From contig CP051243.1 of assembly GCA_017795025.1 (NCBI GenBank), forward strand, positions 1,116,001 through 1,180,000: a DNA stretch of 64,000 bases, written 5' to 3'. Numbering within the stretch: the stretch's first letter is position 1; each line of letters begins with the position of its first letter. Positions 1-64,000 of this stretch are shown here, piece after piece. Source of the stretch: Flavobacteriales bacterium (GTDB lineage: Bacteria; Bacteroidota; Bacteroidia; Flavobacteriales; Schleiferiaceae). The translations under genes and the position numbers were made by a program. The notes beneath the pieces are model-generated. The model was not told the DNA's origin and searched no databases. It worked only from the letters and a program-made list of their open reading frames with translations.

Positions 1-19
1 AACGCAGTTTTGTCGTCAT
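1..19 (-). CDS. Possible 5' end of a further cassette gene (partial)
   Basis: Reading the minus strand beyond the most distal site, an ATG at 17-19 opens a frame reading MTTKLR and then leaves the window. It sits 17 nt after the predicted cassette start GTTGTAGCC, the spacing seen for other cassette genes here. Only six codons are visible, so this is a positional inference rather than a supported gene. Confidence 0.2.
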
Positions 20-32
20 TTCAAATTGGCTA

Positions 33-157
33 CAACGGTCAATTGTATGAGCAGTAGCGGATTTTAAGCAGCTACTTTTCAGATAGCAATACTTTACTTA
101 AACGAAAAGCGGTTCAAATTGGCACTCAAACCGCTATTGCTTATACACCGTCTTGGC
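33..157 (-). repeat. attC-like palindromic site, most distal
   Basis: The outer arms at 45-60 and 131-146 pair at 14 of 16 positions, enclosing about 70 bases. A second inverted repeat (AGCGGTT / AACCGCT) lies inside, so alternative folds are possible. Read on the minus strand the R''-like end is GCCAAGACGG instead of the usual YAACAAnG, so this site looks degenerate. The R'-like end is ACCGTTGTAG, as elsewhere. Confidence 0.65.
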
Positions 158-174
158 AAATTATTATTTGGTTA

Positions 175-561
175 TCAATCTTTAAGTTCAATTTTGTCCC
201 AATAAAATGTTTTTGATATAAATAGCTTTTTTCCAACAAGTTTCAACCTTCCAGGATTTTCTAAGGTAATTGTGGCATTTACGGTTATATCAAGGTCTGG
301 ATTGTGAACTTGTCCTTTCCATTCATTTTTACTACTATGATATGATATTTGCTTAAGAATGATATGATTTATCCATTCTTTACGCTCACTTTCAATTATT
401 TTACCATAAATCCTACCATCAGAAGCTTTATAAACTTTAATTGTTGAATTCTCCATTTCAGTAGCTTTCCAATTTCCTAAAATTTGATCAGCTTGGGTGT
501 TGACGACTGTAAAAAGTAATGATGTTAACGTCATTATCAATGTGAATAATAATTTGCTCAT
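175..561 (-). CDS. DUF2147-like secreted protein
   Basis: This is a 128-residue protein with an N-terminal signal peptide (hydrophobic residues 4-20, then TQA before the mature DQILGNWK). The mature part has the pattern of DUF2147 proteins: an ILGxWK start, a YKxxDGxIYGKI strand pair near residues 43-55, and a C-terminal FYWDKIEL close. The family is periplasmic or secreted with no assigned reaction. It is the last gene of the 3.39-kb distal cassette, behind the 4Fe-4S protein, and its stop lies 18 bp from the palindromic site. Family assignment is by motif memory. Confidence 0.6.
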   Translation of the reverse strand: MSKLLFTLIMTLTSLLFTVVNTQADQILGNWKATEMENSTIKVYKASDGRIYGKIIESERKEWINHIILKQISYHSSKNEWKGQVHNPDLDITVNATITLENPGRLKLVGKKLFISKTFYWDKIELKD

Positions 562-617
562 AATTTCAAATATTTTGAATTATTGACAACTTTAATTTTG
601 CCAAAAGAAGTTTAAAT

Positions 618-1574
618 TCAGCTTGCTGTGGCTCTTTTTTCATAATATGACGATTTAATTTTATTATAGTTCCCATAGATAAAAGGGCAAGCTGAAATAC
701 ATTGACTACAATTTTTGGAAAAATGAGGTGCACACTTTTCTCGCTCTATAAACTGCGGGTATCCATCGTCCAAAATTTTAGTCTTTTCAAAAATCGCTTG
801 ACCTGGACATTTCTGGACGCATTTATTGCAGTCCTCACAGAATTCCCTGACCCACTTATGAGGGTTTTCATTAGCTTTTGAAATGGGTAGATTTTCTATA
901 TCAAGAAAAATTGCTGCCAATCGTAATGAAGGTCCATATTCTTCGGTAATTAGCAATCCATTCTTGCCTACGTATCCCAAGTGAGCTTCTTGTGCAACGG
1001 GTGTTATCATAACATCTCCTCCAATAGCAGGTGAGGGATGGCAGTTAAATCCTTTAGCTCTTATCCATTCAGCCATCTTGTTTACAGCTATTCCTAAGTT
1101 TGAGTAAGCATTCCAAATCTCTGCGGTTGACTCATCGGAAGGGTTTGTTTTCATTTTGTCCTTATCCATTTCCATTCCTAAAACCATCACATTGGGATAT
1201 AGTACTTCGAAACCTTTAAAAATAAAATCTCGGTTAATTGAAGTGTAGTCTATTTTGGATACCCCTAAGGTTTTTGCATAATCTTCAAATTCCTTTAAAG
1301 TTTGATTGTCTATTATTTTGTTGTTTCGATGTGGATTTCGTTTAAGGCTTGATGCACTTTTATAAAGTTCGATGAACGAGGTTTTAAAAGCTTTCTTAAC
1401 AATTGAGAAATTCTTAAACTTATCCCGAATACTACCAAATTGAAGAAGCAAAACAGGTATGATAACTGCTTTTCTCGAATTCTTAGTACTTTTTACTGGG
1501 TTATCCTTTTTCCTGATATAAAACTTAGCTTGAAGGAAAAAGGGTGGTTTCCGAATAAAACGATACAACTTCAT
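618..1574 (-). CDS. Double 4Fe-4S cluster protein, QueG/reductive-dehalogenase-like
   Basis: This 318-residue protein has two ferredoxin-type cysteine motifs near the C-terminus. The first is CEDCNKCVQKCP (about residues 243-254); the second, about 30 residues on, is of the form Cx8CxxCxxxCP. Before them comes a segment around GYVGKNGLLITEEYGPSLRL that resembles the substrate-domain core of epoxyqueuosine reductase (QueG) and reductive dehalogenases, which reduce substrates with a corrinoid and two 4Fe-4S clusters. No Tat signal is visible, so a cytoplasmic role is likely. It follows the FAD monooxygenase by 3 bp and shares the cassette with a TetR regulator. That context points to an inducible oxidoreductase pair rather than housekeeping tRNA modification. 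The exact substrate is unknown. Confidence 0.6.
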   Translation of the reverse strand: MKLYRFIRKPPFFLQAKFYIRKKDNPVKSTKNSRKAVIIPVLLLQFGSIRDKFKNFSIVKKAFKTSFIELYKSASSLKRNPHRNNKIIDNQTLKEFEDYAKTLGVSKIDYTSINRDFIFKGFEVLYPNVMVLGMEMDKDKMKTNPSDESTAEIWNAYSNLGIAVNKMAEWIRAKGFNCHPSPAIGGDVMITPVAQEAHLGYVGKNGLLITEEYGPSLRLAAIFLDIENLPISKANENPHKWVREFCEDCNKCVQKCPGQAIFEKTKILDDGYPQFIEREKCAPHFSKNCSQCISACPFIYGNYNKIKSSYYEKRATAS

Positions 1575-1577
1575 CGG

Positions 1578-2666
1578 TTACACTTTTATTTCGTGGTCAA
1601 GACCAAGAACAAAATCCTTGGCATAGTCTTCGGCAAATCTGAAAACTAAAGGTACTACTGGCGACATATGTCTTAGCATTTTACCTCGAAAAGAATGTCC
1701 ACGAACAACATCTGTCATCATTGCGATGCTATCCATAACCTTATCTACAACAGGTTTTCTCATATTGTGATATTCATTCAATCTGTTTCCTACAAATAGT
1801 TGTGAAAAAACATATGCATCTTCTATTCCCAAGTTCATACCTCTTGCCCCAAGCCCTGAATGAATATGTGCAGCATCTCCACCAAAAAATATGTTTTGGT
1901 GTCTAAACTGTTTAATAACCCTATGGCTAATGCCAAAATCTGACTCCCAAACAATCTTTCCTGTTGTTGTACCTTTTGGAAGGTAATCTAACATATGAGC
2001 AACACTACCAATTACTCTCCAAATATTATCGTACAGACGAACAACAAAAATGGCACCCTTGTCTAAAAGAAATACGTGACCTTCGTCCTCATTTATGGGA
2101 ATGTCAAGTTCTAAATCATATAAATTCCAAGGGTCATTCATTACTACTCCATCAAAAGAAAGGTTTAAAGATTTCCTTGTAGCACTTCCTGCTCCATCTG
2201 CACCAAAGAGGTATTTGGTTGAAATAAATTGCGTATTGTCTTTAAAGCCAAATAGAACTTGCTCGTTTTCTTGCTCAACTTTGTCCAATTCCTTGCCACG
2301 ATCTACTGAAATTCCACGCTCATTTATCAACTCTTCAAGAATTCTTTCGCTGTCTTCTTGTGATTGAACGAGCATAAATGGGAATTCAATGTCTTTTGTG
2401 CTAAAGTCATTTTTGACAACGATTTTACCATTTCGCCAGACATTTAAAGCATACATTTTTCTCCCATTTTCAAGAAAACGATTGGTTGCCCCTGTACCTT
2501 TAAGCAAGGTCAATGTTCTTGGGTTGACACCAAATGCTTTGGATAACCTTGACCTTTCAAGCCTTTTTTCAAAAATATAGGGTTCTACTCCATTTTCTTT
2601 TAAGAATAATGCAGTTGCCAATCCTGTTGGCCCTGCTCCTGCAATCGTTATTTCTTTCATATTCAT
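1578..2666 (-). CDS. FAD-dependent monooxygenase (PHBH fold)
   Basis: About 362 residues. There is an N-terminal dinucleotide-binding GAGPTG motif (about residues 8-13), then a FGADGAGS segment (about 155-162) and a second FAD motif GDAAHIHSGLGARGMNLGIED (about 264-284). The order is that of class A flavin monooxygenases acting on aromatic or polyketide-like substrates. ATG at 2666 is preferred over the upstream in-frame TTG at 2669. It is preceded by the TetR gene and followed within 3 bp by a 4Fe-4S protein, suggesting one transcript. Related enzymes hydroxylate phenols or inactivate antibiotics; nothing here decides between these. Confidence 0.8.
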   Translation of the reverse strand: MNMKEITIAGAGPTGLATALFLKENGVEPYIFEKRLERSRLSKAFGVNPRTLTLLKGTGATNRFLENGRKMYALNVWRNGKIVVKNDFSTKDIEFPFMLVQSQEDSERILEELINERGISVDRGKELDKVEQENEQVLFGFKDNTQFISTKYLFGADGAGSATRKSLNLSFDGVVMNDPWNLYDLELDIPINEDEGHVFLLDKGAIFVVRLYDNIWRVIGSVAHMLDYLPKGTTTGKIVWESDFGISHRVIKQFRHQNIFFGGDAAHIHSGLGARGMNLGIEDAYVFSQLFVGNRLNEYHNMRKPVVDKVMDSIAMMTDVVRGHSFRGKMLRHMSPVVPLVFRFAEDYAKDFVLGLDHEIKV

Positions 2667-2707
2667 CAAGTGTTTTAATCGTTTGTTTAATTAATGGCCA
2701 AATTTTT

Positions 2708-3322
2708 TTAAGATAGTTCAAGTGTCGCTTTTATCCATTTCGGGATAAGCATTCTCCTTTCATTAATAAATTGGTAATAAGCATCCTCATCCATATCCGC
2801 GATTTGACTTGCTATTGGAAGCGTTATGAACGGGAATACTGTAAGAGCAATAAAATTGATTACAAAATGCATCGGATTTATTGGCTTTTTATTGAGTACT
2901 ACAAGTCTTTCTTGGAATTGATGAAAAAATACAGACTGCGCTATTTTACTTGTAAATGGTACTTGATTAAGGTATTCTTTTGGATTATCCCTTACGGTAT
3001 TCATTATGAATGATGGTAGGTTCTTATTTACTGAAAACAAGTCAATGTAAAAATCTACCATTGCTTGAATTTTTTGGTCGAAGTTGGTATTTGGATTATC
3101 AAGAATTGTAAAAACACCTGCCATTAATTCTTGGAGCGTTTCTCTCATTATTTCATCAAAGAGCTTCTGTTTTGATCGGAAATAATAGTTGACCAAGGCA
3201 AGATTGGTGTCTGCCGCTTCTGCTATTTCGCGAGTTTTGGTAGCCGCAAAGCCCTTTTCCTGAAATAAGATTTTCGCTGCAACTTTTATTTTTTGTTCTG
3301 TTCCTGGATTTCGTTCGGTCAT
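2708..3322 (-). CDS. TetR-family transcriptional regulator
   Basis: This 204-residue protein has an N-terminal helix-turn-helix: EQKIKVAAKILFQEKGF, TKTREIAEAADTNLALVNYYFRSK and KLFDEIM segments (residues 8-60), typical of TetR repressors. The C-terminal ligand domain is all helical and unassigned. It heads the 3.39-kb distal cassette and is probably co-transcribed with the FAD monooxygenase and 4Fe-4S protein. A promoter with both Bacteroidota elements and two inverted repeats lies directly upstream, so autoregulation and control of the downstream oxidoreductases by a small molecule are likely. Confidence 0.88.
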   Translation of the reverse strand: MTERNPGTEQKIKVAAKILFQEKGFAATKTREIAEAADTNLALVNYYFRSKQKLFDEIMRETLQELMAGVFTILDNPNTNFDQKIQAMVDFYIDLFSVNKNLPSFIMNTVRDNPKEYLNQVPFTSKIAQSVFFHQFQERLVVLNKKPINPMHFVINFIALTVFPFITLPIASQIADMDEDAYYQFINERRMLIPKWIKATLELS

Positions 3323-3329
3323 AAAACAA

Positions 3330-3391
3330 ACATTTGAAAAGCAAATGTAGTAAGTTGAAAAGATTTAAACAAATGATTAAATCATTTGTTT
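3330..3391 (-). promoter_or_regulatory. Promoter and operators of the TetR cassette
   Basis: The minus strand carries a -33 box TTTG (3370-3373), a 20-bp spacer and a -7 box TACATTTG (3342-3349), a full match to the Bacteroidota consensus. A 25-bp palindrome (3367-3391, 12-bp arms AAACAAATGATT around one central base) overlaps the -33 box. A second inverted repeat ACATTTG-5-CAAATGT (3330-3348) covers the -7 box. Both arms contain CAAATG, as expected for two sites bound by the same TetR dimer. Confidence 0.8.
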
Positions 3392-3422
3392 TATAGTCTC
3401 CGAGTTTTGTTTTTAATTATTG

Positions 3423-3581
3423 CAACGACCAGCTATGATGAGTGGGGATTAGAAAGCTCTAACCTCTCGTCACGCACATAGCCACGCCTTGGTTTAAATT
3501 TTAAAACTTGTGGCGGACTTTCCAAGTGCCACCAAACTTTCATAACCGATAAAACCCCATTCATTCATAGCATTTGTTGGG
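3423..3581 (-). repeat. attC-like palindromic site with long loop
   Basis: Near-complementary arms GCTATGATGAGTGGGG and CCCCATTCATTCATAGC bracket about 100 bases. On the minus strand the ends read CCCAACAAATG and GGTCGTTGC, matching the YAACAAnG / CGTT pattern of the other sites. Confidence 0.75.
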
Positions 3582-3593
3582 GGGTGCGTTTGT

Positions 3594-4070
3594 TCAATCT
3601 GTTCGTTCAATTTGGATGTTTGTTACATCTACTGCAACAGTGTCAAAATATTCACTTGAAGCTTTAGTCAAGAACCGTTTCTTCCTCCAAGGTTCAAACT
3701 TTGCAAGTTTTTCATGTTCCTGGCTAATTGTTCTAAATCTATTGTCAATCCCATTTATGATGCTGAGAGTTGTCTGGTGTTCAGGAAATTCGGACAATAG
3801 TTCGGAGTTCACGAGCAAGTCAACAGGTTCCCTCCAAATATCCATATCATTATCGAATTCGTAGGATGTCATGTCATAACCTTGTTCAAGGTCTATAACG
3901 AAATCATCCCATCCAATGATTAGTTCTTCTAGGATCATGTCATGACCTACTTGATTCGGGTCAAAGTTTTTCTCGACTTCTGATTTGAACGCAAGCCGAT
4001 AGTTGTCATCGGTTATCTCAAATCCAAATCGCTCGTTCAGGTGTTCGGAAAATGGTTTTCGAATTTGCAC
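3594..4070 (-). CDS. Uncharacterised cassette protein
   Basis: 158 residues, acidic and soluble-looking, with no signal peptide, membrane segment or motif I recognise. A central stretch (about residues 45-85) is rich in Asp and Glu. The start codon is GTG at 4070, two bases after the stop of the upstream gene, so the two are almost certainly translated together. The stop codon lies 13 bp from the palindromic site at 3423-3581. Confidence 0.6.
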   Translation of the reverse strand: MQIRKPFSEHLNERFGFEITDDNYRLAFKSEVEKNFDPNQVGHDMILEELIIGWDDFVIDLEQGYDMTSYEFDNDMDIWREPVDLLVNSELLSEFPEHQTTLSIINGIDNRFRTISQEHEKLAKFEPWRKKRFLTKASSEYFDTVAVDVTNIQIERTD

Positions 4071-4072
4071 AA

Positions 4073-4516
4073 TTATCCAATCATATTGTTAAAACGTTCG
4101 TTTCCAAGAGTCTCCAATTGTTCCATTGTCCGAGAGGTTGATGGAGTAGAAAAGAGTTCCGTTAGTTCGTTATAATAGGTAGACAAAAAAGTCACTTGCT
4201 CACTTAACCCAAGTCTTTTATTAAGGATTTTCTTGCGTCCCATTTTTGTAAGTGGTTCAGTTGAGTAATTCAGCTGAATCAGTGAGTTTATAAGTTCAGT
4301 ATCTGTGAAGTTTTCAAACCCACTAATTGGCCCAACCTCTAAGTTGATAATTCCTCTGTCGTTTACCAATTGAATCCGAAGTTCGGAGTTCTGAAGCCTG
4401 ATAAGTGCACCGCCTGTTTTCGAGGATTGCTCTTCGTAAACCTCAAATCCGAGTTGAGTTGACGGGTTTTTCAAATGCCGTTGAAATTCTTGTTCGAGTG
4501 TTTCCTTGTAAGTCAT
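4073..4516 (-). CDS. Uncharacterised cassette protein, upstream partner
   Basis: 147 residues from ATG at 4516 (MTYKETLEQE). An in-frame TTG at 4543 would place the start inside the palindromic site and is rejected. Predicted content is an N-terminal helix, a beta-rich middle (about residues 20-60) and a helical C-terminal half. No family is recognised. With the gene at 3594-4070 it forms a two-gene cassette; small co-translated pairs of unknown proteins in cassettes can be toxin/immunity or defence pairs, but nothing in the sequence shows that. Confidence 0.6.
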   Translation of the reverse strand: MTYKETLEQEFQRHLKNPSTQLGFEVYEEQSSKTGGALIRLQNSELRIQLVNDRGIINLEVGPISGFENFTDTELINSLIQLNYSTEPLTKMGRKKILNKRLGLSEQVTFLSTYYNELTELFSTPSTSRTMEQLETLGNERFNNMIG

Positions 4517-4540
4517 GTTCTTCGTTCCGGCAATGCCTCT

Positions 4541-4605
4541 CAACGTCTCGTGTATGGTGTCGTAGCATACCGCAGGGTGCTATGCACTATACACAATGTT
4601 GGCGT
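4541..4605 (-). repeat. attC-like palindromic site (short type)
   Basis: Compact hairpin: arms GTGTATGGTGTCGTAGCATA and TGCTATGCACTATACAC around a short CCGCAGGG loop region. On the minus strand the ends are GCCAACATTG and GACGTTGAG. The cassette starting at GTTGGCGTG (near 5961) ends here with CACGCCAAC, an exact 9-base complement. Confidence 0.85.
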
Positions 4606-4614
4606 GTCGTTTTT

Positions 4615-4986
4615 TTATTCAGTTAATAGTTTTTTTCTGTATTCTATCATTCGGATTATCAATTCAGTCGGTAATGGTTTGTCCAATGGAAATTGAACCG
4701 AGCCTTTTCCTCGCTTATATTCAGTCAATTCAGGTTCAAACTTTTCCATTGTCGTTGGATGCGGATAAAGTCCTACGTGTTTTTTATATCCTGCAATCAT
4801 TATTTGCTGTTCCCTTTTTCCGTTTTTGACTAAAACATAAGCTGGTATATTATAGTTTAAAAGCTCAATTGCATCAGGAGCAACTTTTAAAATGCATTCT
4901 TTTAGCTCGTTTAGGGCATTTTTTGTGCGAGTCGGTTGAGAATTAAGATAGTCGGAAACGGATCTGAATTGAACAAGCTTGCTCAA
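4615..4986 (-). CDS. DUF1801 family protein
   Basis: 123 residues with the DUF1801 layout: an N-terminal helix pair (VSDYLNSQP, NALNELKECILKVAPDAIELLNYN), the IPAYVL turn near residue 48, a GYKKHVGLYPHP strand and a C-terminal RMIEYRKKLL helix. DUF1801 proteins are small cytosolic proteins, some called iron chaperone-like (YdhG), and often accompany AHSA1/SRPBCC and ArsR genes as here. It is the third gene of the 1419-bp cassette and its stop is about 10 bp from the palindromic site. Confidence 0.8.
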   Translation of the reverse strand: MSKLVQFRSVSDYLNSQPTRTKNALNELKECILKVAPDAIELLNYNIPAYVLVKNGKREQQIMIAGYKKHVGLYPHPTTMEKFEPELTEYKRGKGSVQFPLDKPLPTELIIRMIEYRKKLLTE

Positions 4987-5015
4987 TACTTAGTTCTCTT
5001 AGTTGATAACCATTG

Positions 5016-5498
5016 CTAAAGATCGGCTAATACTTTATCTAAGTTTTCATAAGCCATTTCAAGTCCTTCTTTCATGCCCATTTGAATTACTTGATTTAGA
5101 TGCTCTTCTGAGGCATATTCAGTAATTACAGTTACAGTTGTCGTTTTCGTGTTGCCTTGAAATTTATTAGTAAAAGTAGCTACTGGAAATTCTTTGTTTA
5201 TAACGCCTTCGTTATCGCAAAATGCATCTGAACCTGAAAATATCGTAGGCATATTTATCGTCATATAAGTTGTAAGTCCCCAATGCTCTTCACCTTCTGG
5301 GCCGACCATTGCATAGAGCCGTTTCCCATTAGGCTCAAAGTTCATTTCTTTCGTTTTAGATTTCCAAGGACTAGGTGCCCACCATTGATCTAGCAATTCT
5401 GCTTCTGTCCATGCTCTCCATACAATGTCAATTTCAGCATCAAACGTTCTAGTTACGGTTAGCTGACTTCCATTAGCTGTAAATTCTGTTTTCGCCAT
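5016..5498 (-). CDS. SRPBCC / AHSA1-like protein
   Basis: 160 residues. The N-terminal pattern FTANGSQLTVTRTFDAEIDI, followed by VWRAWTEAELLDQWWAPSPWK, is diagnostic of the AHSA1-type START-like (SRPBCC) fold, which forms a hydrophobic ligand cavity. The C-terminal helix (about 130-158) closes the cavity. It starts 2 bp after the ArsR gene's stop codon and is followed by DUF1801. The ArsR-AHSA1 pair is a recurring bacterial module whose ligand is mostly unknown. Transcription from the ArsR promoter is inferred. Confidence 0.85.
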   Translation of the reverse strand: MAKTEFTANGSQLTVTRTFDAEIDIVWRAWTEAELLDQWWAPSPWKSKTKEMNFEPNGKRLYAMVGPEGEEHWGLTTYMTINMPTIFSGSDAFCDNEGVINKEFPVATFTNKFQGNTKTTTVTVITEYASEEHLNQVIQMGMKEGLEMAYENLDKVLADL

Positions 5499-5499
5499 G

Positions 5500-5823
5500 T
5501 TATTTATCTTTTTTATTTTGAATTTTAGTTAAAAGTGTGTCTAATTGATTAAATCTCGCTTCCCAAAGTATTCGAAACGGTTCGAGCCATTCTGAAACTT
5601 CAAATAATTTTTCTACTTCCAAATAGCAATAACGTTCCCGTCCTTTTTTATCGATAGTAATAACATCACATTCCTGTAAATACTTTACATGAAGTGAAAC
5701 AGCTTGCCGAGTAATGTCAAATTTTTCAGCTAATGCATTTACATTCTGTGGTTCGGTAGTAAGGGACATAAGAATGCTTCTTCTCGTTGGATCTGCAATG
5801 GCATTGAATACATCTCTTCTCAT
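5500..5823 (-). CDS. ArsR-family HTH regulator
   Basis: 107 residues from ATG at 5823 (MRRDVFNAIADPTRR); an in-frame extension upstream would cover the operator and is rejected. The winged helix is clear: ADPTRRSILMSL, NVNALAEKFDITRQAVSLHVKYL and a KGRERYCYLE wing. No metal-binding cysteine pair is visible in the recognition helix, fitting the non-metal ArsR subgroup paired with AHSA1 proteins. It is first in its cassette with its own promoter and two operator-like palindromes. Confidence 0.88.
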   Translation of the reverse strand: MRRDVFNAIADPTRRSILMSLTTEPQNVNALAEKFDITRQAVSLHVKYLQECDVITIDKKGRERYCYLEVEKLFEVSEWLEPFRILWEARFNQLDTLLTKIQNKKDK

Positions 5824-5837
5824 TTGAAATTCCTTTA

Positions 5838-5885
5838 TGCAAGTTATTGCTTGCAAATATAAACGCAAGTATTTACTTGCGCAAA
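5838..5885 (-). promoter_or_regulatory. ArsR promoter with two operator palindromes
   Basis: On the minus strand TTTG (5882-5885), a 20-bp spacer and TATATTTG (5854-5861) give an ideal Bacteroidota promoter. Two inverted repeats share the half-site GCAAG: CGCAAGTA-TT-TACTTGCG (5864-5881), filling the spacer, and TGCAAG-6-CTTGCA (5838-5855), just downstream of the -7 box. Their centres are 26 bp apart. ArsR binding here would occlude the polymerase. Confidence 0.8.
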
Positions 5886-5958
5886 TTTATTTTCTCCATT
5901 CGTTTTCTGATTCTCTGAAGGTGACTTCTAAAATTTGGTACTGGTTTTTAAATGCACG

Positions 5959-6089
5959 CCAACGTTCCGGCTAGAGCATATAAAGGAGCTGCGAAGCCCG
6001 AATGCTTGGTTTTAGATTAATTAAGGTCCTTCAATATCGGGAACATTGTTTGAAGCAACAAGACCTTTATTGGCTATAGCCTTTGTTAG
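5959..6089 (-). repeat. attC-like site, type A copy 1
   Basis: Outer ends CCAACGTTCCGG and TGTTAG. Inner arms CTAGAGCATATAAAGG and CCTTTATTGGCTATAG pair imperfectly; the other three copies pair better. A nested inverted repeat AAGGTCCTT / AAGACCTT lies in the loop. The same 130-bp site occurs at 6916, 7167 and 8377, always attached to the gene-less unit. Confidence 0.85.
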
Positions 6090-6212
6090 AGCCTGGCCCC
6101 TTTCAAGCGGCTTGCCGCTTATTGTTTTGGAATAGTGAATGATGGAGAGAGATCTTTACCCTAAGTTGAGCTTAATGTGATGGAGAAGGGATTTTTCTTG
6201 GCTTGGCTCTAA
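5963..6212 (-). mobile_element. Gene-less 250-bp cassette, copy 1
   Basis: The unit consists of the type A site plus a 129-bp body (6085-6213) bounded by GTTAGAGCC and GGCTCTAAC, exact complements. The body holds a perfect 16-bp palindrome AAGCGGCTTGCCGCTT. No open reading frame longer than about 14 codons fits and no promoter is seen. Together with the two flanking sites it fills the 5869-6340 interval, which has no gene. This copy is closest to the copy at 8380-8629. Confidence 0.8.
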
Positions 6213-6336
6213 CGGTTTGCATATGGCTTGTGGCGGTTTCGGAGCACTTTCCTGTCCACCGAAACTAAAGCTGGATATGGAGCGAAAACCTTGCGTGAAG
6301 CCGTTCCCCCGCCATAAGCTATATGCGTTGTTGTGC
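6210..6336 (-). repeat. attC-like palindromic site
   Basis: Arms GCATATGGCTTGTGGCGG and CCGCCATAAGCTATATGC pair at 16 of 18 positions across a loop of about 70 bases. On the minus strand the ends read GCACAACAACG and ACCGTTAGAG. The cassette that ends here begins GTTGTGCTTA near 6918 and ends TAAGCACAAC, an exact 10-base complement. Confidence 0.85.
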
Positions 6337-6340
6337 TTAG

Positions 6341-6901
6341 TTATTTAATTTCAATCCAGTCATTAAAATCATATTCTCCAATCGCTAAATCATTGTAAGT
6401 CTTTATTTCTCCGGTACAGTAGTGCTTATATTTTTTCTTTGCCCTTTTTGTTGGCTTTAGGTTAGGTTTCCATTCTGGAGGTCTTAAGTCAGCACATCTG
6501 TACATTATATTAGCTGAATAAAAATCTCTATAAACAGCCTTATCAACTTTACTCGTTACATCCATTGTCATTTCAATTGTCAAGTTTGTAACGCTCTCTA
6601 CATGGAAGATGAAGAATTCATTTAAATAATTTGGATATAGAACTTTTATTGTCAATGAATCATTTTTGAGATTGCTTGAACATACAGGTAAATAAAAATA
6701 TCCAAATAAGTCCGACTTGATAACATCTACTCTGTTCGACCCATTGAAAACCTCAATTGCAACCAAAGCCAATGTGTCATTTGTATTTTTATCAATTGTC
6801 CAACCACTTATCTCAATCAATTTACCAACTTCATCAGCCACTTGACCTTTGGAAAATAAAGCTGTTAGAGTAAGGATAATTATTACAATGGAATTTTTCA
6901 T
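6341..6901 (-). CDS. Secreted protein with carboxypeptidase-regulatory-like domain
   Basis: 186 residues. The signal peptide covers about 1-19 (KNSIVIIILTLTALFSKGQ). Residues 27-115 resemble a CarboxypepD_reg-like beta sandwich: ISGWTIDKNTNDTLALVAIEVF followed by KSDLFGYFYLPV, the typical sequence of a periplasmic or extracellular repeat domain. The C-terminal 70 residues contain two Cys and a Lys-rich patch and are unassigned. The ATG sits only 15 nt after the cassette boundary with no promoter motif, so expression probably depends on read-through. Confidence 0.65.
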   Translation of the reverse strand: MKNSIVIIILTLTALFSKGQVADEVGKLIEISGWTIDKNTNDTLALVAIEVFNGSNRVDVIKSDLFGYFYLPVCSSNLKNDSLTIKVLYPNYLNEFFIFHVESVTNLTIEMTMDVTSKVDKAVYRDFYSANIMYRCADLRPPEWKPNLKPTKRAKKKYKHYCTGEIKTYNDLAIGEYDFNDWIEIK

Positions 6902-6915
6902 TTGTTAATTAAGCA

Positions 6916-7045
6916 CAACGTTCCGGCTATAGCCTATAAAGGAGCTACGAAGCCAGAATGCTTGGTTTTAAATTAATTAAGGTCCTTCAATATCGGGAAC
7001 ATTGTTTGAAGCAACAAGGCCTTTATTGGCGATAGCCTTTGTTAG
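6916..7045 (-). repeat. attC-like site, type A copy 2
   Basis: Ends CAACGTTCCGG and TTGTTAG. Arms CTATAGCCTATAAAGG and CCTTTATTGGCGATAG pair with two mismatches. Its R' side (GTTGTGC) belongs to the neighbouring secreted-protein cassette. Confidence 0.85.
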
Positions 7046-7169
7046 AGCCTGGCCCCTTTCTAGCGGCTTGCCGCTTATTGTTTTAGAAAAGTGAATGAAG
7101 GAGGAAGATCTTTGCCCGAAGAAGAGCTTGAAGTGAAGGAGATTGGGGTTTTTCTTGGCTTGGCTCTAA
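6919..7169 (-). mobile_element. Gene-less 251-bp cassette, copy 2
   Basis: Type A site plus body 7041-7170 between GTTAGAGCC and GGCTCTAAC. It is directly adjacent to copy 3, making a tandem pair of the same unit. Body sequence belongs to the second subtype (GGAGGAAGATCTTTGCCCG). With copy 3 and the following site it occupies 6902-7525, where no gene is seen. Confidence 0.8.
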
Positions 7170-7296
7170 CGTTCCGGCTATAGCCTATAAAGGAGCTACG
7201 AAGCCAGAATGCTTGGTTTTAGATTAATTAAGGTCTTTCAATATCGGGAACATTGTTTGAAGCAACAAGACCTTTATTGGCTATAGCCTTTGTTAG
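7167..7296 (-). repeat. attC-like site, type A copy 3
   Basis: Ends TAACGTTCCGG and TTGTTAG. Arms CTATAGCCTATAAAGG and CCTTTATTGGCTATAG differ from perfect complementarity at one position. It separates gene-less copies 2 and 3. Confidence 0.85.
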
Positions 7297-7419
7297 AGCC
7301 TGGCCCCTTACAAGCGGCTTGCCGCTTATTGTTTTAGAAAAGTGAATGAAGGAGGAAGATCTTTGCCCGAAGAAGAGCTTGAAGTGAAGGTGATTGGGTT
7401 TTTCTTGGCTTGGCTCTAA
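7170..7419 (-). mobile_element. Gene-less 250-bp cassette, copy 3
   Basis: Type A site plus body 7292-7420 (GTTAGAGCC to GGCTCTAAC). Nearly identical to copy 2, with a few substitutions and a 1-bp length difference, so the tandem arose recently or is being homogenised. Confidence 0.8.
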
Positions 7420-7540
7420 CGGTCTCGTATAAGCCCAGTGCGGCTCTGATTAATCTCTAGTGGTTAGTTAGAGCTTTAAATTTACGATTTCTTGTTCCCA
7501 AGGACCAAAGGCCACCGCATTGGGTTTATACATTGTTGGC
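7417..7540 (-). repeat. attC-like site of duplicated cassette, copy 1
   Basis: Arms TATAAGCCCAGTGCGG and CCGCATTGGGTTTATA pair at 14 of 16 positions around a 70-base loop. On the minus strand it starts GCCAACAATG and ends ACCGTTAGAG. The stop codon of the membrane-protein gene (7526-7528) lies inside one arm. Confidence 0.88.
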
Positions 7541-8379
7541 GTGTCGTGTTTTCCTATTTAATTCCCCAATCAGTTTCGGTAAATAATAGTAGTTCAGGCC
7601 GTAATGAAAAACTTGAAAATAAGCTGCAATTATTAAAACCAATGGTATCAACCATTCTTGTTTCAAAAAGTAAATAGGATAGAACAGGAGTGAAACCCCA
7701 AGTTCAATCATTATCTTTTTCTTGATGTTCTTTTTAATGTTTATGGTCTCGGTAAAACCTTCAAATTCCTTTAAATAACTCGACACTCTGTATTGATACC
7801 ACCAGGTTTCATAGAGCTCAAAAAGAATTATGAAGGATGTTGTTGAGATTAGAAATTCCTCTGTTTTAATAACAATCAGTAAGTAGGCAACCGTAATAGC
7901 AAATCTTCCAAATACTGGTAGTACTTCCGTTTTGAACCAAACACGTTCTCTTATGCTCGCATAGGCTGTTTGATTCCACCATGCGTCAATGCGGCCTGTA
8001 TCAAATTCCGTATCGGCCAACTCATTAAAGAGTTTTTTAGAATGGTCGTATTTTCTATTGTGGTGAAGTCCACGTCCGAGTTCGTATTTGACCTCGTTTA
8101 TTTGGTCGGTCTGATTGAGTTTATCTTCGATTGGTTGATAAGCCGCTTTGTATAGGTAATAAACAGCAGAATACTTTTCTCTTTCATTAAGCGATTTTGC
8201 TAGACGATGAATAATATTAGTGGCTCTATCATAATCCGAGGTTACAGTTTTTAGATTCTCCAAAATTCTGGACTGTCGGTTCTCCCAATAGCTTAAAACT
8301 TGAGCATCGGTTGTCAAGTCTTTTAAATCATTCCATATTTTATCAATTCTGCTCAATGTTTGTCTGACATGCACGCCAA
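7420..8379 (-). mobile_element. Duplicated 960-bp cassette, copy 1
   Basis: The unit begins GTTGGCGTG and carries CACGCCAAC before its site. It matches 10503-11462 over its full 960 bp with about four differences by eye, three of them in the site loop. Identity stops exactly at the predicted G|TT crossover on both sides. Confidence 0.88.
7526..8374 (-). CDS. Unknown membrane protein, duplicated cassette gene (copy 1)
   Basis: 282 residues from GTG at 8374; an in-frame TTG at codon 7 is the alternative, and no ATG exists nearby. Residues 1-145 are soluble and helical, with a helix-repeat look around 55-120. Four hydrophobic segments follow at about 151-170, 172-190, 221-237 and 241-258, with a basic loop KKNIKKK between pairs. 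No family is recognised. Both ends of the gene are set by cassette ends: the GTG is within 4 bases of the boundary motif and the last residues RHANNV are encoded by the recombination site. A second copy at 10609-11457 differs at residue 51 (Ala here, Val there). Confidence 0.7.
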   Translation of the reverse strand: MHVRQTLSRIDKIWNDLKDLTTDAQVLSYWENRQSRILENLKTVTSDYDRATNIIHRLAKSLNEREKYSAVYYLYKAAYQPIEDKLNQTDQINEVKYELGRGLHHNRKYDHSKKLFNELADTEFDTGRIDAWWNQTAYASIRERVWFKTEVLPVFGRFAITVAYLLIVIKTEEFLISTTSFIILFELYETWWYQYRVSSYLKEFEGFTETINIKKNIKKKIMIELGVSLLFYPIYFLKQEWLIPLVLIIAAYFQVFHYGLNYYYLPKLIGELNRKTRHANNV

Positions 8380-8506
8380 CATTCCGGCTATAGCATATAA
8401 AGAAGCTACGAAGCCAGAATGCTTGGTTTTAGATTAATTAAGGTCTTTCAATATCGGGAACATTGTTTGAAGCAACAAGACCTTTATTGGCTATAGCCTT
8501 TGTTAG
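8377..8506 (-). repeat. attC-like site, type A copy 4
   Basis: Ends CCAACATTCCGG and TTGTTAG; arms CTATAGCATATAAAGA and CCTTTATTGGCTATAG. It is the only R' end in the array, apart from the integrase-proximal site, that reads TGTT instead of CGTT. Confidence 0.85.
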
Positions 8507-8629
8507 AGCCTGGCCCCTTTCAAGCGGCTTGCCGCTTATTGTTTTGGAATAGTGAATGATGGAGAGAGATCTTTACCCTAAGTTGAGCTTAATGTGATGG
8601 AGAAGGGATTTTTCTTGGCTTGGCTCTAA
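8380..8629 (-). mobile_element. Gene-less 250-bp cassette, copy 4
   Basis: Type A site plus body 8502-8630 between GTTAGAGCC and GGCTCTAAC. Its body matches copy 1 (5963-6212) much better than copies 2 and 3, so two subtypes coexist. With the next site it fills 8375-8707, where no gene is seen. Confidence 0.8.
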
Positions 8630-8694
8630 CGTCTAATGTAACCGCAGTGGTGAAGCGCATGAGGAACCATTGTCGGTTACATATTGTTGGTGGC
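8627..8694 (-). repeat. attC-like palindromic site (short type)
   Basis: Arms TGTAACCGCAGTGGT and ACCATTGTCGGTTACA form a compact hairpin. On the minus strand the ends are CACCAACAATA and GACGTTAGAG. The cassette ending here starts GTTGGTGGCA and ends TGCCACCAAC, an exact 10-base complement. Confidence 0.88.
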
Positions 8695-8707
8695 AGTACC
8701 AAATTTC

Positions 8708-9478
8708 CTATAAGACATAAATATTTAATTGCTCACAATCATGTTCATTGCCAAAAATAAATACTTCATTTCTCATAGGAATATTAATTTGTCTGATCTT
8801 ATCCTTGATTCTGTCCAAACACAAATGAATTCCTAAAAATCCTTTCAGTAAAAACAATTTCTTTATTTCTTCTAAATACATTCCTCCACTTAAAGCCTCA
8901 TTAATCATTTCTACTTTTTCTTCTCCTATTTCCTCTTCGAATTTCAAATATGGGCTTAATATATTGCTATAATCAAAACTTCCAACTCCGTTAAACAACT
9001 CTTTCTTATAGTCATATTTTAAATATTCTTGCCCTGAAAGTAATTTATACTTATAGTTAGAATCATCAAATCCACAGAAACATGCTTCAGGTTCATAGTT
9101 ATGTTCTAAGAAAAGTAAATTTAATTTAAAGTTCTTTTTTTCCTTAGAGATATTTAGTGCAATTTTTGTGAGATTGTCAATCAATTGATATTCTATATTA
9201 TCCTGAAATTTCTTTTCATTAACATCTATAAGTTCTGTTAGTAGATTCTCTATCTTAGAATGAAGTTGACTGTCCTTCGATAATTCAATTAATTCTTTTT
9301 TGTTCTCTTTCTTTAAGCTCTCAAAATCGAATTCTGTACTCGGTAGCCATGTAATGTTGTCAAAATTGGCTAATTCTTGCTGGACTATATTCGGAAATGA
9401 AAATTGCCCTTTAAACAACTTTATTGAGTTACTTATATGATGTTCTAAGTTTTCTTTTATGAATTTATTTTTGTCCAT
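8708..9478 (-). CDS. Uncharacterised cassette protein
   Basis: 256 residues, Lys/Glu-rich and mostly helical in the first 130, with a CFCGFDD motif around residue 133 and no signal or membrane segment. ATG at 9478 follows the cassette boundary by about 30 nt. Base composition is very AT-rich (about 30% GC by eye), lower than the neighbouring cassettes, suggesting a separate origin. I do not recognise a family. Confidence 0.65.
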   Translation of the reverse strand: MDKNKFIKENLEHHISNSIKLFKGQFSFPNIVQQELANFDNITWLPSTEFDFESLKKENKKELIELSKDSQLHSKIENLLTELIDVNEKKFQDNIEYQLIDNLTKIALNISKEKKNFKLNLLFLEHNYEPEACFCGFDDSNYKYKLLSGQEYLKYDYKKELFNGVGSFDYSNILSPYLKFEEEIGEEKVEMINEALSGGMYLEEIKKLFLLKGFLGIHLCLDRIKDKIRQINIPMRNEVFIFGNEHDCEQLNIYVL

Positions 9479-9507
9479 TTCAATTATTACGTTTTATTTA
9501 TTGCCAC

Positions 9508-9555
9508 CAACGTTTAGTATATGGCGCGTTTTAATGCGCTATATACCTTGTTATG
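9508..9555 (-). repeat. attC-like palindromic site (minimal)
   Basis: The shortest site: arms GTATATGGCGCGTT and AATGCGCTATATAC with almost no loop. On the minus strand the ends are CATAACAAGG and AAACGTTGG. The TAA stop of the preceding gene (9551-9553) is part of the CATAAC end. Confidence 0.88.
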
Positions 9556-10039
9556 TTTTTTTCGTTTCTATTAAATATTGGTCAAATGAATGATATTTAT
9601 TCATTTTACTTGATTTTTCAATTTCTATATACATCCCTGGATTGTTAAGAAGTCCTGCAAGAGTTAGTTCTCGATTTATTGGATTCGTAACATTTTTCAC
9701 AACATCTATCAGATCACTTTTCTTTTTAAATCTAAAATGACATTCTCCATCATCATGAGTAGATAAGTTTCCAAATTCATTTAATTCAATTTCAAAATCG
9801 ATCAGTTCGAATTCATCTTCTTGCTCAAAAAATGACTTTACTTCCTTGACAGTTTTCCAATCAGGAAATTCTTTTTCCGTTGCCCATCCAAATTTCTTAT
9901 AGTTAGAAGCTCCAATATTTACTAATTGAACTTTTAGCTTTTCATTAATTGCTTTCAATCCATTAAGAGTAGAGAACTCTCCTAAGTAAAGTTCAAATTC
10001 GCTTTCAGCTTCTTTATATAAATATACGCTTGGGTTCAT
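9551..10039 (-). CDS. Uncharacterised cassette protein, second of pair
   Basis: 162 residues, acidic, no signal or membrane segment, no recognised family. A DDGECHFRF segment near residue 116 and alternating strand-like stretches suggest an alpha/beta fold. The ATG overlaps the stop of the upstream gene by 4 bp (10036-10039), indicating translational coupling. Its own stop codon is supplied by the recombination site. Confidence 0.65.
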   Translation of the reverse strand: MNPSVYLYKEAESEFELYLGEFSTLNGLKAINEKLKVQLVNIGASNYKKFGWATEKEFPDWKTVKEVKSFFEQEDEFELIDFEIELNEFGNLSTHDDGECHFRFKKKSDLIDVVKNVTNPINRELTLAGLLNNPGMYIEIEKSSKMNKYHSFDQYLIETKKT

Positions 10040-10482
10040 TTCAATTTTATCGGCAAATTCATACCATATCCTTCATCAGCAACAATTGTAACAGGCAGAT
10101 TTACATTCCGAGTATCTATTTGATTCCAGATTGACTCTAGCCAATCACCAACAACATCTGAAAGAGTGTCATTTACTTCAAAACTGGAATCGAAAGGATC
10201 CATCATTGGAACATTAGGTTCAAGTCCAGTTGAAGTATGTTTGACATCAATAATATCTGCAAATTCCTCAATGGCTTTATTCAACCCATACAAATCAGGA
10301 CCTGTTAAAGATACTCGAACTCCAAAAGTTCCTTCTCCTTCCTGATCGGGGAAAATCATGAGTTCAATACTCTTTACCTTGTCTGGCAAAGCTTGGAATG
10401 TAGTATTCAGCCTTTGAATTGCATTAACTGAATTTTCATCCAGAACTTTCCTTAATTCAATTCGATACTCGTTTTCTTCCAT
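10036..10482 (-). CDS. Uncharacterised cassette protein, first of pair
   Basis: 148 residues. The N-terminus EYRIELRKVLDENSVNAIQRL is followed by a beta stretch with FPDQEGEGTFGVRVSL (about residues 44-59), then GLNKAIEEFADII. The layout faintly resembles a DUF6389-type protein, but I cannot confirm this. ATG at 10482 lies about 20 nt after the cassette boundary and no promoter is visible. With the downstream gene it makes a 992-bp two-gene cassette. Confidence 0.65.
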   Translation of the reverse strand: MEENEYRIELRKVLDENSVNAIQRLNTTFQALPDKVKSIELMIFPDQEGEGTFGVRVSLTGPDLYGLNKAIEEFADIIDVKHTSTGLEPNVPMMDPFDSSFEVNDTLSDVVGDWLESIWNQIDTRNVNLPVTIVADEGYGMNLPIKLK

Positions 10483-10499
10483 ATTGATTCAATTACACA

Positions 10500-10623
10500 T
10501 AACGATCTCGTATAAGCCCAGTGCGGCTCTGATTAATCTTTAGTGGTTAGTTAGAGCTTTCAATTTACGATTTCTTGTTCCCAAGGACCAAAGGCCACCG
10601 CATTGGGTTTATACATTGTTGGC
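10500..10623 (-). repeat. attC-like site of duplicated cassette, copy 2
   Basis: Same site as 7417-7540 with three substitutions in or near the loop. On the minus strand it starts GCCAACAATG and ends GATCGTTATG. The flank after GTT (ATGTG) differs from copy 1 (AGAGCC), as expected if the crossover is at G|TT. Confidence 0.88.
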
Positions 10624-11462
10624 GTGTCGTGTTTTCCTATTTAATTCCCCAATCAGTTTCGGTAAATAATAGTAGTTCAGGCCGTAATGAAAAACTTGAA
10701 AATAAGCTGCAATTATTAAAACCAATGGTATCAACCATTCTTGTTTCAAAAAGTAAATAGGATAGAACAGGAGTGAAACCCCAAGTTCAATCATTATCTT
10801 TTTCTTGATGTTCTTTTTAATGTTTATGGTCTCGGTAAAACCTTCAAATTCCTTTAAATAACTCGACACTCTGTATTGATACCACCAGGTTTCATAGAGC
10901 TCAAAAAGAATTATGAAGGATGTTGTTGAGATTAGAAATTCCTCTGTTTTAATAACAATCAGTAAGTAGGCAACCGTAATAGCAAATCTTCCAAATACTG
11001 GTAGTACTTCCGTTTTGAACCAAACACGTTCTCTTATGCTCGCATAGGCTGTTTGATTCCACCATGCGTCAATGCGGCCTGTATCAAATTCCGTATCGGC
11101 CAACTCATTAAAGAGTTTTTTAGAATGGTCGTATTTTCTATTGTGGTGAAGTCCACGTCCGAGTTCGTATTTGACCTCGTTTATTTGGTCGGTCTGATTG
11201 AGTTTATCTTCGATTGGTTGATAAGCCGCTTTGTATAGGTAATAAACAGCAGAATACTTTTCTCTTTCATTAAGCGATTTTGCTAGACGATGAATAATAT
11301 TAGTGACTCTATCATAATCCGAGGTTACAGTTTTTAGATTCTCCAAAATTCTGGACTGTCGGTTCTCCCAATAGCTTAAAACTTGAGCATCGGTTGTCAA
11401 GTCTTTTAAATCATTCCATATTTTATCAATTCTGCTCAATGTTTGTCTGACATGCACGCCAA
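10503..11462 (-). mobile_element. Duplicated 960-bp cassette, copy 2
   Basis: Full-length match to 7420-8379, in second position from the recombinase. In classical integrons new cassettes enter at the recombinase-proximal end, so this may be the younger copy; that is inference. Confidence 0.85.
10609..11457 (-). CDS. Unknown membrane protein, duplicated cassette gene (copy 2)
   Basis: 282 residues, identical to the product of 7526-8374 except Val for Ala at residue 51. Same GTG start, same four hydrophobic segments in the C-terminal half, and same C-terminal RHANNV encoded within the site. Near-perfect conservation of both coding and site sequence indicates recent copying. Retention of two intact copies hints at a selected function or a very recent event. 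Function unknown. Confidence 0.7.
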   Translation of the reverse strand: MHVRQTLSRIDKIWNDLKDLTTDAQVLSYWENRQSRILENLKTVTSDYDRVTNIIHRLAKSLNEREKYSAVYYLYKAAYQPIEDKLNQTDQINEVKYELGRGLHHNRKYDHSKKLFNELADTEFDTGRIDAWWNQTAYASIRERVWFKTEVLPVFGRFAITVAYLLIVIKTEEFLISTTSFIILFELYETWWYQYRVSSYLKEFEGFTETINIKKNIKKKIMIELGVSLLFYPIYFLKQEWLIPLVLIIAAYFQVFHYGLNYYYLPKLIGELNRKTRHANNV

Positions 11463-11515
11463 CGGTTTGTGTATGTGCCGTATCCCGAAGGGTATGGCAT
11501 ATCCACTTTGTTAGC
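11460..11515 (-). repeat. attC-like palindromic site (short type)
   Basis: Arms GTGTATGTGCCGTATCCC and GGGTATGGCATATCCAC form a hairpin with a GAA loop. On the minus strand the ends are GCTAACAAAG and ACCGTTGGCG. The first cassette starts GTTAGCAGAA and ends TTCTGCTAAC, a 10-base exact complement. Confidence 0.9.
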
Positions 11516-11535
11516 AGAAGTGTTCTTTTATAATT

Positions 11536-11949
11536 CTAGTCTGGTGGGCTACTCCACCAATATGGCATTTCTGAAGTATTAATCGGTAATTGTAGATCTT
11601 TGTAAAGTCCTATTTTGGTACCAAGCTCAATACTATCCATAGGCCTGTCGATATAAATAACATTTAAATAGACGCTTTTTTCGCTATAAAGCACAAGATA
11701 TTTCTCGCCTTTTTTAGCATTACCAATTTCACCGAATTCGCCTCTATAAATAATCCCATTAACCTTATATTCATACTTTAAGTATTTTGCTCCTCTAGAG
11801 CCGCTTCGGATTCCCGTCACCTTTCCAACTGTGTATACTCCATTGTTTTTTAATTCATTGGATATAGAAAAAAGTTTGATACCAATAAACAGGAATAATC
11901 CTCCAATTAGAATTACCGAAATCAGTACTTGCTTATTTTTTTTCTTCAC
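11536..11949 (-). CDS. Membrane-anchored protein of first cassette
   Basis: 137 residues from GTG at 11949 (no ATG is available between the cassette start and residue 1). One N-terminal membrane segment at about 8-26 (VLISVILIGGLFLFIGIKLF) is followed by a beta-rich domain with YTVGKVTGIRSGSRGAKYLK and a YLVLYSEKS strand. The arrangement resembles DUF3592-type proteins, a loose match only. It is the recombinase-proximal cassette, so by analogy with integrons it would be the last acquired and best transcribed. Confidence 0.65.
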   Translation of the reverse strand: MKKKNKQVLISVILIGGLFLFIGIKLFSISNELKNNGVYTVGKVTGIRSGSRGAKYLKYEYKVNGIIYRGEFGEIGNAKKGEKYLVLYSEKSVYLNVIYIDRPMDSIELGTKIGLYKDLQLPINTSEMPYWWSSPPD

Positions 11950-11973
11950 TGGGTGTGGCTTATTATTTCTGCT

Positions 11974-12022
11974 AACACGTGGATATGGCTATATTGATTA
12001 TAATAATTTCTGTCCACATGTT
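11974..12022 (-). repeat. Integrase-proximal attachment site candidate (attI-like)
   Basis: Inverted arms AACACGTGGA (11974-11983) and TCCACATGTT (12013-12022) match at 9 of 10 positions around a 29-bp AT-rich centre. The site lies between the recombinase stop (12026-12028) and the first cassette. On the minus strand it ends CACGTGTTAGCAG, providing the GTT of the first boundary. Unlike classical attI sites it is palindromic, like the cassette sites. Confidence 0.6.
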
Positions 12023-12025
12023 CGG

Positions 12026-13126
12026 TTAATCCTTGTCATTTAGTGAATTAGCTTGAACAACCCAATCTAAAGGGTTGGTGATGTTTTCCAAATGTTGTTC
12101 GCTAACATGTGTGTAAATCTCAGTTGTTTTTAGTGAAGAATGACCCAGCAAAATTTGAATCTTCCGCACATCCGTACCATGATCTAAAAGATGAGTTGCG
12201 AAGCTGTGCCGAAGCACGTGTGGGGAAATTACTTTAATCCCTGCTTTTGTGCAAGTCTTTTTAACCAATTGGAACACACTTGAAGCAGAGTATTGACGTC
12301 CTCGCTGTAGGCCTTCGAAGAGCCAATATTGAGGCTTGTAGGTTTTCAGATATTGTTCCAGTAAAGGCCTCAGGGCAGAACTGAGATACCCTATTCGATC
12401 TTTTCGGCCTTTGGCTGCACGTATGTGAATGCGCAATCGATTTAGATCCAAGTCCTTAGTCCTTAAATTGATGAGCTCCGAACGACGTAATCCTGCCGAA
12501 TAGATTAAAGATAAAATGCTACGGTGCTTTAGATTTTCGGTTGCCGCTAGCAATTTAGCGACCTCCACCTCAGACAAAGTATCTGGAAGCTTCCGCTCCT
12601 TCCTTGGTCGGTCAAATTCATAAACCTTTCGTGGCCCTGTTTTTAGCTTTTCGAAGTAAAATTTAATCGCATTGATGGCCAAATTCTGACTGCTCGAACT
12701 AAATTTTAGATCCTTGATCAGATGCTCAATAAATTGATGAATATCTTTTTGACCTAAATCCTCAGTGGGGATCGGGTAATGGTAACGTAAAAACCGGTTA
12801 AAGAAGTTGCAATACGATTTTATTGTACTCTTAGAGTATCTTCTTCGTTCCAAAAGTTGAAGATATTCAGGTGGGACGAGATCTTTAGGAGTGGGCGATT
12901 CAACAGGTGGTCTTGCATCTTCAAATAGGAGATTGTACTCTTCCAAGTGTGCCAACAGCATCGTACGGCTCAGCCCCGCCTTTTGTACATACCACACTCG
13001 ATTCAAAGGCCTATACCAAGCACGATGCAATTCTTTAATTCGCGCTACCAATGCGGCATCATACTTAAATTTTAAACACCAAACTTTTTCACCTTCAAAG
13101 GTTTCCGTGCTTACAAAAACTTCCAT
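12026..13126 (-). CDS. Tyrosine recombinase, candidate cassette integrase
   Basis: 366 residues. Residues 1-75 form an N-terminal extension absent from XerC/D and IntI; 85-165 are a SAM-like core-binding domain; the catalytic domain follows. Visible catalytic residues are R214 (GLRRSEL), K239 (AAKGRKDR), H303 and R306 (HVLRH), H329 (LLGHSS) and Y338 (EIYTHV). K239 to H303 spans 64 residues, against about 72 in XerD and about 106 in IntI1, so the IntI-specific insertion seems absent. The tail NPLD resembles the SPLD tail of IntI proteins. It is transcribed towards the cassettes, the opposite of most integrons. No TAnnTTTG promoter is evident in the 180 bp upstream. Confidence 0.9.
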   Translation of the reverse strand: MEVFVSTETFEGEKVWCLKFKYDAALVARIKELHRAWYRPLNRVWYVQKAGLSRTMLLAHLEEYNLLFEDARPPVESPTPKDLVPPEYLQLLERRRYSKSTIKSYCNFFNRFLRYHYPIPTEDLGQKDIHQFIEHLIKDLKFSSSSQNLAINAIKFYFEKLKTGPRKVYEFDRPRKERKLPDTLSEVEVAKLLAATENLKHRSILSLIYSAGLRRSELINLRTKDLDLNRLRIHIRAAKGRKDRIGYLSSALRPLLEQYLKTYKPQYWLFEGLQRGRQYSASSVFQLVKKTCTKAGIKVISPHVLRHSFATHLLDHGTDVRKIQILLGHSSLKTTEIYTHVSEQHLENITNPLDWVVQANSLNDKD

Positions 13127-13306
13127 TTGTCTTTTAATCGGAAGGTAGATTAAGGAATGATGATAGCCTCCTCAGAAGTTAAAAGGAAAACGTTTAAAAA
13201 GCAGTTAAGCTACTTTTAAAGCTTATTTCAAAACCTCAAAAGCCCATGAATAGCTCTATTAAGAGCCCAATAAATCAGTCATTAATACCACCTTACTACC
13301 TAAAAA

Positions 13307-13846
13307 TCACACCTTCCGTAAATCCCCTTCCAGTAATTCACTTTTGGGCAGGGTAGCATCAAAAAACTTCTTTAAGAAAATCATTTGCGGTATGGCCTTG
13401 CTCTTACCGTAAAGACCCGCCAAATAAACAGCCACTGCTCCTAAAGCCGCAATAGGTAAAAGCCAAAAACCCCAAATTGGCTTGTCTAGCACATATTGCG
13501 AATAGCTTAAAATAAAACTAGCAATCATCGTAATGCCGAAAATGGTATAGAGAAACATAAAGAAGGTCCACACCCCCGCAGCCGGACCAATAAGGACCCG
13601 AATCACAGTGCCCCCTTCCCCATCATCTTCCAGGTTTAAATCCATTTCGGGCGACCAGGTGTGCTTTTCGGGTTTCCGATACGAGAATATTAAATGACCA
13701 TGCGTATCCTTATAAGTCAGCGGCCATTGATCGGGGTTCACACTAAGGGCATTTTTTAAAGACTGCCGCAAAGCCGCAGCATCGCGTACATTGCGAAATT
13801 TATAGCGCGGCCGCAGTTGGTATTCGTTTAGGCTGATTTGGCTCAT
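13307..13846 (-). CDS. Uncharacterised two-helix membrane protein
   Basis: 179 residues. The N-terminal 90 residues are soluble, with a strand pattern around HGHLIFSYRKPEKHTWSPEM. Two hydrophobic segments follow at about 93-113 and 124-145. No family is recognised. It is divergent from ribD, with only about 66 bp between start codons, and lies just outside the cassette array. Its base composition is like the core genes, so the array boundary is at or before the recombinase start. Confidence 0.65.
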   Translation of the reverse strand: MSQISLNEYQLRPRYKFRNVRDAAALRQSLKNALSVNPDQWPLTYKDTHGHLIFSYRKPEKHTWSPEMDLNLEDDGEGGTVIRVLIGPAAGVWTFFMFLYTIFGITMIASFILSYSQYVLDKPIWGFWLLPIAALGAVAVYLAGLYGKSKAIPQMIFLKKFFDATLPKSELLEGDLRKV

Positions 13847-13899
13847 AAAGCTAATTTAGGAAAAGGGAACAGCATTCTACATTTTGCCATTGCGAACAC

Positions 13900-13907
13900 T
13901 ACTTTTG
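13900..13907 (+). promoter_or_regulatory. ribD promoter -7 element
   Basis: TACTTTTG matches the TAnnTTTG consensus and ends only 5 bases before the ribD ATG, so the transcript would be leaderless or nearly so. No well-spaced TTTG -33 box is seen. Confidence 0.5.
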
Positions 13908-13912
13908 CCCAG

Positions 13913-14938
13913 ATGAATTCCGATGAAGTCTATATTCAACGCTGCTTAGAGCTAGCCGCTTTAGGCCGTTATTCTGTGGCACCTAATCCCATGGTGGGTT
14001 GTGTAATCGTTTATCAAGGTAAAATAATCGGCGAAGGTTACCACCATCATGCTGGAGGTCCTCATGCGGAGGTCCTGGCCATTCAAGCCGTAAAGGACCA
14101 AGCGCTATTAAAGGAATCTACGCTCTATGTAAGCCTCGAACCCTGCGCACACCATGGTCGTACTCCCCCTTGTTCGGATTTGATAATTGAAAAAGGTATC
14201 CCAACCGTTGTGATTGCCACTCGCGACAGTCACGCTGCCGTAAATGGTAAGGGAATTCAAAAACTTCAATCAGCCGGAATTGAAGTGCGGGAGTCGATAC
14301 TCCAAGAGCAGGCCCAAGACTTAAATCGTATTTTTTTCACTTTTCACGAAAAAAAGCGTCCCTACATCACCTTAAAATGGGCCGAAAGCGCCGATGGTTT
14401 TATCGACCCTCCCCGCAATGAAAATAGTAAAGGAGTACAATGGATTACAGCCCCAGAAACGCAAGTATACAGTCATCGATTAAGAGCCTCCCATCAGGCG
14501 ATATTGGTGGGTCGCAGAACGGTGGAAATCGACGATCCTAGCTTAAACTGCCGAGCCTTTGCCGGAAAAGATCCGCTACGAATCCTTATCGATCCGCATA
14601 ACCGACTCGACCACCGCTCTTTTAAGGTCTTTCGCGACAGCCATTACCTCCGTTTTTGCAAAACACCACTAACAGAGCAAGATCGAGCCTTATCCAATCT
14701 TGAGGCTCCGATACCCGAAATACTGGACATGCTTTTCCAAGAGGAAGTTAGCAGCCTTTTAGTGGAAGGAGGAGCGAAAACCCTCTCCTCTTTTATAGAA
14801 AGCGGATATTGGGATGAAGCTCAAATTTTAAAAGCAGCCCATTCCCTTGGCGGCGGTTTAAAGGCCCCCAAGATAGAAGGACCTACCAGCCGCATAAACC
14901 TAGGGACGGATGAACTCTTAAAAATCGGCAATCCATGA
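13913..14938 (+). CDS. ribD: Riboflavin biosynthesis protein RibD
   Basis: Bifunctional deaminase/reductase of riboflavin synthesis: it deaminates the pyrimidine ring made from GTP, then reduces the ribosyl group. About 341 residues from ATG at 13913; an upstream in-frame ATG at 13838 would overlap the divergent gene and the promoter element. The zinc deaminase motif is HAEVLAI, followed by EPCAHHGRTPPC. The C-terminal RibD_C reductase has LKWAESADGFID, ILVGRRTVEIDDPSL and LLVEGGAKTL. It overlaps the next gene by 4 bp. Confidence 0.95.
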   Translation: MNSDEVYIQRCLELAALGRYSVAPNPMVGCVIVYQGKIIGEGYHHHAGGPHAEVLAIQAVKDQALLKESTLYVSLEPCAHHGRTPPCSDLIIEKGIPTVVIATRDSHAAVNGKGIQKLQSAGIEVRESILQEQAQDLNRIFFTFHEKKRPYITLKWAESADGFIDPPRNENSKGVQWITAPETQVYSHRLRASHQAILVGRRTVEIDDPSLNCRAFAGKDPLRILIDPHNRLDHRSFKVFRDSHYLRFCKTPLTEQDRALSNLEAPIPEILDMLFQEEVSSLLVEGGAKTLSSFIESGYWDEAQILKAAHSLGGGLKAPKIEGPTSRINLGTDELLKIGNP

Positions 14939-15801
14939 TTTGGCTGCTGCTAAGTATCAGTTGCTCGGTACTCATCTTCATTGTATTCAAGCAGTTTAAA
15001 CGCTTTGAGGTCGACAACCTGCAAGCGATTTTAATTAACTACTTCATCGCCTTCAGCATTGGTCAGTGGCAAAATGGTGGATTTAAAAACCCATTGGCGG
15101 TCGCCGAACAAGACTGGTTTGCTTCGGTAGTGCTCTTAGGATTTCTGTTTATCACCCTCTTCCGCTTAATGGCCTGGGTGAGTCAGAATTACGGAATGGC
15201 CACCGTTTCGGTAGCGGTTAAAATGGCGGTGATTATTCCCGTGAGCTTCGGGGTTCTTTATTTTGGCGAATCCCTGGGAGCGGTAAAGCTGATTGGAATC
15301 ATTTTAGCCCTTATCGCGGTATATATGACCACCTGGCAACCCCGAAAAATGAAAGGTTCCAAGGTCGCCTACTGGTTTCCCATTTTGCTTTTCATTGGCT
15401 CTGGTTTCCTCGATGCTTTTTTAAAATACAATGAGGCCGAAATCGTCGCCAAAGCCGACCAAGCCTGGTTTGCTTCCAGCATTTTCGGGATGGCGGCCCT
15501 CTTTGGCATCATCCTAATCCTACACCAAAGGCTCATCTTGAAAAAGCCTTTTCAAGGCAAGGCTATCTTAGGCGGAATTGCCCTGGGGATTCCCAATTAT
15601 GGCAGCATCTATTTCTTACTGCGGGCCCTTGGAATGGAAAACCTTGAAAGCTCAAGCATCTTTGCCCTAAACAATGTGGGGATTGTATTCCTTAGCGCTA
15701 TTCTAGGCTACTTTTTCTTTAAAGAGAAATTGAGCCAGCTTAATATGGTGGGTATTGGTTTGGCTATTGTTTCCATTATCTTAATAGCTTTAGCCCTATG
15801 A
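14935..15801 (+). CDS. EamA/DMT-superfamily transporter
   Basis: 288 residues with about ten hydrophobic segments, the full drug/metabolite transporter layout of two EamA repeats. The first repeat ends AVIIPVSFGVLYFGESLGAVKLIGIILALIAV, the second FALNNVGIVFLSAILGYFFFKEKLSQLNMVGIGLAI. It starts inside the ribD stop (ATGA) and overlaps the YigZ-like gene by 4 bp, so it is part of a four-gene plus-strand operon. The substrate cannot be read from sequence; linkage with ribD makes a vitamin possible but unproven. Confidence 0.85.
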   Translation: MIWLLLSISCSVLIFIVFKQFKRFEVDNLQAILINYFIAFSIGQWQNGGFKNPLAVAEQDWFASVVLLGFLFITLFRLMAWVSQNYGMATVSVAVKMAVIIPVSFGVLYFGESLGAVKLIGIILALIAVYMTTWQPRKMKGSKVAYWFPILLFIGSGFLDAFLKYNEAEIVAKADQAWFASSIFGMAALFGIILILHQRLILKKPFQGKAILGGIALGIPNYGSIYFLLRALGMENLESSSIFALNNVGIVFLSAILGYFFFKEKLSQLNMVGIGLAIVSIILIALAL

Positions 15802-16424
15802 TGCAGGAACCTTTAAGTGCCGATCATTACCGAACGATTAAAAATAGTTCAGAAGCTCTATTCAAAGACCGAGGTTCTAAATTTATAGCCATCGCTTTTC
15901 CTTTAAAAGAGGAAAGTGATTTTCCGCCCCTTTTGGAAGAGCTTAAAAAACGTTTCTATGATGCCCGACATCATTGCTACGCCTATCGCTGCCAACCTTT
16001 AAACCCGCAGTGGCGTTTTAATGATGATGGAGAGCCTGCCCATTCGGCGGGCACCCCGATATATCACGCCATTCAGTCCCTCGACCTTTGGGACGTAGCG
16101 GTGGTCGTGGTTCGCTATTTTGGAGGTACAAAATTGGGCGTGGGTGGCTTAATAAACGCTTATCGAACCGCTGCAGAACAATCCCTTCAAGCGGCTCAAG
16201 GAATGGATGTATATTTATATCGAAATTTCGAACTGCGTTTTCCTTATGCTGCGATGGATGAGGTAATGCGGGTTTTACCGCAATGTGCTTTTGAAATTGT
16301 TGATGAAACGATGGCCGAAGATGCCGGCTATCAGGTTCGAGTTCGCCGGTCACAAACCGACCTTGCGCTCGAACAAATTAAAGAATTGTATCAGTTAAAG
16401 ATTAAAGAACTAGATGAAAATTAA
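15798..16424 (+). CDS. YigZ/IMPACT family protein
   Basis: 208 residues. The conserved N-terminal IMPACT domain shows GSKFIAIAFPLKEESDF, then HHCYAYRC, NDDGEPAHSAGTPI and VVVRYFGGTKLGVGGL (about residues 108-123). The C-terminal ferredoxin-like DUF1949 domain follows. Family members are linked to translation control or nucleotide-related functions without a settled reaction. Start is ATG at 15798 or 15801. It overlaps the upstream transporter by 4 bp and the downstream protease by 11 bp. Confidence 0.9.
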   Translation: MMQEPLSADHYRTIKNSSEALFKDRGSKFIAIAFPLKEESDFPPLLEELKKRFYDARHHCYAYRCQPLNPQWRFNDDGEPAHSAGTPIYHAIQSLDLWDVAVVVVRYFGGTKLGVGGLINAYRTAAEQSLQAAQGMDVYLYRNFELRFPYAAMDEVMRVLPQCAFEIVDETMAEDAGYQVRVRRSQTDLALEQIKELYQLKIKELDEN

Positions 16425-18168
16425 GAGCCTATTAGCCACATTTTTACTCCCGATTTCTCTACTGGCCCATGGAGAAAAAGGTAGCGCCGGCTTACAATCC
16501 GGAGATGTTAGCAACGATATGAAGGAGTATCGCCAAGCTAATTTTCAAGGTGAAGATGCCCTACCCCTAGCCCTGGGACTTCTATCAAGCCAGGACTGGC
16601 AAGCGAGTTTAGATAAGCGCATGGAAAGTCCCGGTGGGCGCCACGATCATTTTAAACTTTACCGCAATGGGCGGCTCCTGAGCTTTCAAGGATTGTCTAT
16701 TCACTATTTCAAAAATGGGGAGCTCCTTATCCAGTACCCGGATGTGCCTAATCAATTGGATGCTTTAAGTCCATTGGCTATAGACACCACTGCCCTCCGA
16801 AACGAATTGGCCTGTAATCGTATGGAACAAGAGCCTGCTTACCTTTCGGTAGATGGAAGTTTATTGCCGGGTATTGATGTGAATTTTTACGGTGCCGAGG
16901 GGGCCCACTATCAGGCATTTTTGGCCGGATCCGAAATTTTTGGCTTAGCTGATAATCGTCGCTACAGCAGCGACTCCACCTGTCAGGCCTATATTTTCTT
17001 ACCCGACCCACTAAGCACCGCCAATGTGAATTATGGCGGCAATTACAGTGATAATAATGATGCGACTAACAGCAGTTTAAACGCAGAACGCGTCTTGCGT
17101 AACTTCACGGCGACCTTTGATAACGGGGTGTTCAAGCTGGAAAACGCCGATATTAAGATTGATGAGTTTAGCGCGCCAGTGGTTCAGCCAATCACCAGTA
17201 ATGGGCCCTTTTTTAATTACACGCGCGATCAAGATGGCTTTGAAGATGTGAATGCCTTCTTCCATTTAAGTGAGTTCAAGAGGTATATCGATAGTCTTGG
17301 TTTTACCTCCATCCCAGGTGCTCAAATTATGATTGATGTACATGCCTTAAGTGATGCCGATCAAAGTTATTACAGTCCGGCCGAAAAGCGTATTTACATG
17401 GGTGAAGGTGGGGTTGATGATGCGGAAGATGCCGATGTGGTTATCCACGAATACGGACATACCCTGGTGAATGGTGCTTCAGCGAACACGAACCGAATTA
17501 GTGAACGGGCTGGTATGGAAGAAGCGATTTGCGATTACTTCGCGATTAGCTGGTCTTTGGTATTTAGCCCCAATCAAAGGGATCGGGTATTTAACTGGGA
17601 CGGCCATAACATCTTTTGGCCAGGAAGGTTAGCCTCGAGCACCAAGGATTATCAAACCCTAACTTTTAACAGTAATATTTACGCCCACACCGATTTAATG
17701 GCTTCTTGCCTTTTGGAGATTCGGGACAATACCAGCCGTCAAACCGCGGATGCCGTCATCCTGCAAGCTTTATTTACCCTACAGAGCAATAGCACCTATG
17801 CCGATTATGCACGGATGATTTTACAGGCCGATGACTTACTTAATGGCGGGGCAAACTATCAGGTTATTAAAGCCGCCTTTGTACGACGTAATGTATTGCC
17901 AGCCGACTTTAGCATCTACGAAAGTGAAGGCCAAATAGGCATTCGAATCTTTAATACCTATGGTTTTTCCGAAGGTGAGGCCTTACAGATTGAAAGTGAT
18001 GAAGACCTAGCCTCTTACGAATTAAGAGACTTGCAAGGTCGCCTAATTCAATCTGCTCCTCTGAGCGGGCATGAAGCTAAATTGAATTTTGAACTGCCTA
18101 GTGGCTTATACTTAATAAGTATCTACGACCACCAAGGCCAGGTGAAGAGCTTAAAAATTCAACGCTAG
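16414..18168 (+). CDS. Secreted zinc metalloprotease with T9SS sorting domain
   Basis: 584 residues. The signal peptide is at about 1-18 (LLATFLLPISLLA). A prodomain-like region (30-230) precedes the catalytic domain with HEYGH at 345-349 and a downstream GMEEAICDYFA helix giving the third zinc ligand near 369, the gluzincin arrangement of M4/M36 peptidases. The last about 75 residues (YELRDLQGRLIQSAPLSG, LPSGLYLISIYDHQGQVKSL) form a type A sorting domain, directing export through the type IX system. Family placement between M4 and M36 is not certain. It overlaps the YigZ-like gene by 11 bp. Confidence 0.85.
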   Translation: MKIKSLLATFLLPISLLAHGEKGSAGLQSGDVSNDMKEYRQANFQGEDALPLALGLLSSQDWQASLDKRMESPGGRHDHFKLYRNGRLLSFQGLSIHYFKNGELLIQYPDVPNQLDALSPLAIDTTALRNELACNRMEQEPAYLSVDGSLLPGIDVNFYGAEGAHYQAFLAGSEIFGLADNRRYSSDSTCQAYIFLPDPLSTANVNYGGNYSDNNDATNSSLNAERVLRNFTATFDNGVFKLENADIKIDEFSAPVVQPITSNGPFFNYTRDQDGFEDVNAFFHLSEFKRYIDSLGFTSIPGAQIMIDVHALSDADQSYYSPAEKRIYMGEGGVDDAEDADVVIHEYGHTLVNGASANTNRISERAGMEEAICDYFAISWSLVFSPNQRDRVFNWDGHNIFWPGRLASSTKDYQTLTFNSNIYAHTDLMASCLLEIRDNTSRQTADAVILQALFTLQSNSTYADYARMILQADDLLNGGANYQVIKAAFVRRNVLPADFSIYESEGQIGIRIFNTYGFSEGEALQIESDEDLASYELRDLQGRLIQSAPLSGHEAKLNFELPSGLYLISIYDHQGQVKSLKIQR

Positions 18169-18172
18169 TATA

Positions 18173-18646
18173 TCACAGCAGACCAGCCGTAACTAGTTGC
18201 TGGTTTAACCATTTTTGCATAGACTGAAGGCCTTCCGGAGCATTCCCGAAGGTCTTCACTTTTTTAAGGTAAGTTGATTCTTGGGACTCAGGCTTGAGCA
18301 CTTCTAGCTTGTAAGCATAAGAAGGCCCATCATAAGTGCTTCCGCCTAATTGGTAGATACTGTCTAATTCCAGGTACTTCACCTCTTCCAGCTTCGTGAT
18401 GAGTTCCATTTCCAGGGATTCAAAGCCTGCAAGGCTGGTGTTTCCTTCAAAGCTAGTGCCTCGAAGACCGATGAAATAGAGCCTGCCCTCACTTAGGCGC
18501 GCTTCATACTGAGGACAGTCGCTGAGACATCCATAAGCTTCCCATGTAAAATCAATACTTCGATCGCCAGCCTTAAGTGCATCATAAACTTTTGGACTAC
18601 AAGCCGTTAAAACTAAGCCGAAGGCGAAGATCAAAGTTCTTTTCAT
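18173..18646 (-). CDS. DUF6438-like lipoprotein
   Basis: 157 residues with a lipoprotein signal peptide; the lipobox LTAC places the lipidated Cys at residue 16. The mature part contains GCLSDCPQYEARLSEGRLYFIG, the CxxxCPxY pattern of DUF6438, and a later DGPSYAYKLEV segment. Envelope location is inferred. It lies 4 bp from the convergent protease stop and 7 bp downstream of yidC on the same strand, with no terminator between the convergent genes. Confidence 0.75.
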   Translation of the reverse strand: MKRTLIFAFGLVLTACSPKVYDALKAGDRSIDFTWEAYGCLSDCPQYEARLSEGRLYFIGLRGTSFEGNTSLAGFESLEMELITKLEEVKYLELDSIYQLGGSTYDGPSYAYKLEVLKPESQESTYLKKVKTFGNAPEGLQSMQKWLNQQLVTAGLL

Positions 18647-18652
18647 CCTTGC

Positions 18653-20503
18653 TTATTTCTTACGACGTTGTTGACGATTGCCTTGCTCTTGCTGCTGCTC
18701 TTGAACTTCGCGCATGCGGCGCATAAAGCGGTTTTCCTTTTGCGGTCCTTCCTTGCGCTTGGCAATTTTCGCGCGAATCTTATCCTCATCAATAAAGGCA
18801 CGAATGGCAAACTGCTGTCCGAATGTAATCATGTTGGCTACAAAGTAGTAGTAGCTCAAGCCTGCAGCATAAGAGTTAAAGACGCCTAAGAACATAATCG
18901 GCATGAAGTAGATGATATATTTCATTTGAGGAAACTGCTGGTTTTGTGCCGAGCCGGTTAGCTGTTGATTCATATAAGTATAAATCAAGGTTGAAACCGT
19001 CATGAGCAGGGTAAACAAACTCACATGATCTCCATAGAAGGGAATATCAAAGGGAAGGTCATAAATCGAGTCGTAGGTCGATAAATCCGTGGCCCATAAA
19101 AATGGCTGTTGCCGAAGCTCGATAGAAGCCGGGAAAAAACGGAAGAGCGCAATTAAGATTGGGAATTGAAGGAGCATAGGCAAACAACCTCCCAGTGGGC
19201 TTACGCCCGCCTTATTGTATAGCTCTAGCGTGGCTTGTTGCTTCTTCATTGGGTCGTCATACTTCTCCCCTAACTCATCAATCTCGGGCTTAAGAACCCG
19301 CATTTTGGCCATGGAGCGATAAGAAGAATAGGTGAGTGGGAAAAGCACCATCTTAATCAAAAGGGCGATAATCAAGATTACCAAGCCATAGTTAAGACCG
19401 TAGTCCTCCAAAAACATAAATACGTTGAGTACGATACCTCGGTTAATCCAGCCCAAGATTCCCCAACCTAGCGGGATTAGTTCTTCGAATCCTTCTTCAT
19501 AGGAATCAAGAATTTCATACTTATTGGGACCCAAATAAATGCCCAGTGGTAAATCAATATCTCCAGTGCCGGTTTTGGGGTATTTAACATTAGCCGCATA
19601 GTATTTGGTAAAACCCTCTTCATCTAGGCTCGCAATGCGGAAGTCGGCACCAATAAAGGGCTCCCCTCTCGATTGTAAGATACTGGTAAAGAACTGCTGA
19701 CGATAGGCAAACCAATCTAATTTCCCTTCCGCGCTCTCTTCATCCTCACTGGTGGAATTAAAGCTTTCTACTTCTAAATCCTCCAGCAGGCGATACATCA
19801 TCTCCGAGCTTTGGATCTCGTTTTTCTTATTCTTTTCGTGTCGAAGTGACTTAAGCTCCCAAATAAGATTCGACTCAGCTCCCGCTAACAAGGAACTCAT
19901 GCCCTCGGTTTCTACCTTCAAATCGAGGCGATATTCATCTTCTGGCAGGTTGTACTGGTAAACCATTTGTGCGCCATCATCGGTAAGGGCCGCCAACTTT
20001 AGTTGATTTCCGCTTTGCTCAAGCACTTTAAATTGCAATTGAGCCGTACTACGAATTTGACCGGCTTGAATCCCAAAACCGAAGTTGCTATTCCCTTGAT
20101 CTAAAAGGTGTAAGGGTAAAGAGTCGTAGGTCTGATACTTCTTTAGTTGCGCTTCAACAATTTGTCCACCTAAGCTTGAAATCTTTAGTCGCAATTTATC
20201 ATTCTCCAATTCGAAATACTGCGTTTCGGCCTGGGTCATCATCTGCTTGGCAAAAGGACCATATAAGCTTACTGCTTTGAGGTAAGCCAAGGTATCGTTG
20301 GTCTCCGTAAAGTCTGCCGTATCCATTGCAGCAACTGTCTCGGGCGCTTCCGCTGCTTTCTCTTTGACAATAGTAGTGTCGTTTGTATTGGCCGCAGCAG
20401 GATCTGCGGTTTTACTGGGCTGATCAAAAACCGTAATGTATACAATGATAGCACCGACCAGCAAGAAGCCAATAATGGTGTTTAAATCGAGCTTAGTGTT
20501 CAT
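18653..20503 (-). CDS. yidC: Membrane protein insertase YidC
   Basis: 616 residues. One N-terminal membrane segment (about 9-25), then a large periplasmic domain (to about 340) of the Gram-negative type, then the conserved membrane core: YGLNYGLVILIIALLIKMVLFPLTY, MKKQQATLELYNKAGVSPLGGCLP and late helices ending at about 570. The C-terminus is Arg/Lys/Gln-rich, as expected for ribosome contact. YidC inserts and folds inner-membrane proteins, alone or with SecYEG. It directly follows pyrG (1-bp gap), a linkage common in Bacteroidota. Confidence 0.95.
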   Translation of the reverse strand: MNTKLDLNTIIGFLLVGAIIVYITVFDQPSKTADPAAANTNDTTIVKEKAAEAPETVAAMDTADFTETNDTLAYLKAVSLYGPFAKQMMTQAETQYFELENDKLRLKISSLGGQIVEAQLKKYQTYDSLPLHLLDQGNSNFGFGIQAGQIRSTAQLQFKVLEQSGNQLKLAALTDDGAQMVYQYNLPEDEYRLDLKVETEGMSSLLAGAESNLIWELKSLRHEKNKKNEIQSSEMMYRLLEDLEVESFNSTSEDEESAEGKLDWFAYRQQFFTSILQSRGEPFIGADFRIASLDEEGFTKYYAANVKYPKTGTGDIDLPLGIYLGPNKYEILDSYEEGFEELIPLGWGILGWINRGIVLNVFMFLEDYGLNYGLVILIIALLIKMVLFPLTYSSYRSMAKMRVLKPEIDELGEKYDDPMKKQQATLELYNKAGVSPLGGCLPMLLQFPILIALFRFFPASIELRQQPFLWATDLSTYDSIYDLPFDIPFYGDHVSLFTLLMTVSTLIYTYMNQQLTGSAQNQQFPQMKYIIYFMPIMFLGVFNSYAAGLSYYYFVANMITFGQQFAIRAFIDEDKIRAKIAKRKEGPQKENRFMRRMREVQEQQQEQGNRQQRRKK

Positions 20504-20504
20504 T

Positions 20505-23147
<2,643 letters not shown>

Positions 23148-23158
<11 letters not shown>

Positions 23159-24506
23159 AAGACGAACTATTTAACCACTTCCTTCTAAATTCACAATTGA
23201 GGTGCTCGTTATTTACACGAACATAGGTGTCAAGGATTTTATCATTAACCCATTCTTCTAAGATCTCGTTCTTCTTTTTAGCCAGTGCTACCAGCTTTAT
23301 ACGCTGATAGTCGGTGGCCATATTAGCCACATGTGCTTCAGAACGATCGATGAGCTTCACCAATTTGTAACCCTCTTTTTCGTCGCGGGTTCTAAAAAAG
23401 CTGGGCTCTGAAACCGTCCCTTCTTCTACCGATTCTAAGGTGTAGAAAGTGGATTTCTCCAATTGGCCGGTTTCCCAACGGCTATCTCCTGTTTGAGGAT
23501 TCATCACCCTTCCCCCGTTTAATCGCGACTCTTCGGCCTCCGAAAACTGTTGTGCAGCCTCTTCAAAGGTGATTTTATCATTTACAATTAGGAGCCGAAT
23601 ACTATCTAACTTCTCTTTGGTGGCCTCTAAGTTTTCGGCCGAGATTTTAGGTTTGATGAGAATGTGGCGTAAATCCAGTTCTTGACCAATTTTTCGTTGT
23701 ACCTGAACGATGTGATAGCCGTATTCGGTTCGGAAGGGCTCGGAGATTTCGTTTAGGCCCAGGTTAAAAGCTACCGCTTCAAATTCCTTTACAAACTGTC
23801 CGCGTTTAATCCCCTTATACTCTCCACCATTACGAGCGCTACCTGGATCCTCGGAGTATAGAACCGCCATGGTATTAAAGGAAGACCCATTCTCAATCCG
23901 GCCTTTAATTTCTTTTAGTTTGTCGATGGCCTCTTGCTTGGCCGCCTCACTCACTTTAGGATATAGTACAATTTCGGCATACTCCACCTCTGCATTAATA
24001 AGGGGTAAACTATCCTTCGGGATTCCTTCATAAAATTCACGAACCTCAGAGGGGGTAATTTCCACATCACCATTAATCTCCTGCATCATCCGCTGAGCGG
24101 TAAGCTGATTACGAATCAGCGGCGCCATTTCCTCTTTAATCTCTAAAATCGACTTTCCGTAATACTGCTCTAATTTTGCTTCGCTGCCAATTTGCTGAAT
24201 AAATACGGCGATACGACGATCAATATTGGCCTGCACTTCCTCCTCACCTACTTCAACCGAATCGAGGGCCGCTTGATGTAAAAGAAGTTTTTCCAATAAG
24301 AGGTCTTCAAATACCAAACAGCGATTAATGGGTATGGCCGGGTTTTGACGCGTTTGGGCCTCAATGGTTTGGTCTAGGTCACTTTTAAGGACGATTTCCT
24401 TACCAACAACAGCCAAAACACCATCAATCAGCTTAGGCTGAGCGGATAAAATGCTGCCCAATAACATGAAGGCGACTAAGGGGAAGGATTTAAGGATAGG
24501 TTTCAA
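23148..24506 (-). CDS. SurA-like periplasmic peptidyl-prolyl isomerase
   Basis: 452 residues. The signal peptide (about 1-22) ends SILSAQ. A SurA-type N-terminal helical domain (25-165) precedes two parvulin domains, at about 175-275 (YSEDPGSARNGGEYKGIKRG, EYGYHIVQVQ) and 280-385 (DLRHILIKP, EESRLNGGRVMNP). It assists outer-membrane protein folding in the periplasm. Second of three consecutive isomerase-type genes, overlapping the previous one by 17 bp and MoxR by 11 bp. Confidence 0.9.
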
Positions 24507-25368
24507 ATTCTTTCTTTTTTAAAGCGTCACTAAGTAGGTTCTTTTCCAAATCTGCAATTAGATCTAAACGTCTTTTATTAACCAGGGTTTTTCGGATAAT
24601 TTCCTCAACATACACTAATGGAGAAGGATTGTCTTTAATCTTGTAATCCATTATTTCTGCAAGGTAATATAGTCCCTCGGATTCAATCTCCACAAATTTA
24701 TTGCGGGCCAAAAAATCCTGTTGATTGTAAGAGCGAATGGGAATGAGTTTTCGAAATTCGTTAAAACTCATCCAAATGGTATCGTCGAGGGAGAAATTAC
24801 GCGCATTACGCAACACGTAGTCCATCAATAAAGCGCGATCCTCTTCCTTATCACTTTTAAATATCTTGGGAAGATCTTCTAAATCTGGAGCATCTGCAGG
24901 TACACACACAAAACGGGTGCGTAAGATATTTTCCTTGAGTTGGAAATTGGCCAAGTGCTCCTCGTAATAGTCTTTTACCTCTTGCTCCGAAACGCTGGTA
25001 TCTAATCGATCGGCCACATACTTTTCGAGATAGGCAAACTTAAGGAGGTCGTTACGGTAGTTACGTATCTGCTCCTCAAACTGCTTTTGCTCCTCCGATA
25101 GGTTAAACTCCGCTTTATAGATCATCAGCTCATTTTTTGCCCAAACGTTGATGTAGTTTTGAACAAAGCTGCTGCTGTCTTCTGGACTTAAATCGCGCGG
25201 CATCACCTTTTCCAGTTCGGAGGAATACAGCTCCGAATCATACACTCGAGCAATCAGTTTACCTTCCTTCTCGGCATCTTCATCCGAAGGCATAAAAAAA
25301 TCGCAGCCTCCCGTGAAAAACAGGAGGCTTGCGATAAATGATATTCTGAAAAAATTATTCAAGTTCAC
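24490..25368 (-). CDS. SurA-N-like lipoprotein
   Basis: 292 residues with a lipoprotein signal (lipobox LFFTGGC, Cys at about 22). The body resembles the helical chaperone part of SurA/PpiC proteins (DSELYSSELEKVMP, VSEQEVKDYYEEHLANFQL) but I see no parvulin active-site pattern, so it may be a chaperone without isomerase activity. Placed between two parvulin proteins, with 14-bp and 17-bp overlaps to them, it probably works in the same folding pathway. Confidence 0.75.
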   Translation of the reverse strand: MNLNNFFRISFIASLLFFTGGCDFFMPSDEDAEKEGKLIARVYDSELYSSELEKVMPRDLSPEDSSSFVQNYINVWAKNELMIYKAEFNLSEEQKQFEEQIRNYRNDLLKFAYLEKYVADRLDTSVSEQEVKDYYEEHLANFQLKENILRTRFVCVPADAPDLEDLPKIFKSDKEEDRALLMDYVLRNARNFSLDDTIWMSFNEFRKLIPIRSYNQQDFLARNKFVEIESEGLYYLAEIMDYKIKDNPSPLVYVEEIIRKTLVNKRRLDLIADLEKNLLSDALKKKEFETYP

Positions 25369-27331
25369 GAATCACTTCAGCGAGAACGTCTTGATCGACA
25401 CTAACCGTATATTTAGAACGCAATTCTTCTAACCAAGCCTTTTCAAGGTAGGCCTGATAGTCACTAATCACGCGACCTTTGGCTTCGCTCAATTCCTTGG
25501 CACGAGGAGCTTCAATCGCTAAAATTACGGCTTGCTTGTATCGTTCATTAACTTCTAAGATATCGGTACGACCCGGCTCATCCTCTGCTTGCACAAGCTC
25601 TGCATAAGCATCGAGTTGACTAAGCTCTGCCACGGTACTATCGATGTTAAGATTTAACTTCGAATCGATATTGAGTTTCTCCATCACCGCAACACGAGTC
25701 CATCCCTTGTCGAGGTATTTACTGGCTTTCTTCGCGGTTTTCTTATCAACGGCATCCACCAAGTAGAGTTTGTAGCGGGTGTCCCATTGATACTTGTCGC
25801 GGTTTTCTTCGAAGAAATTTTCCAAACCGGTGGTGTCAACCATTGCGCGACGCCAAACCTTCTCCTCAGTTAAATCAAATAGCAGAATACCTTCAAAGTA
25901 CTCCCGCTCTAACATTCTAAAGTCGGCATACTTATCTGACAAGCGGCTTTTCTCGTAGGCTAATAATTCTTCTTCCTGGAAGTCCTTAATAAGACGATAA
26001 AGCTGAGAGCGCAAATTACCACCGCGTCCGTAGCGACTTTGACGACTAACAATAACTTCCAATACCTCCTTAACGGTAAACTGCTTCTTGGCAAATTCGA
26101 ATACCACTTCATCGGCATAGCGCGCTTTACTTGGCATCTGGTACTGACGACTCATAAAAGACTCATCCACCTGAGCAAAGATTCGCTCGAATTGCTTGGG
26201 ATACTCTTTAAAGTTGTAATCTTTTTTGATGCGCTTCATCACCGAAACCTGACTCTGCTGGGCTCTTGAGTCACGCTCCACTTTATTGCGAATTTGCCCT
26301 TCGGCCTCTTCAAAAGTGGGTACTCCAATTTTATCGACTAGCATAATGATATGCCAACCCACAGGAGTTTTTACGGGTTCCGAAATATCACCTGAATCCT
26401 GCAAGGCGAAAGCTACATCTTCGAATTCGGGGTACATTTTATTAATCCCAAATTCATCGAGAATCCCCCCCTGAGGTACGGAGGTTTTATCTTCTGAATA
26501 TTGTTTTACCAAGGTGCGGAAATCCTCTCCATCCTGCAGTTTGGCGTAAATCTCATCTATTTTCTTTTTCACATCTGCCTTTTGCTGGGCAGTGGTTTTA
26601 TCGTTGTCAATTAACATGAGATGCGCCACTTGAATTTTACCGCGGGCCTCACGTTTGTCGGTGGTTTTCACAATATGGTATCCATATTGACTACGCACCG
26701 GATCCGAAATTTTTCCAATTCGCGTGTTATAGGCTGCGGTTTCGAAGGGATACACCATATCAAATACGGTGAAGTAGCCCAAGTCACCCCCTTTACGGGC
26801 GCTGTAGGTATCATCCGAGGCACTTTGCGCTACCTCCTCAAAAATGGCATCCTGCTCCTCAATTTTACGCTTAAGACTAACAATTTTATTGTAGGCTGCT
26901 AGGGTATCGTCGGGAGTTGGGTTTTTAGGAAGCGCTACCATTATATGCGAAGCACGAACATCGTATTTCATTCTGGCGTAAGCCTCACGAATCAAGTCTT
27001 TGGTTACATCCTTATCCGATAAGTAAGGCTTGGTAAGCTGCTCGCGGTAATTTCTAAACTCTCGTAAAAAGGTAGGCATGGTGTCTTTTCCCATTTCCTT
27101 GGCCTCGTGCACCTTTAACTTAAAGTTGATATAAAGCTCGAGATATTCCTGAGGGGTTTTGGGATCAATTTCCTGTCCAATGTCGCGGTTCTTATTGTAG
27201 ACCGCCATATACTCCTCTGCCGTTACGGTGTCTTCTTCTACAGTGAAAAGCACTTTTTGGGCTAAGGACTGAGCATTTAGACTGCCGGTAATCAGGGCAA
27301 GACTTAGGAACACTAAAGACTTCTTCATCAT
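25355..27331 (-). CDS. Periplasmic peptidyl-prolyl isomerase, two parvulin domains
   Basis: 658 residues. The signal peptide (about 1-20) ends LNAQ. Two parvulin domains: about 118-225 (VRASHIMVALPK, ARKGGDLGYFTVFDMVYPFE, QYGYHIVKT) and 230-330 (VAHLMLID, SVPQGGILDEFGINKMYPEFE, PVGWHIIMLVDK). A long C-terminal region with no domain I recognise follows. First gene of the three-gene folding cluster, 16 bp downstream of guaB on the same strand. Confidence 0.9.
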   Translation of the reverse strand: MMKKSLVFLSLALITGSLNAQSLAQKVLFTVEEDTVTAEEYMAVYNKNRDIGQEIDPKTPQEYLELYINFKLKVHEAKEMGKDTMPTFLREFRNYREQLTKPYLSDKDVTKDLIREAYARMKYDVRASHIMVALPKNPTPDDTLAAYNKIVSLKRKIEEQDAIFEEVAQSASDDTYSARKGGDLGYFTVFDMVYPFETAAYNTRIGKISDPVRSQYGYHIVKTTDKREARGKIQVAHLMLIDNDKTTAQQKADVKKKIDEIYAKLQDGEDFRTLVKQYSEDKTSVPQGGILDEFGINKMYPEFEDVAFALQDSGDISEPVKTPVGWHIIMLVDKIGVPTFEEAEGQIRNKVERDSRAQQSQVSVMKRIKKDYNFKEYPKQFERIFAQVDESFMSRQYQMPSKARYADEVVFEFAKKQFTVKEVLEVIVSRQSRYGRGGNLRSQLYRLIKDFQEEELLAYEKSRLSDKYADFRMLEREYFEGILLFDLTEEKVWRRAMVDTTGLENFFEENRDKYQWDTRYKLYLVDAVDKKTAKKASKYLDKGWTRVAVMEKLNIDSKLNLNIDSTVAELSQLDAYAELVQAEDEPGRTDILEVNERYKQAVILAIEAPRAKELSEAKGRVISDYQAYLEKAWLEELRSKYTVSVDQDVLAEVIRELE

Positions 27332-27346
27332 GGTTTTACAGAGTGT

Positions 27347-28822
27347 TTATTTACGGCTATAATTTGGAGATTCGCGAGTAATGTGAACATCGTGAGGATG
27401 ACTCTCGGTTACACCGGCCGTGGTTATGCGCACGAAGGTGCCATTTTTTTGCAAAGTAGCAATGTCGGGAGCACCACAATAGCCCATTCCAGCGCGTAAT
27501 CCACCGATAAATTGGTACATCACCTCACCTACTTCACCTTTATAAGCCACACGACCTACAATTCCTTCTGGAACTAATTTTTTAATATCATCTTCTACAT
27601 CTTGGAAGTAGCGATCCTTAGAGCCTTTTTGCATGGCTTCGATCGATCCCATTCCGCGATAGGTTTTATAACGGCGACCTTCGTAAATGATGGTCTCTCC
27701 CGGAGCTTCTTTAGTCCCGGCTAAAAGCGAACCGAGCATTACCGTATCCGCACCGGCAGCAATGGCTTTCACAATATCACCGGTAAAGCGAATGCCACCA
27801 TCTGCGATAAGCGGAACACCGGTACCCTCTAAACCTTTGCGAGCTTCCATAACGGCAGTTAGCTGCGGAACGCCTACCCCGGCTACTACGCGGGTAGTAC
27901 AAATAGATCCAGGTCCAATGCCCACCTTCACGCCATCGGCGCCGGCATCAGCAAGGTAACGAGCGCCTTCGGCCGTAGCCACATTGCCCACCACCACATC
28001 GAGGTTCGGAAATTTTGCTTTGACGTCTTTTAAGGCTTTCACCACCCCGGCCGTATGTCCATGGGCAGTATCGATAATCACCGCGTCTACATTAGATTCA
28101 ACCAAGGCTGTTACACGGTCAATTACATCTGGAGTAACGCCAACAGCGGCGGCTACTCTTAAACGACCATAATCGTCTTTATTAGCATTAGGCTTGATAT
28201 TCGACTTCGTAATATCACGATAAGTGATTAAGCCAATCAGTCTATTGTTCTTATCTACAACCGGTAATTTCTCAATCTTATGCTTTTGAAGAATTACTTC
28301 TGCTTCCGCTAAGCTTGTGTTTTCAAGCGTGGTAACCAATCCTTCTTTGGTCATGATTTCGGATAAACTCCGATTCTCATCTTTCTCAAAACGCAAATCG
28401 CGATTGGTAATAATGCCTAGGAGTTTTTTACTATCGTCGACAATCGGAATACCGCCGATTTTATAGTCGGCCATCATTTTTTGGGCATCACGCACCAAAG
28501 CGGTTTCCGGAAGGGTTACGGGATCGAGGATCATTCCACTTTCCGCTCGTTTCACATTTCGAACTTCTACCGCTTGCTGTTCGATAGTCATGTTCTTGTG
28601 CAAAACACCAATTCCTCCGTCTTGTGCGATTGCAATCGCCATAGTAGCCTCGGTAACGGTATCCATCGCCGCGGAGACGATAGGTGTTTTTAAGCTGATG
28701 TTGCGCGTAAAGCGTCCGGTGAGATCAACTTCGCGTGGTAAAACTTGTGAATATGCCGGTACGAGAAGTACATCATCATAGGTTAATCCTTCACCCATGA
28801 TTTTATCGCTGAAAGTTGACAT
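27347..28822 (-). CDS. guaB: IMP dehydrogenase
   Basis: About 491 residues from ATG at 28822; a TTG four codons upstream is less likely. The TIM-barrel enzyme oxidises IMP to XMP in GMP synthesis. Two CBS domains (about 95-205) are inserted after the first barrel part. The catalytic loop is [19 protein letters not shown], with the Cys near residue 305, and the flap contains [11 protein letters not shown] -7 promoter element is present about 30 bp upstream. Confidence 0.97.
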
Positions 28823-28852
28823 AGAGCGGTGCAATTAGATTTAAATTGCGCG

Positions 28853-28860
28853 CAAATTTA
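28853..28860 (-). promoter_or_regulatory. guaB promoter -7 element
   Basis: TAAATTTG on the minus strand, about 31 bp from the guaB ATG; matches the TAnnTTTG pattern. No clear TTTG -33 box. Confidence 0.5.
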
Positions 28861-28927
28861 AGAATTTAAAAGTGACTATTCGCGCCTTAGGGTATTGATA
28901 TCACTTAAGCTTATCATAAATATAAAG

Positions 28928-28953
28928 TGCCCCTCATAAAATATGAAGGGCAC
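28928..28953 (-). terminator. Hairpin downstream of surface-protein gene
   Basis: GTGCCC...GGGCAC stem extended by TCAT/ATGA with one internal mismatch, 24 bp past the stop of the gene at 28977. The following T-run is weak. Confidence 0.6.
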
Positions 28954-28976
28954 CTATTTAAATCGCCTTAACCAAT

Positions 28977-31900
28977 CTAGCGAATAAGGGTGAAGGAACT
29001 GCGTTCCTCAATTTCTTGATCACCGGGGGTTTGGAATTTAATGTAGGTAACATAAACTCCTTGCGGTGCTGTATTTCCTTCGTGAGTTCCATCCCAACGT
29101 TCTTCGGGGTTATTGGTTTCAAATACCTTTTTACCCCAACGGTTAAGAATATAGAACTGATAGTTTTCTACTTCATTTAAGCGAATGGAAGGTCCATAAG
29201 TTTGATTCTCCACAATCGAGCTTCCTGGGCGGAAGGCCGTTGCCAGATATACCTTGGCTTGTTGCTGCGCACAAGCTTCATTGGAAATGGCCGACATCGG
29301 ATTACCCATATTGTCTACGATTCCTTGAGGGTTCCCTGCTTCAATCGCTTTGATATAGTAGCAGTAATCTCCAGCAGTTGGATCGGCTTCCACTAAATCA
29401 CGGATTTCATAATCTGTGTAAGTGGTATCCTCACGACCATTCGTAGTTACATTTTCGCCAATTTTCTTCCAGCTAAACTCATCTGCTCTACGACGGTAAA
29501 TCTCATAACGCTCTACATATCCGCCCCAGCCAAAGTAGCCGTTCCAGCTTAAGCGATTGGTTACATCCTCGGCCGCACTTACCTCTAACTTATGGTTCGA
29601 GGCCACATTACTAATGGTATCATAACCTCCGCAACTATCCGTGGCGGTAACGCGGTAGAAGTAACGGAACTTATCCGGCTCTACTCCAAAGTCTTGGAAG
29701 TTGATAATGTAAGGAGGAGCGGTTGGTTTACCCAAGGTAGCAATGGTACGATAAGGTCCATAGTACTCTGGTGCTCTTTGTACCTGGAAGCTGCGTACAT
29801 CCGCCTGACCATCTATGTAAATACTAATGTCTAAAGAGTTACGACTTTGATCATTGGTTACTTTAGAGATGTAAAGCTGCTGCGATTGCTGCGGCACCGC
29901 TGCTTCTACACATACTGTATTAGAGGTAGAACTGAGGTTGGCGATGGTATCGCGAGCTTCGACCACATAACAGTATTTGTAATCCTTTTTAATCACATTC
30001 TGACGGAAGCTAGTGTCTTCCGGAGCGGCGGTGAATAAGATGGTGGGGGGTAGCACCGTACCATCAGGTTCGGTAATCTGACTCCATACGCGGTATTCGT
30101 GCACCCCATTGGGGAACTCGCGGTATTCGTTCCAGCTAATGCGAGAGTAACCCTCACATTTGTTTAAGTAGTTTCTTAAGTAGATGGTATTGTATGGGCT
30201 TACCGCTAGGTCGTCGCTCACATTACCACAGCTATCTACCGACACCACTTTAAATTGCTCCGAGCGGGTATCGGCCATTGAGCCGGTCCATTCGTAAGGC
30301 ATGCTCGCTCCCGCAGCAATAGTATCCACGATAATCCATCCGTTTTGAGGATCATTAAAGAACAGGTAGTAGCCGGTAATATCACCATCGGGAATATTAT
30401 CAAACTCCACCATGGCATTATTATCCTGGTTTACGAATACTCGACCTAGGTTGGTAATCACATTATTGGTACGATCCTGGAAGCGGCCCGTATCTTGGGT
30501 AGAACCAGAATAACAATTTACTACAGTATCGGGCACGCGTACTTGGTAAGCCACTAACATATCACAAACACTTACCGTATCGGTATAATTGGTATTGGTG
30601 GTCTCCCCTATTTTTTGCCAGTTGCCGCTACCTTGAGGTGCCTCTACCCAAACTTCGTAGATATTCCCTCGGATAGGGTCTAGGCCCGTACCATTATGCG
30701 GGGTCCAACTTAGTTGCGCTATCTCCGGACTTCCCGGCGGGATGGCGGTGAGACTCATGGTCATTGGACTTACGACTTGACTCGGTAAAGAGATAAAGTC
30801 ACAAGGACCCGTACTCATTTCCATCCAAAAGTGGGTATAACCACCAGCCGCAGGAATAATAGTAGTTAATGTATCGTAATGAGGTATACTGTCGACTACA
30901 ACGTAATTACCATTAGCCGAGGTCGCGCCATATATTCGATAATAATTGAATTCTAAAACGGAGTCTAACTCCGGTTGATCCCAGCTTAGTCGTATCGAAC
31001 CGTCCAGTTGCACATCAGTACACTGCAGCCCTGGCGGGGTGGGATCACCCGCAATGACCTCTACCACAATGGTGGCCAATCCTACCTTGGGTGCGGCACA
31101 GCCATTATCCTCCATGCGAACCGTAAAGTAATAGGTATTGGAAGCAGTTCCACAACCACCAAAGTTTAGGTGCACACAATCGGGTACCCAGAAAAACTCT
31201 ACCGTGTTTTGAATCACACTACAATAGGTACCACTAGAATTAAAAGACGTTAAGGTCGCACAGGGCGCAGCACCATTACAACCGGTACTCGAGGCATAGT
31301 TGTTCGAGTTAAGTTGTAAGCCACCTGCTTTCATACAGATTTGCTGGAAGTTACCATTGGCTGCCTGATCCAAATCCTGAGCAACTACCCTAAATTGAAC
31401 GGTGTCTTGAGGATAGGTACGAATGCGGTATACATTACCAGTCCGCTGCACATTTTGATAAATTGAAGTATCAATCTCTGCTGAGGGGGTATTGGGGTTC
31501 ACCGGACAATCGCCAGAACTTAAATAGTATAGGGGAACATCTCGATAAACCTCGCCAATTAATTGGTTACAACGGTATTCTTTAATTACCACACAGGAAG
31601 CATACCAGCCTTCGGTGGGGTTATTGGCTAAAGCGGTAATTTCTCCAGAAAAGGGATCAAGGGTATTGGGGCCATTATTGGGGTTCTCGGTGCCATCGGG
31701 AAATGGTCGGTCATAATCGTAGCCTGTTGCAAAGGTCAAATTTTGATTGGCTCCCGTTTGGGGGTCGGCCCAGTCAAATACCAAGCTGTCAATATCCTTA
31801 TCGGATGGTAAGTGGTTAAATTCAAATAAGAAGTTCGGACAAGTTACCGCATTGGCATCCTGTGCAAATACCGGACTGTTGTCGTAACAAGTACTGGTAT

Positions 31901-32378
31901 TTAAAGGTTGGGTAGCGCCGGGAGGCGTATAAGGATACATTTTTGAGCGAAGGTAATATTGCGAGGCACTGGTATTTTGTAAGGTAGGACGACAACATAA
32001 GCTCCAGCTAAATTCCCAACCACCAGCAGGAGGAATACCCGCTAAGCTTACAGGACCACTGCGAAATACCCCTTTTTCAATGGCGCCATCATCACCAGCG
32101 GAACAATTTAAATCCAAAGCCGAATTAGGACAGTCCGGGGATACATCAGTCAACGATATCCGAGGACAAGCTATATTACCAGCCGGTCCATTGATAAACT
32201 GCGTACCGCTAGGCATCGGAGCACCGGTACAGTCACGGTATAAGACCAAGGTGAAAATGTACTGACCATTTGGAGTACACTCCCAATAAATTTCTCCCCC
32301 CAAAAGGTGGGAAGCTTTTAAATCAGCACTAAAGCAGATGGCTAGTACAATTAAAAAAAGGGTTCTAAGGCTCTTCAT
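28977..32378 (-). CDS. Giant surface protein with gliding-motility C-terminal domain (copy 1)
   Basis: 1133 residues. The signal peptide ends near SADLKA, followed by SHLLGGEIYWECTPNGQYIF, the start seen in many Bacteroidota adhesin-like proteins. Several fibronectin type III-like modules occupy the middle. The final about 90 residues (YLATAFRPGSSIVENQTYGP, FYILNRWGKKVFET, DGTHEGNTAPQGVYVTYIKF) are a CHU_C / gliding-motility-associated domain, a type B sorting signal for the type IX system. Likely cell-surface attached or secreted. A paralogue of the same length lies immediately upstream in tandem. Confidence 0.88.
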   Translation of the reverse strand: MKSLRTLFLIVLAICFSADLKASHLLGGEIYWECTPNGQYIFTLVLYRDCTGAPMPSGTQFINGPAGNIACPRISLTDVSPDCPNSALDLNCSAGDDGAIEKGVFRSGPVSLAGIPPAGGWEFSWSLCCRPTLQNTSASQYYLRSKMYPYTPPGATQPLNTSTCYDNSPVFAQDANAVTCPNFLFEFNHLPSDKDIDSLVFDWADPQTGANQNLTFATGYDYDRPFPDGTENPNNGPNTLDPFSGEITALANNPTEGWYASCVVIKEYRCNQLIGEVYRDVPLYYLSSGDCPVNPNTPSAEIDTSIYQNVQRTGNVYRIRTYPQDTVQFRVVAQDLDQAANGNFQQICMKAGGLQLNSNNYASSTGCNGAAPCATLTSFNSSGTYCSVIQNTVEFFWVPDCVHLNFGGCGTASNTYYFTVRMEDNGCAAPKVGLATIVVEVIAGDPTPPGLQCTDVQLDGSIRLSWDQPELDSVLEFNYYRIYGATSANGNYVVVDSIPHYDTLTTIIPAAGGYTHFWMEMSTGPCDFISLPSQVVSPMTMSLTAIPPGSPEIAQLSWTPHNGTGLDPIRGNIYEVWVEAPQGSGNWQKIGETTNTNYTDTVSVCDMLVAYQVRVPDTVVNCYSGSTQDTGRFQDRTNNVITNLGRVFVNQDNNAMVEFDNIPDGDITGYYLFFNDPQNGWIIVDTIAAGASMPYEWTGSMADTRSEQFKVVSVDSCGNVSDDLAVSPYNTIYLRNYLNKCEGYSRISWNEYREFPNGVHEYRVWSQITEPDGTVLPPTILFTAAPEDTSFRQNVIKKDYKYCYVVEARDTIANLSSTSNTVCVEAAVPQQSQQLYISKVTNDQSRNSLDISIYIDGQADVRSFQVQRAPEYYGPYRTIATLGKPTAPPYIINFQDFGVEPDKFRYFYRVTATDSCGGYDTISNVASNHKLEVSAAEDVTNRLSWNGYFGWGGYVERYEIYRRRADEFSWKKIGENVTTNGREDTTYTDYEIRDLVEADPTAGDYCYYIKAIEAGNPQGIVDNMGNPMSAISNEACAQQQAKVYLATAFRPGSSIVENQTYGPSIRLNEVENYQFYILNRWGKKVFETNNPEERWDGTHEGNTAPQGVYVTYIKFQTPGDQEIEERSSFTLIR

Positions 32379-32489
32379 GGAACTTATGATTTTCTTCGAA
32401 ATTAATTCGAGCTAGGCTGATTCCAAAGGCTCGATTAGTCTGGGTGGACTCTCAAGCATTTAAAGTGGCTGTAATGGCCATAAAAAAGA

Positions 32490-32513
32490 AAAGGCCTCCC
32501 GAAGGAGACCTTT
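32490..32513 (-). terminator. Rho-independent terminator between tandem surface genes
   Basis: Stem AAAGGCCTCC / GGAGACCTTT with a CGAA tetraloop, then a T-rich run on the minus strand. It follows the stop at 32536 and separates the two paralogues into their own transcripts. Confidence 0.8.
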
Positions 32514-32535
32514 CATATTGAGTTATCGAAAGCTT

Positions 32536-35500
32536 TTAGCGAACTAAAGTAAAGTTGCCTCTTTCTTCCTGTTCGGAGGAACCGGGCGTTTGGAATTTGA
32601 TGTAGTAAACATACACGCCTTGCGGGGCATCGTTACCTTCATAAGTTCCATCCCAACGTTCTTCGGGGTTATTGGTTTCAAATACCTTTTTACCCCAACG
32701 GTTAAGAATATAGAACTGATAGTTTTCTACTTCATTTAAACGAATGGAAGGTCCATAGGTTTGATTCTCCACAATCGAGCTTCCCGGACGGAAGGCCGTT
32801 GCCAGGTATACCTTGGCTTGTTGCTGCGCACAAGCTTCATTGGAAATGGCCGACATCGGATTACCCATATTGTCTACGATTCCCTGAGGGTTCCCTCCTT
32901 CAATCGCTTTGATATAGTAGCAGTAATCTCCAGCAGTTGGATCGGCTTCCACTAAATCACGGATTTCATAATCTGTGTAAGTGGTATCCTCACGACCATT
33001 CGTAGTTACATTTTCGCCAATCTTCTTCCAGCTAAACTCATCTGCTCTACGACGGTAAATCTCATAACGCTCTACATATCCGCCCCAGCCAAAGTAGCCG
33101 TTCCAGCTTAAGCGATTGGTTACATCCTCGGCCGCACTTACCTCTAACTTAAGGTTCGAGGCCACATTACTAATGGTATCATAACCTCCGCAACTATCCG
33201 TGGCGGTAACGCGGTAGAAGTAGCGGAACTTATCCGGCTCCACTCCAAAGTCTTGGAAGTTGATAATGTAAGGAGGAGCGGTTGGTTTACCCAAGGTGGC
33301 AATGGTACGATAAGGTCCATAGTACTCTGGTGCTCTTTGTACCTGGAAGCTGCGCACATCCGCCTGACCATCTATGTAAATGCTAATGTCTAAAGAGTTA
33401 CGACTTTGATCATTGGTCACTTTAGAGATGTAAAGCTGCTGCGATTGCTGCGGCACCGCTGCTTCTACACATACTGTATTAGAGGTAGAACTGAGGTTGG
33501 CAATGGTATCGCGAGCTTCGACCACATAGCAGTATTTGTAATCCTTCTTAATCACATTCTGACGGAAGCTCGTGTCTTCCGGAGCGGCGGTGAATAAGAT
33601 GGTGGGTGGTAACACCGTACCATCAGGTTCGGTAATCTGACTCCATACCCGGTATTCGTGCACCCCATTGGGAAACTCGCGGTATTCGTTCCAGCTAATG
33701 CGAGAGAAACCCTCACATTTGTTTAAGTAGTTTCTTAGGTAGATGGTATTGTATGGGCTTACCGCTAGGTCGTCGCTCACATTACCACAGCTATCTACCG
33801 ACACCACTTTAAATTGCTCCGAGCGGGTATCGGCCATTGAGCCGGTCCATTCGTAAGGCATGCTCGCTCCCGCAGCAATAGTATCCACGATAATCCATCC
33901 GTTTTGAGGATCATTAAAGAACAGGTAGTAGCCGGTAATATCACCATCGGGAATATTATCAAACTCCACCATGGCATTATTATCCTGGTTTACGAATACT
34001 CGACCTAGGTTGGTAATCACATTATTGGTGCGATCCTGGAAGCGGCCCGTGTCTTGAGTTGAACCCGAGAAACAATTTACTACAGTATCGGGCACGCGTA
34101 CTTGGTAAGCCACTAACATATCACAAACACTTACCGTATCGGTATAATTGGTATTGGTGGTCTCCCCTATTTTTTGCCAGTTGCCGCTACCTTGCGGCGC
34201 CTCTACCCAAACTTCGTAGATATTCCCTCGAATAGGATCTAGGCCCGTACCATTATGTGGGGTCCAGCTTAGTTGCGCTATCTCCGGACTTCCCGGCGGG
34301 ATAGCGGTGAGACTCATAGTCATATTGGAGACGACTTGACTCGGCAAAGAGATAAAGTCACAAGGACCGGTACTCATCTCCATGTAGAAGTAACTGGTGG
34401 CTCCTTGCGCTGGTACTACCGTAGTAAGGGTATCGTAATAAGGTACACTATCAACAACCGTCCATGGACCATTGGCTGAACTAGAGCCATAAATACGGTA
34501 GTAATTAAACTCCAGCACACTATCCAATTCTGGTTGATCCCAACTCAGTCGTATCGAACCATCCAATTGCACATCGGTACACTGCAGTCCTGGCGGGGTG
34601 GGATCACCCGCAATAACCTCTACCACAATGGTGGCCAAACCTACCTTGGGTGCGGCACAGCCATTATCCTCCATACGAACCGTAAAGAAGTAGGTATTGG
34701 AAGCGGTTCCACAACCACCAAAGTTTAAGTGTACACAATCAGGTACCCAGAAAAACTCTACCGTGTTTTGAATCACACTACAATAGGTACCACTAGAATT
34801 AAAAGACGTTAAGGTCGCACAGGGCGCGGCACCATTACATCCCGTACTCGAAGCATAGTTGTTCGAGTTAAGTTGTAAGCCTCCTGCTTTCATACAGATT
34901 TGCTGGAAGTTACCATTGGCTGCCTGATCCAAATCCTGAGCTACTACCCTAAACTGAACCGTGTCTTGAGGATAGGTACGAATGCGGTATACATTACCGG
35001 TCCGTTGTACGTTTGTGTAAATCGCGGTATCAATCTCTGCCGATGGGGTATTGGGGTTAACCGGACAATCGCCACTGGGTAGATAATAAATCGGAACGTC
35101 TCGATATACCTCCCCAATTAATTGGTTACAACGGTATTCTTTGATTACCACACAAGAAGCATACCAGCCATCAGTGGGGTTATTGGCAAGAGCCGTAAGC
35201 TCTCCCGATGCAGGGTCTAGTGTGTTGGGGCCATTGTTTGGATTTTCGCTGCCATCTGGAAATGGTTCGTCATAATCATAGCCATTGTTCCACTGAATAA
35301 CCGAATTTGATGCTTGTAGCGGATCCCCCCAATCAAATACCAAACTATCAATATCCTTATCGGATGGTAAGTGGTTAAATTCAAATAAGAAGTTCGGACA
35401 AGTTACCGCATTGGCATCCTGTGCAAATACCGGACTGTTATCGTAACAAGTACTGGTATTTAAAGGTTGGGTAGCACCAGGAGGTGTAAAAGGATACATC

Positions 35501-35943
35501 ACTGATCGCAGATAATAGCCACCTGTGGGAGAGTTAACTAAGAATGGACGACAACATGATGACCAAGCAAATTCCCAACCGCCTGCAGGCGGAATACCCG
35601 CTAAGTTTACCGGACCACTGCGATATACGCCTTTTTCAATAGCGCCATCATCACCAGCGGCACAATCAATATCTAAGGCCGAATTGGGACAATCTGGGGA
35701 TACATCACCCGAGAGTGCAGGAATGTAAGTACATTGAATAGTTGCTGGACCCGTTAAGGTTTGGGTACCAGTTGGAATAGAAATACCGGTACAGTCACGA
35801 TATAAAACCAAGGTGAAAATGTACTGACCATTTGGGGTACATTCCCAATAAATCTCTCCCCCTAAAAGGTGGGAAGCTTGGCTGTTGAAAGAGGCTACTG
35901 CTAAAAGTGCAATAAGCCACATCCTGAACTTCTTCATTTTCAA
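32536..35943 (-). CDS. Giant surface protein with gliding-motility C-terminal domain (copy 2)
   Basis: 1135 residues, the tandem paralogue of 28977-32378. Same architecture: signal peptide to about residue 23, SHLLGGEIYWECTPNGQYIF start, fibronectin III-like modules, type B sorting domain (DGTYEGNDAPQGVYVYYIKF). Long stretches of more than 100 residues are identical to copy 1. Differences cluster in the first about 240 residues, one patch near residues 490-525 (SSSANGPWTVVDSVPYYDTL) and the last about 40. This mosaic suggests gene conversion with maintained variable patches. It has its own promoter. Confidence 0.88.
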   Translation of the reverse strand: MKMKKFRMWLIALLAVASFNSQASHLLGGEIYWECTPNGQYIFTLVLYRDCTGISIPTGTQTLTGPATIQCTYIPALSGDVSPDCPNSALDIDCAAGDDGAIEKGVYRSGPVNLAGIPPAGGWEFAWSSCCRPFLVNSPTGGYYLRSVMYPFTPPGATQPLNTSTCYDNSPVFAQDANAVTCPNFLFEFNHLPSDKDIDSLVFDWGDPLQASNSVIQWNNGYDYDEPFPDGSENPNNGPNTLDPASGELTALANNPTDGWYASCVVIKEYRCNQLIGEVYRDVPIYYLPSGDCPVNPNTPSAEIDTAIYTNVQRTGNVYRIRTYPQDTVQFRVVAQDLDQAANGNFQQICMKAGGLQLNSNNYASSTGCNGAAPCATLTSFNSSGTYCSVIQNTVEFFWVPDCVHLNFGGCGTASNTYFFTVRMEDNGCAAPKVGLATIVVEVIAGDPTPPGLQCTDVQLDGSIRLSWDQPELDSVLEFNYYRIYGSSSANGPWTVVDSVPYYDTLTTVVPAQGATSYFYMEMSTGPCDFISLPSQVVSNMTMSLTAIPPGSPEIAQLSWTPHNGTGLDPIRGNIYEVWVEAPQGSGNWQKIGETTNTNYTDTVSVCDMLVAYQVRVPDTVVNCFSGSTQDTGRFQDRTNNVITNLGRVFVNQDNNAMVEFDNIPDGDITGYYLFFNDPQNGWIIVDTIAAGASMPYEWTGSMADTRSEQFKVVSVDSCGNVSDDLAVSPYNTIYLRNYLNKCEGFSRISWNEYREFPNGVHEYRVWSQITEPDGTVLPPTILFTAAPEDTSFRQNVIKKDYKYCYVVEARDTIANLSSTSNTVCVEAAVPQQSQQLYISKVTNDQSRNSLDISIYIDGQADVRSFQVQRAPEYYGPYRTIATLGKPTAPPYIINFQDFGVEPDKFRYFYRVTATDSCGGYDTISNVASNLKLEVSAAEDVTNRLSWNGYFGWGGYVERYEIYRRRADEFSWKKIGENVTTNGREDTTYTDYEIRDLVEADPTAGDYCYYIKAIEGGNPQGIVDNMGNPMSAISNEACAQQQAKVYLATAFRPGSSIVENQTYGPSIRLNEVENYQFYILNRWGKKVFETNNPEERWDGTYEGNDAPQGVYVYYIKFQTPGSSEQEERGNFTLVR

Positions 35944-35956
35944 TCTAGATTTGCTT

Positions 35957-35988
35957 CAAATATATCCTATAGATTAGGTCTTGGCAAG
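35957..35988 (-). promoter_or_regulatory. Promoter of surface-protein gene (copy 2)
   Basis: On the minus strand CTTG (35985-35988), a 20-bp spacer and TATATTTG (35957-35964), close to the full Bacteroidota consensus, about 14 bp before the start codon. No comparable motif is seen before copy 1. Confidence 0.65.
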
Positions 35989-36041
35989 TATTACTTATTC
36001 AAGGGTATCTATTCCCTAGTTATGGAAACGAGATTCTTGCA

Positions 36042-36986
36042 CTATAATTCTTTAATTCGTCCCTTTTCCATTTCAAAATCGCGCCATAGAGAATGCACTA
36101 TTTCGGCCGCCGGTTTAACTTCATCAATCATCCCACTTACCTGTCCTATCTCTAATTCGCCCTCTTCGAGGTCACCTTCAAACATGCCTCGTTTGGCGCG
36201 AGCCCGTCCTAAAATTTGCTGGAGCTCTTCCTTTTGAGCACCACGTTGATAGGCCGCTTCCAATTGTTGATAAAAAGCATTTTTCACCAAGCGTACCGGA
36301 GCCAATTCCTTTAAGGTGAGTATGGTATCTCCTTCTGCGGCTTTAACCACTACATCCTTAAAGTTTTGATGGGCCGAACTTTCCAAACTGGCCACAAAGC
36401 GAGATCCGATTTGAACCGCCTCCGCTCCTAGGGCAAATGCGGCTAAAATCTGCTGGCCACTGCCAATTCCTCCGGCCGCAATCATGGGGATTTTTAAAGC
36501 CTTGCTTACCATGGGCCAAAGCACCAAGCTGGTGGTTTCATCTCTCCCATTATGTCCTCCTGCCTCAAAGCCTTCGGCAACAACGGCATCAACACCCGCC
36601 GCCTCTGCTTTTAAGGCAAACTTCAAGGAGCTAACTACATGCACAACTTTAATTCCTTGTTCCTTAAGCTGAGCCGTCCAGGTTTTAGGGTTTCCAGCAG
36701 AAGTAAAAACAATCGGCACCTTCTCTTCTACAATAATTGCCATCAGCTCCTCAATTTGAGGATAGAGCATGGGGACATTCACCGCAAAGGGCTTATCACC
36801 TAGCGCCTGCTTACATTTTTGAATATGGCTTCGGAGAATATCGGGATACATCGATCCTGCCCCGATAATCCCTAAGGCTCCCGTTTTGCTCACCGCACTG
36901 GCCAATTCCCAACCGCTGCACCAAATCATCCCAGCTTGGATAATCGGGATTTCAATGCCAAATAAGTCCGTTATTCGGTTCCTCAT
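36042..36986 (-). CDS. Nitronate monooxygenase-like FMN enzyme
   Basis: 314 residues, a TIM-barrel of the 2-nitropropane dioxygenase family. Motifs: IPIIQAGMIWCSGWELASAV at the N-terminus, VVAEGFEAGGHNGRDE (about 135-150) with the likely catalytic His, and AAGGIGSGQQILAAFALGAE followed by QIGSRF for phosphate binding of FMN. Members oxidise alkyl nitronates or act as enoyl-ACP reductases (FabK); the AGGHNG form favours nitronate monooxygenase. Overlaps the subtilase gene by 4 bp. Confidence 0.85.
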   Translation of the reverse strand: MRNRITDLFGIEIPIIQAGMIWCSGWELASAVSKTGALGIIGAGSMYPDILRSHIQKCKQALGDKPFAVNVPMLYPQIEELMAIIVEEKVPIVFTSAGNPKTWTAQLKEQGIKVVHVVSSLKFALKAEAAGVDAVVAEGFEAGGHNGRDETTSLVLWPMVSKALKIPMIAAGGIGSGQQILAAFALGAEAVQIGSRFVASLESSAHQNFKDVVVKAAEGDTILTLKELAPVRLVKNAFYQQLEAAYQRGAQKEELQQILGRARAKRGMFEGDLEEGELEIGQVSGMIDEVKPAAEIVHSLWRDFEMEKGRIKEL

Positions 36987-38560
36987 TTTACCAAGATCTT
37001 TCGGATATAGGTTTCCTTCCCTGCAATTTGTAGATAGTAAATTCCAGGAGCTAAACCACTTAATTCGATTCGCTCACTTTGGTTTTGCCAAGTCCGCTCC
37101 TCTTCTTTTAATATCTGCGACGCTTGGTTTAACACTTTAAAGCTAATCCTAGTGCCGTATTCGAAATCTCCATAAACGAAAATGGCATCCGCAACGGGAT
37201 TAGGATAAACCTGTAGCGAATTTTGCGAAGCTTCAAGTTCTTCAATTCCAATGCGCCAAGCATTTAAAAAGTCGGGGATTCCAAAGCCAAGATTGTTATT
37301 GGCATTGCCATATAAATGGCCGCTAAAGCGGATGTTGTTAGCAATGGTTTGTCCGGCTAAAGTAGGTTGACCCTGCACCACACAAGCAGCCATTCCGGCA
37401 ATACATGGCGATGAAAAACTAGTTCCATTTCCGGCACTGATATCACCAATAATATTGATTAAGGTCGTTCCTGCTCCCATAGCTGCCACATCCGGCTTAA
37501 TGCGCCAGTCATAGGATGGACCTCTACTGCTAAAACCAACATAGGCCCCAGTTCCATCTACCGCGCCAACGGCTAAAACGCTATCTCCATCTGCAGGAGC
37601 GCCAATATGCTGCCAAGAACCACCACCTTCATTTCCAGCACTGGCTACCACAATTATTCCTTTGGAAGCAGCCCAATCTGCCGCTCGCGTTACCACGGTG
37701 GTATTCCCATCCATATCACTGTACGAATAACTATCCGCCGTATCGTCGAAGGTGGTATACCCCAAGGAAGTATTAATAACATGAGCACCTACACTATCGG
37801 CAAACTCGGCTGCCATTAACCAATGGTCCATTTCCAATGGGGTTTCCGAATGCACATTTTCGGAGGTTAACAGCCAATAGTTGGCATGAGGTGCAGTTCC
37901 CACAAAAACGCCCGTATCCAGAGCAGCCATTACGGATAAAACCGAAGCTCCGTGCCCCCCTTGTCCGCTGTAAACATTAGTATCAGAAGTCACGAAATTA
38001 TACGAGCCTAAGAGCCGGCCCGACTGTCGCAAACTGTCTAAAACGCTAGCTTGCCAAACCCCAGTAAAGCCTGCGTCGATTACCGCTATGTTCACCCCTC
38101 TTCCGGTAAACCCTTGTTGATGGAGTTTATGACCATTCAACATTTCAATTTGGGTGCGTCCCAAACCATAATCAAAAGTGGTGCTCGTGGCGGTCGTGGC
38201 CAGATGTGAAACATGCGCCTTCGGTTGTTCCACCTTTTTCACAAAGGGAAGCGCTTGGATTTCATCTGCCGAAAGGCCCTGAACATAAGCGTAGTTTAAC
38301 CAGCGCGATTGGGCTAAAATCTGCCCACCCATTCTCTTTAATGTTTTAAGGTAGGGAGCATAAACCGGTAAATCGCTTTGATCAAGCGCAATTCCTTGGG
38401 CGGCACGACGAATGAGGGCCGCTTCACTTAAAAGAAGTTCGGGTTGCTCTAAAAGCTGTTCTTGCTGGCCTTTATCGGTAAAATAAACCCGGTAGGATTG
38501 GGCCGAGAGCGGCATAAAGCCACTAAAAATCAATGCGATTAAAAAGTACTTTTTCATCAT
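36983..38560 (-). CDS. Subtilisin-like protease with T9SS sorting domain
   Basis: 525 residues. Signal peptide 1-20 (ending LSAQ), a propeptide-like region to about 130, then the S8 domain with catalytic Asp162 (AVIDAGFTG), His203 (GGHGASVLS), oxyanion Asn310 (ASAGNEGG) and Ser381 (NGTSFSSPCIAGMAA). The last about 75 residues (VYPNPVADAIFVYGDF, LAPGIYYLQIAGK) are a type A sorting domain, so it is secreted or surface-bound through the type IX system. Together with the metalloprotease at 16414 it points to a protein-degrading lifestyle. Confidence 0.93.
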   Translation of the reverse strand: MMKKYFLIALIFSGFMPLSAQSYRVYFTDKGQQEQLLEQPELLLSEAALIRRAAQGIALDQSDLPVYAPYLKTLKRMGGQILAQSRWLNYAYVQGLSADEIQALPFVKKVEQPKAHVSHLATTATSTTFDYGLGRTQIEMLNGHKLHQQGFTGRGVNIAVIDAGFTGVWQASVLDSLRQSGRLLGSYNFVTSDTNVYSGQGGHGASVLSVMAALDTGVFVGTAPHANYWLLTSENVHSETPLEMDHWLMAAEFADSVGAHVINTSLGYTTFDDTADSYSYSDMDGNTTVVTRAADWAASKGIIVVASAGNEGGGSWQHIGAPADGDSVLAVGAVDGTGAYVGFSSRGPSYDWRIKPDVAAMGAGTTLINIIGDISAGNGTSFSSPCIAGMAACVVQGQPTLAGQTIANNIRFSGHLYGNANNNLGFGIPDFLNAWRIGIEELEASQNSLQVYPNPVADAIFVYGDFEYGTRISFKVLNQASQILKEEERTWQNQSERIELSGLAPGIYYLQIAGKETYIRKILVK

Positions 38561-39745
38561 CTAAAATTGAATTACACCCGAGCCTATAAGCTCTTCGCCA
38601 TCATACCAAGCCACAAATTGACCAGGGGTAACGGCTTTTTGAGCCTTTTCAAAAACAACGTATAAACCATGCTCGGTGGCATGAAGTTCGACCGCAAATA
38701 AAGGCTGACGGTAACGGATTCGGGCTTGATAGGTGGCTGATTCTCCCGGCGCTAACTTTTTATCAGTTCGCAACCAGTGTACATCCTCCTGAGCCACAAA
38801 CAAGGCTTCTTTGCGCAAGGCGGGATGACTTTCTCCTTGACCAGTAAAAATCAAATTAGACTGGGTATCGGTGCCAATCACAAATAAAGGCTCGGGGGTA
38901 CCGCCAATGCCCAGTCCCTTGCGCTGACCAATAGTAAAATAATGGGCGCCGTTATGCTGGCCCTTTACCATCCCTTGCTCTTCCGAAAAGCGAAAGGGGG
39001 CCGCCTTTTCCGACCAAGCGTTTTCCTCGGGCAGTCGGCTATAGTCTTTTGGAATTTGGGCATCCACGGGGATTTCAATTACCGCACCTTTCTTAGGCGC
39101 CAGCTGTTGCTGAAGGAAATCCGGTAAACGAACCTTGCCGATAAAGCATAAGCCTTGAGAGTCTTTCTTATCGGCCGTAACCAAGTCCAGTTCCGTGGCA
39201 ATTCGGCGCACTTCACTTTTTTGCAAATGCCCAATCGGAAAAAGGGCTTTGCTCAATTGCTTTTGGCTAAGCTGACAAAGAAAATAGCTTTGATCTTTGT
39301 TAGCATCTAGGCCTGAAAGTAACCGATAAACCGGTTTACCGTTTACCATTTCTTGGTCGCGACGACAATAATGCCCGGTAGCTACAAAATCTGCTCCTAG
39401 GGCCATGGCTTTTTCGAGGAAGACGTCAAATTTTATCTCTCGATTGCATAGAACATCCGGATTGGGGGTACGGCCTGCTTTATACTCAGCGAACATGTAA
39501 TCTACAATGCGCTCTTTATACTCTTCACTTAAATCGATAACCTGAAAAGGAATCCCTAGTTTTTCGGCCACAAGCATGGCATCATTACTATCTTCAATCC
39601 AAGGGCATTCATCGTGAATGGTTACCGATTCATCATGCCAATTGCGCATAAATAAACCAATCACCTCATGGCCTTCCTCCAACAGTAGGTGGGCTGCTAC
39701 ACTGCTGTCTACTCCCCCACTTAAACCTATAACTACTCTTGCCAT
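38561..39745 (-). CDS. mnmA: tRNA-specific 2-thiouridylase MnmA
   Basis: 394 residues. The PP-loop is [15 protein letters not shown] near the N-terminus. The nucleophile Cys lies in [13 protein letters not shown] and the second Cys in [13 protein letters not shown]-terminal beta-barrel follows ([12 protein letters not shown]). The enzyme thiolates U34 of Lys, Glu and Gln tRNAs. Its start is 1 bp after the stop of the MORN-type gene and its stop abuts the subtilase start, so it sits in a tight minus-strand operon. Confidence 0.96.
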
Positions 39746-39746
39746 T

Positions 39747-40463
39747 TTATTTGGACTCCTTCTCTACTTCTTCTTTTTCTTCTGGGTCTTCGATTTTATA
39801 ACCCATTTCCCAAATTTCTTTATGATCTAACTTCAGGTCACTATTAAAGAAATACCAAGTACCGTGCATTAAGCCATGACGGTAATTTCCTCGTGAGCGC
39901 GGTTTTCCAGATGAATAATAATAGGTGGCTTCGCCTTCAAGCTTATCATCCACATAAATTCCTTCGGCCATTTTTTTACCACTCTCGTAATATTGTACCC
40001 AAGGACCTTCTTTCTTGCCCTCTTTATAAATCACGCGCTCGGCAAGCTTTCCGTTGGTATGGTACTTAAGGGCTTCCCCATTCTGCACCCCGTTCTTATA
40101 GTTTATTTTCGAAATAACCTTCCCTTCCCGATTGTAATAGGTCCAAAGGCCATCTTTCTTTTTGTTTACGTATAAACCCTCTGCAGCCAAGGTCTCCTTT
40201 TCTCCGTATTGGTAACTCATACAATTTCCGCTACGGCCTTGAAAGACGTTTACGGTTTGCAATTGACCATCTTCATAGTAATACTTGAAGGTGTCTACCG
40301 GGATACCGTGATCAAAATTCCCACGGTAGCGCAATTTTCCATTGTTATGGTATTTCTCCCAAGTGCCGTGGGGCTTTCCTTGGGAATCCTTTGGTGTGCT
40401 TGGCGTTTGAGCCGAAAGCATTCCGGAAGTAAGGATTAAACAGAGGATGAGGGTTCGCTTCAT
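39747..40463 (-). CDS. MORN/YwqK-type repeat protein
   Basis: 238 residues. A signal peptide (about 1-18, SGMLSAQ) is followed by at least seven repeats of about 23 residues of the form G-x-W-x-x-Y-x-x-x-G-K-x-x-x-x-x-x-Y (for example [38 protein letters not shown]). The repeat matches the MORN-like family sometimes labelled YwqK antitoxin; that name carries no functional weight here. An exported protein is inferred. A -7 promoter element ends only 4 bases before the ATG. Confidence 0.8.
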
Positions 40464-40467
40464 ATGG

Positions 40468-40475
40468 CAAAAATA
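40468..40475 (-). promoter_or_regulatory. -7 element upstream of MORN-type gene
   Basis: TATTTTTG on the minus strand, separated from the ATG by 4 bases, implying a leaderless message if functional. Confidence 0.45.
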
Positions 40476-40519
40476 CTAGCTTTCTTTGGGATGCATCAAA
40501 GCATAAACGAAGCTTATCA

Positions 40520-40527
40520 TAAATTTG
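40520..40527 (+). promoter_or_regulatory. -7 element upstream of GT-C glycosyltransferase
   Basis: TAAATTTG on the plus strand, 20 bases before the ATG at 40548, back to back with the divergent element at 40468-40475. Confidence 0.5.
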
Positions 40528-40547
40528 CGCCCGACTAAACCGAAATT

Positions 40548-42008
40548 ATGGGTAAACAAATTCGAAAGCCTTACGTCATTTGGCTGATGCTTGCGATAGG
40601 AGCTGTCTTCTTTAGTATCGTACTTTTTCGTGCCATTTACGTACCCATTACCCACGATGAGGCTTACACCTACTTGCACTATGTCCGCCAAAATTGGTTA
40701 GGCATCATCTTGTATAAACCGCCCCATATTCCCAATAACCATATCCTAAATACCCTCTTGGCTAAGCTAAGTGTGGGTTTGTTTGGGCTCAGCGACTTCA
40801 ATTTACGGCTGCCCAATGTCTTGGCCTCACTCATCTACTTTCGTTATGCGGCGGCGATAGCCCGAAAATTTCGCTTCCCCGGCATTCAAATTGCCGCCTT
40901 TTTAGTGCTGTGCTTGCAGCTCTATTTCATCGATTTCTTTGCTATGGCTCGTGGTTACGGAATGGGCTTGGCCTTAAGTTTAGCCTCCATTTTTCATTTA
41001 TACTCCTACCGTGAGTTAAACAATGGCCATCATATTTGGCGGACCTTATTATTCGCGGCTTTTGCGGTGTATGCCAACTTTACTTTCCTTTATTCTTATG
41101 TGGCTTTGGTGGCCTTGATTTTAATCCTATACGTGGCAGAGGGCGAAAATCAAACCAAGAGTTTAGGTACTTTATGGCGGCCGGTTGGGATTGTTACCGG
41201 GGTTTTAGGACTGCTTATTTTCCTTCCGCTTAAGAATATATCTGGTGACCTATTTGGCAGCGATGCAAACTTTTGGGAAAGCAGCGTGCACAGCTTAACC
41301 TGGATTTTAACCTACAAACAGCATTTCGACATTGGGGTAGGCTTCAGTTACCTTATCGGTTTAGCACTAATTATTGGGGCCGTGTACTTTATACTCGATC
41401 ACTTACGCGCTTCCAGCAGCATTGGCTGGTATTACTATGGTGAATTATTTCTGTGGTTAATTATGACGGCTGGTGCGCAGATAGCCCAGCATTGGATTTT
41501 GGGTACCGAGTATTTGATTGGTCGTACCACTTTGGTTTATGCCCCTCTTCTTTTAGTTTACTTATTATTCCTGTTTCAGCGTTTTAACCGCTATCCCAAA
41601 GGTGAAAATGTACAACTAGTACTAAGTGTGCTCTTGGTACTTTGTTTTGCCCTTAGTTTTAAAGATTTGAATTTTAAGTCAACGGCCGAATGGCCTTATG
41701 ATGCCGCGCACAAAAGTTTTATTCAGGACCTTGAAAGCAACCGCCCTCAAGAACTTGAAACGCTGCAAATTGGCGTCAATTGGTTATTTGAGCCAGCTTT
41801 AAACTTCTATCGATTAAGCGAAGACTTAAACTACCTCCAAGAATTTAGTCGGGAAGGTTACCGCGACAAAGCTTATGATGGCTATTACCTATGGCCCGAA
41901 AAGGACCAAGAGATGATATCCGAGCTGCAGGCTCCTCAATCCGGCTACCACCTCCTTAAAAGCTATTCGAACGGCGCCGTTTTCTTTTTGCGCGAGGATT
42001 ACTTGTAG
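40548..42008 (+). CDS. GT-C-type membrane glycosyltransferase
   Basis: 486 residues with about eleven hydrophobic segments. The first loop contains ITHDEAYTYLHY (residues 37-48), the acidic motif of GT-C enzymes (PMT/ArnT superfamily) that use polyprenyl-phosphate sugars. The C-terminal 80 residues are soluble. Location next to two GT2 enzymes, one of the polyprenyl-phosphate-mannose-synthase type, fits a pathway moving sugars across the inner membrane. The 3' end overlaps the convergent GT2 gene by 10 bp. Confidence 0.75.
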   Translation: MGKQIRKPYVIWLMLAIGAVFFSIVLFRAIYVPITHDEAYTYLHYVRQNWLGIILYKPPHIPNNHILNTLLAKLSVGLFGLSDFNLRLPNVLASLIYFRYAAAIARKFRFPGIQIAAFLVLCLQLYFIDFFAMARGYGMGLALSLASIFHLYSYRELNNGHHIWRTLLFAAFAVYANFTFLYSYVALVALILILYVAEGENQTKSLGTLWRPVGIVTGVLGLLIFLPLKNISGDLFGSDANFWESSVHSLTWILTYKQHFDIGVGFSYLIGLALIIGAVYFILDHLRASSSIGWYYYGELFLWLIMTAGAQIAQHWILGTEYLIGRTTLVYAPLLLVYLLFLFQRFNRYPKGENVQLVLSVLLVLCFALSFKDLNFKSTAEWPYDAAHKSFIQDLESNRPQELETLQIGVNWLFEPALNFYRLSEDLNYLQEFSREGYRDKAYDGYYLWPEKDQEMISELQAPQSGYHLLKSYSNGAVFFLREDYL

Positions 42009-43012
42009 AAGTTCTTTTCAAAAGCGGCAAATTCTCCTTTGCCCAAGATAAGTCGTCGATAAAGGGCTTTTATAAATCCCAGTCCGTAGGAAAACAACTG
42101 GATAAAGGAAGCGACAATTGCTAATAGACCCACATTAAAGCTTTTATTCTTTAGAGTGGCATCCATAAAGATGGCCAGGAAATAAAGGAGTAAAAAAGCC
42201 AGAGGCAGGCCAGTAAAAGGCAGCGTCAATAGACTGAAAATTACAAACAGGCTAAAGCTAGCTGGAAAAAAGTGAAGCAGCTTTAGACTTTCGGGATGAC
42301 GCTTATAAAGATTAATTCGCGCAATCCCTGAGTTGTGCACCTGCTTGTAAAACTGCCGGAAAGTACTCCGCCGTTTGTGGTATACATAAGCTTCGGGAAT
42401 AAGTGCGGTTTTAAAGCCCTCCTTCATCATGCGAATGCTCATGTCGATATCTTCACCAAAACGCATTTTTGCAAAGCCCCCTGTTTTTTCAAACACCTCG
42501 CGGGTATATCCCATATTAAAACTTCGGGGGTGAAATTTTTCCACGCTGTTCTTACTGCCGCGAATTCCGCCGGTAGTAAACAAGGCCGTCATGGAATAGT
42601 TAATGGCTTTTTGAATAGTACTAAAACTGGCATCTGCCCGATCGGGTCCACCAAAAGCATCTACGAAAGTGGATTGTAAGAAAGACTTTACCGATGAAAT
42701 ATAATGCGGTGGGATGATACAATCTGAATCCAAAAAAATGAAATAGTTCCCATTCGCCCGCTCCGCCCCATAATTGCGCGATTGCCCGGGACCACTATTG
42801 GGTTTGAAATAATAGGAGACTTTTAATTGATTGGAAAAAGACTGAACGATGTCCTCACTCTTGAGGCTTGAACCGTCTTCAACAATGAGCACTTCAAAGT
42901 CGGCGTCTTCTTGTAAACAGAGGCTCTGCAACAGCTCCCGAATCTCATCCGGCCGATTGTAGAGCGGTATAATTAAGCTGAGTTCTACTTTAGAAGTTGA
43001 TGCGCTCATCAA
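41999..43012 (-). CDS. Family 2 glycosyltransferase
   Basis: 337 residues. The N-terminal GT-A domain has LSLIIPLYNRPDEIRELL, the EDGSS motif and FLDSDCIIPP (DxD-like, about residue 96). Two or three membrane segments lie in the C-terminal third (about 245-310). The nucleotide-sugar donor is unknown. Its start overlaps the end of the next upstream GT2 gene by 23 bp, so the two are co-transcribed. Confidence 0.88.
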   Translation of the reverse strand: MMSASTSKVELSLIIPLYNRPDEIRELLQSLCLQEDADFEVLIVEDGSSLKSEDIVQSFSNQLKVSYYFKPNSGPGQSRNYGAERANGNYFIFLDSDCIIPPHYISSVKSFLQSTFVDAFGGPDRADASFSTIQKAINYSMTALFTTGGIRGSKNSVEKFHPRSFNMGYTREVFEKTGGFAKMRFGEDIDMSIRMMKEGFKTALIPEAYVYHKRRSTFRQFYKQVHNSGIARINLYKRHPESLKLLHFFPASFSLFVIFSLLTLPFTGLPLAFLLLYFLAIFMDATLKNKSFNVGLLAIVASFIQLFSYGLGFIKALYRRLILGKGEFAAFEKNFYK

Positions 43013-43943
43013 TGGTGTATTCCACTGGTTTATTGCTGTTTCGAATCACCAGTTCGGCTAAAAACCCGGCTAAAAATAATTGCACTCCAATCACCATGGT
43101 CGCTAAAGCAAGGTAGAAGAAGGGATTGTCGGTTACCAAAGGCGCCTTCTCGCCCATTTGTAAAGCCACCAGCTTCTCCACCCCAATATAAAGGGCGGCT
43201 AAAAAGCCGAAGATCATCATTAGGGTGCCATACAAGCCAAAGAAATGCATGGGACGTTTCGAAAACTTCGAAACAAAAGCCAGCGTTAACAGGTCGAGCG
43301 GACCATTAATAAAGCGACTTAAACCAAATTTGGTGCTGCCGTATTTCCGCGCTTGGTGCTGCACTACCTTTTCGCCAATCTTGGTAAAGCCAGCATTTTT
43401 AGCTAAAACCGGAATGTAGCGGTGCATTTCCCCTTGCACATTAACCGATTTTATCACCTCATTTTTATAGGCCTTTAATCCGCAATTAAAATCGTGTAAT
43501 TGGATTTTACTGATGCGACGGGTAGCCCAATTATAGAATTTTGTGGGAATGGTTTTAGAAATAGGGTCATAGCGCTTCTTCTTCCAACCACTAACCAAAT
43601 CGAAACCTTCGTCATTGATCATGGCCATCAAGCCGGGAATCTCATCCGGACTGTCCTGTAAATCGGCATCCATCGTTATGACCACATCCCCGGAGGCCGC
43701 AGCAAAACCTACGTTTAAGCCTGCGGATTTACCATGGTTACGCCGAAAAGAGATCACCTTTACACGAGGGTCCTTTGTGCTTAAATCGTGTAAAACTTCT
43801 AAACTCTTATCCGTGGAACCATCATTAACAAAGATGATTTCAAAATCTAATTTCTCCTGCTCTCCAACTTTACAAATCCAGGAGTACAATTCTCCCAAAG
43901 ACTCGTCCTCGTTAAAGAGCGGTATAACTAATGATAAATCCAT
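42990..43943 (-). CDS. Family 2 glycosyltransferase, polyprenyl-phosphate type
   Basis: 317 residues. The GT-A core has LSLVIPLFNEDESLGELY, FVNDGSTDKS, RNHGKSAGLNVGF and MDADLQDSPDEIP (about 94-106), the signature of DPM1/GtrB/ArnC-like enzymes that load a sugar onto a polyprenyl phosphate. Two C-terminal membrane helices at about 232-255 and 268-292 match GtrB. It probably supplies the lipid-linked sugar for the GT-C enzyme nearby. Confidence 0.9.
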   Translation of the reverse strand: MDLSLVIPLFNEDESLGELYSWICKVGEQEKLDFEIIFVNDGSTDKSLEVLHDLSTKDPRVKVISFRRNHGKSAGLNVGFAAASGDVVITMDADLQDSPDEIPGLMAMINDEGFDLVSGWKKKRYDPISKTIPTKFYNWATRRISKIQLHDFNCGLKAYKNEVIKSVNVQGEMHRYIPVLAKNAGFTKIGEKVVQHQARKYGSTKFGLSRFINGPLDLLTLAFVSKFSKRPMHFFGLYGTLMMIFGFLAALYIGVEKLVALQMGEKAPLVTDNPFFYLALATMVIGVQLFLAGFLAELVIRNSNKPVEYTIDERINF

Positions 43944-43951
43944 AAAATGCC

Positions 43952-44491
43952 TTATTCGGCGCTTTCAATAGTTTCTTTCTTGCGCTTTACAATTGCGGCT
44001 ACAATTAAACCGTAAACAGCGAAGAAAATGAAGGCTTTTAATATTCCATTAAGGATGGTGCTCAACGAAAATTGATCAGTAGCCATTACTTCTTTAATCG
44101 CCTCATCCATAGTTTCCTGTGGAGCGCCAAAGGATTCCATCATGCTAATGGTCATTTCTACTGATTTCTCCTTAACTGTAGCGGCCATTTCGGGATCAAT
44201 AAAATTGAAAAGCACATAGTTTACCAAGTTATACGGAATGATGGCCACTAAAAAGGTGATAATTACTGCCGTAAAAGCATGCTTAAAAGTGATGAAGCCT
44301 CCATTTAGTTTTCGAACGCGCACCGGACTCATGGCTATTAGAACCATATTTAAAAGGAAAATCGCAATACCTCCCCAAATGTTAGTGAACAGGCCTGGAT
44401 CAACAGCGTAGGCTAAAACGAGGTATACAACGGAAATGAGTAATAAATACACTCCCATTTCGATGGCGGGCTTAAAATTTGGCTTTTCCAT
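43952..44491 (-). CDS. DUF4199 membrane protein
   Basis: About 179 residues from ATG at 44491 (MEKPNFKPAIEMGVYLLL); a longer frame would run into the SRP RNA gene and is rejected. Four hydrophobic segments at about 12-30, 38-56, 72-95 and 147-168 match DUF4199, a Bacteroidota family without known function that commonly neighbours this type of GT2 gene. It ends 9 bp before the GT2 gene's start, so co-transcription is likely. Confidence 0.8.
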   Translation of the reverse strand: MEKPNFKPAIEMGVYLLLISVVYLVLAYAVDPGLFTNIWGGIAIFLLNMVLIAMSPVRVRKLNGGFITFKHAFTAVIITFLVAIIPYNLVNYVLFNFIDPEMAATVKEKSVEMTISMMESFGAPQETMDEAIKEVMATDQFSLSTILNGILKAFIFFAVYGLIVAAIVKRKKETIESAE

Positions 44492-44511
44492 GCTTTTTGA
44501 TTTTGTTCTCG

Positions 44512-44519
44512 CAAATATA
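44512..44519 (-). promoter_or_regulatory. -7 element of the DUF4199-glycosyltransferase operon
   Basis: TATATTTG on the minus strand, 20 bases before the ATG at 44491; no well-spaced TTTG box is seen. Confidence 0.5.
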
Positions 44520-44565
44520 TAATCAATAATGAAGGGGTTTGCTTTTCTCTTTGCGGTATTTGCCC

Positions 44566-44573
44566 TAATTTTG
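44566..44573 (+). promoter_or_regulatory. -7 element of the SRP RNA gene
   Basis: TAATTTTG ends 5 bases before the RNA's terminal stem, the expected distance to a transcription start. TTTG occurs 12 and 24 bp upstream, neither at the usual spacing. Confidence 0.5.
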
Positions 44574-44578
44574 CCGCC

Positions 44579-44683
44579 AATAAGGCAAGTCCCATACAAC
44601 CAGCTCCTGATGAACTCCCCCAGGGCGGGAACGCAGCAAGGGTAATCGGTCGTAGCGGTGTGATATGGATCGCTTGCCTTATT
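44579..44683 (+). ncRNA. ffs: Signal recognition particle RNA (4.5S type)
   Basis: The conserved apical loop of the bacterial small SRP RNA is visible (CCAGGGCGGGAACGCAGCAA), with GCTCCTGATGAACTCC before it and GGTCGTAGCGGTGTGATATG after it. The outer ends AATAAGGCAAG and CTTGCCTTATT are exact complements and form the base stem. A T-rich run follows and may end transcription. The RNA binds Ffh to target nascent membrane proteins. The 3' boundary could extend a few bases. Confidence 0.9.
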
Positions 44684-44751
44684 ACTTTTTTCACTCCTCC
44701 CCTTTCCCCTTTATTTTTTGCTTAATTTGGTGCTACTCCAAGTCAAAAAAC

Positions 44752-47157
44752 TTGATACCAAACAAGCTAGGTTTCATATTTACCTTTACGCTGCTCTGCA
44801 TTAGCCTTCAGGCTGAGTTTTACCAGCACCCTAAACTTGTGGAATTGCGGAAGGAATGTGATAGCCTGCAATGTCCAAAGCGCTATGCGGAAGCCTACCG
44901 ATTGCTCGCCGAAGACCTCTACCTTCCCCTAGATGAGCGCTTTGCCTACCTCGATATCGCCGAGGAAATATCCCGGGAAATTGCCGATCAATATGACCTG
45001 ATGGCCATCTTCGCTCAAAGAGGTCGAATGTATCTGGATAAAGGTCGATTTGTAGAGTCCCTTGCCGCCTTTAGCGACGGTATGACCTATGCCGGCTCCC
45101 GAGAAGATCCCAAATGGCTGGAGCAAGAAGGTTGGTTTTTAACGGGCTATGGGATTTTACTTTATCGAGTAGAGCTTTTTGAAGACGCCAAGGCCGTTTT
45201 TAAGGAATGTGCCAAAGTGATGCATCGAATTGAGGACGACTATGGTGAAGCGGTGGCCTTAAATAATGTAGGCTTGTGTTTTCTAAATCTTGGCGATTTG
45301 GACTCCGCCGAGCATCATTTTAAAACGGCCTTTGAAATCCGAAAAAGGATTGGTGACCAGTTTCTCCTTTGCCACTCGCAACTTTACCTTGCCCGGCTTT
45401 ATCGTTTAAAAGAACAATGGGCCAAGGCCGATTTGGCCGTACAGGCAGCGCAGCGCTACAGTGAGGAAGCCAAGACTTTTGAGTTTGTTGGGGATATATA
45501 TGCCGAATGGGCCGAAATTGCTTTAGCCGACGAAGATCTAGCCGAAGCAGCGCACTTCCTTAATCGGGCCAAAGAAATGAGCGCCCCCTTCCGCGATTTA
45601 CGGTGGATGCACTTAAAAATCCGTCTCTTTCAAAAACTTAACATTGCCGATAGTCTGAACTTTTATTTGGATTCGGCCCTATACACTGCAAAGGAGTTTG
45701 GAAACCTCGATTTACAACTAGAGCTTCTTGCGCAAAAAGAGCACCTCCTAAATCAAATTGGAGAAAAGAAAAAAGCGGATAGCATCCTAAAAGTGTCGCT
45801 GGCACTCAGCAAGGAGCTTTTAAGTGTAAAAGATTCTATTCAACATGATATGATGCAGGTGCAGCGCGCCTTTGCGAACAATCGTCAACAGCTACTAATC
45901 CTCGAAAAAGGAAATCTCGAAAAGGAACAGATTATCGCCAAACAAAGGCGTAACCTTATCCTTACGACCATTATCGCATTAGTATTACTTAGTTCATTTA
46001 TTATTTACTATCGGGTGTCGCAGCGCATTCGGAAATTAAGTCGCAATGTGCGTTTGTTAAACGAACGTTCTCGTTTGGCCGCAGAGCAAATGACCGCGGG
46101 TGTTTTGGCTTTGGATAAAAGTGGCCGGCTGATTTTTATCAACCAAGCCGCACAAGAGCATTTCTCCTTTTTTAATGAGAAGCCCTTAGAAGAAGGGACT
46201 GACTTTTTAAGGCAATTAAAAAATGAGGGCATATCAAAAGACTGGAAGCTTAGAGTTAACGAAACCCGTAAGCATAAAACCTTTCAAAATATTAGCTCTC
46301 GCCAAAAAGACCTTCGCACGTATTATCACCTCGTTTCGATTTCCCTAATGGAATCTGAAGGCGAAAATGAAGGCTTGGTGGCCGTGATTACCGATGTTAC
46401 AAGCTCCCAGGAAAAAAGCATTGAGCTTGGTAAAAAAACCCATGCCCTAGAGCAATCTAACAAGGCCAAAGAAAAGGTACTCTCCCTATTAGCGCACGAC
46501 CTTAAAGAAGGAGTGGTAAGTAGTTTAGAATTGGCAAAAATCTCTTTAGAAGAGAACGACACCCAGGAGATGCCCAAACATCTTCAAATGATAAAGGAGA
46601 GTTTGAGTCGAACTAAAACATTGCTTTTCAAAACCTTAGACTGGGTTAAACATCAAGGGGAAGGTCTGCAAATTCAAAGAAACTCCTTTTACCTAGAGCG
46701 CTTGGTAAATGATGTTATAAAAGAAGTAGAACCCCAATTAGAGGCCAAGGAAATTACTTGTCTTAATAAAATCCCAAAAACGCTAGCCGTAATTGCCGAC
46801 CCTAATGCCTTGCGAGTTGTACTGCGAAACCTGCTCACCAATGCAATTAAATTTACGCCCAGTGAGCAAGGTAAAATTGAATTTAGCAGCAAGGTACTTT
46901 CGGAGCAACAAGTGGAACTTCGAATTAAAGACAATGGCTTGGGCATGAGCAGTCAGCAGGTAAGCAATTTAATGAGCGGCGTGGCTTTAATAAGCACCAC
47001 CGGCACCAAAGGAGAAAAAGGCACGGGAATGGGCTTAAGTCTTTGTCAGCAGCTACTTTACCAAATGGGCAGTACCCTTAAAGTAGAAAGCTCCAAAGGA
47101 GAAGGAAGTCTCTTTTATTTTAGTCTGGAAGGCGGGCCTGAAACCAGCCAACAATAG
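44752..47157 (+). CDS. TPR-containing sensor histidine kinase
   Basis: About 801 residues from TTG at 44752, which gives a clean signal peptide ([18 protein letters not shown]). The in-frame ATG at 44665 lies inside the SRP RNA and is rejected. A periplasmic TPR region (about 30-400) is followed by a coiled linker, a membrane segment ([19 protein letters not shown], near 425-445), a PAS-like domain (about 465-570), a HisKA-like helix pair with LLAHDLKEG (phosphorylated His) and HATPase motifs [17 protein letters not shown] and GTGMGLSL. No response-regulator gene is adjacent, so it is an orphan kinase. Confidence 0.85.
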
Positions 47158-47158
47158 T

Positions 47159-47166
47159 TACTTTTG
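47159..47166 (+). promoter_or_regulatory. -7 element upstream of the aldolase gene
   Basis: TACTTTTG starts just after the kinase stop codon and ends 17 bases before the ATG at 47184; suggests the aldolase has its own transcript. Confidence 0.5.
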
Positions 47167-47183
47167 CCAAAATTCTATCCAAC

Positions 47184-47840
47184 ATGAAGTTTTTCATCGA
47201 CACCGCAAATCTTGATCAAATTAAGGAAGCTCAGGAATTGGGCGTTTTAGACGGTGTTACCACCAATCCCTCCCTAATGGCCAAAGAAGGTATTACCGGG
47301 GAGAAAAACATTATTGCACATTACAAAGCTATTTGTGAAATCGTAGATGGCGATGTGAGTGCAGAGGTTATTAGTACCGACTTTGAGGGTATGGTCCGCG
47401 AAGGAGAAGCTCTTGCTGCCTTACACCCACAAATTGTGGTGAAGATCCCAATGATTAAAGATGGCGTAAAAGCCCTAAAATACTTCTCAGACCAAGGCAT
47501 TAAAACCAACTGTACTTTAGTATTCAGCGCCGGACAAGCCCTTTTGGCCGCTAAGGCTGGAGCTACTTATGTATCGCCCTTCATTGGTCGTTTAGATGAT
47601 ATCTCTACCGACGGTTTACAGCTGATTGAGGAAATCCGTTTGATTTATGACAACTTCGATTTCGAAACCGAAATTTTAGCCGCATCGGTGCGTCATACCA
47701 TGCACGTTTTAGAATGCGCAAAAATTGGTGCTGATGTGATTACCGGACCTCTAAACAGTATTACCGGCTTATTAAAACACCCTTTAACCGATATCGGTTT
47801 AGAAAAATTCTTAGCCGACTACCGTAAAGGAAACAGCTAG
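47184..47840 (+). CDS. fsa: Transaldolase-family fructose-6-phosphate aldolase
   Basis: 218 residues, the short single-barrel form. [17 protein letters not shown] and [13 protein letters not shown] are signatures of the TalC/MipB/FSA group. The Schiff-base lysine is in [10 protein letters not shown] (residue about 93), and [20 protein letters not shown] follows. It acts as a transaldolase or cleaves fructose 6-phosphate; the two activities cannot be separated by sequence reading, so the symbol is tentative. Four bases separate it from the next gene. Confidence 0.9.
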
Positions 47841-47844
47841 AGGC

Positions 47845-48468
47845 ATGGCCGAAATTGTTCGGATTTACCCTGAAAACCCTAATCCCCGCGAAATTGCCAG
47901 AGTAGTTGAAGTTCTGGCAAGCGGCGGGGTTATTGTTTACCCTACCGATACGGTATATTCCTTTGGCTGCGATATCAGCAAGCCCAAAGCAATTGAGCGT
48001 ATCGCAAGGATTAGAGGTTTAAAACCGGACAAAGCCCAATTTGCCCTCATTTTTCCTGATCTCAGCTTTTTAAGTGCCTATACAAAATCGGTAGACACAC
48101 CTACCTACAAGATTTTGAATCGATGTTTGCCCGGCCCTTTTACCTTCATCCTAAAAGCCGGTAGCAGCATTCCCAAAATTTTTCATCGCAAAAAGAAAAC
48201 CGTTGGTATTCGGATTCCGGATAACACCATTCCCCGCGAGATTGTGAAGGAATTAGGCCGTCCTATTATTGCAGCCTCCGTACGTGGGGAAGATGAAATT
48301 ATGGAGTATACCACCGACCCGGAATTGATAGCCGAAAAATATGAGCATCAAGTAGATTTGGTGATTGATGGTGGTTTAGGGGCGCTGTATGCCTCTACTG
48401 TGGTGGATTTAACCGAAGGGTATCCCGAAGTACTTCGCGAAGGACGAGGTTCCTTAGACCTTCTTTAA
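47845..48468 (+). CDS. Sua5/YrdC/YciO-type threonylcarbamoyl-AMP synthase-like protein
   Basis: 207 residues of the YrdC fold. Motifs include SGGVIVYPTDTVYSFGCDI, the nucleotide-binding KPDKAQFALIF, CLPGPFTFILKA and KKTVGIRIPDN. These enzymes form threonylcarbamoyl-AMP for t6A37 tRNA modification; the KRxR-like basic pattern here is closer to YciO-like members, so activity is probable, not certain. It follows the aldolase by 4 bp and converges on nnrD with a 4-bp overlap. Confidence 0.87.
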   Translation: MAEIVRIYPENPNPREIARVVEVLASGGVIVYPTDTVYSFGCDISKPKAIERIARIRGLKPDKAQFALIFPDLSFLSAYTKSVDTPTYKILNRCLPGPFTFILKAGSSIPKIFHRKKKTVGIRIPDNTIPREIVKELGRPIIAASVRGEDEIMEYTTDPELIAEKYEHQVDLVIDGGLGALYASTVVDLTEGYPEVLREGRGSLDLL

Positions 48469-49952
48469 GGCTGCTGGGGAAAGGCCTTACCCAATTGCTT
48501 CAGGATATCCGAACTTAAAACGGCGGCCTCAGTGCCAATCGCATTACTGGCCTTTTGCGCTGCCCCTCCCTGTAAGTATAGGCCCATGGCCACTGCCTCG
48601 TAAGTAGATTTCCCCTGAGCTAGAAAGGCGGTGATGCAACCCGCAAGTAAATCGCCACTGCCCCCTTTCGCTAAAGCCGCACTACCCCAATCAAAAAAGT
48701 GCAAGTCTCCATCCGGACAAATTAGGGTGCTAATACTTCCCTTAAGTAGAATAAATATGGCATGACGCTTAGCTAAAGCCAAGCCCGGTTCGAGCTGATC
48801 GGGACCTAGCTGATCGAGTCCTATTAAGCGTCGGTACTCACCAGGGTGCGGAGTAAGTAAAGTGCCTTTCGGCAGATGGTCAAACCACTGGGGATGAGAC
48901 GCGAGCATATTTAAAGCATCGGCATCTAACACTAAATTTCCTTGCCATTGTTTTAATAGATACTCCATTTGCGCCTCGGTTTGATGGGTGATTCCCAAGC
49001 CTGGCCCCATTAATAATGCCGTGTACCGATTTAGATTTAGGCTTTTTAGCTCAGCCCTGGTATTCAGCATGGCTTCGGGGAGTCGGGCATTAGCGGCCAT
49101 AAAACCTTGTTCAGGTAGATTTAAACTCAGTAAACCCACACCCGATCGCAAAGCCGCCTCCGCTGCAATTAAAGCGGCACCCATAGTTTGGGGAGCCCCA
49201 CAAAATAGTAAGGCATGTCCGTAATCACCTTTGTAACTGTGTTTCAAGCGCGGACTAAAAAGACCTTCGATATCTTCCCTTCTTTGCCAATACCAGTTGC
49301 TTTGGGCCTTTTGCAGGTAATCGGGGTGTAAGCCAATATTTAATACCACCACTTGCCCAGCCAAATGAGCGGAAAAGGGATGTACCAGTGCGCGTTTGGG
49401 ATACTGAAAAGTAAGACAATAGTCCGCCCTAAAAACGGAGTCAAAATCAATTAAATCGAGTTTATCTCCCAGTAAGCCTGAGGGCAAATCAATCGCCAGC
49501 TTGAGGGCCTTAGTCCTGTTCATGGCCCTAATCCATTCCGCATACTGCCCTTCGGGTGGACGGTTAAGCCCCGAACCAAATAGGGCATCAACCAAAACAT
49601 CCACACCCTGAAATCCATTTTCAAGCTGCAGCTCTGATAGAGAGATCCGTTTAAGGTCCTCTGGCAAGGCTTGCCAATTCGCTTGATAATCGGCACTACC
49701 CTCTTTAGCAACGTAGTATACGATAATGTCATAACCCGCTTGGTGGAGCTTTCGGGCTAGAGCCAAGCCGTCCCCACCGTTGTTGCCCTTCCCACAAACG
49801 AAGCTAATTTTTTGTTCCAAATCCAGCTGCTCCCAAGCCCAGGTAAATAGGGCATCGGCGGCGCGCTCCATTAACTGAAGCGAGCTTATGGGCTCCTGTT
49901 CAATCGTGTTTTGATCAGCGGCTTGAGTTTGCGGAATGGACAAGATTTTCAT
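48465..49952 (-). CDS. nnrD: Bifunctional NAD(P)HX epimerase/dehydratase
   Basis: 495 residues, the fused Nnr type. The N-terminal YjeF epimerase half (1-215) contains FVCGKGNNGGDGLALARKLH and VDALFGSG. The C-terminal ADP-dependent dehydratase half (about 230-490) has GPGLG, LLTPHPGEYRRL and AKGGSGDLLAGCITAFLAQG. The protein repairs hydrated NAD(P)H. Its 5' end overlaps coaE by 38 bp, longer than usual but with a convincing N-terminus, so the overlap is accepted. Confidence 0.93.
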   Translation of the reverse strand: MKILSIPQTQAADQNTIEQEPISSLQLMERAADALFTWAWEQLDLEQKISFVCGKGNNGGDGLALARKLHQAGYDIIVYYVAKEGSADYQANWQALPEDLKRISLSELQLENGFQGVDVLVDALFGSGLNRPPEGQYAEWIRAMNRTKALKLAIDLPSGLLGDKLDLIDFDSVFRADYCLTFQYPKRALVHPFSAHLAGQVVVLNIGLHPDYLQKAQSNWYWQRREDIEGLFSPRLKHSYKGDYGHALLFCGAPQTMGAALIAAEAALRSGVGLLSLNLPEQGFMAANARLPEAMLNTRAELKSLNLNRYTALLMGPGLGITHQTEAQMEYLLKQWQGNLVLDADALNMLASHPQWFDHLPKGTLLTPHPGEYRRLIGLDQLGPDQLEPGLALAKRHAIFILLKGSISTLICPDGDLHFFDWGSAALAKGGSGDLLAGCITAFLAQGKSTYEAVAMGLYLQGGAAQKASNAIGTEAAVLSSDILKQLGKAFPQQP

Positions 49953-50508
49953 GAATACGCAGTACTTGTGGAATGAGCATTTCCTGGTGATCGTTATGAA
50001 TGATATAATCGGCCAAAGCCTCTTTTTTAGATTGCGGCCATTGCTTAGACATACGCTGTCGCACCTGAGCTTCTGTTTCGCCGGAGCGCTTCATCACGCG
50101 CTCTAAACGCAAGGCCTCGGGTGCCGAAACCACAATAATCTTATCACAATCTACATGACTGCCACTTTCGTAGAGGATAGCGGCTTCGCGAATAACATAA
50201 TCCGCTTCTTGCTGAGCATACCAGTTTTTAAAGGCCTGGGCAACAGCGGGATGTATTAGAGCATTCACCTCCTTTAAAAGCCCGGCGTCTTTAAAAATAA
50301 GATTGGCCATATAGGCCTTATCTACCTTCCCCTGCTTCACCAACTCGGGTCCTAAAAGCTCTTTGAGTGAGGCTTGTAATTGGGCATCTGAATCTAATAA
50401 GGACTTCGACACCTCATCGGCTACAAAGACCGGAATTTGCAAGTGCTCGAATATTTTGGCTACGGTTGTTTTACCACTGCCAATGCCGCCTGTTAAACCT
50501 ATAATCAT
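49915..50508 (-). CDS. coaE: Dephospho-CoA kinase
   Basis: 197 residues. The P-loop GLTGGIGSGKTTVAKIF is at the N-terminus, then VADEVSKSLLD, LIHPAV and EAAILYESG motifs of CoaE, and a C-terminal helical lid. It phosphorylates dephospho-CoA to complete coenzyme A. It overlaps the YbbR-like gene by 4 bp (ATGA) and nnrD by 38 bp. Confidence 0.95.
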   Translation of the reverse strand: MIIGLTGGIGSGKTTVAKIFEHLQIPVFVADEVSKSLLDSDAQLQASLKELLGPELVKQGKVDKAYMANLIFKDAGLLKEVNALIHPAVAQAFKNWYAQQEADYVIREAAILYESGSHVDCDKIIVVSAPEALRLERVMKRSGETEAQVRQRMSKQWPQSKKEALADYIIHNDHQEMLIPQVLRIHENLVHSANSSR

Positions 50509-51503
50509 GGCTTCTTTAATAAATACTCCACCCGCTTAGGCTGAAACTGCACAGAGCGAATTTGGGAAGGTGGATTCTCCAGTGATAAGTATAAAAAGCG
50601 CCGCTCTTTTCGATCTTTTATTTGAAGAAAATCGGCGTAAATCAAAAACTCCTCCGGACGTATGTCCTTAAAATCCTGCAAGGCACAACGAAACCTCAGG
50701 TTCACTTGTGAGGGAAAGAGTTCCATAATTACTGTATCCGGAACGTTAATGGCCTGAACCGGGATTTGCATTACACCTTCGGTAAGGGCCGAGAACTTTA
50801 ATTGTACCTGAATAGCTTTATCGTTTAAGCGGAGATGCGGAAACTGGGGAACTTTTAAGGCTACCCTTTTTTCGAGGCTGTCCGCCGGTTCTTCGATACC
50901 CAATACATTTGTTTCAATTCGGCTCAGTTTGGCCAACACATCCGCTGGAGCTTCCACAACTACAGAGTCTTTGCTCAGTACTGGTTGGCCATATAAGACA
51001 TAGGCCGTGGTATCAAATTTAAAGTTGAGATTTAGGGCTACCGGCAGTTTTTTGGTAACCAATCGACTCATATTAAAAAACACGGTATCGGGCGAGATGT
51101 CCAGAATACCGGTCGTTTCATCGCTTAATTGCGCTTCCAAATAATCGGCGGCCGATGCACTGGTCCAATAGGTTCGTCCTTTGCGATCGGTTTGCAAGCT
51201 ACTTAAATCAATATCCAAATCACGAAAGCTAAACCAAGCATACTTGATTAAATCGAAGCCCGTGCCTTTCAACTTCAACTTCAGGGCTTTTGGCGGCTCT
51301 TTGGTGAACACCATACCTGGAGGTAGCTCGGAGTAATCGATGGAGAAATTGATGATCTCAACATAGCCAGGCTTAGATAACTTGATTAAGAACCAAAGCA
51401 ATAGCGATAGGCCTAAAAAACTAAGGCGCACCTTGGTTTTGGTATTGGTCCAGGACTGTCGTTTAAACAGCTTTTTTAATCGGAGGAGCCAAGCTTGTTT
51501 CAT
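50505..51503 (-). CDS. YbbR-like membrane-anchored protein
   Basis: 332 residues. A basic N-terminus is followed by one membrane segment (about 27-43, LSFLGLSLLLWFLIKL), then an extracytoplasmic region of repeated YbbR-like beta domains (for example PVALNLNFKFDTTAYVLYG, PVLSKDSVVVEAPADVL). In other phyla YbbR/CdaR regulates diadenylate cyclase, but no cyclase gene is near. In Bacteroidota it is typically clustered with coaE, yajC and nusB as here. Confidence 0.8.
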   Translation of the reverse strand: MKQAWLLRLKKLFKRQSWTNTKTKVRLSFLGLSLLLWFLIKLSKPGYVEIINFSIDYSELPPGMVFTKEPPKALKLKLKGTGFDLIKYAWFSFRDLDIDLSSLQTDRKGRTYWTSASAADYLEAQLSDETTGILDISPDTVFFNMSRLVTKKLPVALNLNFKFDTTAYVLYGQPVLSKDSVVVEAPADVLAKLSRIETNVLGIEEPADSLEKRVALKVPQFPHLRLNDKAIQVQLKFSALTEGVMQIPVQAINVPDTVIMELFPSQVNLRFRCALQDFKDIRPEEFLIYADFLQIKDRKERRFLYLSLENPPSQIRSVQFQPKRVEYLLKKP

Positions 51504-51598
51504 GTGGGTAAAATACGATTTCGGATATCAATAGCATCCGTTTTGCGCTAATTGAGGCCAGATGGGTAAAGGTAGCGAGCCTTTCGCATTCAAAAAAA

Positions 51599-51626
51599 AA
51601 GCCAACCCAATTTAATGAGTTGGCTT
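51599..51626 (-). terminator. Rho-independent terminator after yajC
   Basis: Stem AAGCCAAC / GTTGGCTT with a 12-bp loop, followed on the minus strand by nine T residues. It lies 22 bp past the yajC stop codon and separates the nusB-DUF1573-yajC run from the YbbR-coaE-nnrD run. Confidence 0.9.
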
Positions 51627-51648
51627 AAGCTATTGCTAAAGAGAATCC

Positions 51649-51999
51649 TTATTTAGATTCTTCCTTAGCTTTCTTTTCTTTCTTGCTTTCTTCCTTAGGA
51701 AGGTAGCTCGCGCTTTGCTCTTTGCTCACAGCAGCGCGATCGATTTTTAAGCGACTATTTTCACTTTCAATAATCAAGGTGTCGTCTTGGATATCCAAAA
51801 TTTTACCATGAATTCCGGAAGTGGTAACCACCCGCATTCCCTTTTGTAATCCTTCGGCCTGAAACTTACGTTCTTCTTTCTGACGCTTCATTTGCGGACG
51901 GAAGAAGAACATGTACATCACCACTAATAAAAGCGCAAAAGGTAAAATACCTCCTAATGGAGATTCGCCAGCGGCTTGTAAAAAAATACTTTGAATCAT
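51649..51999 (-). CDS. yajC: Preprotein translocase subunit YajC
   Basis: 116 residues. One membrane segment at about 18-35 (ILPFALLLVVMYMFFFRPQ), then QMKRQKEERKFQAEGLQKGMRVVTTSGIHGKI, the conserved YajC pattern, and a Lys/Glu-rich tail. YajC associates with SecDF/YidC in the inner membrane. A 7-bp gap separates it from DUF1573. Confidence 0.95.
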   Translation of the reverse strand: MIQSIFLQAAGESPLGGILPFALLLVVMYMFFFRPQMKRQKEERKFQAEGLQKGMRVVTTSGIHGKILDIQDDTLIIESENSRLKIDRAAVSKEQSASYLPKEESKKEKKAKEESK

Positions 52000-52006
52000 A
52001 CCTGTA

Positions 52007-52540
52007 TTAACCTTGTTGTGCTTCTTCGGCCTTTTTAGGCTTGGGGTTTACCATTGCATTAATGCGAAGTACCTTCTTATTAGGCATGGTGTTGGCGTTT
52101 AAGGTTACCGTTTTAGTTTGGTTACCCGGACGACCATTGGAATTAAACTCTACGTGGATAATGCCGGTTTCACCTGGAGCGATTGGCTCGCGTGGCCATT
52201 GTGGCACCGTACATCCGCAGCTACCAGAAGCATTGGAAATGATTAAAGGAGCTTCACCGGTATTGGTGAATTCAAAGTCGTACTTCGCTAAAGTTCCTTC
52301 TTCAATCGTTCCGAAGTCGTGGTTTTCTTTTTCGAATGAAAATTCAGGTAGAGGTGCATTCGGATCAACGGTAACGCTGATGTCTTCCGAAGCGTTGTTC
52401 ATATTGTTATTTACCGCTGCTTGATTATTGCTGCTTCCAGCATCTGCAGAGTTGTTACGAATTTTACTCGCAGCATTATCACAGGAAACTGCCATCAATG
52501 CCAATCCGATCATACCAGAGAAAAGTAATTGTCGAGTCAT
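52007..52540 (-). CDS. DUF1573 lipoprotein
   Basis: 177 residues. Lipoprotein signal with lipobox LMAVSC (Cys at about residue 20), an Asn/Ser-rich linker to residue 60, then a DUF1573 Ig-like domain: ENHDFGTIEEGTLAKYDFEF, NTGEAPLIISNASGSCGCTV and VEFNSNGRPGNQTKTVTL. Such domains are common in Bacteroidota envelope proteins. Function unknown. Gene order nusB-DUF1573-yajC is conserved in the phylum. Confidence 0.9.
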   Translation of the reverse strand: MTRQLLFSGMIGLALMAVSCDNAASKIRNNSADAGSSNNQAAVNNNMNNASEDISVTVDPNAPLPEFSFEKENHDFGTIEEGTLAKYDFEFTNTGEAPLIISNASGSCGCTVPQWPREPIAPGETGIIHVEFNSNGRPGNQTKTVTLNANTMPNKKVLRINAMVNPKPKKAEEAQQG

Positions 52541-52589
52541 TTTTATTGATTTTCTATTTACGATTTACAATTAGTTATCAAATACTATG

Positions 52590-53531
52590 CTACAAGAGAC
52601 CTCTGCCAATTTTTCGGATTTCTCCGGCCTCTGTCATCTCTATTTGCAATTTATCAAGAATACCATTTACAAACTGCCCACTGCGCTTGGTGCTGTATTG
52701 CTTCGCGAGTTCAATGTATTCGTTAAGCGTCACTTTTACCGGAATCTGATTAAAGGTCACCAATTCGGCCAAGGCCATTTTCATCAGTAATTGATCAATA
52801 ACGGCTATCCGATCCCCTTCCCAATGTTCTGCTTTGGCCAGAATCCGCTCTTCAAACTGCTTTCCTTCATTTACACAAACGCGGAAAAGCTTGAGGGCAA
52901 AATCAAGGTCATCCTGATTTTTAATTAAAGGCACAAGGTCGGCAATATGTTCGCGCTTCGCATCAAAACTCGTGATGGTTTTCACTACCATGCTTTGGGC
53001 CGCGTCAAGATCGTCGGACCAAAACATATTACGCTCCTCATAAACCTCATGAAGGTTTTCATTTTCAACCAAATAAGCACCGTAGAGGTATTTCACAATT
53101 TTACGGTCTTCCTTAAGGTCATTATTCTCGGCCTCCATATAGAGAGCGAAACGCTCATCCTCAATAAAGCTTCGGTAGATATTGCGAATTAAATCCTTCT
53201 CGTCTCCAAATTTGATATGATGAGCTTCGATTTCCGATTTAAACTTTTCGTTCGACTCTAACCACTTTAAGAAACGGTTATTGGCAAAACGCATATTGGG
53301 GTTTAAATCCTCCTGCGAAGGGAGCTTCTTCTTGCGATTCATCTCGATGCGCTCTTTGGCATAACGATGAATGAGAAGCAAAGCCGCTAAATCGTAAAGG
53401 TATAATCGATAAATATCTTCAATGGATTTACGCAATTGTTTTTCGGCACTGAGCAAGCCGCGCTCAGGGTCATAATCAAAAGCATAAAGGGCCTGGAAGA
53501 CCTTAATCCGTAAATGTCGGCGCGTTAACAT
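52590..53531 (-). CDS. nusB: Transcription antitermination factor NusB (long form)
   Basis: 313 residues, about twice the E. coli NusB length but usual for Bacteroidota. MLTRRHLRIKVFQALYAFDY matches the N-terminal RNA-binding region; the C-terminal half (about 200-300) has LAKAEHWEGDRIAVIDQLLMKMALAE, TLNEYIELAKQYS and FVNGILDKL. The extra middle region is helical. It acts with NusA/E/G at rRNA operons. It begins 1 bp after the dehydrogenase gene's stop. Confidence 0.92.
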   Translation of the reverse strand: MLTRRHLRIKVFQALYAFDYDPERGLLSAEKQLRKSIEDIYRLYLYDLAALLLIHRYAKERIEMNRKKKLPSQEDLNPNMRFANNRFLKWLESNEKFKSEIEAHHIKFGDEKDLIRNIYRSFIEDERFALYMEAENNDLKEDRKIVKYLYGAYLVENENLHEVYEERNMFWSDDLDAAQSMVVKTITSFDAKREHIADLVPLIKNQDDLDFALKLFRVCVNEGKQFEERILAKAEHWEGDRIAVIDQLLMKMALAELVTFNQIPVKVTLNEYIELAKQYSTKRSGQFVNGILDKLQIEMTEAGEIRKIGRGLL

Positions 53532-53532
53532 A

Positions 53533-54627
53533 TTAGTTTCGCTGGGCTTTCACTTGGTTAATTCGATCTTCAGCAATTTTAAGTGCTGCAGCATGAGGAG
53601 TAATTTGCTCCAGTTCGCTGGTGCGGAAGATCTGTAAGGAAGTATTGTAAATTTCTTCGGTCCGGCGGAGCGCTTCGGCCCGATCGTACTTCGCAATTTC
53701 GGAATACACATTAATCAAACCACCCGCGTTAATCAAAAAGTCGGGAGCATAAAGTATTCCCTTATTCTGTAAGGCAAGTCCATCGCGCACTTCATCGGCC
53801 AGTTGGTTATTGGCTGCACCCGCAACAATATCTGCCGAAAGGCGATTGATGGTATCTGGATTGATGGTGGCACCTAAGGCACAAGGCGCATAAATATCAT
53901 AATGCGTGTTAAACACATCGCCTTCGTGAATGGAAGCGCCGTATTTAGCGGCAACTTCTTCCATACGATCGCGATGAATATCATTAATTAAAACTTCCGC
54001 TCCGGCTTCGCTTAGGTGTTTTACTAAGGTCTCGCCAACATGACCAATCCCTTGCACCATTACGCGCTTTCCAGCTAAATCATCGCTTCCATATTTATAA
54101 TGAGCGGCGGCCTTCATGCCCATAAAAACGCCATAGGCCGTAACAGGAGAAGGATCGCCCGAACCTCCCATTTCTACCGGAATACCGGTTACATGATCGG
54201 TTTTAAGCTTTACCATTTCCATATCGTGGGTATTGATGCCCACATCTTCGGCAGTGATATAGCGACCAGAAAGAGAATTTACATACTCACCAAACTTCTG
54301 CATAAGGGCATCGGTTTTATCCTTGCGCGAATCGCCGATAATGACCGCTTTACCACCGCCAAGATTTAATCCGCTAATGGAAGCCTTGAAAGTCATACCC
54401 CGAGATAAACGCAAAACATCGCGAATGGCATCCGCTTCACGCTCATATTTCCACATACGCGTGCCCCCTAATGCTGGACCTAATGTGGTGTTGTGAATGC
54501 CAATAATGGCTTTTAAACCGGTGTCACGGTCGTTGCAAAACACCACTTGCTCGTGGTCTTTAAAAGATGCGCTGCCAAAAACGGCCCCATCTACAGTTGC
54601 AGAGTCAGTAAGTTTAAGATCGTTCAT
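53533..54627 (-). CDS. Leucine/valine-type amino acid dehydrogenase
   Basis: 364 residues of the Glu/Leu/Phe/Val dehydrogenase family. The catalytic lysines lie in GPALGGTRMWKY and SGLNLGGGKAVIIGD, and the NAD-binding Rossmann motif is MVQGIGHVGETL (about residue 190). The length and GGTRM pattern favour a leucine or valine dehydrogenase over glutamate dehydrogenase. It deaminates branched-chain amino acids with NAD. First gene of the nusB-yajC run. Confidence 0.9.
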   Translation of the reverse strand: MNDLKLTDSATVDGAVFGSASFKDHEQVVFCNDRDTGLKAIIGIHNTTLGPALGGTRMWKYEREADAIRDVLRLSRGMTFKASISGLNLGGGKAVIIGDSRKDKTDALMQKFGEYVNSLSGRYITAEDVGINTHDMEMVKLKTDHVTGIPVEMGGSGDPSPVTAYGVFMGMKAAAHYKYGSDDLAGKRVMVQGIGHVGETLVKHLSEAGAEVLINDIHRDRMEEVAAKYGASIHEGDVFNTHYDIYAPCALGATINPDTINRLSADIVAGAANNQLADEVRDGLALQNKGILYAPDFLINAGGLINVYSEIAKYDRAEALRRTEEIYNTSLQIFRTSELEQITPHAAALKIAEDRINQVKAQRN

Positions 54628-54672
54628 TTGTAAATGCTATGAAAAACAGAGTTAGACAATCCCGCAGATTTC

Positions 54673-54680
54673 TACCTTTG
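54673..54680 (+). promoter_or_regulatory. -7 element upstream of the ABC exporter
   Basis: TACCTTTG on the plus strand, followed by GCC as at several other starts in this window; 55 bases before the ATG at 54736. Confidence 0.5.
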
Positions 54681-54735
54681 CCGGAATGCCTTTTTCTGCT
54701 GGCGAAATTAGGCTAATTTTTTGAGTCAACAATCA

Positions 54736-56505
54736 ATGAAGTCCCTACTCAGTCTCAATAAATATTTTTACAAATACCGTTGGAAATTACTGGCGGGATT
54801 GTTCTTTGTTGCCATTTCCGTAATCTTCGGTATCCTACCAGCGGAGCTCGTTCGCGAGAGTTTCAATATTGTGGAAGACGCCATTGAAGCTTATCAGAAT
54901 AATCCCGATTTTGATTACGGAGATCTACGTAATAAGCTGATTCTGTACGGAGTAATTATCATCGGCTCCAGCCTTTTAAAAGGGCTCTTTATGTTCTTTA
55001 TGCGGCAGACCATAATTGTCGTTAGTCGGCATATTGAGTACGACATGAAGAACGAAATCTTTGACCAATACCAAAAACTTTCCTTAGCCTTTTACAAGCG
55101 CAACCGCACCGGCGACCTTATGAACCGCATTAGTGAGGATGTGAGCCGCGTAAGAATGTATGTAGGTCCGGCCATTATGTATACCATGAATGTGGGCATG
55201 ACCTTACTCTTGATTATTCCCATCATGTTTTATTGGAGCCCGCGTCTTTCCTTATACGTACTGGCCCCTCTTCCTATTTTAGCGGCCTCTATTTATTACG
55301 TTAGTCGGAAGATCAATATTAAAAGTGAGCAAGTGCAGCGGCAATTGAGTGCGATAAGCTCCTTTGTACAAGAAACCTTTTCGGGTATTCGAGTTTTGAA
55401 GGCTTACGTACGTGAAGATCGCTCTCTACAAGACTTTAACGAAGAGGCCAACCATTATTTTGAGCGCAATAAAGAGCTTTTTAGAATTAATGCCCTCTTC
55501 TTCCCGCTGATGATTTTACTGATTGGTTTGTCCACCATCTTAACGGTGTACATTGGCGGTCAGGAAACGATTGCCGGTAAAATCGAAACCGGCGTTATCG
55601 CTCAGTTTATCATCTATGTAAATATGCTCACTTGGCCGGTGGCCAGTATCGGATGGGTAACCTCTTTAGTGCAAAGAGCGGCGGCTAGTCAGGAGCGGAT
55701 CAATGAATTCCTGAGGGTAAGCCCTGAAATTCAAAATCCATCTTCCGAAACTCTAAATTTCCAAGGGCGAATTGAGTTTGAAGGGGTGAGCTTTACCTAT
55801 CCCGACACGGGCATAAAAGCCCTCGATAATTTGAGTTTCCATTTGGAACCCGGTAGGTCTTTGGCCATTGTGGGACGCACCGGTAGCGGCAAGAGTACGG
55901 TGGCTAATTTAATCGGGCGACTTTATGATGTAGATGCCGGAGAAGTGAAGATTGATGGTCGGGATATTCGCTCGGTAAACCTCGATGAGTTACGGCAAAA
56001 CATTGGCTATGTGCCGCAAGAGGCCTTTTTATTCTCCTCCAGCATTGGTCGCAACATTGCCTTTGGTAAAGATGGAGCTAGCGAGGAGGAAATTATGGCG
56101 GCCGCTAAAAATGCCCATGTACACGATAATATCATGGGCTTCCCCGAAGGCTATGAAACGCGAGTTGGAGAGCGCGGCGTAACCCTCAGTGGAGGGCAAA
56201 AACAAAGGGTGAGCATTGCTCGGGCGATTATAAAAGCACCCCCCCTACTTATTTTTGATGATTGTTTATCGGCCGTAGACACCGAAACGGAAGAAGCGAT
56301 ACTCAACAACCTAAAGCGCCTGATTGACCAGAGTACCACCCTAATCATATCGCATCGGGTATCCTCCGTAAAAAATGCCGATCAAATTATTGTATTAGAG
56401 GAAGGCCGGGTGATTGAGGAAGGAAATCACGACAGCTTAATGAAGGTTGGTGGTTATTACAAAGACATGTACGAGCAACAGCTGGTAGAAGAGGCTAAGG
56501 TTTAA
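54736..56505 (+). CDS. ABC exporter, fused membrane and ATPase domains
   Basis: About 589 residues from ATG at 54736; an in-frame TTG at 54721 is the alternative. Six membrane segments in the first 320 residues, then the ATPase: Walker A GRTGSGKST, signature LSGGQKQR, Walker B LLIFDD and the His switch ISHRVSS. The residue after Walker B is Asp instead of the usual catalytic Glu (FDDCLSAVD), as in MdlA/MdlB-like half-transporters that often form heterodimers. No second half-transporter is adjacent. The substrate is unknown. Confidence 0.92.
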   Translation: MKSLLSLNKYFYKYRWKLLAGLFFVAISVIFGILPAELVRESFNIVEDAIEAYQNNPDFDYGDLRNKLILYGVIIIGSSLLKGLFMFFMRQTIIVVSRHIEYDMKNEIFDQYQKLSLAFYKRNRTGDLMNRISEDVSRVRMYVGPAIMYTMNVGMTLLLIIPIMFYWSPRLSLYVLAPLPILAASIYYVSRKINIKSEQVQRQLSAISSFVQETFSGIRVLKAYVREDRSLQDFNEEANHYFERNKELFRINALFFPLMILLIGLSTILTVYIGGQETIAGKIETGVIAQFIIYVNMLTWPVASIGWVTSLVQRAAASQERINEFLRVSPEIQNPSSETLNFQGRIEFEGVSFTYPDTGIKALDNLSFHLEPGRSLAIVGRTGSGKSTVANLIGRLYDVDAGEVKIDGRDIRSVNLDELRQNIGYVPQEAFLFSSSIGRNIAFGKDGASEEEIMAAAKNAHVHDNIMGFPEGYETRVGERGVTLSGGQKQRVSIARAIIKAPPLLIFDDCLSAVDTETEEAILNNLKRLIDQSTTLIISHRVSSVKNADQIIVLEEGRVIEEGNHDSLMKVGGYYKDMYEQQLVEEAKV

Positions 56506-56510
56506 TTTCG

Positions 56511-56717
56511 ATGAAGGGTTTTTCATTAGGATTAGGAACGGCCTTAATTATCTTCGGATTGTTCTTTTTGTACCGAATCATTCAGAGTATGCTCTTTTTT
56601 GTTTGGTATTTCCTGCCTTTAGGACTGGCCTTGCTGATTGGTTTCGCCCTCTTGCGATACGGTTTAAAGCGCAAACGCTCCTCTAAATCGAATGACTATT
56701 TCAAGTCGAAGTTTTAA
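56511..56717 (+). CDS. Small two-helix membrane protein
   Basis: 68 residues with two hydrophobic segments (about 5-22 and 27-48) and a basic Ser/Lys-rich tail (RYGLKRKRSSKSNDYFKSKF). ATG at 56511 is 5 bp after the ABC exporter stop, so it is probably co-transcribed. No family recognised. Confidence 0.65.
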   Translation: MKGFSLGLGTALIIFGLFFLYRIIQSMLFFVWYFLPLGLALLIGFALLRYGLKRKRSSKSNDYFKSKF

Positions 56718-56818
56718 ACTTAAAAATTAAGCTTTTAGGAATACCCCTTCTGTGAAGCTCTGATAATCAGACTTAAACACTCGAAGCTCTAAAGCTTAAA
56801 CAAAATTCCATATTTTTT

Positions 56819-56826
56819 TAGCTTTG
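56819..56826 (+). promoter_or_regulatory. -7 element upstream of PUR-alpha-like gene
   Basis: TAGCTTTG, followed by CC, 23 bases before the ATG at 56850. Confidence 0.5.
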
Positions 56827-56849
56827 CCTGCGACTAAACCATGATCGTA

Positions 56850-57254
56850 ATGAGTGATTTTGACAAAAATGCGCAGGAGGAGATCCATTCCAAGGTTTTA
56901 AGGGCGGGAAGGAGAACCTATTTTTTTGATGTGAGAGCCACCAAGGCAGATGATTACTACCTAACCATCACTGAAAGTAAAAAGCATACCGCCGATAATG
57001 GCAATGTTTTTTACAAGAAACACAAGATTTACCTTTATAAGGAAGACTTTGAAGCCTTTAGTGAAATGTTTAATGCGGCTACCGATTACATCATCGACAA
57101 ACGCGGCGAGGAAGTAATTTCCGACCGCCACGAGCCCGATTACCACAAAAAACATCAAGGTCCTTATGACCTTAATCAGGAATTTGAGGAGGGGGTTAAT
57201 GAATCTGAAGGGAATTCGGAAGAATACACCGATGTATCCTTTGAGGATATTTAA
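56850..57254 (+). CDS. DUF3276 / PUR-alpha-like nucleic-acid-binding protein
   Basis: 134 residues from ATG at 56850 (MSDFDKNAQEEIHSKVLRAG). The sequence RRTYFFDVRATKADDYYLTITESKK and HKIYLYKEDFEAF match the single PUR repeat of Bacteroidota and spirochaete PUR-alpha proteins, which bind single-stranded DNA or RNA as dimers. The C-terminus is acidic and disordered. A bidirectional terminator follows. Confidence 0.88.
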   Translation: MSDFDKNAQEEIHSKVLRAGRRTYFFDVRATKADDYYLTITESKKHTADNGNVFYKKHKIYLYKEDFEAFSEMFNAATDYIIDKRGEEVISDRHEPDYHKKHQGPYDLNQEFEEGVNESEGNSEEYTDVSFEDI

Positions 57255-57277
57255 TTCAGATTTTGATCAATCCACAA

Positions 57278-57303
57278 AAAGAGCCCTTTTTTAAGGGCTC
57301 TTT
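57278..57303. terminator. Bidirectional terminator
   Basis: Stem AAAGAGCCC / GGGCTCTTT around an 8-base loop between the convergent PUR-like and FMN-reductase genes. A-rich and T-rich flanks are present on either side. Confidence 0.85.
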
Positions 57304-57308
57304 GCGTT

Positions 57309-57830
57309 TTAGTACTGTATAAATTCTTTTACCTGTTTGCTAAGCACCGCTATGGTTTCTGGATCCACGAGCTCGCCCTGATCATTGAGCAATCCATCCA
57401 CCTTAGAAATGGGCACCTTATTGCTAAATACCTCAATCCGCAAGTGATGCAACACGTGGGTTAAGTGGTCCATACCTCGAATATTGCCTGCCCGACCCGA
57501 GGCTACGCCTACCAAGGCTGCTTTCTTGCCTTTCCAAATATGCGGCTTAACCCCATCTAAAAAAGCCTTTAAAACTCCGGGGTAAGAACCATTGTATTCG
57601 GGACTAATAAAAACCAGCTTTTCAGCGGGTAGCAGTTTCTCATGAATGATTTGCTCGGTTTGATCACTACGCTTACCAAAGCTATCTTCAAAAACAAAAT
57701 CACGGGGTAAATTCTCCAATTCAAAGGTTTCTACCTGGGCCCCTTCGGCCTCTAGTAATTCTTTGTATTTAGCAACTATTCTGCGGGTTACATTCTTAGG
57801 TCGATGCGTTCCGCATACTAGGGTAATCAT
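57309..57830 (-). CDS. NADPH-dependent FMN reductase
   Basis: 173 residues of the flavodoxin-like reductase family. The N-terminal MITLVCGTHRPKNVTRRIV is the phosphate-binding loop for FMN, and FISPEYNGSYPGVLKAFLDG (about residues 94-113) is the conserved SPEYN motif. It reduces FMN or quinones. It is the only minus-strand gene in the right-hand end of the window, transcribed divergently from parA. Confidence 0.9.
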   Translation of the reverse strand: MITLVCGTHRPKNVTRRIVAKYKELLEAEGAQVETFELENLPRDFVFEDSFGKRSDQTEQIIHEKLLPAEKLVFISPEYNGSYPGVLKAFLDGVKPHIWKGKKAALVGVASGRAGNIRGMDHLTHVLHHLRIEVFSNKVPISKVDGLLNDQGELVDPETIAVLSKQVKEFIQY

Positions 57831-57880
57831 AAGCGTTTAAAATGTTGGTAAATCCGTTTCCACAAGGAAAGCTGATTCAT

Positions 57881-57888
57881 TAGATTTG
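57881..57888 (+). promoter_or_regulatory. Possible parA operon promoter
   Basis: TAGATTTG on the plus strand, 108 bases before the parA ATG. The leader contains an inverted repeat CCTCC...GGAGG. Weak on its own. Confidence 0.35.
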
Positions 57889-57996
57889 TATTTTAGGCCT
57901 CCCGATTTCGGAAGGAGGTTTCAGCCTCGGGGAAGCTGATGTACCTGCAAAATTAAGAACAAGCAAAGGATCAAAAAGATCATAAAATAATTGAAC

Positions 57997-58779
57997 ATGG
58001 GAAAAATTGTGGCCATCGCCAATCAAAAAGGTGGAGTGGGAAAAACGACGACCTCGGTAAATTTATCAGCGAGTTTAGGGGTTTTAGAGAAAAAGGTTTT
58101 GGTGGTTGATGCTGACCCTCAAGCCAATACCACCTCTGCCCTAGGCTTTAATCCCGATGAAGTTAAAGTGGGAACCTATCAAGTCTTGGAACATGAGGTT
58201 TCTGCCAAAGAGGCGGTAGTCCAAACCTCTAATCCTAATTTGGATTTAATTCCAGCCCAAATCGATTTGGTAGCAGTTGAAATCGAATTGGTAGATAAAG
58301 AGCAAAGGGAGCAAATGCTTCGCAAGTCCTTGGAATCGGTGAAGGACGACTACGATTATATTATGATTGATTGTGCACCTTCCTTAGGCCTAATCACCCT
58401 TAATGCCCTAACGGCCGCCGATAGTGTTATTATTCCGATTCAGTGCGAGTACTTCGCCTTGGAAGGATTGGGTAAGTTGCTTAATACCATTAAGAGCGTA
58501 CAAAACCTGCACAATCCTAATTTGGATATCGAAGGATTGCTTCTCACCATGTACGACTCTCGCTTACGCCTCAGTAACCAGGTGGTGGAAGAGGTTAAAA
58601 CCCACTTCAGTAAAATGGTTTTCAATACCATAATTCAGCGAAATGTTCGTTTAAGCGAGGCGCCCAGTTATGGGGAAACCATTATCATGTATGATGCCTC
58701 CAGTAATGGCGCAGAGAATTACTTAAATTTGGCCCGCGAATTCTTAGAGAAGAACGAGTCGATTGAGGCAGAAGCCTAA
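57997..58779 (+). CDS. parA: Chromosome-partitioning ATPase ParA/Soj
   Basis: 260 residues from ATG at 57997; an upstream in-frame TTG is unlikely. The deviant Walker A is IANQKGGVGKTTTSVNLSAS, then VVDADPQANTT and a YIMIDCAPSLGLITLNAL Walker B region. Walker-type ATPase that moves ParB-bound origins. It is followed by parB after 23 bp; the pair suggests, but does not prove, that the replication origin is near in the genome. Confidence 0.95.
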   Translation: MGKIVAIANQKGGVGKTTTSVNLSASLGVLEKKVLVVDADPQANTTSALGFNPDEVKVGTYQVLEHEVSAKEAVVQTSNPNLDLIPAQIDLVAVEIELVDKEQREQMLRKSLESVKDDYDYIMIDCAPSLGLITLNALTAADSVIIPIQCEYFALEGLGKLLNTIKSVQNLHNPNLDIEGLLLTMYDSRLRLSNQVVEEVKTHFSKMVFNTIIQRNVRLSEAPSYGETIIMYDASSNGAENYLNLAREFLEKNESIEAEA

Positions 58780-58802
58780 AAATCAATTGCAAATAATTTT
58801 GA

Positions 58803-59699
58803 ATGGCAACACCTAAACGCAAAGCGATGGGTAAGGGCTTGGCCGCCCTTTTAAACGATAATGGCAATATCAAATCTGGCAAGGATCAGGACGCCGATAA
58901 AGTGCTGGGGGCCATTGCCGAAATTCCCTTGGCCGACATTGAGGCGAATCCCGAGCAACCCCGTACCATTTTTGACCCCGAGGCCTTAGAAGAACTAGCG
59001 ACTTCCATTAAGGAATTAGGGATTGTACAACCCATTACCGTACGCCGTTTAGAAACTGGCAAATTCCAGATCATCTCGGGAGAACGTCGTTTTAGAGCCA
59101 GTAAAATCGCGGGCCTAGAGGCTATTCCGGCTTATATCCGATTGGCCGATGACCAGGCGGTTCTCGAAATGGCCCTGGTTGAAAATATTCAAAGGGAAGA
59201 ACTCGACCCTATCGAAATTGCCTTAAGCTATCAGCGCTTAATTGAAGAGTGTGAACTCACCCAAGAAGCGATGAGCGAACGGGTAGGGAAAAAGCGCTCT
59301 ACCATCACCAATTACCTTCGACTTTTAAAATTACAACCGCTTATTCAAGCCGGTTTACGCGATAAGATGATTAGCATGGGACATGCTCGTGCGCTGATCA
59401 ATGTAGAGAATGATGAGGACCAAGTGAACCTCTATCACGATGCGATAAAGCGTGACCTTAGTGTGCGTCAGATTGAAGAAGCCGTGCGGAAGGCTAAAGC
59501 CAAACAAGGACCTAAAAAAGCCAGCGCCAGTACTTCTACCCCACTTCCCAAGGAGATTGAAGCAGCCCGTGATCAAGTGAGTGAAAACCTAAAAGTGTCG
59601 GTGGATCTACGTCGCTCCAAACGCGGCAAAGGCAAAATCACCTTGAGCTTTAAAAACGATGCCGAATTGGAACGCATCCTCGAGCAATTGCAATCCTAA
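58803..59699 (+). CDS. parB: Chromosome-partitioning protein ParB
   Basis: 298 residues. MATPKRKAMGKGLAALLND is the usual ParB start. The CTPase fold has ADIEANPEQPRTIFDPEALEELATSI and the GERRFRASKIAGLEAIPAYI and ALVENIQREELDPIEIA boxes. A helix-turn-helix (LTQEAMSERVGKKRSTITNYLRLL) and a C-terminal dimer domain follow. It spreads from parS sites, none of which I can identify in this window. Confidence 0.95.
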   Translation: MATPKRKAMGKGLAALLNDNGNIKSGKDQDADKVLGAIAEIPLADIEANPEQPRTIFDPEALEELATSIKELGIVQPITVRRLETGKFQIISGERRFRASKIAGLEAIPAYIRLADDQAVLEMALVENIQREELDPIEIALSYQRLIEECELTQEAMSERVGKKRSTITNYLRLLKLQPLIQAGLRDKMISMGHARALINVENDEDQVNLYHDAIKRDLSVRQIEEAVRKAKAKQGPKKASASTSTPLPKEIEAARDQVSENLKVSVDLRRSKRGKGKITLSFKNDAELERILEQLQS

Positions 59700-59703
59700 G
59701 ATT

Positions 59704-60276
59704 TTGAAAAATACGCTCTGCCTCTTTTTGCTCTTCATCAGTGTAAGCCTAAGCGCCCAGCGCGATAGCGTAAACTACGAAGAGGTAAATCGCATGCCTA
59801 CCGACAGCAGCGAAATGCATTCGGTGCGCAGAGCTACCTTACTTTCTACTTTTCTGCCCGGAGCAGGTCAAGCCTATAACGGCAAGTACTGGAAAATGCC
59901 CATCGTTTATGCCGGCCTTGGTGCCTGCGGCTATTTCGCTGTAGAAAATCACCGCTTATACCGACAGTATCTAGATGCCTTCTTGATGCGTATAGATAGC
60001 ACTAGTGGGAACGACCAGTTTTTCAATATTTATAGCGAAAGGCAATTAATCGAACTGCAAAATATTTACCGCGACTGGCGAGATTTGTCCATCATTATTG
60101 GTGCAGCGGTTTGGGCGCTAAATATAATCGATGCCCACGTGGATGCCCACCTCTATTATTACAATGTAAATGAAGACCTAAGCTTTCGCTTGGAGCCGGC
60201 CGTGATTCCGATGGGAGGAATGTACAACGGTATGCAAGCCCTTGGTTTAGGACTAAAAATAAATTTAGATCCATGA
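59704..60276 (+). CDS. DUF5683 membrane protein
   Basis: About 190 residues from TTG at 59704, which begins a signal peptide (KNTLCLFLLFISVSLSAQ). The longer frame from 59659 would overlap parB by 41 bp and bury the signal peptide, so it is rejected. The mature part has RRATLLSTFLPGAGQAYNGKYWKMP and IIDAHVDAHLYYYNVN, hallmark segments of DUF5683. Function is unknown, but position between parB and dapB is widely seen in the phylum. Confidence 0.8.
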   Translation: MKNTLCLFLLFISVSLSAQRDSVNYEEVNRMPTDSSEMHSVRRATLLSTFLPGAGQAYNGKYWKMPIVYAGLGACGYFAVENHRLYRQYLDAFLMRIDSTSGNDQFFNIYSERQLIELQNIYRDWRDLSIIIGAAVWALNIIDAHVDAHLYYYNVNEDLSFRLEPAVIPMGGMYNGMQALGLGLKINLDP

Positions 60277-60989
60277 AAGTAGCCTTGATTGGATACGGTA
60301 AAATGGGGAAAATCATTGAGCGCATTCTTAAGGAACGTGGTCATGAGGTAGTCGCCCGGTTTGGCAAAGAAGGGATAAATTCAGCTGACTTAAAACAGGC
60401 CGAGGTTGCCATAGAATTCTCGGTTCCCGAGGCTGCCTTTGCTAATATAAAAGCTTGTTTTGAGCATGGTGTTCCGGTGGTAACCGGCACTACCGGTTGG
60501 CTCGATCGATATGAAGAAGCCTTAAGCCTCTGCGAGAAGCAAGCCGGGGCCCTACTCTACGCCTCCAATTTTAGCTTGGGAGTTAATTTATTCTTTGCCC
60601 TCAATCGGCAGCTGGCCGAATTAATGAAGGATTACCCGCAATACCAAAGTGCGCTTACCGAAATTCATCATATTCATAAAAAGGATGCGCCAAGCGGCAC
60701 CGCCATCAGTTTAGCCGAAGACCTTATTGCCGGTTTGCCCCAATTAAAAAGCTGGAAGCTTAAGGAAGATAATCCCGAAGCCGAAGACTTGCCCATTACC
60801 GCGATCCGCGAAAATGAAGTTCCTGGAACCCATGCGGTAAGTTACCGTAGTGCCATCGACGATATAGAAATTAAACACACTGCCCATAATCGCGAAGGCT
60901 TTGCCCTTGGCGCTGTAATGGCGGCCGAATACCTAAAGGGTAAGACCGGCGTTTACAGCATGCGCGATGTACTAAATCTTAAACCATGA
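60273..60989 (+). CDS. dapB: 4-hydroxy-tetrahydrodipicolinate reductase
   Basis: 238 residues. MKVALIGYGKMGKIIERIL is the NAD(P)-binding motif. ALTEIHHIHKKDAPSGTA carries the catalytic His and Lys of DapB. The enzyme makes tetrahydrodipicolinate for lysine and diaminopimelate. It overlaps the preceding gene and lepB by 4 bp each. Confidence 0.95.
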   Translation: MKVALIGYGKMGKIIERILKERGHEVVARFGKEGINSADLKQAEVAIEFSVPEAAFANIKACFEHGVPVVTGTTGWLDRYEEALSLCEKQAGALLYASNFSLGVNLFFALNRQLAELMKDYPQYQSALTEIHHIHKKDAPSGTAISLAEDLIAGLPQLKSWKLKEDNPEAEDLPITAIRENEVPGTHAVSYRSAIDDIEIKHTAHNREGFALGAVMAAEYLKGKTGVYSMRDVLNLKP

Positions 60990-62647
60990 GTATAGGCCTT
61001 ACCCTGGTCTTTTTGACCCTTCTTCAAGTTTATTATGGAATCTTAGCCCTGCGATTTATCACGGGGGCCGGCTTAAAACCATGGCAAGCCTTAGTGCCAT
61101 TTTACAATATCTACATCATGACCAAGGTTATTCAACGACCTTGGTATTGGACCATCCTAGCAATCTTGCCGGTGGTTGGAAATATTATGATGGTGGTGAT
61201 TTTCTTCGAGTTGATGCATATGTACCGCATCGCCTCCATTAAGAATACCGTTTTAGGGACCATTACCTTCGGATTGTACTTCGGTTATTTAGCCTTTAGC
61301 TCCGACTTAAAGTATCAGGAGCGCGACATTAAAATTATACGCAAATACATCAGCGAAGGCTTTGCTTCGATTGTTTTTGCCATTGTAGCCGCCACTTTGA
61401 TTAGAGCTTACACCTTTGAAGCTTTCACCATCCCTACCCCTTCGATGGAAAAATCGATGATGGTTGGTGACTTCCTTTTTGTAAGCAAACTGCAATACGG
61501 CAGTCGCTTACCGATGACGCCCTTTTCCTTGCCCTTAATGCACAATAAAATTCCTTTTACGGAAGTGAAGGCTTTTAGTGATGTGGTGACCTTCCCTTAC
61601 ATCCGGTTACCAAAAATATCGGAGGTGCAACGCTTCGACCCCGTGGTCTTTAATTATCCCATGGAAGATGAATATCCGGTAGATAAACGCGAGCACTATG
61701 TAAAGCGCTGCGTAGCCCTGCCGGGAGATACCTTGCAAATTAAAGACGGGCAAATCATCGTAAATGGCTCCTTTGCCGAGCTCCCCGCTCGAACCATCCG
61801 ACAGTTTCAATACTTTGTGCGCACTAAAGGTCGCTTAAACACCAATGGTTTAAAGGAGCGCTTTGATATTAATACCGGTGCCGGTGCGCAAGATATATTC
61901 CCCATTCGCCTTTTAAAGCAAGTGGCCGAAAATCAAGGAAGGCAACTATCGAGACCTTTAAACATTCCCCAGGGATATGATGATTACATCGTAACTATTA
62001 GTGATGAAGCGATTGATCAGTTTAGTGCGATTCCGAATATTGATACCATTTTTCGCCTGAACTACAAATTGGGTCAGAAGGATATTCCAGCTAGTTTAAA
62101 GGTTTATTATCAAGACTTTCTGGGCGACGAGAACCGCATTTTCCCACCTAGCATCAATTACAAATGGACGCGCGATAATTTCGGACCCATCCATTTACCC
62201 AGTGCCGGAAGTTCGGTGGAGCTTACCATCAATAATTACCATTTATACCAACGGATTATTGAAGTTTACGAAGGGCATACCTTCGAGATTAATACCCCAC
62301 GTGAACAGGGCGGTGCGCATACCTTTTTAATTGATGGTGAAGCGCAAACCGAATACACTTTTGCCCAAAATTACTATTGGATGATGGGTGACAACCGACA
62401 TAACTCCCTCGACAGCCGGTATTGGGGTTTTGTGCCCGAGGATCATATCGTGGGTCGACCCGCCTTTATTTGGATGAGCTACGATAAGTACGGTGAGGGA
62501 ATAATGAATAAAATTCGTTTCGACCGGGTATTTACAACGGTAAGTGGCGACGGGGAGCGTACCAGCTATTTTTGGCCCTTTGCTATTATTGTGGCTTTGG
62601 GTTATGGCTTTAATTACTTCCGTAAGAAGAAAAAAGGCGCGGCGTGA
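60986..62647 (+). CDS. lepB: Signal peptidase I (long form)
   Basis: 553 residues; E. coli LepB is 324. About three N-terminal membrane segments (DUF5684-like, 1-110) precede the catalytic region with Ser153 (TIPTPSMEKSM) and Lys240 (YVKRCVALPGDTL). A long insertion (about 260-430) separates these from the final MMGDNRHNSLDSRYWGFVP motif; a last membrane segment lies near 525-540. Removes signal peptides of secreted proteins. Confidence 0.94.
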   Translation: MSIGLTLVFLTLLQVYYGILALRFITGAGLKPWQALVPFYNIYIMTKVIQRPWYWTILAILPVVGNIMMVVIFFELMHMYRIASIKNTVLGTITFGLYFGYLAFSSDLKYQERDIKIIRKYISEGFASIVFAIVAATLIRAYTFEAFTIPTPSMEKSMMVGDFLFVSKLQYGSRLPMTPFSLPLMHNKIPFTEVKAFSDVVTFPYIRLPKISEVQRFDPVVFNYPMEDEYPVDKREHYVKRCVALPGDTLQIKDGQIIVNGSFAELPARTIRQFQYFVRTKGRLNTNGLKERFDINTGAGAQDIFPIRLLKQVAENQGRQLSRPLNIPQGYDDYIVTISDEAIDQFSAIPNIDTIFRLNYKLGQKDIPASLKVYYQDFLGDENRIFPPSINYKWTRDNFGPIHLPSAGSSVELTINNYHLYQRIIEVYEGHTFEINTPREQGGAHTFLIDGEAQTEYTFAQNYYWMMGDNRHNSLDSRYWGFVPEDHIVGRPAFIWMSYDKYGEGIMNKIRFDRVFTTVSGDGERTSYFWPFAIIVALGYGFNYFRKKKKGAA

Positions 62648-63249
62648 AAAAAGGGCTCTTCAGCCTAAGCTACTGGGGACCCATCTCCTATTATGCGAAA
62701 TTGATTCGCTATGAGGAAGTGGTTTTGGAACAATTTGACAATTTCCAAAAGCAGTCCTATCGTAATCGTTGTTATATTGATGGTCCTAATGGCGCTTTAA
62801 TGCTCAACCTTTCAATCGACCATCTGCATAAAGGCTTGATGAAAGAGACCCGTATTGCCCCCGAGCAAAACTGGAGCCAACAGCATTGGCAGGCTTTGCA
62901 AACCTCCTATAACAACAGTCCTTTTTTCGATAGCCTGGCGCCCGAAATTCAAAGCTTTTACGAGCACGCTCCCGCTCATCTCGCCGAAGTTAATTTGGCC
63001 AGTACCCGCCTGGTTTTAAAATGGCTGCGGGCCGATGTTAAACTTCATCTCAGCGAAAGCTGGCAGGCAACATGGCCCGAGATACAGGATCATCGACAGG
63101 ATTTTAGTCCCAAGAAAAGAAGTTTTGTTCAAGCCAAGCCCTATCCCCAAGTATTTGATCATAAGCACGGCTTTCAGCCAGAGCTTTCCATTTTAGATTT
63201 AATCTTCAACGAAGGTCCTGCGGCCTACGATTACTTGCAGGAGCTTTAA
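62644..63249 (+). CDS. WbqC-like family protein
   Basis: 201 residues starting at GTG 62644, which overlaps the lepB stop by 4 bp. LSYWGPISYYAKLIRYEEVV and NFQKQSYRNRCYIDGPNGAL are the WbqC signatures; LNLSIDH and ETRIAPEQNWSQQHWQAL follow. The family was named from an O-antigen cluster but its biochemical role is unsettled. In Bacteroidota it is regularly linked to lepB and dapB. Confidence 0.88.
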   Translation: MKKGLFSLSYWGPISYYAKLIRYEEVVLEQFDNFQKQSYRNRCYIDGPNGALMLNLSIDHLHKGLMKETRIAPEQNWSQQHWQALQTSYNNSPFFDSLAPEIQSFYEHAPAHLAEVNLASTRLVLKWLRADVKLHLSESWQATWPEIQDHRQDFSPKKRSFVQAKPYPQVFDHKHGFQPELSILDLIFNEGPAAYDYLQEL

Positions 63250-63253
63250 TTTG

Positions 63254-63261
63254 TATTTTCG
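63254..63261 (+). promoter_or_regulatory. Possible -7 element before the last gene
   Basis: TATTTTCG resembles TAnnTTTG with one mismatch and ends 3 bases before the ATG at 63265; TTTG overlaps it directly upstream. Confidence 0.3.
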
Positions 63262-63264
63262 CGC

Positions 63265-64000
63265 ATGCTCCAAAAATACCTCCTTACTCTTGGCCTAGTT
63301 TTGAGCTCCCTGAGCATTGGCTTGCAAGCCCAAGATTGTGCCTGGACCCCGGCCGAAGTTACCGCCTCAAGTGGCTTGATTCTGCGTAAAGCACCCGGTA
63401 AAGGCTTTATAAAACTAATTCCCCAAGGAGATACGGTATTATACTGCGCCGATACTACATACGGTACGCTAAGCTATGAAGGCATTGATGGCTTTTGGCG
63501 CAAGCTGAAATACAATGGTGATATTGGCTATTCCTTTGATGGCTTTTTAAAAGTCTTGGTTCAAGGTCCGCCCACCGATAGCTTAGTACAGGCCAGTAAA
63601 AATTTAGTGCGTAAAAGTGATAGCCTTTTGGGCGATGAACAATCGGCCTCGGTAAACGAAAAACAGTCGGTACATAAAAAACTGAAGGGCGATGCTTTTC
63701 AGTTTTTAGTGGAGACCTATAACTACTGTGGACCAGTACAAGAAATTGATTTACAGTTATATTGGTACGGTGTTTTTTTAGATGATGAGATTAATCCAAC
63801 CGGAGTTTTAGAGGTTCGCCCCTTAAACCTTAATATCAGCCTTAGTAAAAATCAAACCGGCGGAACCATGCAGTTTGATGTGCTCACCGATGAAGAAGAG
63901 CGCAGCCTATTCCTCTTTGCAGTATCCGGCTCCTACCCTTATCAAGAAACGCGTCTTGAGGATGTATTACCGATTATTGGTAGTCGTGGAAAACGTCTTT
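63265..64000 (+). CDS. Secreted SH3-like domain protein, cut by window end
   Basis: The frame is open for 245 codons from ATG 63265 to the window edge, so the gene is incomplete at its 3' end. A signal peptide (about 1-23, LTLGLVLSSLSIGLQAQ) is followed by ASSGLILRKAPGKGFIKLIP and GFWRKLKYNGDIGYSFDGFL, an SH3b-like pattern. The remaining part has no recognised domain. Located 15 bp after the WbqC-like gene and likely in the same transcript, possibly with an extra promoter. Confidence 0.75.
   Translation, partial: MLQKYLLTLGLVLSSLSIGLQAQDCAWTPAEVTASSGLILRKAPGKGFIKLIPQGDTVLYCADTTYGTLSYEGIDGFWRKLKYNGDIGYSFDGFLKVLVQGPPTDSLVQASKNLVRKSDSLLGDEQSASVNEKQSVHKKLKGDAFQFLVETYNYCGPVQEIDLQLYWYGVFLDDEINPTGVLEVRPLNLNISLSKNQTGGTMQFDVLTDEEERSLFLFAVSGSYPYQETRLEDVLPIIGSRGKRL

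What the first reader, a model, noticed from the sequence alone, without database searches (positions are those of the whole stretch)
7420..11462. Same 960-bp cassette present twice with exact boundaries
Units 7420-8379 and 10503-11462 have equal length and about four differences by eye. Sequence identity breaks at the predicted crossover on both sides, where flanking cassettes differ (AGAGCC versus ATGTG after GTT; ATTCC versus GGTTT before it). Homologous duplication would not stop exactly there. This is the strongest sign of recent cassette movement.
Basis: seen in the sequence. Interest (0 to 1): 0.75.

Follow-up and report, generated by a model that had tools for sequence, protein, structure and literature searches.

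The report
Duplicated cassette in an unusual integron
A bacterium carries the same movable gene cassette twice, cut exactly at the recombination points, in a gene-collecting system that resembles an integron but whose enzyme lacks the part thought essential for this reaction.

Summary
Units 7420-8379 and 10503-11462 are 960 bp each, differ at 4 positions, and identity stops at the AA|C crossover on both sides. They lie in a cassette array (13 core-bounded stretches in the window) that ends at tyrosine recombinase 12026-13126(-). A gene-less 250-bp cassette is there four times.

The system is not an ordinary integron. The recombinase lacks the I2 insertion of IntI, and the cassettes lie on its 3' side. 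In samples of 395 genomes of the order, canonical IntI passes its cut-off in 0 and this type is found in 58. In 58 fetched loci attC-like sites lie 3' (142 in 373 kb) rather than 5' (21 in 502 kb). Most stems lack the extrahelical bases of canonical attC and have bottom-strand G.T pairs at fixed places (+15 after AAC in 62 of 99). In the tree this type goes with IntI, apart from XerC/D. Relatives stand before rAID-like immunity arrays in Bacteroidales and, as TnpF, before tet(X3) in Acinetobacter.

Best reading: copy-and-paste cassette duplication by an I2-less, integron-like recombinase. Activity is inferred, not shown.

The parts
7420..8379 (-). cassette copy A (960 bp); ORF 7526-8374(-), 282 aa, no Pfam, NCBIfam or PADLOC family at E up to 0.01
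10503..11462 (-). cassette copy B (960 bp), 4 differences from copy A; ORF 10609-11457(-), one amino acid different
7414..7541 (.). attC-like site of copy A (128 bp; core CTCTAAC, far box GTTGGCG); plus strand (bottom) folds with an unbroken 17-bp stem holding two G.T pairs, minus strand has two mismatches at those places
10497..10624. attC-like site of copy B; placed by its identity with copy A (the detector did not list it, its core box ACATAAC pairs poorly with the far box)
12026..13126 (-). tyrosine recombinase, 366 aa (P0001): extra ~85-aa N-terminal part, core-binding and catalytic domains with R214 K239 H303 R306 H329 Y338, no I2 insertion
11970..12028 (-). presumed attI region: directly after the recombinase stop codon, first core GTTAGCA at 11970-11976, imperfect inverted repeat; read by eye
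   Evidence: sequence; the palindrome search did not pick this locus's site
11463..11975 (-). first cassette (513 bp), ORF 11536-11949
9511..10502 (-). cassette (992 bp) with two ORFs, one DUF6389
8630..9510 (-). cassette (881 bp), ORF 8708-9478
8380..8629 (-). gene-less cassette, copy 1 (250 bp)
7170..7419 (-). gene-less cassette, copy 2 (250 bp)
6919..7169 (-). gene-less cassette, copy 3 (251 bp)
5963..6212 (-). gene-less cassette, copy 4 (250 bp)
6213..6918 (-). cassette (706 bp), ORF 6341-6901
4544..5962 (-). cassette (1419 bp): DUF1801, AHSA1 and ArsR-type regulator genes
3426..4543 (-). cassette (1118 bp), two ORFs
36..3425 (-). 3390-bp stretch between cores, four ORFs (TetR-type regulator, FAD monooxygenase, reductive-dehalogenase-like protein, unknown); may be more than one cassette; core at 36 read by eye

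Best explanation
Units 7420-8379 and 10503-11462 are two copies of one mobile gene cassette in a sedentary cassette array run by the adjacent tyrosine recombinase (12026-13126), an integron-like system of a kind that lacks the I2 domain of integron integrases. Likely working: the bottom strand of an attC site (plus strand of the window) folds into a hairpin; the recombinase cuts it at the core (AA|C on this strand, G|TT on the gene strand) and exchanges it with a second site, releasing the bottom strand of the cassette as a circle while the top strand keeps it; the circle is inserted at the attI just behind the recombinase gene, giving a copy-and-paste duplication; later one further cassette (11463-11975) entered in front of copy B. 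Shown: exact core boundaries, the array, its side and strand, recombinase features, stem asymmetry, the same arrangement in other genomes. Inferred: that this enzyme acts on these sites, single-strand use, direction of copying, replication step.
For: Exact core boundaries and unrelated flanks; four core-bounded copies of a gene-less cassette; no other integron-type integrase in the genome, the only other matches being two Xer-type genes; attC-like sites on the 3' side of this recombinase type in 58 fetched loci, 142 in 373.0 kb against 21 in 501.6 kb on the 5' side; of the 42 loci with 3 kb or more of 3' flank, 29 have at least two sites there (counted); 2 sites in 110.6 kb around 30 Xer-type genes; the opposite side for 16 canonical IntI loci (40 in 130.8 kb 5', 6 in 136.1 kb 3'); 12 further long-form loci outside the order, 25 in 90.5 kb 3' against 5 in 102.0 kb 5'; TIGR02249 over cut-off in 0 of 395 genomes of the order while 58 of 395 drawn the same way have this type; core-bounded repeats in 9 of 58 loci; in 66 gapless stems the two arms of one site agree at 83% of positions, arms dealt to other sites at 31% (the detector itself selects complementarity); bottom-strand G.T excess 138 to 23, bottom strand predicted more stable in 79 of 99 sites. 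Copy-and-paste duplication by semi-conservative excision is described for class 1 integrons in PMC8024014 (passages).
Against: No activity was or could be measured. The I2 helix is reported as necessary in IntI1 and as the basis of single-strand recombination (PMC7790495, passages), so single-strand use by an enzyme without it is not a given. 32 of 99 sites had gaps in the stem alignment; about 16 of the 142 sites are expected as background at the 5' rate. 16 of the 58 loci have under 3 kb of 3' sequence; of the other 42, 13 have fewer than two sites and 3 of these (L039, L053, L132) none. Of 17 loci with long repeats, 8 had only repeats not bounded by cores. In the window itself the strict threshold finds 5 sites; 10 of the 14 boundaries were listed at the looser threshold, at which shuffled sequence also gives 3-14 sites, and 4 (36, 6919, 10503, 11976) were set by repeat register or by eye. 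Predicted folding of the two sites is only moderately better than shuffles. The related recombinases of two rAID-like arrays also match without an insert but their hairpins keep an unpaired base.
Confidence: 0.8

Rival explanations
1. The two copies entered separately from outside as two near-identical cassettes rather than one being copied from the other inside this genome.
For: Integron-type systems take up circles from outside; the copies differ at 4 positions, three of them in the attC part (chance 0.007 for 3 or more of 4 in 122 of 960 bp), which a single recent copying would not predict.
Against: No relative of the cassette protein in the other genomes of a 395-genome sample of the order at E 1e-15 or in the plasmid collection at E 0.001, so an outside pool is not visible; the gene-less cassette shows repeated copying in the same array.
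Confidence: 0.2
2. Homologous recombination, unequal crossing-over or gene conversion made the second copy.
For: Long identical stretches exist in the array and could recombine.
Against: Identity stops at the core on both sides of both copies and the flanks share nothing; the copies are dispersed, not tandem; core-bounded repeats recur in other arrays.
Confidence: 0.04
3. The array is a relic (cluster of attC sites without integrase) moved in the past by a canonical IntI elsewhere; the neighbouring recombinase is a bystander.
For: The recombinase falls below the IntI model's cut-off (201 against 265 bits), so by that definition there is no integrase here.
Against: TIGR02249 over cut-off in 0 of 395 genomes of the order (the same family search finds it in 84 of 296 genomes of the phylum); the side, the stem type and the site behind the stop codon go with this recombinase type in many genomes.
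Confidence: 0.06
4. The recombinase does run the array, but recombines double-stranded sites in the Xer manner; the hairpin potential is a by-product of paired binding sites.
For: No I2 insertion and no conserved extrahelical bases; closest solved fold is archaeal XerA 4a8e (Z 24.3, rmsd 8.4) ahead of IntI4 2a3v (Z 18.7, rmsd 4.2).
Against: Arms vary widely in sequence yet match within a site; stem mismatches are biased so that the bottom strand pairs by G.T while the top strand has A.C (138 to 23; 68 sites to 5), which a duplex site would not need.
Confidence: 0.25
5. Assembly artefact.
For: Read depth was not available.
Against: Single contig of 3.44 Mb, completeness 99.97%; four differences between the copies; different neighbours at all four ends.
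Confidence: 0.03

Closest known systems
Sedentary chromosomal integron with canonical IntI (TIGR02249)
   Same: Array of co-oriented, mostly single-gene cassettes, attC-like imperfect palindromes with R''-L''-L'-R' layout and core GTT/AAC, a site beside the recombinase gene, gene-less cassettes, cassette duplications.
   Different: Recombinase lacks the I2 insertion (31-66, median 59, residues between the K and HxxR motifs in 55 rows against 101 in 15 of 15 IntI); array on its 3' side; stems mostly without extrahelical bases (67 of 99 gapless against 2 of 24).
Treponema integron with intI transcribed toward attI
   Same: Recombinase and cassettes in one direction, recombinase 3' end facing the array (PMC3607928, passages).
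   Different: That paper treats it as an intI of the known family; here the insertion is absent.
rAID (recombinase-associated acquired interbacterial defence) clusters of Bacteroidales
   Same: Tyrosine recombinase, short co-oriented genes and conserved intergenic motifs (PMC12247911, passages); two plasmid arrays with immunity-type genes have a recombinase 46% identical to P0001 and hairpins between genes, 6 and 4 on the 3' side, 0 on the 5' side (the pattern was drawn from the first of the two, so the second is the independent one).
   Different: Core CCATTA, not GTT; the hairpins keep an unpaired base; contents are immunity genes. That the two plasmid arrays are rAID is my reading of their gene content.
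TnpF / 'XerD' next to tet(X)
   Same: TnpF is 49% identical to P0001 over residues 124-356 and stands before tet(X3) in the same direction; by eye, a palindrome followed by a GTT core lies between them and an R''-L'' half site follows tet(X3) (sequence printed).
   Different: The annotated TnpF is short (222 codons with stop) and sits among other mobile-element genes (ISVsa3 transposase in one record); the detector reported no site of this type around tet(X3) and no complete attC was recognised.
XerA / XerC / XerD recombinases
   Same: Fold and catalytic residues; NF040815 (recomb_XerA_Arch) over its cut-off (228 against 220 bits); no insertion between the motifs.
   Different: The tree puts P0001 and its relatives with IntI, apart from 32 Xer rows (support 99; archaeal XerA was not in the tree); attC-like sites around Xer-type genes are at background (2 in 110.6 kb).

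Membership tests
Canonical integron (IntI + attI + attC cassettes) | Integrase over the cut-off of the IntI family and with the I2 additional domain | tested here: not met
   TIGR02249 201 bits, cut-off 265, two stretches; about 42 residues fewer than 2a3v and 15 IntI at this place
Canonical integron (IntI + attI + attC cassettes) | Array of cassettes each ending in an attC-like imperfect palindrome with core GTT | tested here: met
   10 of 14 boundaries found by script at a loose threshold, 5 sites at the strict one, 4 boundaries by register or eye
Canonical integron (IntI + attI + attC cassettes) | Extrahelical bases on the L'' side of the folded bottom strand | tested here: not met
   67 of 99 sites of this type gapless, 22 of 24 canonical sites with gaps, as extra L'' bases; copy A and B sites have an unbroken L stem; one of three window sites compared has an extra base
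Canonical integron (IntI + attI + attC cassettes) | attI site next to the integrase | tested here: inconclusive
   core at 11970-11976 and imperfect inverted repeat by eye; palindrome before the first core in many other loci
Canonical integron (IntI + attI + attC cassettes) | Integrase-dependent excision and insertion of cassettes | not testable with these tools
   needs experiment
rAID cluster | Related tyrosine recombinase with co-oriented gene array | tested here: met
rAID cluster | Its conserved intergenic motif (here taken as the CCATTA hairpin) | tested here: inconclusive
   hairpins of another core type in the window array; the CCATTA pattern was run on the window only outside the array
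rAID cluster | Array made of orphan T6SS immunity genes | tested here: not met
   those cassette genes that hit a family carry DUF6389, AHSA1, ArsR, DUF1801, FAD monooxygenase, reductive-dehalogenase-like or TetR domains; the rest are unknown
Xer chromosome-dimer recombinase | Groups with XerC/XerD | tested here: not met
   separate from 32 Xer rows, support 99; the genome has two Xer-type genes of its own, one over the XerD cut-off

The most novel reading that the evidence does not exclude
Bacteroidota hold a widespread second lineage of integrons whose integrase never had, or lost, the I2 helix and whose attC sites replace extrahelical bases by bottom-strand G.T pairs at about the same places; single-strand cassette recombination therefore does not need I2. 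rAID immunity arrays and the TnpF-tet(X) unit belong to this lineage, so a last-line tetracycline resistance gene was once one of its cassettes.
Probability: 0.5. Interest if true: 0.9.

Novelty: new variant of a known kind. Interest (0 to 1): 0.77.

Why it matters
The I2 helix is described as the step that turned a double-strand recombinase into an integron integrase, with no direct proof because its deletion kills IntI1 (PMC7790495, passages). A natural sister group that runs attC-like arrays without I2 makes that question testable. I expect surveys that require the IntI domain to file such arrays as integrase-less clusters; IntegronFinder 2.0 names one complete integron in Bacteroidetes proper (Salinibacter ruber M1), with only In0 before, beside those in Chlorobi and Ignavibacteriae (PMC9024848, passages). 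It also offers a mechanism for two points that papers leave open: how rAID arrays gain genes (PMC12247911, passages) and what the XerD next to tet(X) does (PMC7473080, passages).

Tried and rejected
Canonical integron: rejected on the recombinase. Homologous duplication: rejected on boundaries. Transposon: no transposase family in the 960-bp unit; terminal repeats and target duplications were not searched for by a tool, none was seen by eye. Phage origin: no match of the recombinase in the phage collection at E 1e-40; one pattern match but no relative in viral contigs. Function of the 960-bp cassette gene: no Pfam, NCBIfam or PADLOC family, no relative in the other sampled genomes or in plasmids; left open. 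Place in the tree: with all 102 rows this type is split (2 changes); without two long-branched rows it is one side of a branch with support 56; whether it is sister or ancestor of IntI is unresolved. The palindrome search before the first core failed on the window's own locus and gave weak or doubtful picks in many rows. Internal stops that the genome search reports for some relatives were not followed; the reading frames that I extracted from fetched loci are mostly of full length. The strict idea 'no I2, therefore no unpaired base' does not hold for rAID-like hairpins. Eight short-form relatives gave a mixed picture, 13 sites in 63.2 kb 3' and 5 in 65.9 kb 5', some with short stems. Rows dropped: near-identical L'' arms and arms aligned over under 12 columns (143 sites to 99, 40 to 24); rows L156, L129, L040 and L118 before the tree; L039 and L051 in the second tree. 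14 of the 66 places listed were not fetched; the 16 canonical IntI loci are a choice from the longer list; 20 of the places were taken.
Full report
OBSERVATION. The two units were compared base by base with 80 bp of flank. Each is 960 bp; 956 positions agree; the differences are at 7422, 7457, 7478 and 8223 of copy A. Identity stops at the AA|C core on both ends of both copies; the neighbours differ (CTCT and ACAT below, CATTCC and CGGTTT above). These are the only full copies in the genome, one contig of 3,439,134 bases; the window is bases 1,116,001-1,180,000 of it. One difference changes an amino acid, A51V.

THE ARRAY. On the minus strand, from the recombinase outward, 13 stretches in the window are each bounded by an AAC core at their low end. 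Ten of the 14 boundaries were listed by script at a loose threshold, the others (36, 6919, 10503, 11976) were set by repeat register or by eye. The stretches include the 960-bp unit twice and a gene-less unit of 250-251 bp four times, about 91-98% alike. The array seems to go on beyond the window: matches to the gene-less unit and further attC-like sites lie at about 1,111.6-1,114.4 kb of the contig. Two small outliers lie near 531 kb and 1,950 kb. The cassette ORFs named here are on the minus strand, as is the recombinase.

THE SITES. The detector takes boxes NNNNAAC and GTTNNNN and arms that align (Smith-Waterman, gaps allowed, G.T scored as a mismatch); for counts, score 24 or more and at least 5 of 7 complementary box positions. 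The site of copy A folds on the plus (bottom) strand with an unbroken 17-bp L stem including two G.T pairs; on the minus strand the same two places are mismatches. Predicted energies for bottom and top strand are -17.0 and -15.5 kcal/mol for copy A, -15.9 and -11.9 for copy B, only moderately below shuffles (z -2.0, -1.9, -2.6, -0.6), so folding energy alone proves little.

THE RECOMBINASE. P0001 (12026-13126, minus) has Phage_integrase and SAM-like domains. It passes NF040815, 'site-specific tyrosine recombinase/integron integrase' (228 bits, cut-off 220), and fails TIGR02249, integron integrase (201 bits, cut-off 265). Against the solved IntI4 (2a3v) the match breaks where IntI4 has 58 residues and P0001 has 16. 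In an alignment of 102 proteins the stretch between the catalytic lysine motif and the HxxR motif is 101 residues in 15 of 15 canonical IntI, 64-67 in 32 Xer and 31-66 (median 59) in 55 of the P0001 type. Each catalytic residue is kept in at least 53 of 55. The AlphaFold2 model (5 sequences, mean pLDDT 72.9) matches archaeal XerA 4a8e at Z 24.3 (rmsd 8.4, 248 aligned) and IntI4 2a3v at Z 18.7 (rmsd 4.2, 255 aligned). The catalytic tyrosine region, residues 331-342, is poorly modelled.

DISTRIBUTION. In samples of 395 genomes of the order, 58 have a P0001-type gene at E up to 1e-62 and 0 have TIGR02249 over cut-off (its own 14 control genomes also gave nothing). That the family search works is shown by 84 of 296 genomes of the phylum over cut-off. 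In a phylum sample 71 of 395 have a P0001-type gene at E up to 1e-60.

WHICH SIDE. I fetched 58 loci of the P0001 type (window, 4, 13, 40) and 16 canonical IntI loci. The P0001 type has 142 sites in 373.0 kb of 3' flank and 21 in 501.6 kb of 5' flank; canonical IntI has 40 in 130.8 kb 5' and 6 in 136.1 kb 3'. At the 5' rate 15.6 sites would be expected in the 3' flanks of the P0001 type. By locus: 16 of 58 have under 3 kb of 3' flank; of the other 42, 29 have two or more sites there, 10 one and 3 none. Two of the 58 have two sites on the 5' side (L053 and L136). Around 30 Xer-type genes there are 2 sites in 110.6 kb. Several contigs end close behind the recombinase, as repeat-rich arrays would cause. 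In 20 more loci from outside the order, the 12 with long reading frames give 25 in 90.5 kb 3' against 5 in 102.0 kb 5'; the 8 short ones 13 in 63.2 against 5 in 65.9 kb.

STEM ARCHITECTURE. After removal of near-identical sites, 99 sites of the P0001 type and 24 canonical ones were compared; both sets hold some false sites. Gapless stems: 67 of 99 against 2 of 24. The canonical set shows extra bases on the L'' side, which fits the published extrahelical bases (PMC3053210, passages). In the P0001 type, mismatches that pair as G.T on the bottom strand number 138, those that pair on the top strand 23; 68 sites have more of the first, 5 more of the second. The place is fixed: counted from AAC, +15 in 40 of 68 and +10 in 31 of 68 sites outside one clade; in the genomes of that 16-row clade +15 in 22 of 31 and the opposite kind at +6 in 15 of 31; canonical sites have an extra base at +9 in 10 of 24 and at +16 in 8 of 24. 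So the G.T pairs lie about where canonical sites have their extrahelical bases. The +15 pair against canonical sites: 62 of 99 and 1 of 24, Fisher p 8e-8; sites of one genome are not independent. Two G.T places exactly 5 apart are seen in 32 of 99 sites, in 21 of 36 genomes, and in 0 of 24 canonical sites. Bottom strand predicted more stable than top in 79 of 99 (16 of 24 for canonical). Published work holds that attC by attC recombination by IntI1 or VchIntIA fails when the sites lack extrahelical bases, while attC by attI is less affected (PMC2727003, passages).

TREE. P0001-type and IntI rows together are apart from Xer rows with SH-aLRT 99; IntI is one clade, 99; whether the P0001 type is one clade is open (split with all rows; one side of a branch with support 56 after two long rows are left out). 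[quoted passage not shown]

SITE BEHIND THE RECOMBINASE. In many loci the stop codon is followed within about 40-110 bases by a palindrome and then the first GTT core. TAnnTTTG, which I recall as the Bacteroidetes -7 element, occurs between 30 bases before and 120 after the end of the frame in 14 of 55 loci against a mean of 3.7 (at most 8) after mononucleotide shuffling. In the window the repeat is imperfect and was read by eye.

CASSETTE REPEATS ELSEWHERE. Of 58 loci, 17 have repeats of at least 200 bp and 90% identity in the stretch 3' of the recombinase; in 9 of these, including the window, at least one pair has both ends within 5 bases of GTT in both copies, in 8 none. Chance closeness to GTT is not negligible for one end, so the exact window case and L107 (about 475 bp four times at 100%) weigh most. 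[quoted passage not shown]

LINKS. Plasmid records with a P0001 relative at E up to 1e-50: 64, of which 47 Acinetobacter. In pJAT2044 and pHH1107, the two TnpF-type records that I opened, the relative (named TnpF in the second) is followed by tet(X3) in the same direction. By eye, in the sequence printed, a palindrome and GTT core lie between them and an R''-L'' half site behind tet(X3); the detector listed no site of this type there. [quoted passage not shown] PMC11194056; PMC8693923; passages). A Bacteroides tet(X2) plasmid region was read: no such recombinase is annotated in it. Two Bacteroidales plasmids hold the relative in front of immunity-type genes, with CCATTA-ended hairpins only on the 3' side (6 and 4). 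The first paper on acquired interbacterial defence (10.1038/s41586-019-1708-z) is not held; I recall that it describes repeats between rAID genes and may already compare them with integrons, so this link may be partly known.

NOT FOUND IN PRINT. The listings of searches showed me no paper that describes attC arrays run by an I2-less recombinase in Bacteroidota; most listed papers were not opened and subscription papers are mostly not held.

VERDICT. Observation confirmed; cassette movement supported. The system is best described as a new variant of the integron kind. The enzyme's action on the sites and the single-strand pathway remain inferred.

Noticed in passing
window 5963-6212, 6919-7169, 7170-7419, 8380-8629: A gene-less cassette of about 250 bp in four copies (about 91-98% identical), two of them side by side.
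   Followed up: partly
window 7420-7541: Three of the four differences between the 960-bp copies fall in the attC part (chance about 0.007).
   Followed up: partly
window 1578-2669: A cassette-borne FAD monooxygenase (among its best NCBIfam matches a rifampin monooxygenase model, all below cut-off) beside a TetR-type regulator.
   Followed up: no
L194:5043-7064: tet(X3) stands directly behind an I2-less recombinase (TnpF); by eye an attI-like palindrome between them and a half attC-like site after it.
   Followed up: partly
L195:7879-14861 and L223:6879-12855: rAID-like immunity arrays with attC-like hairpins ending in CCATTA, only on the 3' side of the recombinase.
   Followed up: partly
L216 and L218: Short-form relatives followed by sites with much shorter stems (about 11-16 bp) and GTTAG cores, perhaps a further site type.
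   Followed up: no
L013:5752-6350 and L014:4881: Isolated attC-like sites far from the array in the same chromosome.
   Followed up: no
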